DNA of 64,000 nucleotides from Phytoseiulus persimilis (Eukaryota; Arthropoda; Arachnida; Mesostigmata; Phytoseiidae), in assembly GCA_037576195.1 (NCBI GenBank), contig CM075101.1, positions 3,038,001-3,102,000 of the forward strand, read 5' to 3'. The first letter of the stretch is position 1. Every line of letters begins with the position of its first letter. The notes under the pieces are model-generated. The model had not been told where the DNA came from and searched no databases. It saw only the letters and a list, made by a program, of their open reading frames with translations. Positions 1 through 64,000 of this stretch are shown in pieces. Position numbers and translations under genes: made by a program.

Positions 1-301
1 ATACAGCGGCATCGGCTGACGAGCCGATGGCCATGGTATGGCGTCCCTGACGGAAGCGCACGTCTATAGTTACCCTCTCATGTAACCCCGATCCATAGGA
101 TATATAAGCAGCTTCTTTTTCTTCAATAAACATCGTATTCTATCTATCGCTGTAGTCGTCGTAATTGTCGCGTACGCTACGCCGACGCTGTATCAGTTCT
201 CAGTCCGCTTTCTGAAGAACGGTGCCTACGACTCTTCGAGTATACGGAACCAGAGGCTCTCATCATTCAGATTAAGTTTAAAGTGCACGGAATCTTCGAC
301 A
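1..301 (+). repeat. copia-1 left LTR (5' end outside window)
   Basis: Matches 8746-9046 at 300 of 301 positions; the difference is at 102 versus 8847, inside the TATA motif. It ends in ...TTCGACA, the CA of a TG...CA LTR. The sequence right after it (302 onward, CGTTATCAGCACGATACTCC) is the position of the primer-binding site; I could not match it to a specific tRNA. Confidence 0.95.
99..130 (+). promoter_or_regulatory. LTR core promoter and polyadenylation signal
   Basis: TATATAAG at about 101-108 is a TATA-box match, and AATAAA follows at 125-130. The same pair is in the right LTR (TTTATAAG near 8846) and in copia-2 (TATAAAAG near 33933). The order TATA then AATAAA within about 25 bases fits an LTR in which the transcript start lies close to the poly(A) signal. 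The exact start is not determinable here. Confidence 0.6.
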
Positions 302-334
302 CGTTATCAGCACGATACTCCAGAGTACCTGAGA

Positions 335-340
335 GTAAGT
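335..340 (+). promoter_or_regulatory. candidate 5' splice site in the leader
   Basis: GTAAGT at 335-340 lies in the leader, after the LTR and before both possible gag start codons (345 and 399). It is conserved in copia-2 near 34148. Pyrimidine-rich stretches ending in CAG occur at about 4577 and 4590, just before the ATG of the envelope-like gene at 4601. Splicing from 335 to either would make that ATG the first one in a subgenomic mRNA. This is inference from consensus sites; no transcript evidence is available. Confidence 0.4.
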
Positions 341-344
341 ATAA

Positions 345-3300
345 GTGCAAATACTTCCTTTTGACATCGGTCCCACTTGGAGCGACCTACCTAGGGCCAT
401 GGCAGACGACGACTACCAATACGATCTGGCTGCGCAGGAAGATGAACCTGCCGCGCTAAAGAAGGACGATTCAGAGCCCCGTCCATCCGACTCGAACTAT
501 ATCAGGCTTGCCCCATGCTCAGTGACCCTAGTTCTGTTTGGTCAAAACTATTTGAGTTGGAAATCCTTAATGCCCATCTTTCTACAACAAACCGTAGATG
601 TTTGGGAAGTCGCGGAAGGAAACCTGGTTGAACCAGTCCCAATCGAACCAGCTACCGAACTAAATGATGATCAAAAGAAAGTCAAGGTTCGGTATGATAG
701 AGCAAATCGAAAAGCAAGACTTCAATTGTTCTCTTCGATCGACGACAAACTGATAGTCCAAATGTTCTACGGACAAACTCAGGATGTCGGAGCAGCGGAC
801 ATCTGGTCCCAGATCGCAAGCAAATTTGGGGTCCGAGCCGCCCTGCGGCAAGGTTCGGCGATCGCGAAATTGATGCAGTTCAAGTTCAATAAGAGCAAGA
901 CTGCTGACCAGAACCTGGATAGGTTCCGCGATCTCCAAGCCGAACTCACGGATTCCGGAATTGAGATCGAGCAGAGGGTTCAGGTTGAACAACTGCTCAA
1001 TGCTCTGCCACATAGCTGGGAACCCCTTCGCATGGCTTTCTCAGCCCGACCAGAAGGCGATAGGGATGTCTCCAGTCTGATGGAAATTATCAAGAACGAA
1101 GCAATTCGCCAAAGACCATCCAAGGAATTGGAGCAGGCGACTGCTATGCTTTCTCAGATGAGAGTTGGTCGCAGGTTTGCACCGAAACGTAGATTCCAAA
1201 ATTGTTCTCATCGAAGAAATGCCCCCAGCCACCATTCACAAGGATCCAGCAGCAGTGGCTATGGTCAACAGACCCGTTCACGCCACCACAGTAATAGACC
1301 AAACAGAAGACAAGTAAAGTGTTACAACTGCGGTGCGACAGGACATTTCAAGTCCCAGTGTACCCGTCCTCGGCGAGATCAAGGTTATCAAGGAGGAAGC
1401 GGACAGCACAGATCGCATGCTCGAGCAAGCACTGCCGTCGCACTCCTGGCTCACGTCAAGTATGACACGAGCGAAACCGATGAGTTCCTCGTAGATTCCG
1501 GCGCCTCGCACCATTGCAGTCGTTCAAGAAAGTGGTTCACTAGCTTTGACCAACAAACCGACATGCGCGCCGTCACCTTAGCAAGCAACCAGAAACTGCG
1601 TGTCACCGCTTCTGGCACAGCCGAGCTGACTGTCGGAGAGTCCAAGCAGCGAATGGCTTTAGAGCTTAAAAATGTTTTACTTGTCCCCTCAGTTCGAAAG
1701 AATCTCCTCTCTGTGAGTCAATTGACAGATGATGATTTCGAAGTGACGTTCAAAAGGAATCACCTCATAATTTCGAGAAACGATATGAGGATCCGAGTAC
1801 CCAAGATAGAAGGCCTCTACAGATTAAGAATGGACTCGGAGATCGGATTACTACAAGATCAGGCAAGCGATCAAGAATCCGTAAACCAAGACGCAGACAG
1901 CGATCTTGACGACATGAATCATGATATTCCGTCTGAAAGCCAAGTGATGAGCGCCATTGGCTCAGAAAAGACGATGAGTGCACAGAAGCAGAGCCTTAGA
2001 AGCCTGCATGAAAAGTTCGCCCATGTTAATAGGCAGTACGTGATTAAATATTTGAACCAGCAGGGTATCAAGTACATTGATGATCTAGACCAATGTGACG
2101 CCTGTCTGAAGGGGAAGCTCACCCGAATCACGTACAGGAGCCGCCCTGATCAGGCGAAAGCTCACAAGCCGGGCATCATAACGGCAGACCTTTGTTCGCC
2201 TAATGTAGAGTCAATAGAAAAAGCAAAGCATTTCCTTCTATTCACTGACGAAGCAACCAGCTATCGAAAGGTCGAGTTTCTCCAGAAAAAGAGCGACACT
2301 TATCGATACGTTGCCTCCTACGTGAAATGGTTCAGAAACGTAGTTGGCGAAAACATTCAGAGGTTGCACAGTGACAACGGAACGGAGTTCAGAAACCAAA
2401 AGGTTAAGAAGATCCTGGAAAGGATCGGAGCAGAACAAACGTTCGCCCCTCCAGGACAACCCCGTTTGACAGGAAAAGCAGAGAGAGGAAACAGAACTCT
2501 CGTGAATCTAGCTCGATCAGTGTTGATCGGAGCAGGCCTCGAAAATAAGAAGTTCCTTTGGGACCAGGCGATCCTTTTCTGTGTTCAAGTTTTGAACCAA
2601 GTACTGATAAATGAAAAGACTCTACAGTCGCCTTTCGAGATGATATACAGGCGAAAGCCATTCACCAGCAGAATGTACGCATTTGGCACACCGTGCTACG
2701 TACACAATAAAAACCCAAATGGGAAGCTGGATGACCGCGGAATCGCGGGGATATTCGTTGGGTACCTAGACTACGATCTTGGATTTCGTGTCTACATCCC
2801 AGAGAAACGAATTATCATGCGATCGAAGGACGTAACATTCGCGAAGATCGCTTCCACTAAAAAGCAAGGTTCTGGGAGAACCAAGGCAAGTGGAAAAACA
2901 AGTGCTTCGGAAAATACTGCGGAAGCAGCGCACATTGCGAAAGAAGCCAATCACGATACGGAGGTCACAGGTTCAAGAATAAAATCACCAAAGCCAGCAG
3001 CACCCATGTACGAAAGCGCCTCAAGCGATTACGAAAGCGACGAAGAAGGTTTCGTACGCATTAATCCCAAGGCGAACAAGAAACGTACGGAAAGACTGCA
3101 GATTGTGGCTGACCTCAACCATCTTAGTGGGATATCGAAAAAGGAAAGGGCAGCAGCCGACACCGTTCAGCCAAAAAGCCAAACGCCAATGACTTATCAA
3201 GAAGCAATGGCAAGCCCCGATCGCGTCCATCGGACGAAGGCCGTTGAAGAAGAACTTCAGGCAATGGCTGACATGAAGGTGTGGACTCCCGCAACACTAC

Positions 3301-4613
3301 CACCTGGACGTAAGGCCATTGGCTCCAAATGGGTATTCAAGTACAAGGCTAACCCAGATGGCACAGGACGTTACAAGGCTCGAGTAGTTGCGAAGGGATA
3401 TTCGCAGAAGAAAGAAATAGACTTCTTTGCAGACAAGATATACAGCCCCGTATCCCGAGCTGAAGGAATCAGAACGATCCTCAGTCCAGCAGCGCAGGAA
3501 AAACTTTTCCTAAATCAGTTTGATGTACGCGCAGCTTTTCTTCAAGCAGAACTCGAGGAAGACCTCTATCTTGAGGTGCCTGAAGGCGTAAGAGGAGTAC
3601 AGGCCAACAAGGTATTGAAACTACTGAGAAGCATATATGGCCTCAAGCAGTCAAGCCGAAATTTCTTTGATAAGCTAACGAAGATCCTTCTGTCCAGAGG
3701 ACTTCAACAGAGCAAAACTGACAGCTGTATCTTCTTCAAGAATGGAGAAAATCGCATGCTCTTGTGCATATGGGTCGATGACGCCATACTTGCAACGAAG
3801 ACTGAAAGACAGGCGGAGGAATTCATAACTTCCCTCAGGAAAGAATTCGAGATCACTACTTCTGGTCTTAGATACTTTCTAGGTCTTCAGATCGAATGTG
3901 ACAATTCGATATACTCTATCGAGACCAACGGTCCGTGCTCTAATACCGAATATCGTTCTCTGATAGGAGCTCTCCTATATTTGGCTTGCGGTACGAGAGT
4001 TGACATTTCTTTTGTCACTTCCTACCTATCAAGATATATGGACAAATCAACTCCTCAGCATTTCCAGGCTGGCTTGAGAGTTCTGAGATACTTGAAGACA
4101 ACCTCAGATCTGGGCATCACGTACAGAAGTGATGACACCCAAGGCACGCTGTACTTCAGCGATTCAGACTTCGCTGGATCCATTGAGGATCGCAAGTCTA
4201 CTTCAGGATGTCTGATACTCAGACAGGGGGGGCCAATTATTTGGAGCTCCACAAAACAAGCGAACATTTCGCTTTCCTCCATGGAATCAGAGTTCGTGGC
4301 ATCTACAGAATGCATCAAGTCAGCGCTCTGGCTTCGCAACCTTCTGGGAGAATTGGGTATCCCAGAAAAGCCGATCATCCAGATAGATTCGATGTCAGCC
4401 ATTCAATTGCTAAAGAATGCCAGACACTATCGTAGAGCTAAGCATATGGAACTGAGATTTCATTACATTCGACAGCTCTACTCGAATCAAGAAATTGGCA
4501 TCGAGCACGTTGGAAGCGCAAATCAAAGAGCGGACTACTTAACCAAGCCCTGTGTAAAGTCAGTATTCCTCAATCAGAGAGAACTGTCAGGACTTGAGAG
4601 ATGGCGTCAGTAA
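345..4613 (+). CDS. gag-pol: copia gag-pol polyprotein (in-frame deletion in RT region)
   Basis: One open frame of 1422 codons with the copia order. Capsid-like gag is at residues 50-260. A CCHC zinc knuckle (CYNCGATGHFKSQC) is near 325-340, and an aspartic protease (FLVDSGASHHC) near 380. The integrase HHCC domain is near 555-590, followed by its catalytic D (ITADLC), D (HSDNGTEF) and E (GKAERGN) at about 613-711. Reverse transcriptase has YGLKQ and WVDDAIL near 1143. RNase H is C-terminal. A second ATG at 399 sits in a stronger context (GCCATGG) and may be the real start. Compared with copia-2, 33 residues are missing in frame just after the RT motif YFLGLQIE (near nucleotide 3896), so the enzyme may be defective despite the open frame. 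Confidence 0.95.
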   Translation: MQILPFDIGPTWSDLPRAMADDDYQYDLAAQEDEPAALKKDDSEPRPSDSNYIRLAPCSVTLVLFGQNYLSWKSLMPIFLQQTVDVWEVAEGNLVEPVPIEPATELNDDQKKVKVRYDRANRKARLQLFSSIDDKLIVQMFYGQTQDVGAADIWSQIASKFGVRAALRQGSAIAKLMQFKFNKSKTADQNLDRFRDLQAELTDSGIEIEQRVQVEQLLNALPHSWEPLRMAFSARPEGDRDVSSLMEIIKNEAIRQRPSKELEQATAMLSQMRVGRRFAPKRRFQNCSHRRNAPSHHSQGSSSSGYGQQTRSRHHSNRPNRRQVKCYNCGATGHFKSQCTRPRRDQGYQGGSGQHRSHARASTAVALLAHVKYDTSETDEFLVDSGASHHCSRSRKWFTSFDQQTDMRAVTLASNQKLRVTASGTAELTVGESKQRMALELKNVLLVPSVRKNLLSVSQLTDDDFEVTFKRNHLIISRNDMRIRVPKIEGLYRLRMDSEIGLLQDQASDQESVNQDADSDLDDMNHDIPSESQVMSAIGSEKTMSAQKQSLRSLHEKFAHVNRQYVIKYLNQQGIKYIDDLDQCDACLKGKLTRITYRSRPDQAKAHKPGIITADLCSPNVESIEKAKHFLLFTDEATSYRKVEFLQKKSDTYRYVASYVKWFRNVVGENIQRLHSDNGTEFRNQKVKKILERIGAEQTFAPPGQPRLTGKAERGNRTLVNLARSVLIGAGLENKKFLWDQAILFCVQVLNQVLINEKTLQSPFEMIYRRKPFTSRMYAFGTPCYVHNKNPNGKLDDRGIAGIFVGYLDYDLGFRVYIPEKRIIMRSKDVTFAKIASTKKQGSGRTKASGKTSASENTAEAAHIAKEANHDTEVTGSRIKSPKPAAPMYESASSDYESDEEGFVRINPKANKKRTERLQIVADLNHLSGISKKERAAADTVQPKSQTPMTYQEAMASPDRVHRTKAVEEELQAMADMKVWTPATLPPGRKAIGSKWVFKYKANPDGTGRYKARVVAKGYSQKKEIDFFADKIYSPVSRAEGIRTILSPAAQEKLFLNQFDVRAAFLQAELEEDLYLEVPEGVRGVQANKVLKLLRSIYGLKQSSRNFFDKLTKILLSRGLQQSKTDSCIFFKNGENRMLLCIWVDDAILATKTERQAEEFITSLRKEFEITTSGLRYFLGLQIECDNSIYSIETNGPCSNTEYRSLIGALLYLACGTRVDISFVTSYLSRYMDKSTPQHFQAGLRVLRYLKTTSDLGITYRSDDTQGTLYFSDSDFAGSIEDRKSTSGCLILRQGGPIIWSSTKQANISLSSMESEFVASTECIKSALWLRNLLGELGIPEKPIIQIDSMSAIQLLKNARHYRRAKHMELRFHYIRQLYSNQEIGIEHVGSANQRADYLTKPCVKSVFLNQRELSGLERWRQ

Positions 4614-5152
4614 TGCAGCAGGTATTCGTAGCAGTAACAATATTCATAATCCCCTCTAACCAATATTTTAGCTACCCAGACTGCGACGCCAAATGCATAT
4701 CACAAAACTCTCCATGTATGTTAGTCAAACTGGATTCTGGTAGATTCTCATCATTTTGTACACCACTAGCATTGTGTGAACTACACACCACTGAATACGC
4801 TCCCTGTATCAAAGAGTCTTCTCCAACCTCTGGAGGACTCAGACTGTGGCCCGAGTATCGCAATCGAACTCTGCCACCAAGGCCGACTGTTAAGCCATGT
4901 CCACCAATTCCACAAACACCGAACTGCGATTTCTGGAAGTACCTATCCGCCATTCAAGGGGTAGTGTCACTCAGTACGCTTTCGGGAATTGTGATGCTCA
5001 AACTACTAAAGTTCAGCGCTCGTTTGTCTTACGAGCCAGTGGACACTTCTATAGTAGACGATCCGACCATGCCGTACAGAACAACTGTCCAAAGCATTGA
5101 CGAAGCCTCCGGCAGCGGGATCGAGCGACAGCAGTCTCCCCCTTCAGAATAA
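4601..5152 (+). CDS. envelope-like type I membrane protein of copia-1
   Basis: 183 residues, overlapping the last 13 bases of gag-pol in another frame; the same overlap is kept in copia-2. The N-terminus is hydrophobic (residues 5-18, signal-peptide-like). The ectodomain has eight cysteines (about 28, 32, 39, 53, 59, 69, 100, 109), one N-glycosylation sequon (NRT, 88-90) and a proline-rich stretch before a membrane segment at about 114-135. A 45-residue polar tail follows. All eight cysteines and the sequon are conserved in copia-2 although about 15 percent of residues differ. This is the layout of a small envelope-type glycoprotein, but I do not recognise the family and see no fusion peptide or furin site. 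Expression may need the spliced mRNA suggested by the donor at 335. Confidence 0.75.
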   Translation: MASVMQQVFVAVTIFIIPSNQYFSYPDCDAKCISQNSPCMLVKLDSGRFSSFCTPLALCELHTTEYAPCIKESSPTSGGLRLWPEYRNRTLPPRPTVKPCPPIPQTPNCDFWKYLSAIQGVVSLSTLSGIVMLKLLKFSARLSYEPVDTSIVDDPTMPYRTTVQSIDEASGSGIERQQSPPSE

Positions 5153-5296
5153 GCTTTGAAGGCGAGAGAAGACTGACTAGTCAGCTAAGTAAATAGTCAG
5201 GCTCACGTAGAGAAAAAGAGAAACATGAGATGAGTAAGTAACATACCTACCAGACTAACTCAGAAAAGAATCACATGAGATACATATAACAATTCA
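5153..5296. other. convergent gap between sense and antisense genes
   Basis: Short A-rich spacer between the stop of the envelope-like gene on the plus strand and the stop of gene A on the minus strand. It is about 85 percent alignable to 39499-39642 in copia-2. It would have to hold the 3' ends of the antisense transcript. Confidence 0.5.
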
Positions 5297-5901
5297 TTAA
5301 CAAGGAGGAATGATAAAATCACAGCCGGAGTTAAACCAGCTCGTGAAAGCATTTTCCGTTAGGCCTCTCGGCCAGAGATCCGGATTTGCGTAGAGGTAGG
5401 TGCGGATCTTCTTCACCTCCTCCACGATGACGCGGTTCGCCGCCAGATCTTCCAGGCGACCCCGGTATTCTGGGGTCCTCGCCTCCCACTCGGCAACGAT
5501 CAACGAGGCTGGGATGCGGCGCTCGTGATCGCCGAAGGTGTCGCGGATCAGACTGTTGAACTCGTCGAATCCGCGCCTCGACGGAGCTGGAAAGCGATCC
5601 AGATGGAGATGGACCTTGGCGCTCTCCACGGCCGAGCGGTCGCTGCTCGGCATCTGCATAGCGTCGAGGAACCGCAGTCCCTCGAAGTCTCGGCCCAGGT
5701 GGTTGAACCTGAGCAACGAGATTGCTGGTGTTCACACCAGCAATCTGCAACCGAGCAGTAGCAGATCCGTGGCAGCGATTTCCACAGAGCCATGTCACAG
5801 CTGGGATCTTCGACATCATCCCAGGTGACCGTTGGTCTGATTGTTGGGGACGGGCCCTTGTACCCGCAACACGGGCATGCATCGGGCCGGATCGCAGACA
5901 T
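5297..5901 (-). pseudogene. antisense gene A (Cys-rich protein), frameshifted copy
   Basis: Aligns to the intact 200-residue frame at 39643-40245 in copia-2. The N-terminal part (ATG at 5901) has the cysteine clusters CPCC, CYC and CWCEH, a likely metal-binding region. The C-terminal part continues in another frame from about 5716 (MLRFNHLGRDFEGLRF...). The frame changes near 5715-5725, where copia-1 carries about two extra bases relative to copia-2. It reads on the strand opposite to gag-pol and converges on the envelope-like gene. The family is not recognised. In this copy the protein is broken unless the shift is tolerated. Confidence 0.7.
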
Positions 5902-6239
5902 AGTTGTAGATGAAGTTGAGAGTCACTGAGATGGTACACACTAAAAACGTTGTGAACTCCGAAACGTCGGAGACATCTTTTAAGGCATGACCCGAGCCAT
6001 AAAGCGAGGGGAAGAATCCGAGAGAAGGAAAGCTACGAAACAGGGATAGCTTGACCCCAGATGCTCACTAAAAGAATGTTTAGCCGAAGAAATCAATCAC
6101 TAACAAGCAACTCGAAACCCACTTAGGAATCCGAATGGCTGTACCGCTTCAAAGCTCCAAGATAGCTGCAGCATCATCCGAGCATCGGATGGCATCTAGA
6201 TCTTGAGTACACAAACGAGAAAATCGACGACACGTTCTC

Positions 6240-6806
6240 TTAAGAAAAACTTATGAGCTTCCTTTTATTCTCACATGCGTCGGTCACCAGGACTGTCTGA
6301 GCAAACATGTCCATGTTAATGATGAATCGGTGAGCTGTGATGATTTTGAGATTGGAATTTGAATTTGGCCGGACCACACATACATTCTGATAACCATCCA
6401 CACAAATTTTGAATTTTGGGTATGAACGACAAATGAGGTATGAGGTGTGAATGTCAATCGAACGTCCTTCGGTTATGATGTGGTGAAAGATGTCGGAGGA
6501 TGAGAAGGTCTCCACACCCGTCGTCACCACCGGGCCCTCGATGGTGTGTAGGGCCGGTGGGAGAGGACGGGTGACTTCGCTATGTACACGATCAGCGAAC
6601 GGGGCCACGCGTTGCGCGAGCTCAAAAGCGACGCCTGGGACGGTCACGTACATTAACATACAAAGAGCGGCAATGGCAGCCAACCGCATACGTCTGAGGT
6701 TTCTCGACCTCCAGGAGCCACGGCAATTGTACAACGTACAATATGCGGGTTCGTCGGCAGTCGTTGACTGCGGGCTCTCCAGGGCACCGTGATTTCCGGA
6801 ACGCAT
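6240..6806 (-). CDS. antisense gene B, type II membrane protein
   Basis: 188 residues with an uninterrupted frame. A basic N-terminal tail (about 1-41) precedes one hydrophobic segment (about 42-62), then a 126-residue outer domain, so a type II single-pass orientation is likely. Cysteines 126, 135, 143 and 178 form the spacing C-x8-C-x7-C-x34-C. Gene C has nearly the same pattern, so B and C look like paralogues. The start ATG aligns with that of copia-2. The copia-2 version is frameshifted and its N-terminal half is strongly diverged. No intron is needed here, unlike gene C. Function unknown; surface exposure or secretion is inference from topology only. Confidence 0.65.
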   Translation of the reverse strand: MRSGNHGALESPQSTTADEPAYCTLYNCRGSWRSRNLRRMRLAAIAALCMLMYVTVPGVAFELAQRVAPFADRVHSEVTRPLPPALHTIEGPVVTTGVETFSSSDIFHHIITEGRSIDIHTSYLICRSYPKFKICVDGYQNVCVVRPNSNSNLKIITAHRFIINMDMFAQTVLVTDACENKRKLISFS

Positions 6807-7105
6807 CTATGTGTGTAAAGGGACCAATTCAGAACCTAGAACTTGTCCATATGACAAAGAGAAAAACAGGTCGGACGAGACTTACATTCGATTTCTGGAT
6901 CAGAGAGTTGTTTTTTTCTTTACTCGACAGGCTCCTTTGTTTGGCAGAGAAACGACTCGGCACACCAATGGAGAAGAGTCAGGCCATTTCATAGGGACAA
7001 GAAATCACAATTTCTTAAAGCATACGGAGCATAGAATGTATGCAGAAACACAGGACGATATACCACGATAAAAGAGAGGATGCATGATAAGTACAATTGA
7101 AGTGA

Positions 7106-7111
7106 TTTATT
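7106..7111 (-). terminator. AATAAA poly(A) signal for antisense gene C
   Basis: Reading the minus strand, AATAAA occurs 10 bases after the stop codon of gene C (stop at 7121-7123). It supports transcription of the antisense genes as independent polyadenylated mRNAs. The signal is changed in copia-2 (TTTGTT on the plus strand). Confidence 0.5.
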
Positions 7112-7120
7112 CAGAATCAA

Positions 7121-8460
7121 TCAGAGAAATATTCCAATGTACCAAGAAAAATTTCTGCATCTCGGTATCGTCCCGTACAGCTTCTCAAAGGACGCTCGAT
7201 CTGACTCAGATAGCTTCGCTACTTTCAGCGACTCAGAGACCCTAAGAGGATTGGGTCGACCGCTGGAGTCATATCGAGTAGGCTGTATCAGGCAGATAAA
7301 GTCTGCAGTAGAAACACATACGGAGAGATTATGAGATCTATGCCAGCACACAAATTTGTTTGGTCTATAGTAGTATTTGTGTGGACGATTCTTCAGATCT
7401 TTCATCAGCTCCTTGATCTTGAGCATAGTCGAAACAATCATGGGTCTCTCCGATTGTGCAGCAGTAACTTCTTGTGTTGAAGAACGATGCGGGTGGATGA
7501 CGTCGGCGATTATTGTTGAAATCTCCGACTCCGGTCGAATTGTAGTCGAGCGAGTGTTGTCAATTAGCGAATCCTCAAGACGACGCTCAACAGAATTGCC
7601 TGCCTGATTCACGACGATTGGAACCTCGATCGATCTATTAGAAGCCGGCACTGCGATGGGAACAACACGATCACTAGCCGAAATCAAAGCTGGATCGGCC
7701 GACTGCGGAACCGTTACAGACTGCTCTACAACACGTGTTCCGCCACCGACGGGGAGAGAGTGATCCGAAGCAGACGTCCACGCGCCATCAGCATTCAACA
7801 GAATCGGCGAAGGAGAGGAAGTCGTTTCCGTAACATCAACAGAAGCGTTCGTTTGTGCGAGGATGTGTTCTGGAGTGGTATTCCCAGAAGCATCCAGTTC
7901 AATTGCCCCGGACGCCAATAATCCAATCGAGACATTCCTCGAAATGGGGGGCCGTGTGATGTTCTCTACAGCCCTGCCATTATAAACATCAACGCTCGCC
8001 GCCAACGAACACAAACAAGATCCATCCGGAAAAAGCAAAACGGACAGATTCGTTGGAGCAGACCCGAGTTCCTTCAACAGATGAGCTGACGATACGCCAT
8101 CACCATGAGGATAAGTAGGATCTGCAAATATGGTCGATATATCGAACACCAGAAAGGCATAAAAATATACGCATCAAAATATCGACGATACTAACGCTCA
8201 GTGATCCAGGCCAACATTGCCACATTTCCAACCAATGACAATAGGCAAAGGACGAGCAACAGAAGGAGCGGACGTGTACAACAGGAAACAGGACCGGAAA
8301 CAATCACGTCCGGAACATAACGAGGCTCCAGATCACCGTCAAGATTGACCTCACTCATTTCGTATTGCTCAGCTTGAGCAACATCGTAGGAACCACGAAA
8401 CCGTCGAAATCGAGTGAGACGCGCAATCAACGAAGACATCTTCAGAGCTCGAGATTTCAA
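7121..8460 (-). CDS. antisense gene C, spliced type II membrane protein
   Basis: Two exons on the minus strand: 8460-8196 and 8121-7121. The 74-base intron (8122-8195) begins GTTAGT and ends TTTGCAG. It is phase 1, and joining the exons keeps both frames open, giving about 421 residues. Exon 1 encodes a 64-residue basic/acidic tail and then a strongly hydrophobic segment (LLLLLVLCLLSLVGNVAML). The intron falls right after this segment. Exon 2 encodes a long Ser/Thr-rich outer domain and, near the C-terminus, the cysteine pattern C-x9-C-x7-C...C shared with gene B. Without splicing, exon 1 stops at 8191. The C-terminal third is well conserved in copia-2. Family unknown. Because it is antisense to the genomic RNA, its intron would survive retrotransposition. 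Confidence 0.65.
8122..8195 (-). other. predicted 74-base intron in antisense gene C
   Basis: Donor GC|GTTAGT at 8195, acceptor TTTGCAG|A at 8122, phase 1. It contains in-frame stops, so splicing is needed to join the membrane segment to the outer domain. A matching phase-1 intron after the membrane segment occurs in the homologue at 20390-21190. Confidence 0.6.
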
Positions 8461-8715
8461 GACAATATGAAACTCGACAGACTCAACATCGAACTAAGGG
8501 AGTCTGGTGACATAAGCGAGGAGATCGAACAACAAGAACCAACATTCAAGGAATCTCCCGAATCAACCACACGCTCTGGAATGTGAATATATGATACGTA
8601 TGGCTAGAATCATAGTATAGAATTCTAGGCGACTTATTTTCGGATAAGGTTCATTTTGATTATTACGAATTACGCGTATATGCATTCTTGCCCGCCTGCT
8701 TGAAATGGGGGGCTT
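8461..8715. other. upstream region of antisense gene C
   Basis: 255 bases between the gene C start and the right LTR, where a promoter for the antisense genes would be expected. I see no clear TATA box. The polypurine tract for plus-strand synthesis should be next to the LTR; GAAATGGGGGG at 8702-8712 is the best candidate. Confidence 0.4.
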
Positions 8716-9046
8716 TGTTGTAATATTTCGCTCAGACGGCCAAGCATACAGCGGCATCGGCTGACGAGCCGATGGCCATGGTATGGCGTCCCTGACGGAA
8801 GCGCACGTCTATAGTTACCCTCTCATGTAACCCCGATCCATAGGATTTATAAGCAGCTTCTTTTTCTTCAATAAACATCGTATTCTATCTATCGCTGTAG
8901 TCGTCGTAATTGTCGCGTACGCTACGCCGACGCTGTATCAGTTCTCAGTCCGCTTTCTGAAGAACGGTGCCTACGACTCTTCGAGTATACGGAACCAGAG
9001 GCTCTCATCATTCAGATTAAGTTTAAAGTGCACGGAATCTTCGACA
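8716..9046 (+). repeat. copia-1 right LTR
   Basis: 331 bases, starting TGTTGTAATATTTCGC and ending TTCGACA. It is identical to the left LTR over the visible 301 bases except at 8847. The start was set by the TG and by the matching start of the copia-2 LTR at 33803. Confidence 0.93.
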
Positions 9047-10672
9047 AATAATATGTCCACATGCGTGCTATTTCGTAACTTCTCTGCAACCTGAGGCCGT
9101 ATCGAAGCTCCCCGAAAGTGAATATTCTCCCAAAGCGCTTGATGGGTGAAAGATAGGTAAACTGGTTTGACCAGTCTACTCAGGTAGTATGAACTTGAGT
9201 CCCTAGAGGGGGGGGGGGGCTATAGCCCTGCCTGCCCCAAGGTGGATACGCGCCTGCCTGGAACTGTGAAGTCACCTCCATCGGACTCTTGCGATCATGT
9301 TCTCGCGTCTGCGTCATTGTGACGAGAGCTTCCCTCATGTGCAGTTAGATTGTGGGGATGTCTTTTGTGAACCGCCTGGGTGTGTATAGGGAGATATACC
9401 AATTGCACATCCTACCAGTGTTAGCATATAGCTCTGCAGCAGGATTCCCTCCTTGGGACGAGAGTATCGTATCCCAACGACTGAGACAAGAATTGGTTCC
9501 CTCGCGGTTTCGGGACACAACCCAATCTCGACGTATCGAGCGATCTCGAATTCGGGAGGGTTCAGCCGAACGGCTCCAGCGTGTGCTACAATCAAACTTC
9601 CCGAGACTCGGGAAGCGTACTCGGGAACTTCCCTGCCGTTTGGTGAGACAACCTGTTTCTTTCTGTCGCTGCTCTGTTGGCAGATTTTGTTGAGCTCATG
9701 CTTCACGCTGTGAACCCCTGCATACCAAATGGCGACATCCGTCCGGCATGAGACGAAACTCACTCAGGCAAACGAGTCACTTGCTTGATCAGACCTACGC
9801 GTTATAGCTTCTGGGATCGCCTTCGCTTTGAATATTCATTTTTCACTCCTTTCGTTCCACCCAGTCAGAGGAAAAACCGCATCTGGACCATGAATTCTAT
9901 TCAGCTGTATTTCTAGTCGATCGGTGCAAACTATGATGTCGTGAAATGATGATTCTTTCAGTGCATTTGGGTGCTTCCAACCATTGGCCCATATCGTGTC
10001 AAGTTCTTCGGTTAACGTTTAGAATGAAAAGCTTCACTCGGGTGCAGAGAAGCGGATACACTACTCAGTGACTACATTCAGTTCAGTCTCTCTAGGAGAC
10101 ATGGGGAGTTGTCGTCTTCAATGCTCTTTCAACTCGCTGAGTCGCTACGAAGAAGATCTCAGTCCTGCTGCAAGCAATCGACTCTAGCGCGCGGAGCCCA
10201 AGCGTTCCGCTAAAGCGGCGGACAAGTGGAGGAGGAACATAGAGCTCTCCAATCGCCCGGCACAGGGATGGGAGCTGAATGCATCTATCCATGTATACAG
10301 ACCGCTTGCTGTGGGGCACTGTTACCGCCTCCCGTCCGGAGACCCCGTTCATCAGTTTCTCGATGCATACACTCGTTATACTGCAGTCACGCATCGGATG
10401 GAGCGCCAGAAGCTAAGCTAAATGAAGTGGAAATGATCGAAAAGTACGCAGAACGCTCTCAGAGGAAATGTAGATTTCCCAGCGTCGCAAAGATGCTGAG
10501 CATTCCTGTTCCTCAGGTAGTTTTGAAATCGTGACCTGTTTTCAAGAATAGTTCGTCGTGGGGAAAGATGACGGTTCTGCCCGTTTCCACCGGGTACCTG
10601 AATCTACGATCGCTGAGCTATTTGGATACTTCGATCCACAACTGCTGAGGTACTGATCTTGTACAATTGAGT
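9047..10672. other. no gene recognised
   Basis: About 1.6 kb between copia-1 and the MULE-A 3' hairpin. Short open frames are present on both strands (for example 9335-9763 minus) but none shows a recognisable domain or supporting homology in the window. A run of 12 G lies near 9207-9218. It may be old transposon sequence belonging to the 3' side of MULE-A. Confidence 0.4.
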
Positions 10673-10688
10673 GGCCCTGAGAAGGGCC
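10673..10688 (-). promoter_or_regulatory. histone-type 3' stem-loop after MULE-A Ulp1 frame
   Basis: On the minus strand the sequence is a perfect six-base stem GGCCCT/AGGGCC with the four-base loop TCTC, preceded by CAAAAC and followed by ACTCA. Stem length, loop length and A-rich 5' flank match the 3' processing hairpin of metazoan replication-dependent histone mRNAs, whose loop is usually TTTC. It lies about 60 bases downstream of the Ulp1-like stop at 10749. An equivalent hairpin follows MULE-B. Confidence 0.55.
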
Positions 10689-10748
10689 GTTTTGGGGGTT
10701 GAGCGGGACTAGTGCGGACGGGACGGGAGAGTCTTAACGATTACACGC

Positions 10749-13217
10749 TCAGTAATGTGTCGAGAGGATTTCAGAGCGCAGGATTTCGAGCATCATTTGT
10801 CGCCGAAACTCTGGCATGTCCTCCTGGTTGAAGTCGAAGTTGGCGTAACGAGTGGCACAATCCGCGGGTCTCAACATGAAAACCCCGCAGTCTGATCCGT
10901 TTTCTTGTCGGGGGAGATCCGAGCTTAGAGGGAGGAAGAGCCATTCATGAAGATTGAATCTGGATCGTTTCTTGTCCCTTATCTCGTCCTCCAAGTAATG
11001 CGTCAGCGTCTCAAGGCAGTCGACGTTCGGTCTGCCAAGGGAATCCATGTAGCTGATGTTTTTGTCCTTGAGATCGACGATTGCCACGCGATTCCGTACT
11101 CGAGCTGGTAGAGCGGGAGGAAATGTCGAGTTTACATGGGGATCGAGATAGGTCGAGTGGGAAAGAATATTCGTGAGTGCATAAAAACTTCTGAAGCTAT
11201 ATCGGAGGTAACTCACAGGCTTCCACACGATATTTCAAACGCTCGACAAGTTCTCTCGGAGAAATCCGTCCTGCGGTCAGCTGCTCCCAACACTGTCGCG
11301 TGGTTTGCTCGTTCAAGAGGGTTTTTTTACTCGGCATGGAGCGGATGTTCTCGATCCCCATCGCCATTGCAGAAACTCTACAGCCCCATCTTGGAGTCTT
11401 GCACACAGCTCCCCTGGAAAGTGTTCGTCGGTCAGTTTGATCTGCGTATACGTTCCTCGGGGCAAGGGAGGAGGAGACAGCGCAAGAGACTCGGAGAAGA
11501 AACGCATTCCCATGAGCGCCCAAATGTTTGCCTGGGTCCCCACTCGTCGCTTCAAGCTCGCGTTGAAAGACTCGACATCATTGTTCGTACGGGTCGGTGC
11601 CCGGAACAATGACAGATTCGCAGGCCCGATGGTACCAAGCCACTGTCGACGAAGGTAGACGACGAAGGGCTCGAACTAGAAAATGAAGCAGTCTCGTTGG
11701 GGAGTCAAGGCACAGATACCAATGCAGGTCATCTCGTTACATTAATCATTCCGGAAACGTTCTGGTGTGAGTACTCACGCCTTGGCTGACTCTAAGAGCA
11801 TCGATTTCGCATGACTTGAGGATTTGCTCAATAACGTCCGCCGGGAGGAGCGGCAGAGCCGTGAAGGCTAGGAATCGTCCCAGTATCGGCCCTGGTCTGC
11901 GCAGTTCTTGGGCGAAGCCGATCCGCGATGAGCTCGCTCGATGTACCAGGCTTTGCGCATACTGGAAAAGACAGCCATACAGGCGCGCCCCGGGGAACTC
12001 GGTGAGCACTGCTGACCGCAAAGCCTGGTCAAAATCGCCCATGTACTCGGTAACGACGAGATCAGGAACCTCCCGCCGGAGAGCGCGGAGTATTTCCACG
12101 TAGGCTTCAGCTCGAGCTGAATTCATGAATGCGAACGCTACCATCGCCTTCTGAAATGGAGGAACTGTGGATGAGCGAATGCAAAAACGATATGGAACTC
12201 TCTGAGGTTAAATTCCGTGGTGCTCTACTCCCTCGCATGGCATCGCAGATGGTTTCCCGAATCAACCCAGTTTGCGTGGATCGTGAACAGCTGGTCACAC
12301 AGGCCATGGGGGTGGTCTCGGTACGTCGCATCCGCCTGTATCATGGTAGTCCTGCGCACGTTTCCGAGCTGACGTCGGCTTGTGACCAGGACTTTGTCGA
12401 ACTCGGTGCATCGAACGATGATCACGAGCTCTCCATCTTGTGTTCCGTTGTAACCAGGAGATCTTTCTCTGTCAGCGCAGTGTACAACTCGTCTAGATTG
12501 TGCACAGGCTCAGGTCTTTCGGAGGCTCTCCATCTCCTCAGCGTTCGCAGATGGCGCACGGGAACGATGTGAACAGCTTCCTCCACTGGCAAGCTAGACC
12601 AAGGTTTTCCGTTGGTTGATGAATTCAGGACGCATTTTCCCGGCTCTCGATTGATGCGGCTGCATGACACACAGAGAGGTATTCGCTCACCCTCGACGTT
12701 CATCTAGGAGGACACTGAGAGGATCCCGTTCGGGATTTTAGCGTATTTCTCGCGCCGTACACACTGTTTCCATGGCCGTCGTGTTCCGGCAGATGATTGT
12801 GAGTTTCGGGTCGGAGGCGAATCTGACCATTCGGCTGGATTTCCCCCCTGACATCGCATTTGTGCGGCCTCGGCCTGCGAAGAATTCAGCTGCTATTGAT
12901 CTAACACCGTGAGCACCTAGTCTAGAGAATACGAGAGGCACGAAATTTCGTATTGCTCCGTAACGGTTGTCCCTCCATCAGGATAAGATCACTTACTTTC
13001 GCCAATTCCTACACTTGATTATGATGAAACCGTCACTCGATGTGGTTTCTTCGGTGGAAAAGAACTCTGACTCCCCAACCTGCGGGCCCAAGGCATAGGT
13101 GCCTTGCCTGTCACACCACACAAAGGGTCTGGGCGGTTTTTGCGGACCCAACTTCATTGTTTCTAGCGAACGGAAGATCGCCGGAGGTTGAAGCTTGCTG
13201 TGGAAGCTCCACTCCAC
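10749..13217 (-). pseudogene. MULE-A: decayed transposase with C-terminal Ulp1-like protease
   Basis: Minus-strand exons in order. 13217-12993 is the first half of a FLYWCH-like zinc-binding domain (VWCDRQGTY...IIIKCRNW), ending at a GTAAGT donor. About 12890-12740 is its second half (CDVRGEI...HNHLPE). 12703-12425 is a linker, with a frameshift near 12425. About 12425-12255 holds the first catalytic Asp (IQADATY). An intron ends TTTCAG before 12152. 12144-11746 is the DDE core (EYMGDFDQAL...YGCLFQYAQS). 11609-11530 holds the third acidic residue (TRTNNDVES). The C-terminal conserved region reaches 11197. An Ulp1/C48-like tail at 11228-10749 keeps Asp (YMDSLG) and Cys (QENGSDCGVF), but the usual His-Trp is replaced (NRVAIVD) and the N-terminal half is missing. 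Not functional as it stands. Confidence 0.8.
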
Positions 13218-13384
13218 GCCGGGATGCCTCAGTGTAATTTTAAGCGAGATCCGTCACTGATGGACAAAAGCCGCCCAGACCCTTTGCCATGGATTGCGCT
13301 ATCTACTTGGTGCAAGAATTGACCGGCTCGGTCCATCATCAAGCTTGCGCAATGAGCTCACACACAGGGTAGTTTTCATCAAAA
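13218..13384. other. spacer between MULE-A and gypsy-1
   Basis: Short stretch up to the CTTTT target site of gypsy-1 at 13385-13389. No gene seen. Confidence 0.4.
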
Positions 13385-13389
13385 CTTTT

Positions 13390-13563
13390 CGTAGTATCCG
13401 CGTAGGAATACGAACATGCCGCCAATGGATTAGGCGAGGGGATCGGAAGAGATCTCCCCGCAGCAGGCCAAGGTGCCGCGCTGCCAGATATAAGGGAACG
13501 TTCAATAAACATGAGTGTCTCTCGCACGACGACGGTACGTGTGGTTCACTACGCGACACCACA
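13390..13563 (+). repeat. gypsy-1 left LTR
   Basis: 174 bases ending in GACACCACA. The first base is C where the right LTR has T (TGTAGTATCC). It contains GATATAAGG and AATAAA (near 13504-13509) as promoter and poly(A) signals. Confidence 0.93.
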
Positions 13564-13629
13564 TTTGGCGCAGTCGACAGGATCTCGTGCGAACCGACGG
13601 CGAGACGATCAGTTGTGTGAAACGTCGCG

Positions 13630-14886
13630 ATGGCCGAGCAGAACGGAGGATTGGCGCCGATGCCGGCGTTTTTGCAACAACCGGGCGAACCACCGGTGCC
13701 CTGGGAGGACTGGATCGAGGATTTCCAGACGTACCTCCTTGCCCGAGGCGGGACCGAAAAATGGTCCGTCGAACGAAGAGTCGCCCTGCTGGAGTACAGC
13801 CTTGGTCAAGAGGGCCGAGCTCAGTACCGGGCGCTCCAGGAGGAAGGCGCTGAAGGTGAGGACGAGTTTGAAAAGACCGTATGCCGCCTGAAACGGCGCT
13901 CCGCGACGGAGAAAGGGCTCGCGGCCGCTCGATTGGAGTTCGTGAAAAGGAGCCAACAGCCGGGTGAAACCATCAAGGATTTCGCAGGCGCGCTCAGGAA
14001 GTTGGGAAACAAATGCAGCTTCCCGATGAGCCTCGATGATGCGATTCTGACTCAGCTTACAGTGCACACCACGAGCGAAGCCGCCCGGGAAAAACTGATG
14101 AACGGCGAAGAGACCGACACGTTTGAAGACGTGGCGACCAGAGCCGCAGAGGCGGAACGAAACGTAAAGGAGGCGGTGGAATTTGTGAAAACGACATCAC
14201 CAAGCGTCAATTGGGTCGGGTCGAGGCCGACGTTCCGAGGTCCTAGCAACATGGCGGAAGCCAACAGCAGCAACGGTGGACCGAAGTGCAAGCGGTGCGA
14301 CAGTGACCGTCACGACACGCAGGCCTTGAGGTGCCCAGCCCGAAAAGCTGTGTGCCGGCGAAGTAAGAAGACGGGATACTTTGCGAAAGTGTGCGGAAAC
14401 TGGGACTCACGCGGAGTCAACGTGGTGGATGCCCTGCCCGAGCCGAGGATGACACCGCAGGAATGCTGGGACGACGTTGCCGACGATTGGGAAGCAGCAA
14501 AGCTACAAAACAGTCAGTGCGATAATAAAATTGTACCCATCTATTCAATGAGTTCTCAGCCAACCGATAGGAAGATTATAGTCGAAACTAGAATAGGAAA
14601 CAGGACAGTTCAGTTTCTAGCCGATACCGGCGCTGCGGTGTCGATCTTAAATGTACATGACGTTAGTTTTGAAAGATCAGAGATGCGTCCAGCTGGGTTC
14701 GTCCTGAAAGGGTACGTGGGCCAGCTGGTGAGAGTTCTTGGAATTTGGGAAACGACGGTGACGGTTGGGAATGGAGCGGCCAGTTGCGCATTCTGCATTG
14801 TGGAAGAAGGTCGGTCGTTGCTGGGAAGGGATTCACTGGGTAAGCTCGACGCACGCATCGGATCAAAGAGGGCACGATCGAAGTGA
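13630..14886 (+). CDS. gag: gypsy-1 gag-protease
   Basis: 418 residues. The N-terminal two thirds resemble the retrotransposon gag capsid family (VRRLKRR...SQQPGETIKDFAGALRKL at about 70-120). Near residues 218-258 a cysteine-rich stretch stands where zinc knuckles are expected (CKRC...RCPARKAVC...GYFAKVC). The last knuckle lacks the canonical second Cys and the His (CRRS and GYF), so it is degenerate. An aspartic protease motif (FLADTGAAVSIL) is near residue 330. The frame ends at 14884-14886, overlapping the pol frame by a few bases. Confidence 0.9.
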   Translation: MAEQNGGLAPMPAFLQQPGEPPVPWEDWIEDFQTYLLARGGTEKWSVERRVALLEYSLGQEGRAQYRALQEEGAEGEDEFEKTVCRLKRRSATEKGLAAARLEFVKRSQQPGETIKDFAGALRKLGNKCSFPMSLDDAILTQLTVHTTSEAAREKLMNGEETDTFEDVATRAAEAERNVKEAVEFVKTTSPSVNWVGSRPTFRGPSNMAEANSSNGGPKCKRCDSDRHDTQALRCPARKAVCRRSKKTGYFAKVCGNWDSRGVNVVDALPEPRMTPQECWDDVADDWEAAKLQNSQCDNKIVPIYSMSSQPTDRKIIVETRIGNRTVQFLADTGAAVSILNVHDVSFERSEMRPAGFVLKGYVGQLVRVLGIWETTVTVGNGAASCAFCIVEEGRSLLGRDSLGKLDARIGSKRARSK

Positions 14887-17783
14887 ACGGAGTGGAGAGG
14901 AAATTTAAGAATGTGTTCTCAACCAAACTGGGATCAGTGAAGGGATTCGAGCACCAAGTCAAAGAGCGAAAGAGGATGATTCCAGTACAGCAAAAAGTAC
15001 GCAGACTCCCGTTGAGGGTCCGCGATGCGACCCGGCGGGAGATTGAGCGCTTAGAGGCAGAGCAGGTTATCGAGCGAATCGAGGCGTCGGAATGGATTTC
15101 AGCATTAGTAGTGGTGGACAAAAAGGATGGTCGAGTGAGACTGTGTGTGGACCTACGGGCGGTGAACGCGGCTATAGTGGCTGACGTTTTCCCGTTGCCA
15201 CATTTCGAGGATCTGCTAGCCGAACTGAGGGGAGCGAGGTTGTTTTCCAAGTTGGATGCGCTGTCGGCTTATCATCTGGTGGTCTTGGTGGCAGAATCAC
15301 GAGACCTGACCGCGTTCATCACCCCCTGGGGCTTGTTCCGCTTCCAGAGGGTTCCGTTCGGACTGTCTTCGGCGCCGAGCGCGTTCCAGAGAATGATGAA
15401 ACAAATGCTGGAAGGAATCCCAGGAGTGGTGATTTACCTAGACGATATCCTGATCCACGGGCGGAACACGGAAGAGCACGACGTCAGGCTGGAGATGGTA
15501 CTTGAGCGAATCCGGAAGAGCGGCATGACGCTAAATGAGAAATGCGTGATCCGGGTCCCGAAGATAGACTTCGTAGGATACTCGATCGGCCCGGATGGCA
15601 TCCGGCCGACGGACGACAACCTGCTGGCGATAAAGAACCTGCCGGAGCCAACTAACGCGACTCAGATTAAGTCAGTGTTAGGGACGGCGAGCTTCTACAT
15701 GAGATGTGTGCCGAATTTCTCAACGATCACGGAGCCAATGAGACGGCTCCTCAAGAAGGATAGCCAAAACAATGAAAGGCGATTCGAATGGGGCCCCGAT
15801 CAGAGAGAAGCGTTCGAGAAAATGAAACGAGCAATAGTGGAGGCTAAACCGTTGGAGATTTTCGACTGCGGGAGAGACATCGTCGTGGCTTGCGATGCGT
15901 CAGGCGTGGGATGTGGCGCTGCGCTGTTACAACGACATGCCGACGGAGAGCGGCCGGTGGCTTTCACGTCGTGCGCGTTCAGCGATGCACAGCGACGATA
16001 CTCGGTCGGCGAGAAGGAGGCGCTGGCGTGCGTGGTCGCGATAGAGAAGTGGCACGTGTACGTGTACGGACGAAGATTCACTCTCAGAACGGACCACCAG
16101 GCGTTGGTGACGCTGATGGGAACGGGTGGCACCGGCAGGGCATCGCTGCGCATCGCGCGTTGGGTCGAGCGGCTCAGGGGATATAACTTCGCAGTCGAGT
16201 ACCGACCGGGCTCCAGTAATAACGTACCAGATATGCTATCCCGGCTACCATTGGACAACCGATTCACTGTCGATGGGGAAAACGAAATAGTGGTTGCCCA
16301 GTTATACCCGGCATCAAGGCCGTTGTCATGGAACGAAATTTCGGAGCAAACTAAGGCGGACGTAGAACTAGAGCAGGTAAAAAGGTGGCTGAGAACTAAG
16401 TGCCCTAGAATAAGTAGAAAAGAATGGTCCTCGGTAATCACGGAGCTGGCAGAAAAGGACGGAATACTCTTACGTCAAGAAAAGGTTGTTCTCCCGAAAA
16501 GTCTACGTCAGAAAGCATTCGAGCTAGCCCACGACGACGCTCACCAAGGGATGGTTCGCACGAAACAGCGGCTGCGACGAGTGTATTGGTGGCCGGCAAT
16601 GGATCGGTTCGTGGATGAAGCAATTCGGAACTGCAGAATCTGTGCGAATAGCGATCGGCTGTTGATACCAAAGACGACTCCCATCACGGTGACGGAATGG
16701 CCGGAGCACCCGTGGGAGAAAATTGCGGTCGACATTCGAGGACCTGACTATTCAGCAGGATCCCGACACCGTTTCGCGCTTGCTGTGATTGACTACTATT
16801 CGAAATGGGCAGAGGTGGAGTTACTGCCGGAGGTGACAACCCGCCAGGTGGTAAACATGTTCCAGCGTCTGTTCGACCGAGAGGGCATTCCGAAGTATGT
16901 ATCCACCGACAACGGACCCCAATTTGTGAGCGGGGAGTTCACTCGATTTCTGGACGAACATGGAATCTCACATCATAGAACGGCAGTGTATCACCCGATG
17001 GGAAATGCGCTTGTGGAACGTTTCAATCGTACGCTGGGCGGTTTTCTAGAAACAACATCCCGACTTGGCGGAGACGTACCGAGAAAAATAGCCCAGATGG
17101 TCGGGGCTTACAACGCGACGCCGCAGGCAACAACGGGAAGATCACCATCGGAATTACTACACGGACGACGAATGAGGACCAAACTAGATGTCGCAGGAGC
17201 CCCAGGATCCGGAACCAGGAACGAAACATTGGTGCGCGCCAGGGTTGAGAAGAAACAGGAACAACAGAAGAAGTACGCTGACCAACGAAGAGCCGCGGTT
17301 GAGGGAGCTCTGTCTCCAGGGCAGTGGGTGCGGATAAGGAAACCACAGGCAGGAAAGGGCGAAGCCAAGTTCGGACCTCCGGTACAGATCACACGAAGAA
17401 AAGGAAGAAACGTGTATAGCACGGACGACGGAAAATGGTGGCATCGTAACCGCATAGCAAAAGTCCAGCCCGCTGGGCCAGCAGAGGAGCGGCTGGTGGC
17501 CGGAGGGACGACGAGGCACCAAACGAACGCGCAAGAAACCGAGCCAATGATGTGGGGCGACTCAACCTTCTCGCAGTCGGAGGAGGAGGAGCCAGATTCG
17601 GCACAGACTCTGCCCGGCGAGCCAAGAGAGACGTCACGGGAGCAGGAAACGGATCGGCTAATAGACCTAGATCAAAGCCAAGAAGAATCCGAGGAAGAAT
17701 GGTCCACCCCACCGCCGACCACACAGCCGAGAAGGACAACACGTATAATTAAGGAACCAGTTAGGTACGACGACTTCGTGTAG
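14883..17783 (+). CDS. pol: gypsy-1 pol (RT, RNase H, integrase)
   Basis: 966 codons in the -1 frame relative to gag. The frame opens at GTG 14883 and has no ATG before about codon 32, so expression by -1 frameshifting from gag is likely; no textbook slippery heptamer is obvious. Reverse transcriptase shows LVVVDKKDG-type motifs and YLDDILIHG near residue 184. RNase H begins near 335 (VVACDASGVGCGAAL). The integrase zinc domain (H-x3-H...CRIC) is near 550-590, and the catalytic core has D (VDIRGP, about 616), D (STDNGPQF, about 677) and E (ALVERFNRT, about 713). A charged C-terminal tail follows. No inactivating change seen. Confidence 0.95.
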   Translation: MNGVERKFKNVFSTKLGSVKGFEHQVKERKRMIPVQQKVRRLPLRVRDATRREIERLEAEQVIERIEASEWISALVVVDKKDGRVRLCVDLRAVNAAIVADVFPLPHFEDLLAELRGARLFSKLDALSAYHLVVLVAESRDLTAFITPWGLFRFQRVPFGLSSAPSAFQRMMKQMLEGIPGVVIYLDDILIHGRNTEEHDVRLEMVLERIRKSGMTLNEKCVIRVPKIDFVGYSIGPDGIRPTDDNLLAIKNLPEPTNATQIKSVLGTASFYMRCVPNFSTITEPMRRLLKKDSQNNERRFEWGPDQREAFEKMKRAIVEAKPLEIFDCGRDIVVACDASGVGCGAALLQRHADGERPVAFTSCAFSDAQRRYSVGEKEALACVVAIEKWHVYVYGRRFTLRTDHQALVTLMGTGGTGRASLRIARWVERLRGYNFAVEYRPGSSNNVPDMLSRLPLDNRFTVDGENEIVVAQLYPASRPLSWNEISEQTKADVELEQVKRWLRTKCPRISRKEWSSVITELAEKDGILLRQEKVVLPKSLRQKAFELAHDDAHQGMVRTKQRLRRVYWWPAMDRFVDEAIRNCRICANSDRLLIPKTTPITVTEWPEHPWEKIAVDIRGPDYSAGSRHRFALAVIDYYSKWAEVELLPEVTTRQVVNMFQRLFDREGIPKYVSTDNGPQFVSGEFTRFLDEHGISHHRTAVYHPMGNALVERFNRTLGGFLETTSRLGGDVPRKIAQMVGAYNATPQATTGRSPSELLHGRRMRTKLDVAGAPGSGTRNETLVRARVEKKQEQQKKYADQRRAAVEGALSPGQWVRIRKPQAGKGEAKFGPPVQITRRKGRNVYSTDDGKWWHRNRIAKVQPAGPAEERLVAGGTTRHQTNAQETEPMMWGDSTFSQSEEEEPDSAQTLPGEPRETSREQETDRLIDLDQSQEESEEEWSTPPPTTQPRRTTRIIKEPVRYDDFV

Positions 17784-17870
17784 ATAGGAAATATTGTGCT
17801 AAGTTGTACTCTAAAATAAACACGGCTCTTGTATCAGTGGTGGAGTCAGACTTAATTATGGAAGGGAGAG

Positions 17871-18044
17871 TGTAGTATCCGCGTAGGTATACGAACATGC
17901 CGCCAATGGATTAGGCGAGGGGATCGGAAGAGATCTCCCCGCAGCAGGCCAAGGTGCCGCGCTGCTAGATATAAGGGAACGTTCAATAAACATGAGTGTC
18001 TCTCGCACGACGACGGTACGTGTGGTTCACTACGCGACACCACA
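17871..18044 (+). repeat. gypsy-1 right LTR
   Basis: 174 bases, TGTAGTATCC...GACACCACA, followed by CTTTT. Preceded by the polypurine tract at 17861-17870. Confidence 0.94.
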
Positions 18045-18049
18045 CTTTT

Positions 18050-19931
18050 GAAATTCATATGATCAGTCCAACGCAGAGCGTCTCAAAAGTAACGATTTTA
18101 AGGCGGCGCTTACGGGAACAAGTCTCTACGCGTGCGCGTGCAGAGACAGGTCCCTGATCGCATTAACGCATCGCTCCGGAAGAAAGGCAGCCATCATGCA
18201 TTATCACTCACTGAAATTGTTGTACAGCTGGTACTCATTCAGAGGTCCCGAGGTGTGGTACATCATCGAATCCCTGAGAACCCAGGAGCGAGCAGCGCGT
18301 CACTCAGCTGCTCAATGGTCCACGCATAGCTCGATGCCAGCCACCATCAATTCCATGTTCGCGGGGCAGAGATGGTGGTCAAGACCTCAAGATGTCTTGA
18401 GATCTCAGATCTCAGGATATTTCACGTCTGTGCCATGATCCTAGACCTAATCCGAGCTGTTCTCAGAACCGGTCAACGTGGGTTCACCTACTCTCCAAAT
18501 CGATTCATCTTGACTTTTCCTGAGATGTCCCTTTCGGCTTCATGCTCCGAACTGCGATGAGTTGCGCGTTCTGGAAGAAGATCCCTTCGGTTTTTCTCCT
18601 CATACCTCATTTCCCGTTCGCAGTGTACAGGATAGGGTTCAGCCAACTTTCGAAGTATTCTTTCTTGCAAATCCCTCGTTCCGGAATGCAGCGTTTCGGC
18701 ATGGGAGAGCTGTTCCAGGGTCGGGCCAGCACTCGAGACCCCGTCGAGAACTGCCAAAACTGAAACCGTCATCCGTGGAAGGGAAAACGGTTCGGAGGAT
18801 GACATAGCACTATTTTCAACCCAAGTTGATCCAAAGGGTCGTGCCATGATGCGGACAGAAGGGAGCACAGCAATTCTGTGATCTACCGAAGAATTTGTCG
18901 AGTTTGGAAGAAACACTGCACGGGAACCCAGAGCACTTCCTTTGCCATCGATGGGAACCGATGGAGCGGTAATGCTGTGAAAAAACGAGTTTGGATGCAT
19001 GAACTGCAACATCGGTTCCGGAGGCATACGAATGTCAGTTACAGGCGTTCGGAAGGAGCATAAATGAATAACGAACATGAGCATTCCGACTCGGGAACCA
19101 CGGAAGTGATTCCTCAGAACTCTTCAAGGGAGTCCAGACGGGATCTCACCCAATAGTCGAGAGAACGAGTGACGCACCAGTTCCCCGGGCTAGCCCGACT
19201 CAACACCGAGATGCAAACACTAGAAAGGAAGGGAAGCCACTGATGTCCGGCAGATCTTCGCGATCGCAGCTTGTGCATGAATACCTCGAACGCTCTCGGA
19301 AACGAATGTTGGAAAATACGAGGGATTTGCTGTTTGGATTTATTTGCCTCTCCGTACCAGAGAATAACAAGAATGGGTCCGCTCTTCTTTGTGTTGCGGA
19401 ATGACTTCCTCTCGGATAACGTTGATCGTAGAAACCTCCTCTCACAGAGAACCTGACTTTTGCACCCTGTTCCCTTCTCTGCTATCCAATCGACCATCAT
19501 CGAGCCTATGCATCCGAGGAGGAACGGACAACGGGGGGTAGACAAGGTGCGTTAAGGCGTCAAGCGCGACGAAAAGAAAGGTTTCCCGTTTATGAATCCC
19601 GGATCTAATATCCAGGTGTCAGTCGAGTGTATCTACGACAGCGAAAACTGCTGTCAATCCCACGTGATCCCCGCCCGCTTCAGCTGAAACGTCGCTTGGG
19701 TGAGCTTCACCTTGAGTCAGAATAGCTTGTCGACGCAGACTTCGGACACTCGCAAGATATCATCAAACAGAGTCGATATGTGATGGAAACGTTTTCCTTC
19801 TCATTGGTATTCTCTCTTTGAAAGTCCAGTTCCCTTTCGGAGCCCCGTACTTGTGAGGGAATGCGGAAAATGTCGCTGACCACCGGACGTCCATGGGTCA
19901 CCTCTCCGAAATAGAACTCCGCCCCTCGTCG
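18050..19931. other. no gene recognised
   Basis: About 1.9 kb right of gypsy-1. The longest open frame is 18488-19084 on the minus strand (198 codons). Its composition is unremarkable and I see no domain, membrane segment or homologue in the window, so I do not call it a gene. Confidence 0.35.
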
Positions 19932-20222
19932 TATGACGGACGTGCATTCTATCAAAAGAAAACTGCTCGCCTCGAACACGAACTAGAGGAATGAACAGCA
20001 TCCAAATACTTGTGTGATCACACTGATCACATTGAGCAACTCGAAACTCTCAACAAAAAGCAATCCGAAAGTAATTCCAAAGATCGACAACAATTACTCG
20101 ATCTCCTTAACGAGAATTACGAGCTGAAAACACAGCTACTCAGAACGGAAATTGAGCTGAAACGCGCTCAACCAATCGACTGGCCGGAGTCCAGTTCTAG
20201 TAGTCACAGTGGTTCTGTCTGA
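19932..20222 (+). pseudogene. coiled-coil protein remnant
   Basis: One frame reads through a single TGA (19992-19994) and gives a continuous heptad-rich segment (ARLEHELEE, then HIEQLETLNKK, then LLDLLNENYELKTQLL), ending in a Ser-rich tail at 20222. The pattern of Leu/Ile at heptad spacing predicts a coiled coil. No start codon is evident. It could be the end of a transposon-encoded protein or a host fragment. Family not recognised. Confidence 0.3.
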
Positions 20223-20389
20223 ACCTCTTCAACCATGTAATGCATGCTAAGTGCCCTCAATCATAAACAATAACCATATCAAAATCCTAAGTTACTAAAA
20301 TGTATGCACGGATGTTTTAATACCGAGTCGATAAACACAACAGAGATTCAGACTTGGATTTTTTTTTTCTGTTTTCCGTTTATCCACAA

Positions 20390-21190
20390 TCACTTCTCGA
20401 AAAATAGCTCATAACTATTACAAAATGGCATAGGACTGCCGAATCCCCTGCGAGCGACAACCTCGCGTGGCTTGTCGCTGCGACCTTTGCGTAATACCAC
20501 GCAGCGTTGCTGCAGAGGGGTATAGCACACTAAACGGTGCTCGACAACACGACAAACGAAATCCACCAGGGATATCCGAACGTCTGCTGGGCCATCCTGG
20601 CCCTCACCTATCTGAATGGCGGGAGTCTCCTCCGGGCTCTGACTCCCGATCGCCCACCTCTCCGTGCTGGTGTGCGTGCGCTCCGCCAGCACGGCAAACC
20701 TTTTCTTGATCTCGGAGCTCCCGGATCGCTGCTCCGTGTCGCCACACCGCTCTCCTGTCGCCGAATATCCTGCAAAACCCATCAATGGTCAGATACGGAA
20801 CAGGGGTCGGTCCGCGCTCCTATGAGCGTCAAATCGCTGCCAGAGCATACTACTCTATATAACTTACCAGCCACGACCCCGAGCACCATCAACAACACGA
20901 CGATCCCGGCGGCCGCGAGCGCTCGGGTTCGCCCACACTGGCACATCCCCAAGAGCAACTCCAAAACGCTGGTCCCGCTGCCGCTGTCACTCGGCTGAAC
21001 CGAGCCGCTCCGATCACTGCGCGTTCGGGGCCTCCCAAAACTGTCCACGGATCTTCCCGTTGAACTCGTCCGAAAAAGCCAGGGCTCCCGGCTACGATGC
21101 TCTGGCGAGCCAAACACGATGCCTTCGCGACCAAGCCTCTCTGCTCGCGCCGAGATGGCCCTCCTCCAGTCGAGATCCGACAGCTCACTC
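20390..21190 (-). pseudogene. spliced type II membrane protein homologous to antisense genes B/C
   Basis: Exon 1 runs to 20868 and encodes a polar tail and a hydrophobic segment (AAAGIVVLLMVLGVVAG). A 98-base intron (20770-20867) starts GTAAGT and ends TTTTGCAG; it is phase 1 and lies right after the membrane segment, exactly as in gene C of copia-1. Exon 2 (20769-20390) has C-x8-C-x7-C-x26-C near the C-terminus (FVCRVV...LVCYTP...QRCVVL...PFCNS), the same module as genes B and C. The N-terminus has no clear ATG and is fused in frame to the end of the copia-3 RNase H, so the 5' part is probably lost. It lies on the same strand as the copia-3 pol remnant. Whether it belongs to copia-3 or to the antisense module of another element is not resolved. 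Confidence 0.5.
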
Positions 21191-24100
21191 GCTGATCGAT
21201 ATTCGACTTGTTTACGTTCGTGTAGTTGACGAATGAAGAAGAATCTCGTGGAAATGTGTTTTGTACGCTTGTGGAATACTGGATTCTCTATGAGCTTTAT
21301 CGCTCCAATGTTGTCCACGAAGATCACTGGACGAATAGTGATTCGTAATTCTTGGAAGAGTGTTCGAAGCCAGAGAGCAGACTTTGAGCAGTCAGTGACC
21401 GCTATGAACTCGCTCTCGGTGGAGGATGGTGAGACTGATCGTTGCTGTTGGGAGGACCACAGGACTGGACCGCCGGCAAGTGTGACAAGTGAGCCACTTA
21501 CCGAGCGTCGGGTCTGTTTACAAGCAGCAAAATCGGCGTCCGAATAAAGCTTAAGCGTTTCAGCTAGCGGAGTGGACGAGCTTCCGGAGTAAACAATTGA
21601 CAGGTTGGGTGTCGCCTGCAAGTAACGCAGGATCTTGAGTGCTGCCTGCCAGTGTTGTTCTGAATAGTTCTCAAGGAAGCGAGCTAGGAAACCCACGGAG
21701 AAACAGACATCTGGTCGCGTACAGATAGATAAGAACATGAGAGCGCCAAGAAGTTGGCGATAAGGTCGATTTTCTGCGCGAGTTTCAGTTGTAGGCTCAA
21801 TGTCGTATATTCCCGAGTCTGCGGGAATTGAGACGGGACGACAGTCCTCAAGATTGAACCTTTTCAGGATGTTTTCGATGTACTTGTACTGGTTGAGCCA
21901 GATATTGTGATCGGAATCGATATGAATCTGAATGCCAAGGAAAAGACTCAGAGGAGAAGTCTTGAGTTTGAATGATTTTCCCAGCTTGGCAAGTGTATCT
22001 GTAATCAAGTGTTCATGCGTCGAGGCGATTAGCCCATCATCGACGTTCACTGCTAGCATTAGGAGTTCGCCATTTGAGCCGTGCCAGTAGAATAGGCAGT
22101 GATCGGCTTGGCTTTGAGTGAAGTTGAGATTCCGTAGAACAACTGCCAATTTTTGATTCCAGCATCGCGGAGCTTGTTTGAGCCCGTATAGACTTTTGTG
22201 CAACAGGCATACCCTGCCGGTGTCATCTGACCATCCGGGGGGTTGAGTCATTCAGATTTGTTCCTGGAGATCGCCATAGAGGAAGGCGGTTGTTACGTCA
22301 AATTGACGAAGTTTTAGACGCATTGATGCACTCGTGGCAAGCAAAACGCGGACAGTGTCCAGCCTGGCAACAGGGCTGAAGAGCTCCTGAAATTCTTGAC
22401 CGGGAATTTGATTATAACCGCGAACAACGAGACGTGCACGGTATCGGTCCATTTCATTTTCAGCATTGGTTTTCCTGCGGAAGACCCAGCGACAAGTTAC
22501 GGGTTTCTTGTTCTGTGGTGGGTCGACCAATGTCCAAACACCATGAGCTTAAAGTGCGGCCATTTCCTCAGCCATTGCTTCTTTCCAGTACTCTACTTCT
22601 GGACTCGCAAGTGCCTGTGCAAGAGTCTGTGGCTCAGGTGAAGAGGGCGCTGCTAGCTGCACCTCTGTTTCGTAGCGCTTTGGGTTACGAAGGTTCGTAC
22701 GGCGTCGAAGGTTCATTTTCATTGGCTCCATTGGGGGTATCGTGATCGAGCGCGTAGCTGCAGAATCACTTTCGTCAGCCGAGTCAAATGCTCCAGGCGG
22801 AAAGGGCTCCTCGTCAGGATGCCGGTCCTCAACGATGCTATCGCAATCGGAGGATTCATGCGCGTCCATAAAATCAGTGGCTTCATCGGCGTTTCCCAAA
22901 CCGGGGACATGCGCTGCACTCTTTGGTGCCTTCCCCAAGGACCTGACGTCTTTGGTTTCCCTAATTGAGGGAGGAGAACCTGGGAGATACACACGAAAGC
23001 CGTCAACACGGTTGGTGTAACCGATCAGAAACGCGGGGATGCCGCGGAATGTCCATTTGTCAGTTTCTCCTTCGTTGTATAATAGATGAAGCAGGGGGAG
23101 CCGAAAGGGCGTAGATGAGAGATCTTTGGTTTCACTCTGTAGATTGTTCCGTACGGAGACTTGTTTGTCTGGGGACAAACGTCTACGATATTGAGAATGA
23201 AAACGGCACATCTGCAAGCTTCTGGCCACAAGAATTTCGGAAGTTTTGAATCAAGGAGCATGGTTCTAGCGAGTTTAGTGATAGTTTGATTTTGACGTTC
23301 AGCGCGGCCGTTCTGGGGAGAACAGGCAACATGGCTCATGACGAGCTCTGCGCCGATTGAAGCTAGAGAAGCTTTGACTTGAGCATTATTGAATTATAGG
23401 CCGTGGTCACAGAAGAGTTGCTTGACTTGAGTACCGGTTTGAGTGTGAAACCAAGTGAGGAATTGCTAGATGAGAGCGGGAGCTTGATCTTTGGTTTTGA
23501 GCAAGAAGATTCGATTGAAACGAGACATGGTGTCTTTCATATTCATAAGGTAACGTTCTCCTTTGAGACCAGGAGTTGACATTGGACCACACATATCGGT
23601 GGAAATGTATCCCAGGGACCGCGGTACAGCTGAATCGGGTTTCGAGCGATACGTCGCCCGATTCAGTTTTCCTTCAATACAGGCAGTGCAGGTGATCTGG
23701 TCCCTTTTGAAGGGAATCCCCTCTCGAGCTAAGAATTGCTGAACTTGGCGTTTATCAACGTGTCCAAGTGTTTCATGAGCACTCTGCAGAGTGGCTGATT
23801 GTGACGATGAAAGCAAGCATTCGGCAGATATGGGAACCGTCACAGCTGTAGCTCGGAGGGCAGAAAGGCCGTCGTTCACTCGAACCCTGAGAGTAGCTAA
23901 GTCTCGGTTCAAGCGAAGGGTGGTCTTAGTGGCAGTAATTGACCAATTGTCATTCATCAGACAGGCCATCGACACGAGGTTTCGTCTCATTTCGGGCACA
24001 TAGAGAACCTCATGGAGATGTAAGAGAGTTTCTCCATTGGAGCCGTCCACAACAAGCAAGATCTCGCCTTCACCAAACGCTTGAAGTTGTTGGTGACCGC

Positions 24101-25259
24101 CGACTTTCACAGTACGGGGACAAGAGTATGCGAGATAATTTCGGAAAAGATCCAAATCATTGCAAATATTGTGGGTTGCCCCAGAATAGATTAATCATAC
24201 TGAGGAATCAAGATTGTTATGCGCAGCAGAGGCAATGTGAACCTCGACATCAGATCCGAAGGGATCGATTGCCTCAGCATTATAGGCTCTTGGGCGAGAA
24301 GTGCGCCTCTGATTCAGAGGTGGCTGGCGAGAGCGTGGGGGCTGGGTCGAAACACGAGGTCGAGGAGGTTGGCTCGATCGCCAAGCATTAGCGGGTGGAG
24401 CCTGAGTTGGATTGGAGGCGACTCTTCGGTTTTGATTCGAGTTCTGGTAGCGAGCATTGGAGTTGGAGTTGTACGATTCGGATTTGAAGCGGGAAGCGCG
24501 TTGGAAAGTATTTGAAGGACGTGATTGAGGTCGATAAGAGGAGTTCTGATTACGACGATTGTCGTATTGAGGACGATTGTTGAAATTGGGTCGTCTATTT
24601 GAGCGAATAGAGAGACGAGAGAACAAGGCGGTCGGATCCGCCTGGGAGGAGTTTTCACGTCGCATTGCTTCTTCACGGAGAAGAACGTAAAGATTGGAAA
24701 GAGTCTGATCGGTTCCGGTTTTAACACTTTAGAACAAACGAAGACCTTCCCAGGACGAGGGCAAGCTCTGCAAGAGACGCTGGCATGCCCGTTTCTCGTC
24801 CACCTTCGTGCCAGCGAGCGCGATGCGCTGCATAATTTTTTGGAAATTGTCTATATTCTTCGTCGTAGATTTCGAAGAATTGTAGCGGAAGTTATAGAAC
24901 GAGCTAAGAGCTATGTCTTTCGCAATACCGCTTGTTTGAGCAAAACGCTTCTTTAGTGCCTCATAGAGATCTTTCGCATTGATATCTTGGGTAGAAATGC
25001 TGAAGTACGTGGCTATCAGAACGGGGGAGATTGAGTTAAGGATGATTGTTTTGGCCCTAGCGTTTGCAGCTTGATAGCCGGTCGCTGTTATGACAAGATC
25101 GCCAGAAACAACTTTGTAGGCGTCACCGCTGTTCTGCAGGACCACGGTGACCAGTGAAGACCACGCGAGCCAGTTTCTGCCATCATCAGCCAATGTGATG
25201 CTGCATGCATGATTTGATTTTGAACCAGATCCGCTTGCGGAAGAGGAGTCAGCCATCAC
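21191..25259 (-). pseudogene. copia-3: decayed copia gag-pol
   Basis: Minus-strand pieces in copia order. Gag is at 25259-24729; a TAG interrupts at GLRLF but the frame continues. A basic Asn/Arg/Pro-rich gag tail is at 24665-24195. In the protease the catalytic DSG has become YSG (IYSGATHNI), just after a stop. The GAG-pre-integrase HHCC domain and start of integrase are at 24155-23466 (CTACIEGK, STDMCGP). The integrase core with ENGRAERQN-type E is at 23339-23025, with C-terminal parts in another frame at 23229-22549. RT is at 22530-22252 and 22251 onward (SLYGLKQAPR, NVDDGLIAST), and RNase H follows to about 21190. Several stops and frameshifts make it inactive. It belongs to a different copia family from copia-1/2. 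LTRs not found. Confidence 0.88.
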
Positions 25260-25372
25260 TCTCTCTTCAGGAGACTCTAGGAGCTCGTAATCGTCAAGAT
25301 TAAACGAAATTCGGTCTCTGGAGCACTTTGCATGGGCCGAAGAAATATACCGTCGACCGGGGTGATATTGGC

Positions 25373-27339
25373 CGCGGCTATAGGCGGCCCCGTTTCACGA
25401 TTTAGCTCTAGAACGACGACGATGTAGGTGCATCTGAACGGGTCTAGGACATTCTTTCGAAAAACATGGAGGCTCAGGGGAGAGAGGAGCAGCAGACGGA
25501 ACTCAGCCTAAGGGCGCTGCATTTGAAATTTTGAAAGCTCTTGAAAGCCATTCGTTGAGGAAGCCGACGCAGGACCCTATGTACTTGGAAGCTTAATGTG
25601 GCACACATGTCTGGACAGGCTGTATTATTGAGTTATCGACTGACTGACTAGCTATCCATCATGTTTTGTCATCCCGCCTTGGCTCTACACATGAGAGATC
25701 GTCTCAGCAGCGTTATCGACTAGGGAGGGAAGCAGCGACAGCTCGCTCACTAAGTTCGAGTGGGAGATGGAGAGTTGGCTCCGGTCGACGTTCGACTCCT
25801 GCGAAGCCATTGATTCCGAGAAGGGTTATAACCCACAAGATATGAGATTCCAATATTTACACCTGTACCTAGGCGAGGGCCCTCGGGCGTACGTATCGAC
25901 ATGGTATTCATATGTCGTTCCATCAACAACCAACAGTCGAACGACACGGGGATTAATTCGCTTACGTTTATAATGCTTGTCTGAAGATTCACTCAAAAGT
26001 CCATATACGGTGGTCGCTAGGTTGGGGCGATTGAGGTAGAGCGTTGGCCAAACTTTTCTCCGAGCTTTCAAGTATAACACCTGACGCGCAGCGAATTCCG
26101 TCGGAATCTTTCCGGCGTCTTCCGAGGCACGATTCAACCCAAAGAGAAGAGGGGGAAAGAGAAATGAGACCGGATTGAAGGGTGTTCTATTCGTTTGTTT
26201 CAAGCTCATCGAGTCGGCAATGCTGCCGCGTTGGGGATTCGAGTAAGTTCTCCAGGACGAAATCTACAGATATAATAGTTTGCTTCCGCAATCAATAATT
26301 CAATTGCTCTGGCCATTCATTTATTCGAGGTTGAATATACACGAATGATGGCCGTGCCCCAATTCTCAACGTCGCCACTGAGTGACTGAACTCTGAAACA
26401 ACAGATCTGCAACTGATAGGAAATCAACAAACGTGTGTACTACGGATGGATACAGTTCCCCACTGTACCATGCACCTTCATTATTATTATGTAAAGTCAT
26501 GCGTGGATAGGGATACTTGTAAACGTCCGACGATGGAACAAGGCAGTGTCCCGGGGTTAATCAACGAGCTCAAGTGAGACGCTGATACCGAAGACACAAC
26601 TTCGTGTATGCGTACTTCCTCAATCGCAAGACATGCTTCAGCCACGAGCCTATACGATGTATTCTATCAGCGAGGTAGTCGAATTCCAGTTCCATTGCGA
26701 GTCTGGACCTCGATGTGACTCCACGGAAGACAAGATCGCGAGCAGTATGTAGTATGTGATGGTGGAGAATCAAGATTCGTGTGAGTTCTCACTGGTCGAC
26801 AGTTGAGTAGTACTCCAGAAGTATGAAGCGACCTGTGAATCCAAATTATTCAGGGCCTTGGTTTCGTTGGCTTAAACAGTGCAGCAAATACTCTTCTGAC
26901 CGATTCCCTGATTCCGTCCCGAGCGGCTCTCAAGAGCCTTCAACATTTTGAATAGCGCGCCGTTCGGCTGTTTACCTCTTCGCTGCCCTCCTATCTTTCT
27001 CCCTCTCCTGCGTCGCCATGTTTTTCGAAAGAATGACCGTGTCCCATATGAACACGGTTTTCAAGTCTTCGACTCATGACAACAACGACGTTGACATCGA
27101 CGAGAGCCTCGGCACTGTGAGTGATTTTCTACAGTAATTTCAAAAATTTCAACATTTCGGTATTCTCCAAAAGTTCGAAATAGTCTTCCTCGGAGCTCCC
27201 TTCTGGATGGTCCGAAAGCTTTGAAATTTCTGTCATCCCTGGTGCTATGTCTCTTTAGTCCGTACCGTAAACCGAATCTCGAAAGCTGGCCTGGTTCTGC
27301 TTTTTTCGAACATTTTGTATAAAATCTCAATTCTCAGGG
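25373..27339. other. 5' region of the pogo-like element, no gene recognised
   Basis: About 2 kb inside the transposon. Only short frames without domains. It could contain 5' exons of the transposase or a second, unrecognised insertion; neither is demonstrable from sequence alone. Confidence 0.4.
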
Positions 27340-29046
27340 GTGATATTGGTCATGCGCAGAGTGTGCCAGAAACTGGAAGGATCGGCCCGCCGACGGAAGT
27401 ATGAGCCCGAACAGCTCGAGTTGGCACTGGCAGATGCGCGGAGTGGGAAATTGAGCCTCAACGAGCCCGCCGAGAAATATTCAGTGCCGCGAGCGACGTT
27501 GCAATTCCAATTCAAGATGAAAAGCCGCAAGCCGTATGGAGGACAGACTGCCCTCTCTGTAAAAGAGGAGGCTGCGCGGGAAAAATGTGTGGGTCTCCGC
27601 GCGGATTGGGGGTTTCCCGTTACCAGAAGTGATCTCAAGAATATCGTGCATGGATTCCTGAAAAAAAGGAATCGACACATCGCCAAGTTTACAGGTGGCA
27701 TTCCTGGCGACGACTGGGTGGCTGGATTCTTGAAACGGCATCCAAACCTGACGGAACGATTCGGCGAGAACGTGAGCAGTACTCGGGCTCGTATATCGGA
27801 AGAGGAGATTCTAGCCTACTTCAAGAATTTGGAAAAGTCACTAGAGGGAGTGCGAGCGGCAAATATCGTAAACTATGATGAGACAGGGTTTTCCGACGAT
27901 CCAGGGAGATTGAGAGCGATATTCCGCCGCGGTGCACGGAAAGCTGAGGTGGTCAAAGACCATTCAAAATCGCACTTCAGTGTCATGTTTGCGATCGCAG
28001 CAAATGGCGAGATGCTTCCTCCGTACGTAATCTACAAGGCCAAATATCTGTACGAGTCGTGGTCAGAGGGAGGGCCACCGAGGGCTCTCTATGACGCCGA
28101 CGAAAGCGGATGGTTTACTCTGAGAGCCTTTGAGAATTGGTTCACCCGAGTTGCGGTACCCTACTTCCGGAGACTTGACGGTGAAAAAGTTCTGATCGGA
28201 GACAATTTGTCCAGCCATCTGTCGCCCTATGTGGTGGAAGCTTGCGAGGAGCTCAACATAAGGTTTGTCCTCCTGCCGAGTAACACAACCCACCTCTGTC
28301 AACCCCTGGACGTTGCATGGTTTGGGCCCCTGAAACGTGCTTGGAGAAGAACGCTGCGGAAATGGAGCATCAAACGTCTGGGAACTTTACCGAAGACGGC
28401 TTTCCCGAAGCTTCTCAAGAAGACTCTCGAGACTGTAGGCGAGAATCTCAGGACGAATGCAAGGACAGCTTTCAGGAGCGTTGGTATCCTACCGATTGAT
28501 CCGTATGCCGTTCTCAAAAGGCTGCCCCAAGTGACTTCCCAACACCCAGCGGGACCTGAATGGGCAGAGGTACTCATACGTCATCTGCAATCGCTCAGAT
28601 CCGAGTCGTCGACTCAGATTAAAAGGGGCAAAAGAGTCGCAGCTGAACCAGGAACAAGCATCTCGCGTGGCAACCTTAGCCAAAGGCTTTCCGGAGGCGA
28701 AGATCATTCTGCAAGACCATCAACAAGCGACTGCAGAACTCGGGGGGACGACAAGATCGTCGCTTCCGAATCGGGCAACGATGGATACGAAGAAGGAGAT
28801 TTCGTATTATGCAGGTATGAAACGGAGAGTGACGGGAGGGAGAGGCATTTCGTCGGCAAGGTGACAGATATCGACGGCGTTAAGATCGAAGTCAAGTCCT
28901 TAAAAATCGAATTTCGAGCTCTGAGGAACCGGGAAAAGGAGGTAGCCAAAATCACCCCGGGTACCGGAGTCGTATCGGCCGCCATTCGCGACGATGCCAC
29001 TCGTACGAACGTCGTTATTTTATCTCGAAAATTTCATAGGAGTTAG
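27340..29046 (+). CDS. pogo/Tigger-type DDE transposase
   Basis: 568 codons, uninterrupted. Order: psq-type helix-turn-helix (about 20-65: LELALADARSGKLSLNEPAE), CENP-B-type HTH (about 120-160, PGDDWVAGFLKRHP), then a DDE_1 core with D (VNYDETGFSD, about 187), D (VLIGDNLSSHLS, about 288) and the third acidic residue as D (CQPLDVAWFGPLK, about 324). After the core, about 200 residues include an acidic segment and a C-terminal domain (EEGDFVLCRYE...HFVGKVTDID) that looks like the small beta-domain seen at the end of Jerky-type proteins. No damage seen; potentially active. The start at 27340 is the first ATG in frame, but an upstream exon cannot be excluded. Confidence 0.9.
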   Translation: MILVMRRVCQKLEGSARRRKYEPEQLELALADARSGKLSLNEPAEKYSVPRATLQFQFKMKSRKPYGGQTALSVKEEAAREKCVGLRADWGFPVTRSDLKNIVHGFLKKRNRHIAKFTGGIPGDDWVAGFLKRHPNLTERFGENVSSTRARISEEEILAYFKNLEKSLEGVRAANIVNYDETGFSDDPGRLRAIFRRGARKAEVVKDHSKSHFSVMFAIAANGEMLPPYVIYKAKYLYESWSEGGPPRALYDADESGWFTLRAFENWFTRVAVPYFRRLDGEKVLIGDNLSSHLSPYVVEACEELNIRFVLLPSNTTHLCQPLDVAWFGPLKRAWRRTLRKWSIKRLGTLPKTAFPKLLKKTLETVGENLRTNARTAFRSVGILPIDPYAVLKRLPQVTSQHPAGPEWAEVLIRHLQSLRSESSTQIKRGKRVAAEPGTSISRGNLSQRLSGGEDHSARPSTSDCRTRGDDKIVASESGNDGYEEGDFVLCRYETESDGRERHFVGKVTDIDGVKIEVKSLKIEFRALRNREKEVAKITPGTGVVSAAIRDDATRTNVVILSRKFHRS

Positions 29047-29158
29047 CCGAAGGATATGAGTATCTAGGGTTAGGAGGTGAACCCTGGCAATCGAGGTCAA
29101 AAATGAATTTTCCTGGAGAAACGTGAAAATCGAGCCAATATCACCCCGGTCGACGGTA

Positions 29159-30549
29159 CCTGACTGCAACTGTATTAGCTGAGCTGTAGCTAGGTGAGTA
29201 GGTAGAGGTCAGCTTACCCGACAGTAGTCGATCGCGAAGTCACGCCGTGTCGTCACGTAGCGAATACGTGGCTGATAACGTGATAGGACTGGAAGTCGTA
29301 GGGTTTGAAGGTAGGGGATCGAAGGTGTGGAACACTAGCTCAGTTGACAACAAGAGTGACAACGCAAGAGACGTGTTGAGTAGAAGGCTCTGTACCACAG
29401 TGAAGTTGACACTTTGGCCGGGTATAGGAACTTTGCCCGCAGTGTTTGCTATATGGACGCATTTTCAGAGAGAGCGGCCTCCGCCAGCTTGGCGTTCTGC
29501 TACGGGCACGGTGAGAGCTTTTGCTGGGAGACCGCGACGACAGCGGGGAGCCTAGCAGAGCTACCGAGCATTTCAAGCACGATCCAGGCACGGAACAGCG
29601 AGGAGAGCTGGGATAGTTCGCCGGGGAAAGATGAAATCTCCAAAGATTCTATGGTTTACACATGATCCGTCGTCAACAATGTCAGTTCAGGTGGCGAGGA
29701 GTCGATACGCGAGGTGAACGGCAGAACATTGAGCCAGGCTCAAAACAAGGAGATGAAGTGCACAGCGAGACGCATTGAGTGATTCTCATCTCGGACAGGA
29801 CACAGTGGGATGAAACTCCACGGAACCTCCGCTCTTCGGCGGTTGAAGACCGAAGAACTCCGTGGCCGTAAGGCCTCCTCGGCACTGAAGCGGATGCGCC
29901 ATGTGCAGAGTAGTGACTCAGTCGGTTTTTCGCGTCTCCCTCGGAAACGTTCGCTTCCTGGACGGAAAGTGTCTTGGATGAACTCTCCCGGAATTCGAAA
30001 ATGCGTGTCATACACTCCCCACCGAACCCTAATCATCTTCTTTCTCTGAAACCTAGTGCCGAACCTCCTTATCACAAACCACCCGACCCTCCGCCGAGCG
30101 GAGATGGCCTCGCTCCCGCTGTTGGACCGAGCTTCTCGTCTCTCTTCTCCCTGCCCTTTCTCGATCTCTTTTCCTGACCTACCTCCGCGTACTATCCTAG
30201 AGCCTAGCGTGAGACCCTGTCGATTATAGTTTTAATCCGTCCATGAATATCACGAGTATCTGGGGTTCTCCGTTATCATTCGTCCACTCGTCGGAATGTG
30301 TTGCATGAAGTCCAAGCTCGTTCTCGGAGTTGATGATGGTTCCTGGATCCTCGCCGACTTTTCATGGCCGCTCCCATCCGCATCCGGCTCTACAACTCTC
30401 GGCCTTGTAGCTTCCGAGCTTTCTTGAGGATCGCCACCGTCTTCGACCCTGTCGTCCGCGTCGTTCGTTTCTACCAGAGTCCTCCTCCACATGGCCTTCC
30501 GAGTCGTCCTCCGAATGCTCTACTTTCACTGCAATGATTCTAATTCCGC
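29159..30549. other. no gene recognised
   Basis: About 1.4 kb between the pogo element and gypsy-3. A minus-strand frame at 30250-30492 is rich in acidic residues and could be the far C-terminus of gypsy-3 pol, but there is no motif to prove it. Confidence 0.35.
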
Positions 30550-31560
30550 TGTCCTGCCTGCATGGTGAGATATCAAGTCGAGGTGTCGAGTTCCGCCGTT
30601 CGTTTCAGAGACAGCTTCAAATGGTTTCCGTGCGTCACCTTCGCCTTTCCGTCCGCGTCGAGCACGTATCACGGATTGCGATCTCCTCGTTTGAGGATGG
30701 GTTCACGGTACTTTGTTGATACCTTGCTCTCCAGCTGGAGGTTCCTCAGCATGACGTAGTCGCCGACCTCTTAGCACGACGTTATCTCCCCCCGGCGACT
30801 CATTTGCTCCGCTTCGATTATTCTGAGCGCGTTCCTCCTCCAGTGATCCGCCTCTCTGAAGTTTTCCATTGGTTCGAGTGAGCGTTCACCTCCCGTCCCG
30901 GCCACAAGATGGACGGCTTCTCTTTGCTTCCGTCCAAAGACGAGCTGGTACGGTGAGTAGCCCGTAACCGATTGTCGCGACCTTCGATAGCTGAATGCCA
31001 CGTATTGGAACTTTTCATCCCATTTTCCGGGTTCCCCTTCGATAAATTTCCAGAGGGGTTGCATGAGGGTCGCATTGAATCTCTGGGTCTCTCCATCAAC
31101 CTCTGAGTGGTACGATGAGGTTTGGGGTTCCTTCATCTGCAGGGCGTTCAGCAGGGCTGTGAAACATCGGCTGCTGGAATTTGTATCGTTGTCGCTCAGT
31201 ACTTCGGATGGGACCGAGTATCGTCAAACCAAGTCGATAGCGCAACGAACAATCCTCTCCGTCTTCTGGTCTGGTAGAGCCTATAGTTCCACCCACTCCG
31301 TGAACCGATCTGTCGTTATTTCATTATTCCCGTCGGAGCGCGGCATGGGTTCTAAAACGTCTCCGGCAAGCGGGTATCCTCCAATCGGCACGGTTTTCTT
31401 CGACACACTTGGTGGCTGTCTCTTGACGTCATGTCTCGCAAAGTTGAGCCATTCCGTCTTCCATGGCTTGATGTCCTGAGCACTCCGGAATCAGAAGAAA
31501 TGTTCCAGTATCCTCTGTCTCGTCCGCTCCGACCCCAAGTGACCCGCTAGCTCATGAGAA
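30550..31560 (-). pseudogene. gypsy-3: decayed gypsy integrase fragment
   Basis: Minus-strand translation with several stops and shifts gives an integrase series. The zinc-binding start is HELAGHLGSERTRQRI near 31555-31510. Core D is near 31310 (TDRFTEWVEL) and the second D near 31205 (VLSDNDT). Then come HSEVDGETQRFNATL near 31120-31070, TGYSPYQLVFGR near 30960, and a GPY/F-type module (VGDYVMLRN...KYREP...NHLKLS) at about 30770-30600. The catalytic region has Asp where Gly is usual after DN. RT and LTRs are not present nearby. It is a different gypsy lineage from gypsy-1. Confidence 0.75.
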
Positions 31561-32159
31561 ATGCGCAAAATCCAAGATCCGCTCTCGCATGCCACCAGGA
31601 ACCAGAATCTTACTCTTCATCGCCATCGACCATCAAACAAAGCCTATTAGCAATCAGAATCGAATTACCTCTCTTTTGTTCTACTTCAAGGAAGGTCACC
31701 TCATCTTCTTGCCGTCGCGCCTCCCAGTGTTCGCTCCAGATAACTCAGAACTGGATCCCTCAAGATATCCGTTTCGAGCTCGCTCACTTTTGTCAGCCTC
31801 CGATGACTGGACTGCACTGGCTTCCTGCTCAGCGCATCAGCATGTCCTATCTGCGTTACCCTTCGGCGGACATTCTACAACGAATACGGGTCGAGTTTAC
31901 GAGCCCAACTGTTGAATATATTCCCCGTAGACCTGTCATAGTGGCAAGCCTACACTGTGAGCGTCAGTGTAAAGCTCACATAACCCTCTCCACTGGAGCT
32001 TATGAAAGCAAAGTCTCTACAGTTTGAAGGTAATTGTGGTATCGACGAGGCGGAGGCTGAATCGGACGTCAACGTTCGTCGTCTTCATTCGTTTGTTATG
32101 ATCTCAACCTAGGCACCTCCGTGCGTGCCAGACTTTCTACCACGGTGATGCACCGGGGA
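31561..32159. other. no gene recognised
   Basis: About 600 bases between gypsy-3 and the 3' end of gypsy-2. It may contain the 3' LTR of gypsy-2 but no second copy is in the window to show it. Confidence 0.35.
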
Positions 32160-33802
32160 CTACGGTGTTTCACGACGCTCTCCATTGGCCGCCCCCTTTC
32201 TCCACGCTTGGCGGTTTCCGATTCCGTTTCGGCCGTCCTTCTTCTTCGATCGGCGACTCCTCTTCCTCTGTGGTCTCGTACGCCTCTTCGTCGCTTGAGT
32301 CCCGCTGGGTGCACAGCGCAGCTTCGACGGTGTTGCTTCCCTGGTTCTCTGTCCGATGGTTGGGTCGGGGTCTTTTTCCCCTTCCGATGAGAACGAATCG
32401 CATCCTCTGAACACAGGCTGTTCCGGCTGCCGCTCGACGGACGCTTCCCACTCAGTTTCTTGTCTGATTCCCGGTCTGGACTGTCTGACTGTCACTAGGC
32501 TGTCTCGATGCCACATTCGTCCGTCCGCGGTGCGATACGTGGATCGCCCTAGCCGTTTTTCGACTCGGGTGGGATGGCCGTAACAAGGTTCCCCCTTATC
32601 CCACTGGGGTTTCTTGGCTTTCACCAATTCGCCTACTATGAACTCTTTCCGATCTGCTGCTCGTCGCCGATCTGCGTAGGATTTTTTGCGCCGCTCCACC
32701 CGCTCCCGCGTTTCCGTTTCGTTGTTCCCCTGTCTTGGACCTCCGACGACATCCAGTCTGGTGCGCATTCGTCTTCCATGCAACAGCTCCGATGGTGACT
32801 TCCCCGTAGTAGCTTGCGGTGTCGCGTTGTAGGTGGCGACCATCCTCATCACTCGTTCGCGCGTTCTGTCGCCTCCCAGCCTGGCCGTCGCGATGAATCC
32901 TCCGAGCGTTCGGTTGAATCGCTCCACCAACCCGTTGGACGCCGCGTGGAAAACCGGACACCTCACATGTCGTGTTCTGTGGTGGACTACAGCGAAGTGT
33001 CCACTGATGAGACATGCGAAGATTCGTCTTCAAGACTTCTGGAGACTTCTCCGGAATACTCCGATCCTGAGGACTCCAAGATCGTTGGGGACGCGCTTGA
33101 CAGGACAACCAACGCTGAGACCGAGCCCGCTGAGTCGCCAGCATCTCAGGCAGGTTCTGAGGTGGTCACTAAGGGAGTTTCCACTAACGCAGTTAACTCA
33201 ACGACACCGGCCAGACGTGTGCAACCAGAGCGCGCGGTCAAACGGGTCGACGGTTACAGAGCTCTAGCCGGAATCCGCCGAATGTTCGGGCGGCCCGACT
33301 AGGAGGGAGGAATGTCGTGTTCTGTGGTGGACTACAGCGAAGTGTCCGTTGAGGACTATATAAGGCGATCTCAATCAAATAAAACACTCCTCATTCCCCA
33401 ACCTCGTTATCCCTCCGAGGCGTGTAGTCAGTATCGTTCCCCTAGACATAACATCACATGTCTAAGTTTCAGCTCCCCCACCATTTTTCCAAACTCCCGA
33501 CCGATGAATTGGGGTCCATTGTCGCTTACTATACATTTAGGGAGCCCTTCGCGGTTGAACAACCTTCTGAACATTTCTACTATTCTGCCGCCCGAGACTT
33601 CTTGCAAGAATTCTACCTCCGCCCACTTGGAGTAGTAGTCAATCACAACCACGGCGAACCGGCTTTGAATCCCCATCGATGCATCCGGCCCTCTAATATC
33701 CACCGCCAGTCTCTCCCACGGCTCCTCCGGCCATTTCGTCGGTTCTACGGGGGCCTTGCCGGCCTTTGTTGTACGGTCACTATTTTCACAAATGACGCAC
33801 TG
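32160..33802 (-). pseudogene. gypsy-2: integrase half of a gypsy element, interrupted
   Basis: Minus strand. 33802-33460 holds the integrase zinc-domain end (CVICENSD) and core (VDIRGPD, IVSDNGPQF). After the insertion at 32968-33453 the frame resumes at 32967 (ASNGLVERFNRTLGG) and runs to about 32160 with a late frameshift near 32450. It is close to gypsy-1 in sequence (both have TYNATPQATTGKSPSELLHG-like text; gypsy-1 has R for K). The RT part is missing because copia-2 has inserted at 33803. The rest of gypsy-2 should lie beyond the right LTR of copia-2, outside this window. Confidence 0.85.
32968..33453 (+). mobile_element. internally deleted LTR element
   Basis: 486 bases inserted in gypsy-2 integrase with the 5-bp target duplication TCACA (32963-32967, 33454-33458). 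The right LTR is 33313-33453 (141 bases, TGTCGTGTTC...GACATAACA, with TATATAAGG and AATAAA). The first 35 bases of the LTR recur at 32968-33002, then the sequence jumps to the C-terminal end of a pol frame (stop at 33300-33302) followed by a polypurine tract GGAGGGAGGAA. This is a deletion derivative that still transposed or was deleted after insertion. Confidence 0.8.
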
Positions 33803-34114
33803 TGTTGTAATATTCCGCTCAGACGGCCAAGCATACAGCGGCATCGGCTGACGAGCCGATGGCCATGGTACGGCGTCCCTGACGGAAGCGCACGTCTATA
33901 GCAACCCTCTCATGTAACCCTGATCCGTAGGATATAAAAGCAGCTTCCTTTACTTCAATAAAGTGTAGTCGTCGTCATCGTCGCGTATGCTACGCCGACG
34001 CTGTATCAGTTCTCAGTCCCCTTTCTGACGAACGATGCTTACGACTCTTCGAGTATTCGGAACCAGAGGCTCTCTTCATTCAGATCAAGTTTGAAGTGCA
34101 CGGAATCTTCGACA
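33803..34114 (+). repeat. copia-2 left LTR
   Basis: 312 bases, TGTTGTAATATTCCGC...TTCGACA. It aligns to the copia-1 LTR with scattered differences and a deletion of about 19 bases after the AATAAA region. TATAAAAG lies near 33933. Confidence 0.92.
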
Positions 34115-35903
34115 CGTTATCAGCACGATACTCCAGAGTACCTGAGAGTAAGTATAAGTGCAAATACTTCCTTCTGAAATCGGTCCGTCTTGGAGTGACC
34201 TACCTAGGGCCATGGCAGACGACGACTACCAATGCGAACTGGCTGAGCAAGACGATGAACCTGCTGCGCTAAAGAAGGACGATCCAGAGCCCCGTCCATC
34301 CGACTCGAACTATACCAGGCTTGCCCCATGCTCAGTGACCCTAGTTCTGTTTGGTCAAAACTATTTGAGTTGGAAATCCTTAATGCCCATCTTTCTACAA
34401 CAAACCGTAGATGTTTGGGAAGTCGCGGAAGGAAACCTGGTTGAACCAGGCCCAATCGAACCAGCTACCGAACTAAATGATGATCAAAAGAAAGTCAAGG
34501 TTCGGAATGATAGAGCAAATCGAAAAGCAAGACTTCAATTGTTCTCTTCGATCGACGACAAACTGATAGTCCAAATGTTCTACGGACAAACTCAGGATGT
34601 CGGAGCAGCGGACATCTGGTCCCAGATCGCAAGCAAATTTGGGGTCCGAGCCGCCCTGCGGCAAGGTTCGGCGATCGCGAAATTGATGCAGTTCAAGTTC
34701 AATAAGAGCAAGACTGCTGACCAGAACCTGGATAGGTTCCGCGATCTCCAAGCCGAACTCACGGATTCCGGAATTGAGATCGAGCAGAGGGTTCAGGTTG
34801 AACAACTGCTCAATGCTCTGCCACATAGCTGGGAACCCCTTCGCATGGCTTTCTCAGCCCGACCAGAAGGCGATAGGGATGTCTCCAGTCTGATGGAAAT
34901 TATCAAGAACGAAGCAATTCGCCAAAGGCCATCCAAGGAATTGGAGCAGGCGACTGCTATGCTTTCTCAGATGAGAGTTGGTCGCAGGTTTGCACCGAAA
35001 CGTAGATTCCAAAATTGTTCTCATCGAAGAAATGCCCCCAGCCACCATTCACAAGGATCCAGCAGCAGTGGCTATGGTCAACAGACCCGTTCACGCCACC
35101 ACAGTAATAGACCAAACAGAAGACAAGTAAAGTGTTACAACTGCGGTGCGACAGGACATTTCAAGTCCCAGTGTACCCGTCCTCGGCGAGATCAAGGTTA
35201 TCAAGGAGGAAGCGGACAGCACAGATCGCATGCTCGAGCAAGCACTGCCGTCGCACTCCTGGCTCACGTCAAGTATGACACGAGCGAAACCGATGAGTTC
35301 CTCGTAGATTCCGGCGCCTCGCACCATTGCAGTCGTTCAAGAAAGTGGTTCACTAGCTTTGACCAACAAACCGACATGCGCGCCGTCACCTTAGCAAGCA
35401 ACCAGAAACTGCGTGTCACCGCTTCTGGCACAGCCGAGCTGACTGTCGGAGAGTCCAAGCAGCGAATGGCTTTAGAGCTTAAAAATGTTTTACTTGTCCC
35501 CTCAGTTCGAAAGAATCTCCTCTCTGTGAGTCAATTGACAGATGATGATTTCGAAGTGACGTTCAAAAGGAATCACCTCATAATTTCGAGAAACGATATG
35601 AGGATCCGAGTACCCAAGATAGAAGGCCTCTACAGATTAAGAATGGACTCGGAGATCGGATTACTACAAGATCAGGCAAGCGATCAAGAATCCGTAAACC
35701 AAGACGCAGACAGCGATCTTGACGACATGAATCATGATATTCCGTCTGAAAGCCAAGTGATGAGCGCTATTGGCTCAGAAAAGACGATGAGTGCACAGAC
35801 GAAGAGCCTTAGAAGCCTGCATGAGAAGTTCGCCCATGTTAATAGGCAGTACGTGATTAAATATTTGAACCAGCAGGGAATCAAGTACATTGATGATCTA
35901 GAC

Positions 35904-36117
35904 CAGTGGTTCTCAAAGTGGTCGATATCGACCCCCACGAGGTCGATGGCCGATCTCCGTTTTACAGAGGTGATGCCGGGGTGCATTTGACCATACTCCT
36001 TGGCGTCCACGTAGGTGAATCAAGGCTCGACGGTCGACCCCTTGGGGGACGGCAGTCCATAAACTTCAATGAAGTCGCCTAGGGGGTCGATGGGTCAGTG
36101 GAGTTTGAGAACCACTG
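35904..36117. mobile_element. hAT-type MITE in copia-2 pol
   Basis: 214 bases with 15-bp terminal inverted repeats CAGTGGTTCTCAAA(G/C)T and the 8-bp target duplication ATCTAGAC (35896-35903, 36118-36125). Copia-1 has the uninterrupted target at the same place. Terminal sequence and 8-bp duplication are typical of hAT superfamily non-autonomous elements. No coding capacity. Confidence 0.95.
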
Positions 36118-36633
36118 ATCTAGACCAATGTGACGCCTGTCTGAAGGGGAAGCTCACCCGAATCACGTACAGGAGCCGCCCTGATCAGGCGAAAGCCCAG
36201 AAGCCGGGCATCATAACGGCAGACCTTTGTTCGCCTAATGTAGAGTCAATAGAAAAAGCAAAGCATTTCCTCCTATTCACTGACGAAGCAACCAGCTATC
36301 GAAAGGTCGAATTTCTCCAGAAAAAGAGCGACACTTATCGATACGTTGCCTCATACGTAAAATGGTTCAGAAACGTAGTTGGCGAAAACATTCAGAGGTT
36401 GCACAGTGATAACGGAACGGAGTTCAGAAACCAAAAGGTTAAGAAGATCCTAGAAAGGATCGGAGCGGAACAAACGTTCGCCCCTGCAGGACAACCCCGT
36501 TTGACAGGAAAAGCAGAGAGAGGAAACAGAACTCTCGTGAATCTAGCTCGATCAGTGTTGATCGGAGCAGGCCTCGAAGATGAGAAGTTCCTTTGGGACC
36601 AGGCGATCCTTTTCTGTGTTCAAGTTTTGAACA

Positions 36634-37108
36634 AAGTACTGATAAATGAAAAGACTCTACAGTCGCCTTCCGAGATGATATACAGGCGAAAACCATTCAC
36701 CAGCAGTGCTACGTACACAATAAGAACCCAAATGGGAAGCTGGATGACCGCGGAATCGCGGGGATATTCGTTGGGTATATATGTAGACTACGATCTTGGA
36801 TTTCGTGTCTACATCTCAGAGAAACGAATTCTCATGCGATCGAAGGACGTAACGTTTGCGAAGTACTGATAAATGAAAAGACTCTACAGTCGCCTTTCGA
36901 GATGATATACAGGCGAAAGCCATTCACCAGCAGAATGTACGCATTTGGCACAGCGTGCTACGTACACAATAAGAACCCAAATGGGAAGCTGGATGACCGC
37001 GGAATCGCGGGGATATTCGTCGGGTATCTAGACTACGATCTTGGATTTCGTGTCTTCATCTCAGAGAAACGAGCTATCATGCGATCGAAGGACGTAACAT
37101 TCGCGAAG
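36634..37108 (+). repeat. partial tandem duplication in copia-2 pol
   Basis: AAGTACTGATAAATGAAAAG starts at 36634 and again at 36861. The first unit (227 bases) lacks about 20 bases present in the second (ATGTACGCATTTGGC...) and in copia-1. The duplication disrupts the pol frame. Confidence 0.85.
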
Positions 37109-38946
37109 ATCGCCTCCACTAAAAGGCGAGGTTCTGATAGAACCAAGGCAAGTGGAAAAACAAGTGTTTCGGAAAATACTGCGGAAGAAGCCAATCACGA
37201 TACCGAGGTCACAGGTTCAAGAATAAAATCACCAAAGCCAGCAGCACCCATGTGCGAAAGCACCTCAAGCGATTACGCAAGCGACGAAGAAGGTTTCATA
37301 CGCATTAATCCCGAGGCGAACAAGAAACGTACGGAAAGACTGCAGATTGTGGCTGACCTCAACCATCTTAGTGGGATATCGAAAAAGGAAAGAGCAGCAG
37401 CCGACACCGTTCAGCCAAAAAGCCAAACGCCAATGACTTATCAAGAAGCAATGGCAAGCCCCGATCGCGGCCACTGCACGAAGGCCGTTGAAGAAGAACT
37501 CAAGGCAATGGCTGACATGAAGGTGTGGACTCCCGCAACACTACCGCCTGGACGGAAAGCCATCGGCTCGAAATGGGTGTTCAAGTATAAGGCTAATCCA
37601 AATGGCACAGGACGTTACAAGGCTCGAGTAGTTGCGAACGGATATTCGCAGCCGAAAGAAATAGACTCCTTTGCAGACCAGATATACAGCCCCGTATCCC
37701 GAGCTGAAGGAATCAGACCGATCCTCAGTCCAGCAGCACAGGAAAAACTTTTCTTAAATCAGTTTGATGTACGCGCAGCTTTTCTCCAGGCAGAACTCGA
37801 GGAAGACCTCTATCTTGAGGTGCCTGAAGGCGTAAGAGGAGTACATGCCAACAAGGTATTCAAACTACTGAGAAGTATATATGGTCTCAAGCAATCAAGC
37901 CGAAATTTCTTAGATAAGTTAACGAAGATCCTTCTGTCCAGAGGACTTCAACAGAGCAAAACTGACAGCTGTATCTTCTTCAAGAATGGAGAACATCGCA
38001 TGCTCCTATGCATATGGGTCGATGACGCCATACTTGCAACGAAGACCGAAAGACAGGCAGAGGAATTCATACCTTCCCTCAGGAAAGAATTCGAGATCAC
38101 TACTTCTGGTCTCAGATACTTTCTAGGTCTTCAGATCGAAAAAGGCAGCGACTTCTCGGTACACATTCATCAAAATAAATTCGTAGACGAGTTGGTACAG
38201 AGATTCGGTATGTCAGATTCAAAAGGAGCAGTCTCCCCATGTGACAATTCGATATACTCTATCGAGACCAACGGTCAGTGCTCTAATACCGAATATCGTT
38301 CTCTGATTGGAGCTCTCCTATATTTGGCTTGCGGTACGAGAGTTGACATTCCTTTCGTCACATCATACCTATCAAGATATATGGACAAATCAACTCCTCA
38401 GCATCTCCAGGCTGGCTTGAGAGTTCTCAGATACTTGAAGACAACCTCAGATCTGGGCATCACGTACAGAAGTGATGACACCCAAGGCACGCTGTACGTC
38501 AGCGATTCAGACTTCGCTGGATCCATTGAGGATCGCAGGTCTACTTCAGGATGTCTGATACTCAGACAGGGAAGCCAAATTATTTGGAGCTCCACAAAAC
38601 AAGCGAACATTTCGCTTTCCTCCATGGAATCAGAGTTCGTGGCATCTATAGAATGCATCAAGTCAGCGCTCTGGCTTCGCAACCTTCTGGGAGAATTGGG
38701 TATCCCAGAAAAGCCGATCGTCCAGATAGATTCGATGTCGGCCATCCAATTGCTCAAGAATGCCCTTAGCCCTAGAAGAAGGGCTAAGCATATGGAACTC
38801 AGATTTCATTACATTCGACAGCTCTACACGAATCAAGAAATTGGGATCGAGCACCTTGGAAGCGCCAATCAAAGAGCGGACTACTTGAACAAACCCTGTG
38901 TAAAGTCAGTATTCCTCAAACAGAGAGAACTGTCAGGACTTGAAAG

Positions 38947-39498
38947 ATGGCGTCAGTAATGCAGCAGGTACTCGTAGAAATAACAATACTCATAACCCCC
39001 TCTAACCGATATTTTAGCTTCTCAGACTGCGACGCCAAATGCATATCACGAAACTCGCCATGTATGTTAGTTAAACTGGATTCTGGCAGATTATCATCAT
39101 TCTGCACACCACAAGCACTGTGCGAACTTCACGCCACTGAATATGCTCCCTGCATCAAAGAGTCTTCTCCAACGTCAGGAGGACTCAGACTGTTGCGGGA
39201 TTACCGGAATCGAACTTTGCCACCAAGGCCGACTGTTAAGCCATGTCCACCAATTCCACAAACACCGAACTGCAATTTCTGGAAGTACCTGTCCGCCATT
39301 CAAGGGGTAATGTCACTCAGTACGCTTTCGGGAATTGTGACGCTCAAACTGCTAAAGTTCAGAGCTCGCTTGTCTTACGAGCCAATGGACACTCCTATAA
39401 TAGACGACCCAAACATGCCGTATAGAGCGACCGTCCAAAGCATTGACGAAGCCTCCGGCAGCGGGGTCGAGCGACAGCAGTCTCCCCTTACAGAATAG
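38947..39498 (+). CDS. envelope-like membrane protein of copia-2
   Basis: 183 residues, same length and layout as the copia-1 gene at 4601: hydrophobic N-terminus, eight conserved cysteines, NRT sequon, membrane segment at about 114-135, polar tail. About 28 of 183 residues differ, yet the frame is intact and there are no cysteine changes, which points to past selection on the protein. It overlaps the end of pol by 13 bases as in copia-1. Confidence 0.75.
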   Translation: MASVMQQVLVEITILITPSNRYFSFSDCDAKCISRNSPCMLVKLDSGRLSSFCTPQALCELHATEYAPCIKESSPTSGGLRLLRDYRNRTLPPRPTVKPCPPIPQTPNCNFWKYLSAIQGVMSLSTLSGIVTLKLLKFRARLSYEPMDTPIIDDPNMPYRATVQSIDEASGSGVERQQSPLTE

Positions 39499-39638
39499 AC
39501 TTCTGAGGTGAGAACAGACTAACTGGTCTACTGAATAGAGAATCAGGCTTACATAGAGAAAAAGGGAAAAATGAGATGAGTAAATAACATACCTGCCAAA
39601 CTAACTCAGAGGAGAAACGCATGAGATACACAGAGCGG

Positions 39639-39644
39639 TTTATT
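39639..39644 (-). terminator. AATAAA overlapping the stop of antisense gene A
   Basis: On the minus strand the stop codon TAA of gene A is part of TAATAAA. This poly(A) signal supports independent minus-strand transcription. Copia-1 has AATGAA at this place. Confidence 0.4.
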
Positions 39645-40245
39645 AACAAGGAGGAATGACAGAGTCACAGCCGGAGTTGAACCAGCTTGTGAAGGCGTTC
39701 TCCGTGAGGCCTCTCGGCCAAAGATCCACATTAGTGAAGACATAGGTTCGGATCCTCTTCACTTCCTCCACAACGTCGCGGTTGACCGCCAGGTCCTCCA
39801 AGCGACCCCGGTATTCAGGGGTCCGCGCCTCCCACTCGACGACGATCAGCAAAGCTGGGATGCGACGTTCGTGATCGCCGAAGATGTCGCGGATGAGACT
39901 ACTGAATTCGTCAAATCCGCGCCTGGGCGCAGGTGGAGGGCCCTCTGACCTGAGGTGGACCCTGGCCTGCTCCACGGCCGAGTGGACGCTGCTCGGCATC
40001 TGCAGGAAATCGAGGAACCGCAGTCCCTCGAAGTCCCGGCCCAGGTGGTTGAACCTGAGCAGCGACTGCCGGTGTTCACACCAGCAGTCCGCAATCGAGC
40101 AGTAGCAAATGCGGGGCAGCGTTTTCCACAGAGCCATGTCGCAGTCCGGATTCTCGACATCCGCCCAGGTCACCGTCTCTCTGATCGTAGGAGACGGCCC
40201 CTTGTATCCACAACAAGGGCAGGCACCGGGCCGGATCGCAGACAT
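39643..40245 (-). CDS. antisense gene A, intact copy, Cys-rich protein
   Basis: 200 residues from the ATG at 40245. The frame is open upstream to 40443, but homology to copia-1 and the shared ATG favour 40245. Cysteines 9, 11, 12, 35, 47, 49, 54 and 56 with His 58 (CPCCG...RICYCS...DCWCEH) suggest one or two metal-binding sites in the first 60 residues. The rest is charged and predicted soluble, ending ...VIPPC. No membrane segment. It is antisense to gag-pol. I do not recognise the family; RNA binding or regulation would be a guess. Confidence 0.65.
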   Translation of the reverse strand: MSAIRPGACPCCGYKGPSPTIRETVTWADVENPDCDMALWKTLPRICYCSIADCWCEHRQSLLRFNHLGRDFEGLRFLDFLQMPSSVHSAVEQARVHLRSEGPPPAPRRGFDEFSSLIRDIFGDHERRIPALLIVVEWEARTPEYRGRLEDLAVNRDVVEEVKRIRTYVFTNVDLWPRGLTENAFTSWFNSGCDSVIPPC

Positions 40246-40579
40246 CACGGTTGAGGATGGCTTGGGGGATACGAGACAGAGGTACACTAGGAGTATTGTG
40301 AACTCCGAAACGTCGGAAACATCTTTTAAAGCGATGACCCGGACCACAACGCGAGGGGAAGAATGCGAGCGAAGGAAAGCTACGAAATAGGAATAGCTTG
40401 ACCCCAGATGCTCACTAAAAGAATGTTTAGACGATGAAATCAATCGCTAACAAGCAACTCGAAACCCACTTGAGAAATCCGAATAGCCGAAGCGCTCCAA
40501 AATAGCTGCAGCATCATACGAACATCGGACAGCATCTAGACCTTGACTACACAAACGAGAAAATCGAGAACACGTCCTC

Positions 40580-41108
40580 TTAGGAATAACTGAACAGTTT
40601 TCGTTTATCAGTACAAACATTTGCCACAAGGACCGTATGCGCGAAAAAGCTGGGATCAACTTTGAAGGGATGGGCAGTTATAATTTTGAGGGCGGAATCG
40701 AATTTTGGGCGTAAGACGCATACCTTTTGGTATCCATCGACGCAAATTTTGAAGTTAGGATAGGGACGGCAGATGAGGTAAGAGGTGTGAACCTCAACCG
40801 ACCGTTCCTCAATTTTGACCAGCTGCCGTGAACACCACCGGGACCTGGATGGTGGGTAGGCCCGGTGGGAGCGGACGGACTTTTTCAGGCGGTGAGGAGA
40901 CGTTATCCGTGTACGCCATGATGGCGTACGCGACGCCGGCGACAATAACGTATATTGGAAAAGCCGCAAGGGCCAGACCGAAACATTTCACGAACGAACG
41001 ATCGCGATGCCATCGATTGTTGGGTGTGTCACACATTTGCTCATAAGCTCGCCTTTCGGCGACCGTGAATCTCGTCCGATCAAAGTGGATGGTTTCACGG
41101 GACGGCAT
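40580..41108 (-). pseudogene. antisense gene B, frameshifted copy
   Basis: The ATG at 41108 aligns with the copia-1 ATG at 6806. The first frame (41108-40809) holds the basic tail and a hydrophobic segment (ALAAFPIYVIVAGVAYAIMAY). The second frame (to 40580) holds the C-terminal module with the same C-x8-C-x7-C...C spacing (YLICRP...KICVDGYQKVCVL). The shift lies near 40815-40835. The N-terminal half is much more diverged from copia-1 than the neighbouring genes, while topology is kept. Confidence 0.65.
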
Positions 41109-41435
41109 CTATGTGTGTAAGGAAGCCAAATTAGAACCCAGAAACATGTCCATAAGACAGAGAGAAAAATAGGTCAGGTGATGCCTACATTTGATTTCCG
41201 AGTTTCTTCCGCAACGGTCAAGATTCCTGTACAGGCAGAAGTAAAGCTTCTTTGTTTTGCAAGAAAACAATTGAGCACACTAACGATCAGGAATCAGGAC
41301 ATTTTGTAGGGACGAGAAATTATGATTTCTTAAAGCATACGGAGCACAAAATGTATGCAGAAACACAGGACGATATACCATGATAAAAGAGAGGATGCAT
41401 GATAAGTACAATTGAAGAGATTTGTTCAAAATCAA

Positions 41436-42047
41436 TCAGAGAAATATTCCAATGTACCAGGAGAAATTTTTGCACCTCGGAATCGTCCCGTACAGCTTCT
41501 CAAAGGAAATTCGATCTGACTCAGACAGCTTTGCTACTTTCAGCGACTCAGAGACCCTGAGAGGATTGGGTCGACCGCTGGAGTCATATCGAGTAGGCTG
41601 TATCAGGCAGATAAAGTCTGCAGTAGAAACACATACGGAGAGATTATGAGATCTATGCCAGCACACAAATTTGTTCGCTCTATAGTAGTATTTGTGTGGA
41701 CGATTCTTCAGATCTTTCATCAGCTCCTTAATCTTGAGCATGATCGAAACAACCATTGGTCTCTCCGATTGTGTAGGAGTAACTTCTTGTGTTGAAGAAC
41801 GATGCGGGTGGATGACGTCGGCGATTATTGTTGAATTAGAAATCTCTGACTCTGGTCGAGTTGTAGTCGAACGAGTGTTGTCAATTGGCGAATCCTCAGG
41901 ACGACGCTCAACAGAATTGCTTGCCCGATTCACGAAAATTGGAACTTCGATCGACCTATTAGAAGCGGACACTGCGATGGGAACAACACGATCACTAGCC
42001 GAAATCAAAGCCGGATCGGCCGACTGCGGAACCGTTACAGACTGCTC
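41436..42047 (-). pseudogene. antisense gene C exon 2, interrupted copy (C-terminal part)
   Basis: Matches copia-1 7121-7718 at roughly 96 percent by eye and keeps the C-x9-C-x7-C...C module. The Merlin insertion at 42048 cuts the exon. Upstream pieces of the same exon are at 43574-43586, 55511-55676 and 63958-64000. Confidence 0.8.
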
Positions 42048-42168
42048 GGTATTTTTCGGTCAGGCGGGTTTCGAAGAAAAACAACAAACCACGAAACGCC
42101 GGTATGCCGAGTTGGCGAGTGGGAGAGGGAAATGAGAGAGGAGAAACTCGAAAGAGACTTACCAGGCA

Positions 42169-43101
42169 CTAGATCTGAAGAGGATAAGTATGATCCTCCA
42201 GCGCGGTGATGGAGGACCTGGTGGAAGAAGTGGGATGGCACGCAGCGATCGCTGCCAACAATGCCTCGAAAGGTTCGAGTCCGTCCAAAGTTTGCCTCCA
42301 CATAAATTCCACTAAATAACTATCCAGCCTGGTGCGTGCTGTTCCACATTGCATCTTGTTCCTCCACTTAGCAGTCCTCCACATGCGCTCGACCGTCTGG
42401 GTGTGAACCCCGGTCACTGGGTCCACGAAATGGTACTTCTGGTTGACAGTCAGATGACTGTAGCCGTGTGCTTCCAGGGAAGCAGATTGATATCCGCTCC
42501 AACAATCGCTGTGAATGATGGAGCCAGGTTCGATGTGGTTCTGGATCGCCCGGAGCAGGGTCGGGGCTGTTCGATCGGGCACGGCTGTCACGAAACACCG
42601 TTTGCTCACGCGACAGATTCCACCGAATACCCATTGCTGGGGGAGAACCCGGCCCGCGTGATTCTTCCGTTTGGAGAAAAGGCTCTCATCGATTTCTACG
42701 ATGTGACCTGGGCCGCCGATCCTGCCTCGTTCTTGACGTCGAAGATGATGGAAGCAGAGCTCGCGCAAAGATGCGCTCCACTGATGGTGGGCATCGGCCT
42801 GCATTCCCAACTGTGTCGAGCACCAGTCCACAGATGTCATCTCATTCGCCCAGGCATGCAGGAAACGCACAATCTTCAAGAATGGCAAGCGGGTTCCCTC
42901 CAACCAACTGCCCACACGTAATCCCAGTTTTTTCCGACACACATCACACCACCAGGATGTACGATCACTGTAGCACTCTAAAGAAAGTTCGTGTTCCTCG
43001 CTGCATTTCGGCTTCCTCGCAAGAATGGCTTTTTCTTGGAGGAAAGCTATAGCAGCGGCTTCAGAATGAGGTAAATTGAAGATTGACATGTTGAGACGCA
43101 T
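42169..43101 (-). CDS. Merlin / ISXO2-like transposase
   Basis: 310 residues, uninterrupted. The N-terminal zinc-ribbon-like region has cysteines near 33, 43, 52 and 55 (WWCDVCRKKLGLRVGSW). The DDE catalytic residues are D in HIVEIDESLFSKRK (about 137), D in IIHSDCWSGYQ (about 198) and E in TQTVERMWRTAK (about 237), followed by a C-terminal FMWRQ motif. The length matches the family. Potentially active. The first Met (43101) is preceded by stops; an internal Met five codons later is possible. Confidence 0.92.
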   Translation of the reverse strand: MRLNMSIFNLPHSEAAAIAFLQEKAILARKPKCSEEHELSLECYSDRTSWWCDVCRKKLGLRVGSWLEGTRLPFLKIVRFLHAWANEMTSVDWCSTQLGMQADAHHQWSASLRELCFHHLRRQERGRIGGPGHIVEIDESLFSKRKNHAGRVLPQQWVFGGICRVSKRCFVTAVPDRTAPTLLRAIQNHIEPGSIIHSDCWSGYQSASLEAHGYSHLTVNQKYHFVDPVTGVHTQTVERMWRTAKWRNKMQCGTARTRLDSYLVEFMWRQTLDGLEPFEALLAAIAACHPTSSTRSSITALEDHTYPLQI

Positions 43102-43224
43102 ACGAGGAAACTCTCAGGAAGAAAAACAGCTTAAGTGCGTAGTAGTTATAGCATATTCCGGCTTATTTCAAACTTCAAATTGGCGGCAGCGGTGCAGTTC
43201 CGTCATAAACTGCTGCTGGTGCTG

Positions 43225-43430
43225 CTTGCTGTCAGTCTGCTCGCATCGCTTCGCTCGCTCGCCAGAAACCTAACCTAACCTCACCCGATCCCCCCACACT
43301 GCGATCAGGCCACTTGCTGTCAGTCTGCTCGCATCGCTCCGCTCGCTCGCCAGAAACCTAACCTCACCCAATCCCCCCGCATGACGATCAGGCCATTTGC
43401 TGTCAGTCTGTTTGCGCGCGCTCGCCAGTT
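43225..43430. repeat. tandem repeat of 84-88 bp in the Merlin element
   Basis: About 2.5 units starting CTTGCTGTCAGTCTGCTCGC near 43225, 43313 and 43396. Units contain AACCTAACC, once as AACCTAACCTAACC. The telomere-like motif is only two or three repeats and is part of the unit, so it is not a telomere. Confidence 0.7.
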
Positions 43431-43521
43431 CGAGCCCCTTGACTCGCTTTCCGCGACGCCAGCGGGCCGCTTTCGTCTGCTACGGCCAGCAGTAACTCGC
43501 TACAGTAGCGAGTCGGTTAGG

Positions 43522-43570
43522 TCTTGTCGGTTAGGCGGGTAGCGAGTCGCTACCCGCCTAACCGACAAGA
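43522..43570. repeat. 49-base near-perfect palindrome at the Merlin right end
   Basis: Two 24-base arms around one central base; arms begin TCTTGTCGGTTAGGCGGGTA. The right terminal inverted repeat is thus present twice in opposite orientation, and could form a stable hairpin at the transposon end. Confidence 0.85.
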
Positions 43571-43586
43571 ACCGACTGCTCTACAA

Positions 43587-45430
43587 GGGTCCGTATCACA
43601 GTCCCGGCGATCAGCCAATGAATGCATTCCTGCAGACGGAAACTGAGCGCGCTGAATCCGAATTTCGGAGGGTTCTGTGAGACATCCACTCTTTCGCCGA
43701 GTGTCGCCATGATGTTGTTATACCGGGAGTCAAGTGACGAGGACGAAATTCATCCGTGGGCCACAAATGGACATTGGATGCATCCGTCCCATGTTTCGGA
43801 GACTTTCTACACCGCTAAATCCCTTGGAGACCCGAATCCGACGGAATACTGAGAAACTTGGAAGTTTGGGCCCCGTTTCAGACACTCGATACGCCCCGCC
43901 TGCGAATTTGCTGCATCTCGGTTGCATTCGAGTGTGAAAGCCGTGACGTCGGGAGAAACGCGCGCCGACAGCTGCCTCATCCTTGTAGGCGAGGAATACA
44001 ACCGAGCTCCCCTCAATGAGAACCGGCCGCTCGCCGCTGGACTCTGAGTCTGGCCCACGCGGACTTTTTGTCGAATGGGATTCATGGAATATCTGGAGTA
44101 AAGAGTACAGGAGTCCTTTCGAACGTGAACATTCCGTCAGCGAGCGCCAAGACAACTCGAAGACCTGGATCGTTCCTTGGAGATTGTCCTCACTTGTTGG
44201 ACGCCGGAGTCGACCGTGTTGTGAACGGAACGCTGGGAACAGCATTTGTACTTCGAAAGTTGGCGAAGTCTAACAATTTCCATCGATTTCGCTCTATCCT
44301 GAATAGAATAGGAAGAGAAACATTTGTACTCGGACTTCGAGATTGTGGTAGCGTGACATGCTTGACGGAAACTGCAGGTAGAGAGTGATCTTCCTGTTTC
44401 ATGGCAGCTCGAATTATAACTCAGTCCGCCGGATGGAAATGATCTATATCGCGGTCACTGGAAGGCATTTCTATCAGGGGCAGAAGCTTTCTTTCTCCAT
44501 GCTCAGTTCGGATTTCAGATCATACGGAAAGAGAAGCCTCCAGAGCGCCTCGAATTTCTCTGCTCAGGACAGATGGCTGCAACCTACTGCTGAGATGGCT
44601 CAGCTAGGTGTAAGAACATCTTCTTCATCATTGCTCGAAATGAGTTCCTCGTGGCGCTTTCCTCTTGAGTGTTGCATTTTGACTTGATAGAGAATTAGAG
44701 ATTAGAGTAAAGATAAAGACAGTTGAAGACATAGAATCAGGACATGCAGAAGAGTGGACCCAGGCGGAACAAACGGACCGCGGAGGAAAGCATTGGATTC
44801 GAGTCTGTAGAGTGGAACTTCCTTTCTTGCCGCCTAGAGAATACCTCTCTGAGCTATCCGTTCACCAGGGCCTGGCAAGCGTCTTGCCTGCCGCCTAGGA
44901 ACTATATGTCTGAACTTTCGGCTAACTTAGGCCCAGCAAGCGCCTGGCTTGCCGCTCAGAAACTGCATATCCAGAATGGAGAAGAGGAAAAGCTCCGGAA
45001 AGCGAAGAAGCTCTAATGACCAGGAAGATCCCCAGAAAGACCAGGGATAGGACTGAAGAGTAGGGAAAATAAGCAATGAAGCTCAACTCATGAAATGTCG
45101 CAAGGGACTCACTAGAAACGCTGCTCTCGGAGATCGCACACAAGAGAAACTGTCTCAAAGCGCGCGTAAAGGAACCGTTAGCCACGGTGGCTGCCCTTCC
45201 CCTTCAAGTTAGCGTTGCACTTCGATCGGTGAATTCCCATCTACTCGCGGGAGAAGGCGACCGAATCTCATTGCGAAAAAGGCTGCGCTGATGCTCGGTG
45301 TAACGAGACATTTGTGTGTCTGTTAGCAAGTACTTCGACGGGCCCGTAGGCGCTTAGCCGAAGTACTCTGCCTGCCCCGAAGGTGCCTGGCCGGTCCGTA
45401 CTACAGAACCGTCGGAATTCATAGCTGGCG
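43587..45430. other. no gene recognised
   Basis: Left flank of MULE-B. A minus-strand frame at 43730-44245 (171 codons) shows no domain. Likely the non-coding 3' side of the MULE. Confidence 0.35.
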
Positions 45431-45580
45431 CGCTCTCTCTCCCTCTCAAAAGAATGCGTCCATCAGCCTTGCTCCGGGACTGTGATCGTCACCCCTCTAC
45501 AAGGGGCAGCGTCATTTCTCCGAAAGTAAACAGAGATGGCGGCTGCGCTTCAGAGGGAGAGAGAGAAAACGGGGTGGGGC
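45431..45580. repeat. MULE-TIR-like sequence
   Basis: CCGAAAGTAAACAG...GATGGCGGCT...GAGGGAGAG at about 45520-45570 resembles the MULE-C right TIR and the 55243-55510 MITE, and a facing CTCTCTCTCCCTCTC block lies near 45430-45450. It may be a small derivative of the same family. Confidence 0.4.
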
Positions 45581-45993
45581 TTGCTGTCCGCGACTTCTGA
45601 TATACGAAGTATTCTTAGTCGAAGATTCAATTCGATGTGAAGAAAGAAATGGGGGCCATGAAGCTCATGCACAAGACCATGGAACTCGCATTTCCCCAGC
45701 TTATTGGATTGTGTTTCCTTCCGAGATGTTCAAGGTCCTCACTGGGAAACTTACCCCAGTCATGTCAGGGAGTCAGTCTAATCCACGTGATGAGAACGAA
45801 AAAAACATAGTCTTAGTGATAGATTCCTGTGAGTTGGATCATGGCCACAGTTTTCCCGTGCGAAAGAATATAGTGAGAAACTCTCGTCGCCCCGTGACTC
45901 GGCGTCGCGCGTTAGAGACAGAGGATGGATCCTCTGCATGAACTCCTGAAAAAACTAGGTGAATGCTTAGGTGTGGATCTCTCAGGACTTGGT

Positions 45994-46009
45994 GGCCCTG
46001 AGAAGGACC
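45994..46009 (-). promoter_or_regulatory. histone-type 3' stem-loop after MULE-B Ulp1 gene
   Basis: On the minus strand: GGTCCT, loop TCTC, AGGGCC, a six-base stem with one G-T pair, preceded by CAAAAAAT and followed by ACCAAG. The ACCA after the stem is the canonical histone mRNA context, and a purine-rich GAGAGATCC lies about 12 bases further on, where a U7 snRNA target is expected. It is about 110 bases after the Ulp1 stop at 46120. Confidence 0.6.
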
Positions 46010-46119
46010 ATTTTTTGTTCTGCGAGCGAACAAAGTTGAGCGATAACTTGCTCATCCTCGCGAGATGGAGGATAGGCTTGCCATTGGGCTGCTACTTCAC
46101 AGGAACGCCGGACAGGAGC

Positions 46120-47070
46120 TCATTCGACTCGGTGCCGCAGAATCTCATCCATGATACGACGTCGGAAATATGGTACATCCTTTTGGCAGAAGTTGATTTC
46201 TGCATCTCGAGCACCATATTCTGCGTACTTGAGAGCGAAGATTCCGCAATCAGATCCATTTTGCTGCTGTGGGAGGTCCTGGACGTTCCTGAGATGCCAT
46301 CCTCGGAAATTCAATTGACTTTCGGTCTTGTCCGCCATCTCTTGGTGCAGGAAGTCGCGCAGCGTTCTGAGGCAAGCGTCGTTTTGGCCGCCCAACGAAT
46401 CCATATACTTTATCTCCCTGGACCGCAGGTCGATCATGGCCATGCACCAGTGGCTGTTTTTTACATGCACAGGAAAAAAGAGGATATCGTACGCAGAGAT
46501 ATCCGGCCGCTTCCAGCGACGAACAGCATCAGGATGCGATTCGATGATTGCGAGGAAGTACGTGTCAAAAGCGTAGACCTTCGGCCATTGTGGATTATTT
46601 TGACTGCGTTTCACGATCAGAGCCAAGTAGGCATTGACGATGATATCATTGAGCCAATTGTCACCACTCAGAGTTTCCAGATCACGGTACCTCACTTCAA
46701 ATCCTGAGATGTTTACGAGAACAGAATCTGCTGGTTTATTCACAGCCTCTTGGACTACCGTTGTCGTTCCATCTTGAGATACGAGGACTTCGTCGATTTG
46801 AGGAGCTTGCAAGCCGCGAAGAGGGGCGAGCGGGGCGCGCTCGATGGAATTGGAAATGTCGCCGTCGTGAAGGGATCGACTGTAGGCGTGGTCTCTGAGA
46901 TTCGGTAGATTAGGCAAGTAATCATGGTCTGCCTCGATCCAATGACTCCACTCCACGATTTGAGTCGGAGGCGTGCTTCGATCGTTGTGGAACAGTCCGT
47001 GACGCACCCCAGCTTGAATATTGGAAAACCGGTCAGTCAGAGTCAAAAAGACAGCGGAAGTTGCATACAT
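46120..47070 (-). CDS. MULE-B Ulp1-like (C48) cysteine protease
   Basis: 316 residues, intact frame; in the complete gene it is probably the C-terminal part of a longer MULE product. The Ulp1 core begins near residue 132 (LSGDNWLNDIIVNAY). It has catalytic His in KNSHWCMAMID (about 210), Asp in IKYMDSLGG (about 225) and the Gln/Cys loop QQQNGSDCGIF (about 278), so the full triad is present. Ulp1-family enzymes cleave SUMO-like modifiers; MULEs that capture them are known in other eukaryotes. The neighbouring transposase exons are decayed while this exon is not. The N-terminal 100 residues have no known domain. Confidence 0.75.
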   Translation of the reverse strand: MYATSAVFLTLTDRFSNIQAGVRHGLFHNDRSTPPTQIVEWSHWIEADHDYLPNLPNLRDHAYSRSLHDGDISNSIERAPLAPLRGLQAPQIDEVLVSQDGTTTVVQEAVNKPADSVLVNISGFEVRYRDLETLSGDNWLNDIIVNAYLALIVKRSQNNPQWPKVYAFDTYFLAIIESHPDAVRRWKRPDISAYDILFFPVHVKNSHWCMAMIDLRSREIKYMDSLGGQNDACLRTLRDFLHQEMADKTESQLNFRGWHLRNVQDLPQQQNGSDCGIFALKYAEYGARDAEINFCQKDVPYFRRRIMDEILRHRVE

Positions 47071-47073
47071 TCA

Positions 47074-49710
47074 TCAAAGATTGGTATCCGACGACACACC
47101 TCCACCTGCTCGGTACTTCACTCGTTCCACGAACATCTTGGGTGAGATGAGTCCCGCGTCAAGGCGATCCCACGAGAGTTCTATCATGCGGCGGTTCTCC
47201 AGGGTCGATTTACTCGGAATCGATCGAATGGGCAGATTTCCATACTCATCTCGTGCCTCTTGGTCAATCACCACGTCTTGAGCGATCTTGCAGAATAAGG
47301 CTGGAACAAATGCTCCTGTCTCATTCTGGTCTTCGTGAATGGGCGATAGTGAGAGGATTTCAATGTTCATCCTGCGAACATGGGGTCAGGGACGAGTGCT
47401 CACACATCGGGCGCCAAATCTCTCCGTGAAATTCAAGGAAGCGATTCAGGAATGAGTTGGACGATTCAACACCATTGTTGGTGCGGGTCTCAACTCTGTA
47501 TAGGGAAAGGTTCGAGGGGCCAACTTTGTTGAGCCATTCGTTACGAAAACATTCCAAAAACGGCGTGAACTGGAACGAATGGACGTCGATAAATGTTTGG
47601 AATCTGATTCTGGAGGTGAGGCCGAGGAGTTCGTTCAACGAGTCGAGGTTCATTCGTGGATCAGAAGACATCAGGGAGGAACTGACTTCAGAACTGGCAG
47701 CCATGGCTTCCTGTGCACACTCTAGGAACGTTGGGACTATATCCTCGACAGGGAGCAATGGAAGTGCCGTAAAAGCGAGAAACCTCTTCAGGATTGATCC
47801 AGGGCACCGGATTTCACCAGCGAGGCCGACTGCGGGATCTCTAGCGTGCTTCACCAGACACTGAGCGTAATGAAACAAACAACCGTGGATTCGCACGCCA
47901 GGTAATTCGGACCGCACCGCTGCTCGCATGGCTCCATCCCAATCACCCATGTAAGCTTCCGGACGGAAATCAGGGGCTTCGCGCTTCAACAGTGGGAAAA
48001 TCTCAGCATACGCCGCTGAATCACTCCACTTCATGAATACGCAGGCGATCATGATCACCTGAGCGAGGAGAACAGAATCAATCATTCAGCGAGGCTAGAT
48101 GATACAATATGAGGGATTTCACTAGTTCGAACACGGTTCAATATTTATTTCACCAAGGCTTGAATTCTGCTTACGTGGCCCTCAAGGTTCGCGTGTACAG
48201 TGAACAGTTGTTTTCCGAAGTTGCGAGGTACAACACCGTAGGTGGCATCTGCTTGGTAAATCCGTGCCTTTTGGAGCAGATTCAACTGTCGACGGCTAAT
48301 GGAAGCTCAACAGGCGATTGCCGTCCGCCGTTGTAGTGTATCCTGGAATATCCATTTTGGTGATCGCTTCGTGGAGTTCTCCCGGATTCTTGACCTTCTG
48401 TGGCCGCACCGCCGCGACATGCTTCTGTGCCGTCCGGATGTGTTTAACGGGAATCACCAGCTTCGCAGCCGCCATCGGCAACCTCGGGATGAATAAATAT
48501 CGTTAGCCGATAGCGACAAGGTTTGTCCTGTGCGAAAAAGTTCAGGGAAACTGCTATGCAACGACATGTCAAGAAACATCGCCAAGATGAGAGGAGTGTT
48601 ACCCGCGCCTCCCGTCCAGAATGGCCATCGTCGTGGATGTGTCCGGGCTGTCTCTGAGCCGACTCAGCCACTCGCTTCTTCGCGCTCGTATCTGACGAGC
48701 TTGCCCCTTCATTTCGGGTTCGTGATTGTGGACGCCGACCACCTTTTGGATCTCGCCGTTGCGAGTTATCGTTGCTCTGACAGGGCAGAGGACGTTGCGA
48801 CTGGAATGGTAAACAATGCTCTGAAGATCGGGTTCGAGATTGGGGAGATTCTACCCCTGCTCGGGTTGGGGCTGAGATGTCGGTGGAGTGGGCGCACTTT
48901 GGAACTCTAGACTGTCCAGGAGCAGTAATGATTCGAGCTTGAACTTGTGAAGTTCTCAGGTGGAATTCGCTGAAGAGTTGAAGCTATTCTCCCCAATCGT
49001 ATTTGATTCATTCAGGTATCCACGAGAATTTCCGGTCACGTCAACTGGCTAGCGCGTTCTCTAATGCTTGAGTTGCTCGATAATTGAATCAGGATCGGCT
49101 GGGAACGATTCACGGGGAGAATCTAGGTCCCTGATATCGAATGATGACCCCATGTCCCTGTATTCCCTCTGCCTAGTTTCCTCGACGGTGCACTGCTGAG
49201 TTGCTGCAGATTAGTATATCTATGGGAAAGTCATACGAACAGAGCCTGTGATCTTTTGATGCCAGCTTCCTGAGCTCAGAAATCTATGGAACCGCGGAAG
49301 CTCGGTGCTGCCCCTTGTAAGATACAGAGAAGTCTCTCAGCTCGATCGCAAGCGAACATGTCTGAACGGGCCCTTGAATCTCTCCGGTTGACAGAGGGAA
49401 ATCCTGAGCATACTTCACGCCCTCTGAAGGATGCAGTTGATGATCTGAGCATATAATCAACTCACGTTCGATACTTGACGCATGTCAAGTACAGCCTGTT
49501 ACCGTCTGACGATGCTCTGTCGCGGTGAAAGAAAAACTCTGAAGTTTTCACCTCCGGCTCGTAACCGTTCCGGTAGCACCCTTCCAAATCGCACCACAGT
49601 TTCTTCCCATACTGGGCACCCTCAACCAACACTAAAAAATCTCCTGAGCGATCCATCGTCGGACAAACGCCAGAATTCAAATGAACGAAAGAACGTCTTG
49701 TTAGAGACAT
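47074..49710 (-). pseudogene. MULE-B transposase exons
   Basis: Minus strand. 49710-49462 is the first half of the FLYWCH-like domain (KLWCDLEGCY...YLTCVKYR). About 48812-48660 is its second half (CPVRATITRNGE...VHNHEPE). 48481-48296 is a linker ending LLSFH, then sequence is lost. About 48265-48140 is the first catalytic D (YQADATYGVVPR), ending at a GTAAGC donor. 48085-47360 is the core (AYMGDWDGAMRAA, IHGCLFHYAQCL, RVETRTNNGVESSN). 47370-47074 is the conserved C-terminal region (SPKMFVERVKYRAGG), leading into the Ulp1 exon. The loss after LLSFH and a frame change make it inactive. Confidence 0.8.
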
Positions 49711-50170
49711 ATCGAAACTGAGTATTCCAACGGTTTCAGATGCTTCGATGACGACGATGTTCGTGGGAAGCAGTCTACGTTAAGGCGGATGACTTTCGTG
49801 TATCTTGAAGGGCGGTAGCCTCTTCCCGAGACTCCGACCTCATATCTTCCGAAATAAGGTTTCAGATCAACGATTCGATTCCCCGCGTGGAAAATTTCCA
49901 GGGATCCCCCCCTGGAAGGAAAGCTGGATACGCGGACCTCTTCGAGGCATCCCATCTTGTAATTCCCCAGGAAACTCGAATTTTTTCTTCAAAGAAATCG
50001 GCGAATTTGATCAGCGACCTCGTAACCGAATCTCCATGTCTCGTCTGTCAGCTTTGCAGGAGCGTACTGAGCGTGGAAACTATCTGAATCCTCCCTTTTC
50101 CCTCATCTTGCCTCACGCTGCGGTTCGTATTGCGCGGGTCGAATTCAGTCCCTGACTCCGCCCCTCATAG
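49711..50170. other. no gene recognised
   Basis: Right flank of MULE-B up to the MULE-C terminal repeat. Probably promoter side and right end of MULE-B, but no inverted partner was found. Confidence 0.35.
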
Positions 50171-50266
50171 GCCCTCTCCCTCGAATCCGTCTGAATCCGT
50201 CATCCGACGTAGACCCGTAGGGTATAGGCGATAGGGTACGATTCAAAATGGCGGTTCGCCGACAGT

Positions 50267-52825
50267 TCGGAGGGTGTCCAGACGGCCAGGAAGCGCGAAA
50301 TTTGAAGTATCGAAGGTTCTTAAGCTGCTGGTTTGTAGCTTTGGATCATGGAAATAATGAATTAACGAAAACTATGTTGATGACGCCGCTTAATTTCAAT
50401 CATCATTCTGTCAACTAGAGACATGTATCCTACCCCTTGAAGGACTTGGGATGGGAGCAAAGTTTATTGGAGTCGGGAAATGAGTTTTCGCATTCCAGCA
50501 TCGCGGAATGATGGACAGATCTCGCCAGCCACGGAGCTATCCTCTCGTTCAACGAGCGCGGGTTCAGAGGAGGAGTCTCTGCATTCTCCGCTCCCGTCGG
50601 GATCAATGAATTTTTCAGCTGATAGCATAGATTCGGGCCGTTCGGCATCAGCTTTCCACCTTCCCCAAAACCATTAAATGTGGCTTCAGCATGTGCTGGC
50701 TCGGTGGTAGGCTCGAGAAACCTCGGATAGAAGGGTGCGACACATCTTCTCGAGGCTAAGAGCAGAGAAGAAAGGTTGATTCTAATGTTCCAGGCGGCAG
50801 TCGGGAAGAACACAATTCCACAAATATCTGTAGATTAGAATATCGTCAAGCTCTTCGAACCGCTGTCGATGAGATAAATGATGCATGAACAGATTGCGGG
50901 GGGCCCAGAGCAGAGTTCTGCCTGGAGTTGAGCTCGGAAACATGATGTAGGCGCTGCCGACCTCGTTACGCATGTCTGAGACAGCTGGAACGCCAGTGAA
51001 TGAACATAACGATTCCAGAATAACGGATCGGAAGATCGCGGACACTTCGCGCATCCTAAGTTTTCCAGTGTTTAAAGTCTCACACGTCTTAGAAATAGGT
51101 TATAGGAAATCGTTTGAAGATCTCCAAACGGGGCTCCAGGTGGAGTTGAACATCGAAAGATGACAAAATACCCACGCGCCTTGTACACGCCACTGACAAA
51201 CACGTCATTCTGGAATGCGAGGGAGCGGAACACCGCCAGCTGCAATTCACGTTGCGAGTCGGACTTCCCTCGATTGAACACCAAAGAACCTGTGAGGGAC
51301 GTAGAAAATCCTGGGACAATGGAGGAACAACCGGAGTGAATTGTGAATGCAGACAAATTCACTCCTGGAATGGAACTGATCACCCCTCCGGAAGCAGCCC
51401 ATTTGCAACCCTGTCGGATAGTGCCGGCTCTGATGGATGTGGCCGCTCGTGAGAAATGTGAGTGCACGACGTGTCTTGTCGCGTAGTGGGGCTCGTGCAG
51501 AATGTACTCAGAATGTCAGTTTGGTTGTGCTGGCTATTGCGGATGGTCGCAGTGCCTCGGTGTTCTGGCCGTCGTTATGGTTGCCTTTTGCTTCGGAATC
51601 GATTGCATAAGTGAAGTCTCTCGACCGGTGAGTGAAAAGAACCTCAGAGAACCACGGAAACGCGCGAACGTTGCCCAGTACCAGAAACGAGATTTGCTGC
51701 GACATCGACAGCGACCAGCATCCTTGGGAAGCCGTCGCGAAATGACCCGTCATGATCGGACTTCCTTATCATTGTCGGAGACGGAGCTCGGCACGACTGC
51801 AACGGGGATGAAATTTTTTCAAGAGTCATCATCATGCTTCTAATTCATGAACCGCTCTTCCGTGGGCTAATCCCGGCGACAGCCGTACGTTCACCCTTTG
51901 AACTCGAAAGTCCCCAGAGAAAACTTGACCATAACTTCGATGAATTGCAGACGCTGATCGAAACGATCCACCCAGCTGGAAGAACTTAATCGAGCCAGCG
52001 ATTTGTTCGACTTCTGGAGATTCGTCAAGAGTCATCCGACCCTTGGTATTATGCGCTCCTGAATATGTCGCAAACATCCCGACAGATCCATGACGAGCTG
52101 AGTGAGGTCAGCATATCACAAGTGCAGCTTCTTGGCATCGAGGGGACTTTCTCTCCTCCTGCGAGTTTTGAACCTATCAGACTTCTCGAATGCGAGCCTC
52201 TGAGACATTCGGCTACCCGGGAGATCAGGATGAAATCTAAGAAGACGACACGACCCCTGCACCACGATTGCGTCTCCTCCAAAATCAGTTCTTAGTACCT
52301 CACGCGTATCAAGAACATGGCAGGGAGAGTCAGGAGAGAAAACAGTTCTATTTGTCTGAATATTTCCCTGTCGCGTGCTTTTCAGCTTGGCGCCACTGAT
52401 GAAGGCTCGCGAAGCCTCTGCTCAGGCATCATATTGTGGTCAGTTTACGTCATCCATGAACAGGGACTGGTTCCAAAACAAAATGATTTGGCCTGCTGTG
52501 ACATGACAGATGATGCGTGATCATGGTTCCCGAAGACGGTAACATCAGCTTGGAAGCGGCTCAGCGAGATCGGATGGTGGAGTCAGTGGAAATGACAGTC
52601 AGCCCCGGTCGCTCGATATGGATTCCGATCTGCTACCATTTGAGAGCTCGAAACCATCTTTAGGAAGATGAATGTTGCGCAAACATTCGATAGAGCACGC
52701 CTCGACGACCAGTTGAATGAGTAGTTCATCGCGACGGGGACTGAAACCATTGCGTCCCTCCGGTCGAGCCCTGTAAGCGCTTCCTGGCTTTTGCGCAGAA
52801 AGGTTTTCGAGCGGGCAGAGGAATA
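50267..52825. other. 5' region of MULE-C, mostly unrecognised
   Basis: About 2.5 kb before the transposase. Apart from the Cys-rich/membrane segment at 51180-51843 (separate entry) I see only short frames without domains. It is unusually long for a MULE 5' region and may contain an old insertion. Confidence 0.4.
51180..51843 (+). pseudogene. possible envelope-like remnant (Cys-rich plus membrane segment)
   Basis: A plus-strand frame at about 51200-51452 has spaced cysteines (ILECEG, TCEGRRKSW, NCECRQ). A following frame at 51502-51843 has CQFGCAGYCGWSQC, then a hydrophobic segment (LGVLAVVMVAFCFGI) and a basic tail. This order, Cys-rich outer part, membrane anchor, short tail, resembles the C-terminus of viral or retrotransposon glycoproteins. 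The frames are shifted and I cannot assign a family, so the call is tentative. Confidence 0.25.
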
Positions 52826-54946
52826 TTGATCATTGGGTCAACGCCGATTGAGGATGACGGAACTTGTAAAGTGCTGCTCGGCATCCTCGATCGGGATTGT
52901 GGGGTTCGCCGGACGATTCGAGTGGAAGCAGCTCCAATGGGAGAGTGCGCCAAATCCGTTACGCCTATTGCGCGCGCTACCCCGTTTGAACCCGTCCGGA
53001 AGACGTTTGAACATACCGAGGAAAAACTTGATCGATTCTCTGAGGCTTTTGATGTCAATATGTTTCGTTCTCGAGTGGGAGAGCAAATGGTTAGATGTGC
53101 TGGTGCGAGATTCGGAGAATACGTTTGGTGCGACGAGCGAGGTGAATATCGAGTGGATGCGGACTCCGGCGAGTCAACGTATTTTTTCCATCAAGTTTCA
53201 CTGAAGGTCGACGGTAACTTGACAGTTCGTTGCAAGGACTGGAGAAGGTGAGTCCTTGTTCCCACGACGATTAGCGGAAGCTCCCCGTGAAAATTCAGCA
53301 TGATATCCTCCAGTGTCGAGTACAAGTCGCAAGAATATTGTCGAATCACAGGAAGCGTCCTTTAAGAGTTCTGAATTGTCCCTACAGAACGTGTCCGGTG
53401 AAAGCAAAACTCACGAACGATGGTGTGATAATCTGGTTGAAAGAGCGTCACAATCACCTCGCGGAACTCAGTGGCCTCGGCCGAGCCTACTACGAATGCA
53501 GGGCTGAGTGGATCAGGGACATTCGGGAACATCCACGGGAACCAACCAGGGAATCGATACTGAAGGCTCGGAGGAAGTGAGTGAACACGAAGTCACTACC
53601 TTTCCACATGAAACCTCAAAGCTGCATCTTGCTGCTCTCTCTCTTGAAGCCCGGAAAAAGTTTCGCCAACCTCTTGAACGAAGCTCATTCACACCCTCTG
53701 TCCAAACTTTTCCAGACTCTCTACAGACGAGGCCCGCACAGTCGTTCCGCAGAAACACGCTCGCACGGCTCGATGGCAAGCCGCTTCTGTCAGACCCACC
53801 AAAGTGCGCGACCTCGGAGCTCTGCATGTCAGAATGAATGGCGATCCCATTCCTGGCTACACGATTTCTCAAGTCGGCGAGCGACTCCTCAGTTTCCATT
53901 TCCCGAAATCCGGGACGCTCATCTTGACCACAAAGCATCAGTTAGATCTCGTCAAAAACGCTCAAATGCTGCATGCCGACGCAACATATCAGACGACGCC
54001 CCGTCGACTCTGCAAGCAGATCTTCTCGGTCCATGGGAATTTCGAAGGCCATGTAAGCACTAAATCGTCGTAAGTCATTGCTGAGATTGCGCAATCATAT
54101 GAGGCACACGGAGTTGAGTTCTCACCGGAATGGTGTAATTGATTCCAGGTTGAACTGATTCTCTGTGCACTCATGGAGAAGTGCGATTGCGACTCATACC
54201 GAGAGGTTTTCCGATTCCTGAAGCGCGAAACGCGCAATGACATCCTCTCAGCGTACATGGGGGATTTTGATGCCGCCATGAGGCGTGCTGTCCTCGACGA
54301 ATTTCCACGAGCGAAAAGATATGGATGCCACTTCCATTATTCGCAGGCCCTTGTCCGCAAAGCTAGCAGTCCTCGCGTCGGGCTCGCGAAGGAGATCCGC
54401 ACGCCCACTGATCCCCAATCCGAAGAAATTCTCAAGAGGTTCATCGGGTTCACGGCACTGCCGCTGCTTCCAGCACATGACATCCAACCAATGTTCATCG
54501 AGCTGCGAAATGAAGCACTTCGAGCCAGTCCAAAGGTCAGTAATCGAGGGATTTCGCATCGAAGATACTCCGTGATAATGACAGTGGCTTCAGAGCCATA
54601 AACGTGTCCTCGGACGGGATGGACCTTTGTCACTGAGTGTAGCAAGTGATATAATTTTCCACAGTTCCGTCGGCTCGTTGACTAAATCGAGAATTTCTGG
54701 CTGGGCTCCATCGGTGTCGCTGATTTGTCTGTCTTCGACGTTCCGAATGCTTGTAGAACAAACAATGCAGTGGAGTCGTGGCACGCAAAACTCAAGAAAG
54801 TAGTTGGGGCACATCCATCGACCTGGAAATTAGTGGGTGAGTTCACCTTACGCTTCGATTGGACAGGTTCTCCACATCACTCTCTGCCCTCGATAATGAT
54901 TTGGTGGCATTCGTTTGAAATTCCTAACTTTTTCCAGCCGCCTTGA
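52826..54946 (+). pseudogene. MULE-C transposase, multi-exon
   Basis: Plus-strand exons. Exon 1, 52826-53250, is the first half of the FLYWCH-like domain (YVWCDERGEYRV...LTVRCKDWR), with donor GTGAGT. Exon 2, from an ATTCAG acceptor near 53300 to about 53578, is its second half (CPVKAKLTNDGV...RHNHLAE), with donor GTGAGT. Exon 3, to about 54053, has the linker and first catalytic D (MLHADATYQTTP), with donor GTAAGC. Exon 4, from TTCCAG near 54148 to about 54537, has AYMGDFDAAMRRA and YGCHFHYSQAL, with donor GTCAGT. Exon 5, from CCACAG near 54665, has the third acidic residue (CRTNNAVESWHAKLKK). Exon 5 has an in-frame TAA near 54680, so this copy is probably dead. No Ulp1 domain follows. Confidence 0.78.
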
Positions 54947-55242
54947 ACGAGTTTTGTTGCGATTCTACGACGAACATCCACATCCGCGGAGACGGGATTG
55001 TCAACGTTGTTTCGAAACCGAATCGAATCACCAAAAAAAATTTCGGTGTTAACGAGCCCCTGATGCTACGGATCGCGCCCGCGTTCACCTTCTCTGATTC
55101 CCCGCTGACCTGGCGGCGAACGGCGGTGAACCGCCATTTTGAATCGTACCCTATTGCCGTTTCCCGACCCGTAGAGGGGTCTACGTCTTTTGTCCGAAAG
55201 TAAACAGGACGGATTCAGACGGATTCGAGGGAGAGGGCTTAT

Positions 55243-55510
55243 GGGTCTACGTCGGATGACCGTAGGACAAGATGGCGGCTCGAGACGAATCGAGGGAGAG
55301 GGGGAAAAGCAATGAGAGCTTCCTCGGGTATGTGTAAAACCTAACCTAACCTGACCCAATGCCATGCGCTTGGGTCGTGCGATCTGCTGAGAAACGGTCT
55401 TTTGACCCCCATACATTGAGGAAATGACCGTGCGCGGGTTGCATTTTCCTCCTCTCCCTCGAATTCGTCTGTAGCCGCCATGTTGTCCTACGGTCATCCG
55501 GCGCATTCCC
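55243..55510. mobile_element. MULE-type MITE
   Basis: 268 bases. Inverted ends share CGGATGACCGTAGGACAA(G/C)ATGGCGGCT (left 55252-55280, right 55473-55501), with GGG at both outer termini and shared GAGGGAGAGG inside. Related in sequence to the MULE-C terminal repeat. No coding capacity. It lies directly between MULE-C and the copia-2 fragment. Confidence 0.7.
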
Positions 55511-55676
55511 TCTACCAACACGTGTCTCGCCACCAACGTGGAGAGAGTGATCAGAAGCAGACGTCCACGCATCATCATCATTCAACGAAATCGGCGAAGC
55601 AGAGGAAGTCGTCTCCGTAATATCAACAGAAGCGTTCGTTTGTGCGGAGCTGTGTTCTTGAGCGGTTTCCCCAGAG
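55511..55676 (-). pseudogene. antisense gene C exon 2 of copia-2, middle fragment
   Basis: Aligns to copia-1 at about 7724-7890 on the same strand (CAACACGTGT...GAGAGAGTGATC..., then GAAGCGTTCGTTTGTGC). It ends at the MULE-D target site. This fragment and its neighbours prove that copia-2 was a single element before the MULE insertions. Confidence 0.9.
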
Positions 55677-56350
55677 GGTGCCTACTGCCTACCATTTGAT
55701 CCTTGTTTATCAAATGGATGAATTTTTATAGGGACATCCGGCCGCTGGTTTGGCGGCCGAGCGGGAGGCATCGTGCTAAGGTGCTGCTCAGGTGGCCCTC
55801 AGCGGTGCTGCCGAGACAGAATCCCGGTGAAGATATGAGTTATTGATTGAATAATTCAAAGTATTCCATCTGGAGCGACGGTATTCTTCTCTCTTCTCTC
55901 AGCATGAGATGCGCATTCGGTTTAACGTTCCAGAACTGAATTCACGGACGTGCTAGCGTGGAAGTACGCTTGGAACTGAGTATTGGAGCGGATAGCTTAT
56001 GAAGTTGAGATTGGAATCACGAGTCCTCAAATAATCTCCCCATTCCTTGTTTGTTGCTGCATCAAGTTACGAGTTTGGCCGTGCGGCGAGCGTGTGGACG
56101 ATCTGATGGGAATTAGATATATTTGTCAGTTCGAGGATTCATATCGGAGAGGATAGTAGGAATCCTACCCAGGCTTGCTGTTGAGATGGGAACTTATTTG
56201 AGAAAAACCGGCTCGGAATTGAATAAGGTAGGGCATCTTATCTGGAAACACGACGATCAATCTACGGCAAGTGTCTTTCTCATATTAGCTAGTTTTCCCA
56301 CAAACCGACTCTCATGTATTCGATTCCTCGTTGGGGAGCTCATTTCATGA
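55677..56350. repeat. MULE-D left terminal inverted repeat
   Basis: Matches the reverse complement of about 63240-63957. Best conserved are the outer 50 bases and a block at 56182-56340 (GAGATGGGAACTTATTTGAG... TGTATTCGATTCCTCGTT). Confidence 0.8.
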
Positions 56351-57601
56351 GTGAGCCGGGGAAATGGATGTACCGTGGAGGTAGGCACTCTCCGAAAGCT
56401 TGGAGGTGAAGATTGAAACGAGTCAAGGTGAGGAAACGCGCTACGTCTGACATGAAGGGAGCTGGCGAAAGATAAAAGACGGCGATGTGGAGTCTTCGGA
56501 CTCTTTGGAGCGGTACAAGGAGCTCCTCGGAAGGCTAGTCCTCGAGTGCGGTCGTAGATGCGCATCGGAAAGAATGGCGAGAGAGTCAGGACCACCCAAG
56601 TGGGACTCGTGGATGAAATTCACCTCGTCGAGGTGAAGCAGCGCGCCTTGCCGAAAGGAAATAGCATTCCTTAAACGGCGGGAGCTAAACGACGGAAGGC
56701 ACCGAATCAAGAGCAAACGCACTCTGACAAGCCGGGCTGAGGATCGAAGAGTTTCGAGTTGGACTTTAGACGGTTCAGATGCGATTCCAAGTAATGTGTT
56801 GGCTTCACTGTCCTCAGCAGGTACTCATTCGGTGATGGTAGAGCTGACGGGCGACCAATCAAACTAAAACAGTGGCGAACCTCGGGGGAGGGAGCCGGTG
56901 GTGTGCTCCGCCCCGGGCATTACAACTACAGGGGCCCCTGTCGCTCTGATGTACCTTTGGGAGATACGCGCCCATGCTAGAGGAGCGTTTGGTATAAAAT
57001 TCCAAATTCCATGAAAAGTTGACGCTTAGCCCATGCATTCAGTGAGATAATCTGTCTGCTGACGGATGCGTTCCGTGATAGTTGTGGAGAAAACGAGCTT
57101 CCGAAATCACTTCTGCGCTCTCGAAGAGCTCCAGTCGTCTTTATTGAGCCTGGATGGAGAAGCTCGAGTGCTACTCTCTCTTCCTCGCGAACCCGTGGTC
57201 TCATGGATGGTTTTTATTTCGCACTCGGGTGTGAAGCTGTGGTTGCTCATTGAGATTGCGATCTTCCAGTGGGAAGTGGGGGGTGGGTTTTGATTGGGAT
57301 GTTGCTCCGAGGAGTTGTAGCGATGCCACTTCCGAAAGTGGAAACAACTCCTCCTCAGAGCCTGCCTCTGGAAAAAAGAACCACTAGAGAACAGTTAGAT
57401 GAAGCGTGTACTGCGTGAATCAATGAAAATAGCTGGATAAAATTATTGATTATTTCAAGTAAGTTATTCTCAAACATCTTCACCCCGTGATGAATATAAC
57501 TCTCCATTTAGATGTGATCAGAGTTGACACCAGACATCCACAACGGCAGCGAAGCGGCATATGTGTGCTCATCCAGAGGGAGCCCAACGGTGAGTATCCA
57601 C
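56351..57601. other. 3' side of MULE-D, no gene recognised
   Basis: About 1.25 kb between the left TIR and the foldback element. Only short frames without domains. Confidence 0.4.
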
Positions 57602-58377
57602 GACCCCGAAAATTCGACCCCGAAAAGAATGATCCCGAAAAAACGACCCCGAAAACAGGGACCCCGAAATCCAGGACCCCGAAAACCTCCTCTCCCAACA
57701 GGGGAGTGCTTGAAGCCGTTCTAGCGGGACTGAACTTTCGTTTCGTTCGGGTGGCTCTCTCCCGCACAACTGGTCAAAATACATATAGATTGCAGGTTGA
57801 CGAGCTTCAGTGTTGGATTTTTCAGGATTGTGTGATTCCTATGGTCTATACAGAAAACTTGAATCTCAAATATCATTGAGACTCGATTCTCTGAGAGAAA
57901 ATCCCGATTGATCCCCTGCAGGAAGGAATTCAAGTGTTCTGCCACACGGACCCGAGGATTGATTCCGGGTATGAGCGGAGCATTTTCCTTCAAAACCTAA
58001 CAGCGCCGAGAGACGAGTAGAGATGGTAATTGAATTCACTCTGTCTTTGGCATTGATCTAGAGCAATCGCTTGCGGTTGAAACATCGTTGAGAGAGTCGA
58101 AAGTGGCTCTCCAATGAGACCCAGTGTTATCTGACACTCTACCGACCTCCGTCATCACTCATGTGGAGGAATCCATCTATTTCAACTTGGACGGAGTGAG
58201 AGAGCAGGCTAGCAAAACAAAGCAACAGCTCTATCTCGCTAGGGCAGCGTTGACCGCTTCGATTTTGGGAGAGGGTGTTTTCGGGGACCTGGGTTTCGGG
58301 TTCTTTGATTTCGGGGTCGTTTGTTTCGGGATCATCGTTTTCGGGGTCATGTGTTTCGGGGTCGAATTTTCGGGGTC
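57602..58377. repeat. foldback element with GACCCCGAAAA repeats
   Basis: Arms at about 57602-57790 and 58190-58377 are inverted copies. Each starts with six or so direct repeats of GACCCCGAAA(A) spaced 10-20 bases apart, followed by CCTCTCCC...AGCG(A/G)GA. It falls at the 3' end of the MULE-D transposase frame and supplies its last 40 codons as a Pro/Lys/Thr repeat. No target duplication found. Confidence 0.65.
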
Positions 58378-60896
58378 CCGGACCATAACCAGCCCAACTG
58401 GATGATCATCCTCTTGGCCTAGCCCAATACTGGCTAGCCAATCTTCGTTGCCGGGGTCTGTGAGCTCCTTAACCTGGTCGACTGCATGCAAGCCATGGCG
58501 CCGAGAAGCGGCGCCTCCAACTTTGTATTTCGCCATACCAATGAATTCGAGAGGGGAAATGTCCCTGTTCTCGAGTTGTTGCCAATACGTGTTTAATGAA
58601 GCTTTGTTGGCCACAGTGGCTCGACTAGGTTTGGAGCGTAAGTGTCTGTTTGGCTCCTTCGTGTGGATTTCATATTCCGTGACTTCGTCCTCGAACATGT
58701 CTACGATGACCGAGATCAGTTTCCAGACTGGAGGATGCGTACCTTTGAGCCTAGCATTGTTGGATTCCACATCATTATTTGTACGGCACTGCACTCTGTG
58801 CAAACAAATTCCATCTGGTCTGATATGTTCAATCCATTGGGAACGGACGTAGTCCACGAAGGGCCGAAATTTTTGGTTAACATTCAGTGCTTGCAAAGAA
58901 ATGACTTCAAAAGCAAACCTGATGTTGTCAACAGGGAGCAGGGGAAGGGCAGTAAACGCCAAAAACTTCTCGAGTACTTCTCCTGAGTGCAGAATCTCCC
59001 GCGACATGCCGACCTCCGGGCTTCTCAGTTTGTGGAGCAAACGCTGAGAGTAATGGATCAGGCATCCGTAAATGTGCGCGTCTGGGAACTCCGACCGAAC
59101 AGCGGCGCGCATCGCTGGGTCCCAGTCTCCCATGTATGAAGGAACGCGCAGTCCCGGAGAAACTTCTTTCAAGCACCGGAACACCCATCTATAGGCCTCG
59201 GAGTCGGCTGAATTCATCAACGCGCAAGCCACCATCGCCGTGTGACCAACCCCGTCATTCCAATGGCCATGTATTGTGAATAGGCATCGCAAGGAACCGC
59301 AAATTTTCGGAACCGCGGTTCTCGGTTCTCTGAGAACCGCAAGTAAGAACCGCGGTCCCAGAACCGCAAGTGAGAACCGCGAAGAACCACGGCCAACGGC
59401 CGAAATGATGAGGGCTCGCTCAGAATTTGTCGCTCGATCCGTCGATGATGAGTCACGAAATGGCAGTGGACTGTTTTCGTTCAATCCATGCTGTGTCCTC
59501 GAATGTTTGCTCAAAGCGCTCGTCGATCTTTCTGTCTTTAATTCCTGAGTTTCGAGACACGAAAACAATTACTTACTGGGTTTGGAACTCCGAACGCAAA
59601 TGCAGCTACGGTCAGAGCTATATTTTTCGTTGCCCCCAGCTGCTGGGAGTCAGTTCTCTGGAGCATCCTATCGTGCGAAAACGTGTGAAATGTCTCGAAC
59701 ATTCTAGCTCCATTTAAATGCCCACGCTGGAACAGACTGTGCATTTGGCTTGTACGCCACGTTTCAAAAACCATTTCCAGCACCAAATTTTTGAGTGCAC
59801 CGTTTTAGCGAAACCACTCATCGTTGCGTCCCGTAGAGTGGAAAAGATTCCTCGTGATAGAGGACGGGATTCTCTCGGACAGAACCGGATCACAAAAGCG
59901 AGCTCAGAGAGATATTTTTTACGATTCGTGCAACGATCCGCACCATGCGACTTGTGCAGCGCGACGGCGCGACGTGAGACGAAGCAGAGAGCATGGTGAT
60001 TTTAAAAATTCGGCGCTCTCGTTCCTTCGAGGCATGGCCCTGGTGTGCAATGGAGTAGCATCGCCATCCTGGCAAGCTCCTCAGGGAGTATGTGTCGGCC
60101 TGGCGGTGGCTTCAAATGATACTTCTGAACTTTCACTGAAGTTTCGGCTCTCATTCTACCATTCGAACTGAGCTCTACCAAGGCAGGGCACGGTGAAGGT
60201 CTCGGCTCGCTGATATGGGCGCTAGATAAAAGCTTCTTCCGCGCGGCTTCTTGCGGTTCTGGAACCGCAAAATATTGCGGTTCCTCGCGGTTCCAGAACC
60301 GCAGAATTTTGCGGTTCCTTGCGGTTCCGGAACCGCGGTTCGGAACCGCTGCGATGCCTAATTGTGAATAACTGGGTGCATAGTCCACGGGGAATAACCT
60401 TATAAGTTGCATCGGCCTGCAACATGTCTGCTGATTCCAGCAGCCGCAGAGCACTTGAAGTTGTGAGCACAACAATTTCGTACCGGGCGCTATAGAAGCT
60501 CAGCAGAGGTTCTCCCTTATTGTTGCGTGTGTAGCCTTCAAAAGCGTTGGCATTGATTGCCATGTGCAGTTCTTGCAAGGTTGACACATTTGAAGGCCTC
60601 ACCGCGGCGGCCGCGCGTCGGGCGCTACACAGCTCACTGGCAAGCACGACTTCGACTGCAGCCTCAGAAGTCATCCTACGTCGATGTCGAAGAATGGCGT
60701 CCCTGGGACGCCCCTGAGGATTGGCTTGCAAGTCGTTTAGCCAGTTTTCCCTGGCAGTTCGCCGTTCCAAGCCATGACCATGTGATTCCGGCAGGTGGCT
60801 GTGAATGCCTCTGACCAGAACGATTGCGCCAGAAGGGCGAATCGTGGCTCTGACGGGACAACGAACGCCAACGGTGCGGTAACACTGGCATCTCAA
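58231..60896 (-). pseudogene. MULE-D transposase, split by a hAT-like insertion
   Basis: Minus strand. 60896-60361 has the second half of the FLYWCH-like domain (RCPVRATIRPSG...GIHSHLPES) and the first catalytic D (MLQADATYKVIPRGL). The hAT-like element 59281-60360 then interrupts LFTI. 59280-58231 resumes with IHGHWNDGVGH, AYRW, SYMGDWDPAMRAAV, IYGCLIHYSQRL and the third acidic residue (CRTNNDVESNN). Here the region after the first D is one continuous exon, whereas MULE-A, B and C have an intron there. The C-terminus runs into the foldback repeat (PENSTPKHMTPK). Apart from the insertion the frame is intact, so the copy was recently functional. The first FLYWCH half is at 62041-62262. Confidence 0.85.
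59281..60360. mobile_element. hAT-like non-autonomous element with GGAACCGC subterminal repeats
   Basis: 1080 bases with ends TAGGCATCGCA...TGCGATGCCTA and the 8-bp target duplication ATTGTGAA (59273-59280, 60361-60368). Both ends are packed with copies of GGAACCGC/GCGGTTCC in both orientations over about 120 bases, as expected for transposase-binding subterminal repeats. No transposase inside. The terminal TAG and 8-bp duplication favour hAT. Confidence 0.88.
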
Positions 60897-61009
60897 ATAG
60901 AGAAGTGCTCCGTCGCCGCTTTGACCCTTTTTATTGAAAACTAGCCGGCCTTCGGCCGACTACGCTGGCCGACCCGTCCCTTGCTTCGGGAGTCTACTGC
61001 TGACAGACT

Positions 61010-61770
61010 TGGAGAAGTATGTTCAGATTGGTCCCGGTATCACTCCTCCAAACTCGGAAAGTAATGGTCAGATTGGAGACGGAATCACCTCTCCAGGTTT
61101 TGGAAAGTACGGTCAGATTCGTCTAGGAAGCACCCCTCCGGACTCAGAAAAGTATTGTCAGATTGGTCCTGGAATCACCCCCCCAGAGTAGGAGAGTAAC
61201 GGCCAGATCGGTCTCGTAATCACCCCTCCAGAGTTGGAAGCTAATGGCCAGATTGGTCTCGGAATCACCCCTCCAGAGTTGGAAACTAATGGCCAGATTG
61301 GTCTCGGAATCACCCCTCCAGAGTTGGAAAGTAATGGCCAGATTGGTCTCGGAATCACACCTCCAGAGTTGGAGACTAATGGCCAGATTGGTCTCGGAAT
61401 CACCCCTCCACAGCTGGAAACTAATGGCCAGATTGGTCTCGGAATCACCCCTCCAGAGTTGGAAAGTAATGGCCATATTGATACCGGAATCACCCCTCCA
61501 GAGTTGGAAACTAATGGTCAAATTGGCACCGGAATCACCCCTCCAGAGTTGGAAACTAATGGTCGGATTGGTCTCGGAATCACCCCTCCAAAGTTGGAAA
61601 GTAATGTCCAAATTGGTCTCGCAATCAGCCCTCCAGAGTTAGAAACTGAAGGCCAGATTGGTCTCGTAATCACCCCTCCAGAGTTGGAAACTAATGGCCA
61701 GATTGGTCTCGGAATCACCCCTCCAGAGTTGGGAAGTAATGGCCTTATTGGTCTCGAAATCACCCCTCCA
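61010..61770. repeat. 45-bp minisatellite, about 17 units, in MULE-D
   Basis: Unit ATTGGTCTCGGAATCACCCC plus TCCAGAGTTGGAAACTAATGGCCAG. The 45-base period keeps frame, so both strands are open over much of it (15-residue repeats such as QIGLGITPPELETNG on plus). Outer units are more diverged than inner ones. It lies between the two exons encoding the FLYWCH-like domain, so it is intronic on the minus strand. Confidence 0.93.
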
Positions 61771-62040
61771 GGAATTTTTATGATGGATTTTTATGATAGA
61801 TGTATAGGAGAGGAGGTGGGGAAGGATATCCGATGACGACGGGATGAGTCTGGCTGGCGTCATAACGGGGCGGTGCACCTCATCGTCAGATTTTGGATGC
61901 GGATGACAGTATGGAGGGGGTCAAAGTTGGGGTAAATCGCGAGGGGGGGAGGAGGGGAGGAGGAGGGGGGAGGGGTGGGTGGCCTATGTCCTTCCCGGAG
62001 AGCCGCCCTACATTATGCAGTTTGTTCCAAGTCGATCCGA
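61771..62040. other. G-rich low-complexity sequence
   Basis: Includes a GGGGAGGAGGGG-type purine run at about 61938-61977. No gene. Confidence 0.5.
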
Positions 62041-62262
62041 TCAATACCAGAGGAGCCTATTGAGGACAAACAAACAAACAAACAGACCCTGGATTTTTAT
62101 GTATATAGAAAAAGTTGAAATACCCTCCTCCCCGTTGCTGTTGTAGCGCCCCCTCTGATCACACCACACCCGCGATTTAAAGTGGCTGCCAGGACACTCG
62201 ATAAAAAATTCTCCTGTGCGATCCATCTTCAGCGAGGTGATAAAATCAACTGGAACCCCCAA
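62041..62262 (-). pseudogene. MULE-D first FLYWCH-like exon
   Basis: MDRTGEFFIECPGS...SRVWCDQRGRY on the minus strand matches the MULE-B exon at 49710-49462 (MDRSGDFLVLVEG...KLWCDLEGCY) and the MULE-A exon at 13217. Homology fades after STFSIY, so the 3' part of the exon is lost or diverged. Confidence 0.6.
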
Positions 62263-63239
62263 GAACTCAGTGAAGGTTTAGAGAAGAACTTACTTTGTTG
62301 ATGCCAATTTTTCACGATAAGAGAAGGATTCAATAACGCGTACAAGAAGAGAAGTCGAAGGAACAGAGGCGAGGAAAAGATTGAGGGATAGAAGAACGAG
62401 ACCGCTCAGAAATTCAGAGACCGAGGAAAAGAGCCTTCTCGAAAATTCCTCCAGTAAGGACCTTGGGCCATTTTTCGAACCTCCGAGGTAGGGGACCGTG
62501 ACCGCTCAAAATGTCCTCTACTTGGGAACTGGCTCTCTTACAACTACCTCAAACGAGAAACTGGCGCAGAACGCACTTGCACGAGGGAAAAGTCAGATTT
62601 ACCTTTCGATGATGCACCCAACGTAACGCGACAGCCAGAAATGATTCCAGCAGTCCAAGAAAAGCGCGCAAATCCGAGACCGTTGGCGCCACCTTCGCAT
62701 TTTAAAGTTGGAGACGGGGGAACGACGCGTGCGCAACCGTTCCTCATCGCGTCGGAGTACGGCTCCCGTCTGCCTTCCACTGTTTGCTTCGTTCGTGTTT
62801 GACGCAACGCGTTTCCTGTTCTCGATCAGCTTCGATATCACCCGTGAAAGCTTCGTGAGGATTCTCACCATCCTCTCGAGCATGAATCCGCGAACTGAGG
62901 AACAGATCTCACGCCCATCAGATCGTCCAAGTGCTAAGCGCTCGCCTGAGCTTATGACAGGAAAACAACCCGGAATAGGGAGGCCATATTCCTTCAATCT
63001 TCCCTATTCAATTTCAAACTTGTTTTCTACAGCAAGTTTCCATCTCGACGACAAACTTCGGGAGAATGCTCTTTATCCTCTGCATGATTAATCCGCAAAC
63101 TGGGAGCTGGGACTTCACAGAATCCACAGAGATGTCGCTTATCTTCCGCCAACTTTTTTTCACATCAGACGCCGCGCGTTTTCTCACCCTGATGAGCTTC
63201 GATTTTCATCTCGGGGCTTCCGGAGGGCGCATACTCCCT
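62263..63239. other. 5' region of MULE-D with sub-TIR repeats
   Basis: No gene. A block at about 62810-62960 (GATATCACCCGTGAAAGC...GATCGTCCAAGTGCTAAGCGC) is a diverged direct repeat of 63430-63550, suggesting that the long right TIR was built from internal duplications. Confidence 0.4.
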
Positions 63240-63957
63240 CAGTACTTCCATTGCGCCAACCCGCCCGCAAAACAAGCTCCCGAACGAGGAATCGAATACA
63301 TACGAGTACGAATACATGTCAGTTCTTCGGATTTTGGGCAAATACAAAAATATACCTCCGTAGATTGATCGTCGTCACTCCGGATTGGATGCTCTGCCTC
63401 ATTCAATATCGAAGCTGTTTTTCTCAAACAAGTCCCCATCTCAACAGCAAGCCTCTGTGTGATTCCTGCTATCCTCTCCTGAATGAACCTCGAACTGATA
63501 GAAATATCTCTTCCCCTTCAGAGGGTCCGAATGCTCGGCGCACGGCCGAACCTGTGACTCGATACAGCAACAAACATTGGATGAGGACTCATCATCCCAG
63601 TCTGGAATTCATACCCTGCCCACCCAAATACTCAATTTACAAGCGCACTCCCATTTCGAGAAGGCGATTTCCGACAACGAATCGAATACATTTGCGTCAG
63701 TCCTCAGGGAAAAAGAGGAGCACGAGAAGGATACCTGCAGCTCATTGTTCGTCGTCATTTCAGACTCGATTATCCGCCCAATTCAATTACATCTTCTGTC
63801 GTCAACAAGCTGTGATCTCGACAGCTCGGCGCAGTCGGCTTTCGATACAGCACCCTTCGTAGTGCCGGGTGCCGGCCAATTCGCCGCTCCTTGAGCGGGC
63901 AGATGTCCCTTTAAAAATGCATCCATTTGATAAACAAGGATCAAATGATCGGGTCCC
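63240..63957. repeat. MULE-D right terminal inverted repeat
   Basis: Reverse complement of 55677-56350, imperfect. The outer end is ...AAGGATCAAATGATCGGGTCCC. Confidence 0.8.
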
Positions 63958-64000
63958 TCCCCAGAAGCATCCAGTTCAATTGCCCCGGACGCCGACAATC
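63958..64000 (-). pseudogene. antisense gene C exon 2 of copia-2, fragment at window end
   Basis: CCCCAGAAGCATCCAGTTCA and onward matches copia-1 7885-7925. It marks the right junction of MULE-D and shows that copia-2 continues beyond the window. Confidence 0.9.

What the first reader, a model, noticed from the sequence alone, without database searches (positions are those of the whole stretch)
5297..8460. Copia retrotransposon carrying three antisense accessory genes
Sequence: between the envelope-like gene and the right LTR of copia-1 lie three minus-strand frames (A 5297-5901, B 6240-6806, C 7121-8460), all recurring in copia-2. A is intact in copy 2, B is intact in copy 1, and C is readable in both as far as visible. 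Knowledge: copia elements normally end after RNase H; antisense ORFs are known in some plant LTR elements, but a multi-gene antisense module in an animal copia is not something I know of. Inference: the element makes a second, convergent transcription unit encoding a Cys-rich soluble protein and two surface-type proteins, so it may behave more like a virus than a plain retrotransposon.
Basis: partly seen in the sequence, partly recalled or inferred. Interest (0 to 1): 0.9.

Follow-up and report, generated by a model that had tools for sequence, protein, structure and literature searches.

The report
Copia elements with spliced antisense genes
In an arthropod genome, a family of copy-and-paste mobile elements (copia retrotransposons) carries a second set of genes on the opposite DNA strand, apparently with introns, that look like cell-surface proteins and have been kept by natural selection, which hints that these elements may travel between cells somewhat as viruses do.

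Summary
The antisense frames are real genes, not chance. Window copy 1 is a complete copia insertion (331-nt LTRs, 1 mismatch; TSD AATAA) with gag-pol, a sense env-like gene, and antisense genes A, B and C. Across family-1 copies, dN/dS in the minus-strand frames is 0.25 (A), 0.28 (B) and 0.31 (C), like env (0.28); on stricter rows 0.23, 0.28 and 0.28. Other frames sit near or above 1, except the mirror frame that shares third codon positions. Six other env-bearing copia families in the genome (RT 37-56% identical) have antisense genes with this Cys domain (F6 and F7 by iterated profile only); in five, a phase-1 intron follows the transmembrane segment. B behaves as an exchanged cassette (dS 0.33 against 0.04 for C in the same 8 copies). 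No significant relative of A, B, C or env was found in the libraries searched. Transcription, splicing, protein and function are not shown. Best reading: an ambisense, virus-like copia lineage whose antisense glycoproteins act at the cell surface, perhaps for cell-to-cell transfer. New variant of a known kind.

The parts
1..301 (+). 5' LTR of copia-1 (331 nt; its first 30 bases lie before the window at G000:C1:3037971-3038000); TG...CA ends; preceded by TSD AATAA
   Evidence: self-comparison of the two LTRs, 1 mismatch in 331
345..4613 (+). gag-pol polyprotein ORF, 1422 aa; copia domain order gag, zinc knuckle, integrase, RT, RNase H
   Evidence: Pfam Retrotran_gag_2, zf-CCHC, rve, RVT_2 over cut-off; RNase H model below cut-off
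4601..5152 (+). env-like gene, 183 aa: N-terminal hydrophobic segment (signal-like), 8 Cys, modest TM-like segment at 115-133, tail motif PYxxT conserved in 7 families
   Evidence: omega 0.284
5297..5900 (-). antisense gene A: Cys-rich protein of about 200 aa (CxC...CxC), no TM-like segment; frame broken in this copy, open in others
   Evidence: upstream limit approximate
6240..6806 (-). antisense gene B: 188 aa, predicted type II membrane protein, TM near residues 42-60, C-terminal Cys domain; no intron; divergent cassette
6200..7000 (.). cassette of high divergence between copies (10-31% in 6 of 11 copies compared) that holds B and its upstream spacer
   Evidence: 200-nt windows against 11 copies
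7121..8121 (-). antisense gene C exon 2: ectodomain with 8 N-glycosylation sequons, C-terminal Cys domain
8122..8195 (-). predicted antisense intron of C, 74 nt, GTTAGT...TTTGCAG, phase 1
8196..8439 (-). antisense gene C exon 1: 81 codons plus 1 base, N-terminus and strong TM (residues 58-76)
8702..8715 (+). polypurine-tract-like stretch (type of feature recalled; read from the sequence)
   Evidence: sequence just before the 3' LTR
8716..9046 (+). 3' LTR of copia-1, followed by TSD AATAA 9047-9051
39643..40443 (-). A in copia-2, open frame of 266-267 codons (protein from 40245)
40580..41108 (-). B in copia-2, broken into two overlapping frames
41436..42059 (-). C exon 2 remnant in copia-2 (residues 142-342 of the exon-2 query); its 5' part is missing

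Best explanation
The element is an ambisense copia retrotransposon. The sense strand carries gag-pol and a small type I env-like membrane protein. The opposite strand carries genuine protein genes: A (Cys-rich, soluble) and B and C (type II membrane proteins with a shared C-terminal Cys domain; C is spliced). Shown by sequence: purifying selection on the minus-strand frames; antisense Cys-domain genes in seven divergent families; frame-consistent phase-1 introns right after the transmembrane segment in F1 C and in genes of five other families; high divergence of B as a sharply bounded cassette. Inferred: antisense promoters in or near the 3' LTR and spacers transcribe these genes; the introns survive because the copied RNA is the sense strand, in which they are not recognised; B and C arose by duplication inside the element; B was exchanged between lineages by recombination; B, C and env act on the cell or particle surface, most likely for transfer between cells (for example soma to germline) or for controlling re-entry; A acts inside the cell.
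For: Omega A 0.249 (95% codon bootstrap 0.168-0.353), B 0.276 (0.195-0.377), C 0.306 (0.191-0.523), env 0.284; rows without any indel, stop or split copy: A 0.232 (n=11), B 0.276 (n=10), C 0.284 (n=10), env 0.273 (n=12). Other family: F5 proximal ectodomain 0.47, non-mirror frames 0.91-0.95, mirror 0.53. HMM of C tails: among 1005 six-frame ORFs, leaving out seeds and the F1 relative L034, the nine best hits (E 0.005-0.33) are all antisense, as are the next five (to 0.85); after iteration F1 B, F3 B-like, F4 and F5 distal lie at 3e-8 to 3e-25. Introns of 61-101 nt at 9 measured junctions; phase 1 is the longest open frame on both sides in 8 of 9. Phase-1 donor within 16 nt of the TM in 6 of 9 antisense type II TM exons (hydropathy 2.0 or more) against 1 of 9 other TM-like ORFs, that one at +67. 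GT donor in 17 of 17 stretches that hold the C acceptor. Topology, sequons, Cys. AF2 of the Cys domain, best model pLDDT 72.9.
Against: No RNA or protein evidence. F1 B, F2 B-like and F7 proximal show no such donor. The donor patterns were set after I had seen the introns, and for two junctions I chose the acceptor that fits the phase. In F5 distal, phase 2 is open 68 codons upstream against 66 for phase 1 (but 5 against 104 downstream). First-pass HMM links of F5, F6 and F7 are weak (E 0.05-1.6); iteration can drift, and one sense ORF rose to 0.025. In the F3 pair the mirror frame is lower than the annotated one (0.40 against 0.51) and env is uninformative (0.66). No known fusogen or binding fold was found; other AF2 models of the Cys domain were 39.7-69.9. 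C exon 2 has a second, weak hydrophobic peak (1.58), and charge near C's TM does not settle its orientation. No consistent TATA-like site for C (2 of 5 copies) or A (0 of 4). Poly(A)-type signal after A in only 7 of 10 copies, absent in the window copy. A is found only in F1, F2 and near relatives. Copies are related, so codon bootstraps understate the error.
Confidence: 0.72

Rival explanations
1. The antisense genes are real but regulatory rather than surface genes: as with HBZ or plant Grande gene23, they tune sense expression, integration or host silencing, and the membrane features are incidental.
For: Plant antisense ORFs and retroviral antisense genes are discussed as regulatory (review PMC7264820). 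A has no TM-like segment and a CxC...CxC pattern that could bind metal.
Against: B and C have a TM-like segment and C has 8 sequons; TM exons and, in F5 and F7, Ser/Thr-rich ectodomains are seen by eye in other families. A nuclear regulator does not need these. The HMG-box idea for A failed.
Confidence: 0.17
2. The antisense strand matters as RNA: antisense transcripts form dsRNA or piRNA precursors, and open frames are a by-product.
For: Antisense transcripts without coding capacity are reported for micropia and other elements (PMC7264820).
Against: Selection follows codon positions of the annotated frames, and introns are frame-consistent. RNA function predicts neither.
Confidence: 0.05
3. 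A-C are host genes captured recently or once by this family and now decaying passengers.
For: Introns suggest an origin from a cellular or DNA-level gene. A is confined to F1, F2 and near relatives.
Against: Cys-domain homologues sit in the same antisense place in six other families down to 37-39% RT identity. Omega is far below 1. No stand-alone host gene was noticed among the genome matches, but this was not searched systematically.
Confidence: 0.06

Closest known systems
Antisense additional ORFs (aORF-3R) of plant Gypsy elements: Grande gene23, RIRE2, Retand TRP28 (PMC7264820, parts 1-2 of 3 read; PMC11963269, passages)
   Same: [quoted passage not shown] Grande's has its own promoter
   Different: Those described there are plant elements whose proteins are nuclear or possibly DNA-binding; here copia, arthropod, several genes, type II membrane proteins, introns. 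No Transposase_28 match for A, B or C
Retroviral antisense genes: HTLV-1 HBZ (spliced) and HIV-1 ASP (membrane-associated) (search listing only; details recalled)
   Same: Antisense protein genes in a reverse-transcribing element; one is spliced, one is membrane-associated
   Different: Single genes overlapping sense genes (recalled); here a block of up to three genes beyond gag-pol and env, with paralogues and a shared intron position; direct comparison of sequences was not made
Mussel Steamer-like element MchSLE-1 antisense ORF (PMC10974842, passages)
   Same: Animal LTR retrotransposon transcribed on both strands, antisense ORF
   Different: One 67-aa ORF beside a gag-pol ORF; nothing on TM/Cys-domain genes or introns in the passages seen
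MDG1-group sORF2 fusogen-like proteins of Drosophila (PMC11952523, outline and passages)
   Same: Small membrane proteins of insect LTR elements that carry capsids from soma to germline; the working model for function here
   Different: FAST-like architecture in Metaviridae elements; the env-like gene here has a signal-like segment and 8 Cys, and B/C are antisense type II proteins
GalEa-like and other crustacean copia (PMC3587641, passages)
   Same: Copia gag-pol with PPT in arthropods
   Different: gag and pol ORFs only in the passages seen; no env or antisense genes mentioned there

Membership tests
Ty1/copia LTR retrotransposon | Pol order integrase before RT-RNase H with copia-type RVT_2 and gag_2 | tested here: met
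   Pfam Retrotran_gag_2 84-259, rve 609-706, RVT_2 978-1193; RNase H model weak, below cut-off
Ty1/copia LTR retrotransposon | Paired LTRs with TG/CA ends and short TSD | tested here: met
   331-nt LTRs, 1 mismatch, AATAA on both sides
Ty1/copia LTR retrotransposon | tRNA primer-binding site | not tested
   bases after the 5' LTR were printed but not matched to a tRNA
Envelope-bearing (retrovirus-like) LTR element | Sense membrane-protein gene between pol and 3' LTR | tested here: met
   183-aa ORF, signal-like segment and TM-like segment (hydropathy 1.71 and 1.70), conserved Cys in 7 families; prediction only
Envelope-bearing (retrovirus-like) LTR element | Homology to, or action as, a fusogen | tested here: inconclusive
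   no significant Pfam, PHROG or PDB relative; action not testable here
LTR elements with antisense aORF between pol and 3' LTR | Antisense ORF in most copies with conservation like the sense genes | tested here: met
LTR elements with antisense aORF between pol and 3' LTR | Homology to the known plant aORF domains (TRP28, SMC) | tested here: not met
   no such Pfam match for A, B or C
Retroviral antisense genes (HBZ, ASP) | Transcription from a 3' LTR antisense promoter | not testable with these tools
   no RNA data
MDG1 sORF2 / FAST-like fusogens | Short TM protein with polybasic region, Envelope-independent transfer | tested here: inconclusive
   env-like has 3 K/R in the 15 residues after its TM-like segment but also a signal-like segment and a Cys-rich ectodomain; transfer not testable

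The most novel reading that the evidence does not exclude
An ambisense, infectious-type copia lineage of arthropods: two convergent gene programmes, sense gag-pol-env and antisense spliced attachment glycoproteins, with one glycoprotein gene (B; perhaps the distal gene in F5) swapped between lineages as a variable 'serotype' cassette by recombination during reverse transcription, so that these Pseudoviridae-like elements spread between cells or hosts as enveloped viruses would.
Probability: 0.33. Interest if true: 0.92.

Novelty: new variant of a known kind. Interest (0 to 1): 0.8.

Why it matters
Animal copia elements are generally regarded (recalled) as gag-pol elements confined to a cell. 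A lineage with a conserved sense env-like gene and a conserved, intron-bearing antisense block of membrane-protein genes would be a separate route by which retroelements gained virus-like gene sets. Introns preserved in antisense orientation would be a clean sequence signature for functional antisense genes in retroelements and can be sought in any genome. B's cassette behaviour makes the question of what a retrotransposon's surface variation is for directly testable.

Tried and rejected
HMG-box reading of A, suggested by eye: rejected. No Pfam HMG match; hhalign of A against the host's own HMG boxes gave probability 0.07 against 0.03-1.53 for 20 column shuffles (of 16 boxes one locus gave no frame and one was read in a wrong frame, so 14 good rows). 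Structure of A: pLDDT 39.5, not used. Fold search of the C-tail model: best E 0.34 in PDB and 0.11 in the viral library, no match. Sub-threshold family hits were set aside as chance: DUF4880 (E 0.11, 1 of 6 A rows), bCoV_viroporin (best E 0.028, 2 of 9 Cys-domain rows, below its cut-off), CD80 for env (E 0.31). Positive selection on B as the cause of its divergence: not supported, omega 0.28 and dS high too. One-off insertion: rejected. Sense-strand coding of the same region: rejected, mirror frames have stops, with the caveat that A's mirror frame has only 1-5. F6 was first taken as lacking the module; the iterated HMM showed it. First hydropathy run used wrong exon coordinates and was redone. 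Two scans of viral contigs (A profile, C exon 2) confirmed no relative.
Full report
Setting. The window is G000:C1:3038001-3102000 of a 181-Mb genome in 127 contigs. The genome gives 89 matches to the cuticle domain Chitin_bind_4 at E <= 1e-8, which points to an arthropod; no name is given. From recall only, four large contigs and about 50% GC would fit a predatory mite, but this was not tested.

The element. Window copy 1 is a complete insertion. The two LTRs are 331 nt, differ at 1 position, and are flanked by AATAA on both sides. It spans window -29 to 9046. The gag-pol ORF (345-4613) has copia domains in copia order. An env-like ORF overlaps its end (4601-5152). Three antisense genes fill the 3.5 kb before the 3' LTR. 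A second copy lies at about 33.8-42.1 kb, and a third, nearly identical to copy 1 in these genes, lies about 13 kb before the window (L009).

Copies examined. I took the 3' half of 22 family-1 (F1) copies (the two in the window and L009-L028) and compared the genes in each. More copies and fragments exist and were not all fetched. The 342-residue exon-2 frame of C is fully open in 10 of 22, B is open from start to stop in 15 of 22 (L020 a sixteenth with a shifted start), and the full A frame is open in 6 of 22. Several copies are near-duplicates (L012/L022; L015/L023), so the rows are not independent.

Selection. Pooled pairwise NG86 on distinct rows without frameshift gave omega env 0.284 (13 rows), A 0.249 (14), B 0.276 (10) and C exon 2 0.306 (13). 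Four of the other five frames lay between 0.89 and 2.31. The mirror frame on the sense strand, which shares third positions, gave 0.38, 0.38, 0.32 and 0.38 for env, A, B and C. That mirror frame holds 1-5 stops in A, 7-9 in B and 8-9 in C. Codon bootstrap intervals exclude 1 for every gene. Rows dropped before the count: coverage under 90%, a frameshift against copy 1, or identical sequence. Three of 15 A rows kept had an internal stop. With every row removed that has any indel against copy 1, a stop, or a C split by foreign DNA, omega is env 0.273 (12 rows), A 0.232 (11), B 0.276 (10) and C 0.284 (10, interval 0.157-0.523).

The intron of C. On the antisense strand, exon 1 (8439-8196) encodes 81 residues with a strong TM and ends at C|GTTAGT; exon 2 starts at TTTGCAG|AT. 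Of 22 stretches, 17 hold the acceptor, and all 17 have a GT donor (16 GTTAGT, 1 GTTGGT). In L015 the intron is one base shorter while exon 2 stays open, and in F3 the intron is 69 nt in one copy and 68 in the other with open exons in both. Exon 2 has 8 sequons; its S+T content of 20% equals that of env.

Distant families. Starting from env-like and RT matches, I took 3' regions of six other env-bearing copia families: F2 L031, F3 L029/L030, F4 L032, F5 L033/L077, F6 L054 and F7 L055, with RT 56, 49, 47, 45-46, 37 and 39% identical to the window copy (for F3 the RT is that of L030). I also took two elements in which I saw no env-like ORF (L056, L076). The env-like proteins of F1-F7 share a Cys framework and a PYxxT tail. 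A profile from the C tails of F1-F3 was run on 1005 six-frame ORFs of 15 stretches. Apart from the seeds and the F1 relative L034, its nine best hits are antisense ORFs: B-like genes of F3 and F1, the F4 gene, both F5 distal exons and the L077 proximal gene (E 0.005-0.33); the next five, to E 0.85, are antisense too. After iteration F6 (L054 antisense 1962-2363) and F7 (L055 antisense 2479-2826) reached 6e-9 and 3e-9. The proximal genes of F5 and F7 stayed weak (0.17-1.7), one sense ORF of L077 rose to 0.025, and neither L056 nor L076 went below 1.7. For the proximal genes the link rests on Cys spacing and architecture seen by eye. The TM exon of F2's C-like gene lies outside the fetched stretch.

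Shared introns. At the end of the TM segment a GT-AG intron of 61-101 nt fits in F1 C, F3 C-like (two copies), F3 B-like, F4, F5 proximal, F5 distal, F6 and F7 distal. Phase 1 is the longest open frame on both sides in 8 of 9 junctions; in F5 distal the upstream side is 66 codons against 68 in phase 2, but the downstream side is 104 against 5. A tenth junction (L077) failed on a mistyped pattern. For F3 B-like and F5 distal I chose among possible acceptors the one in phase. As a check, 18 TM-like ORFs (hydropathy 2.0 or more) in 11 stretches were scanned for a phase-1 donor. Of nine antisense type II TM exons, six have one within 16 nt of the TM (F1 C, F4, F5 proximal twice, F5 distal of L077, F6) and three have none (F1 B, F2 B-like, F7 proximal). 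Of nine other TM-like ORFs, one has one, at 67 nt (the split into groups is mine: the printed tally was 5 of 5 and 2 of 13, because L077 distal was not in my list). The F3, L033 distal and F7 distal TM segments scored below 2.0 and are not in that check.

RT tree. F1-F4 form one supported group (96/97). F5, F7, F10/F11 and one more row are unresolved beside it; F6, F9 and F8 fall outside (86/89). So either the module is older than all seven families and was lost in some, or it has moved between families. The 3' ends of F8b, F9 and F11 were not looked at.

Other pairs. F5 L033/L077: proximal ectodomain omega 0.47 (mirror 0.53), env 0.09, distal exon saturated in dS (dN 0.41). F3 L029/L030: C-like 0.51 with mirror 0.40, env 0.66 on few changes. 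The F3 pair is therefore weak support.

B cassette. In 200-nt windows against copy 1, six of 11 copies (L010, L012, L013, L015, L021, L022) show 10-31% divergence across 6200-7000; L025 shows 6-16% with shifted limits, L020 4.5-8.9%, and L009, L027 and L028 0-3.5%. Elsewhere values are mostly 0-8%, but the part of A at 5600-6000 reaches 13.6% in three copies. In the same 8 copies dS is env 0.056, A 0.101, B 0.332, C 0.038; in the 6 of them left after the stricter filter 0.059, 0.104, 0.325, 0.037. With omega of 0.28, exchange between old lineages explains this better than positive selection; a test for recombination as such was not run.

Signals. In the 10 copies checked, an AATAAA-type signal lies 12 nt after C in 9, inside the last codons of B in 9, and just after A in 7 (absent in the window copy, L009 and L025). 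TATAAA lies 184-187 nt upstream of B in 7 of 8 copies, not in the window copy; a TATA-like site upstream of C was seen in 2 of 5 copies and upstream of A in 0 of 4.

What the proteins are. None of A, B, C or env has a significant Pfam match or a PHROG match; profiles of A and of the Cys domain, and env, have no significant PDB relative. The C tail is modelled as a small beta-rich domain with a helix (best model pLDDT 72.9; others 69.9 to 39.7) without fold match. Hydropathy suggests type I for env (signal-like start 1.71, TM 1.70), type II for B (6 K/R before, 2 after the TM) and C (TM 2.74), and soluble for A; C exon 2 has a weaker second peak of 1.58.

How it probably works. Shown: coding, selection, conservation across families, frame-consistent introns. 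Inferred: antisense transcription; splicing; survival of the introns because the reverse-transcribed RNA is the sense strand; duplication of an intron-bearing gene into B-like and C-like genes, with loss of the intron in F1 B; surface action with env. The cell-to-cell model rests on analogy with Drosophila MDG1 sORF2 (PMC11952523, outline and passages).

Literature. In nine searches I saw no listed paper that, by title, abstract start or the passages opened, describes antisense protein genes in an animal copia element; the library lacks most subscription papers. The nearest are plant elements (PMC7264820, PMC11963269), a mussel Steamer-like element (PMC10974842), rotifer elements with extra ORFs after pol (PMC5408684, passages) and retroviral HBZ/ASP (listing only). 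No relative from another species could be searched for in the protein database.

Mended after re-reading the calls: phase count 8 of 9, TATA near B 7 of 8, cassette range and copies, grouping, RT identity of F2, and the stricter omega rows.

Noticed in passing
G000:C2:5594-5605 kb and 5663-5679 kb (L037): Tandem arrays with a unit of about 1389 bp made of a fused A-B fragment, with a 322-aa open frame in many units, in two blocks of opposite orientation; a satellite or gene cluster derived from the antisense module.
   Followed up: partly
window 19.8-22.3 kb: 3' part of an F6-like copia (coiled-coil ORF +, Cys-domain gene -) lies beside an RT frame on the minus strand that runs into a TM-exon-like sequence (ORF 20782-22251 -); a rearranged or chimeric element.
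   Followed up: partly
window 42169-43101 -: 310-aa ORF with DDE_Tnp_IS1595 domain (Merlin-like, recalled), lying where the 5' part of copia-2's C gene is missing.
   Followed up: partly
L055 2823-4235 - and L054 825-1811 +: Family F7 has a 470-aa antisense frame with a long coiled-coil-like region before the TM segment; F6 has a 328-aa coiled-coil-like ORF in sense orientation. Possibly related parts on opposite strands (by eye).
   Followed up: no
window 13391-18047: Gypsy-type element (RVT_1, RT_RNaseH, rve) with 176-nt direct repeats, 98% identical.
   Followed up: no
window 61004-61771: 45-bp tandem repeat, 17 copies, translating to a 15-residue repeat in an open frame (61234-61836 +); the same type of repeat occurs at L033 3307-4503.
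   Followed up: no
window 10749-11228 - and 46120-47070 -: Ulp1-type protease (Peptidase_C48) ORF and a similar one by eye, near transposase-like fragments; possibly a DNA transposon family.
   Followed up: no
window 55514-55687 and 63936-64000: Further fragments of gene C exon 2 outside the two copia copies.
   Followed up: no
G000:C4:97-181 kb (L015, L023): Near-identical copies in opposite orientation (also other matches at C4:65 and 84 kb) suggest a large inverted duplication near the contig start.
   Followed up: no
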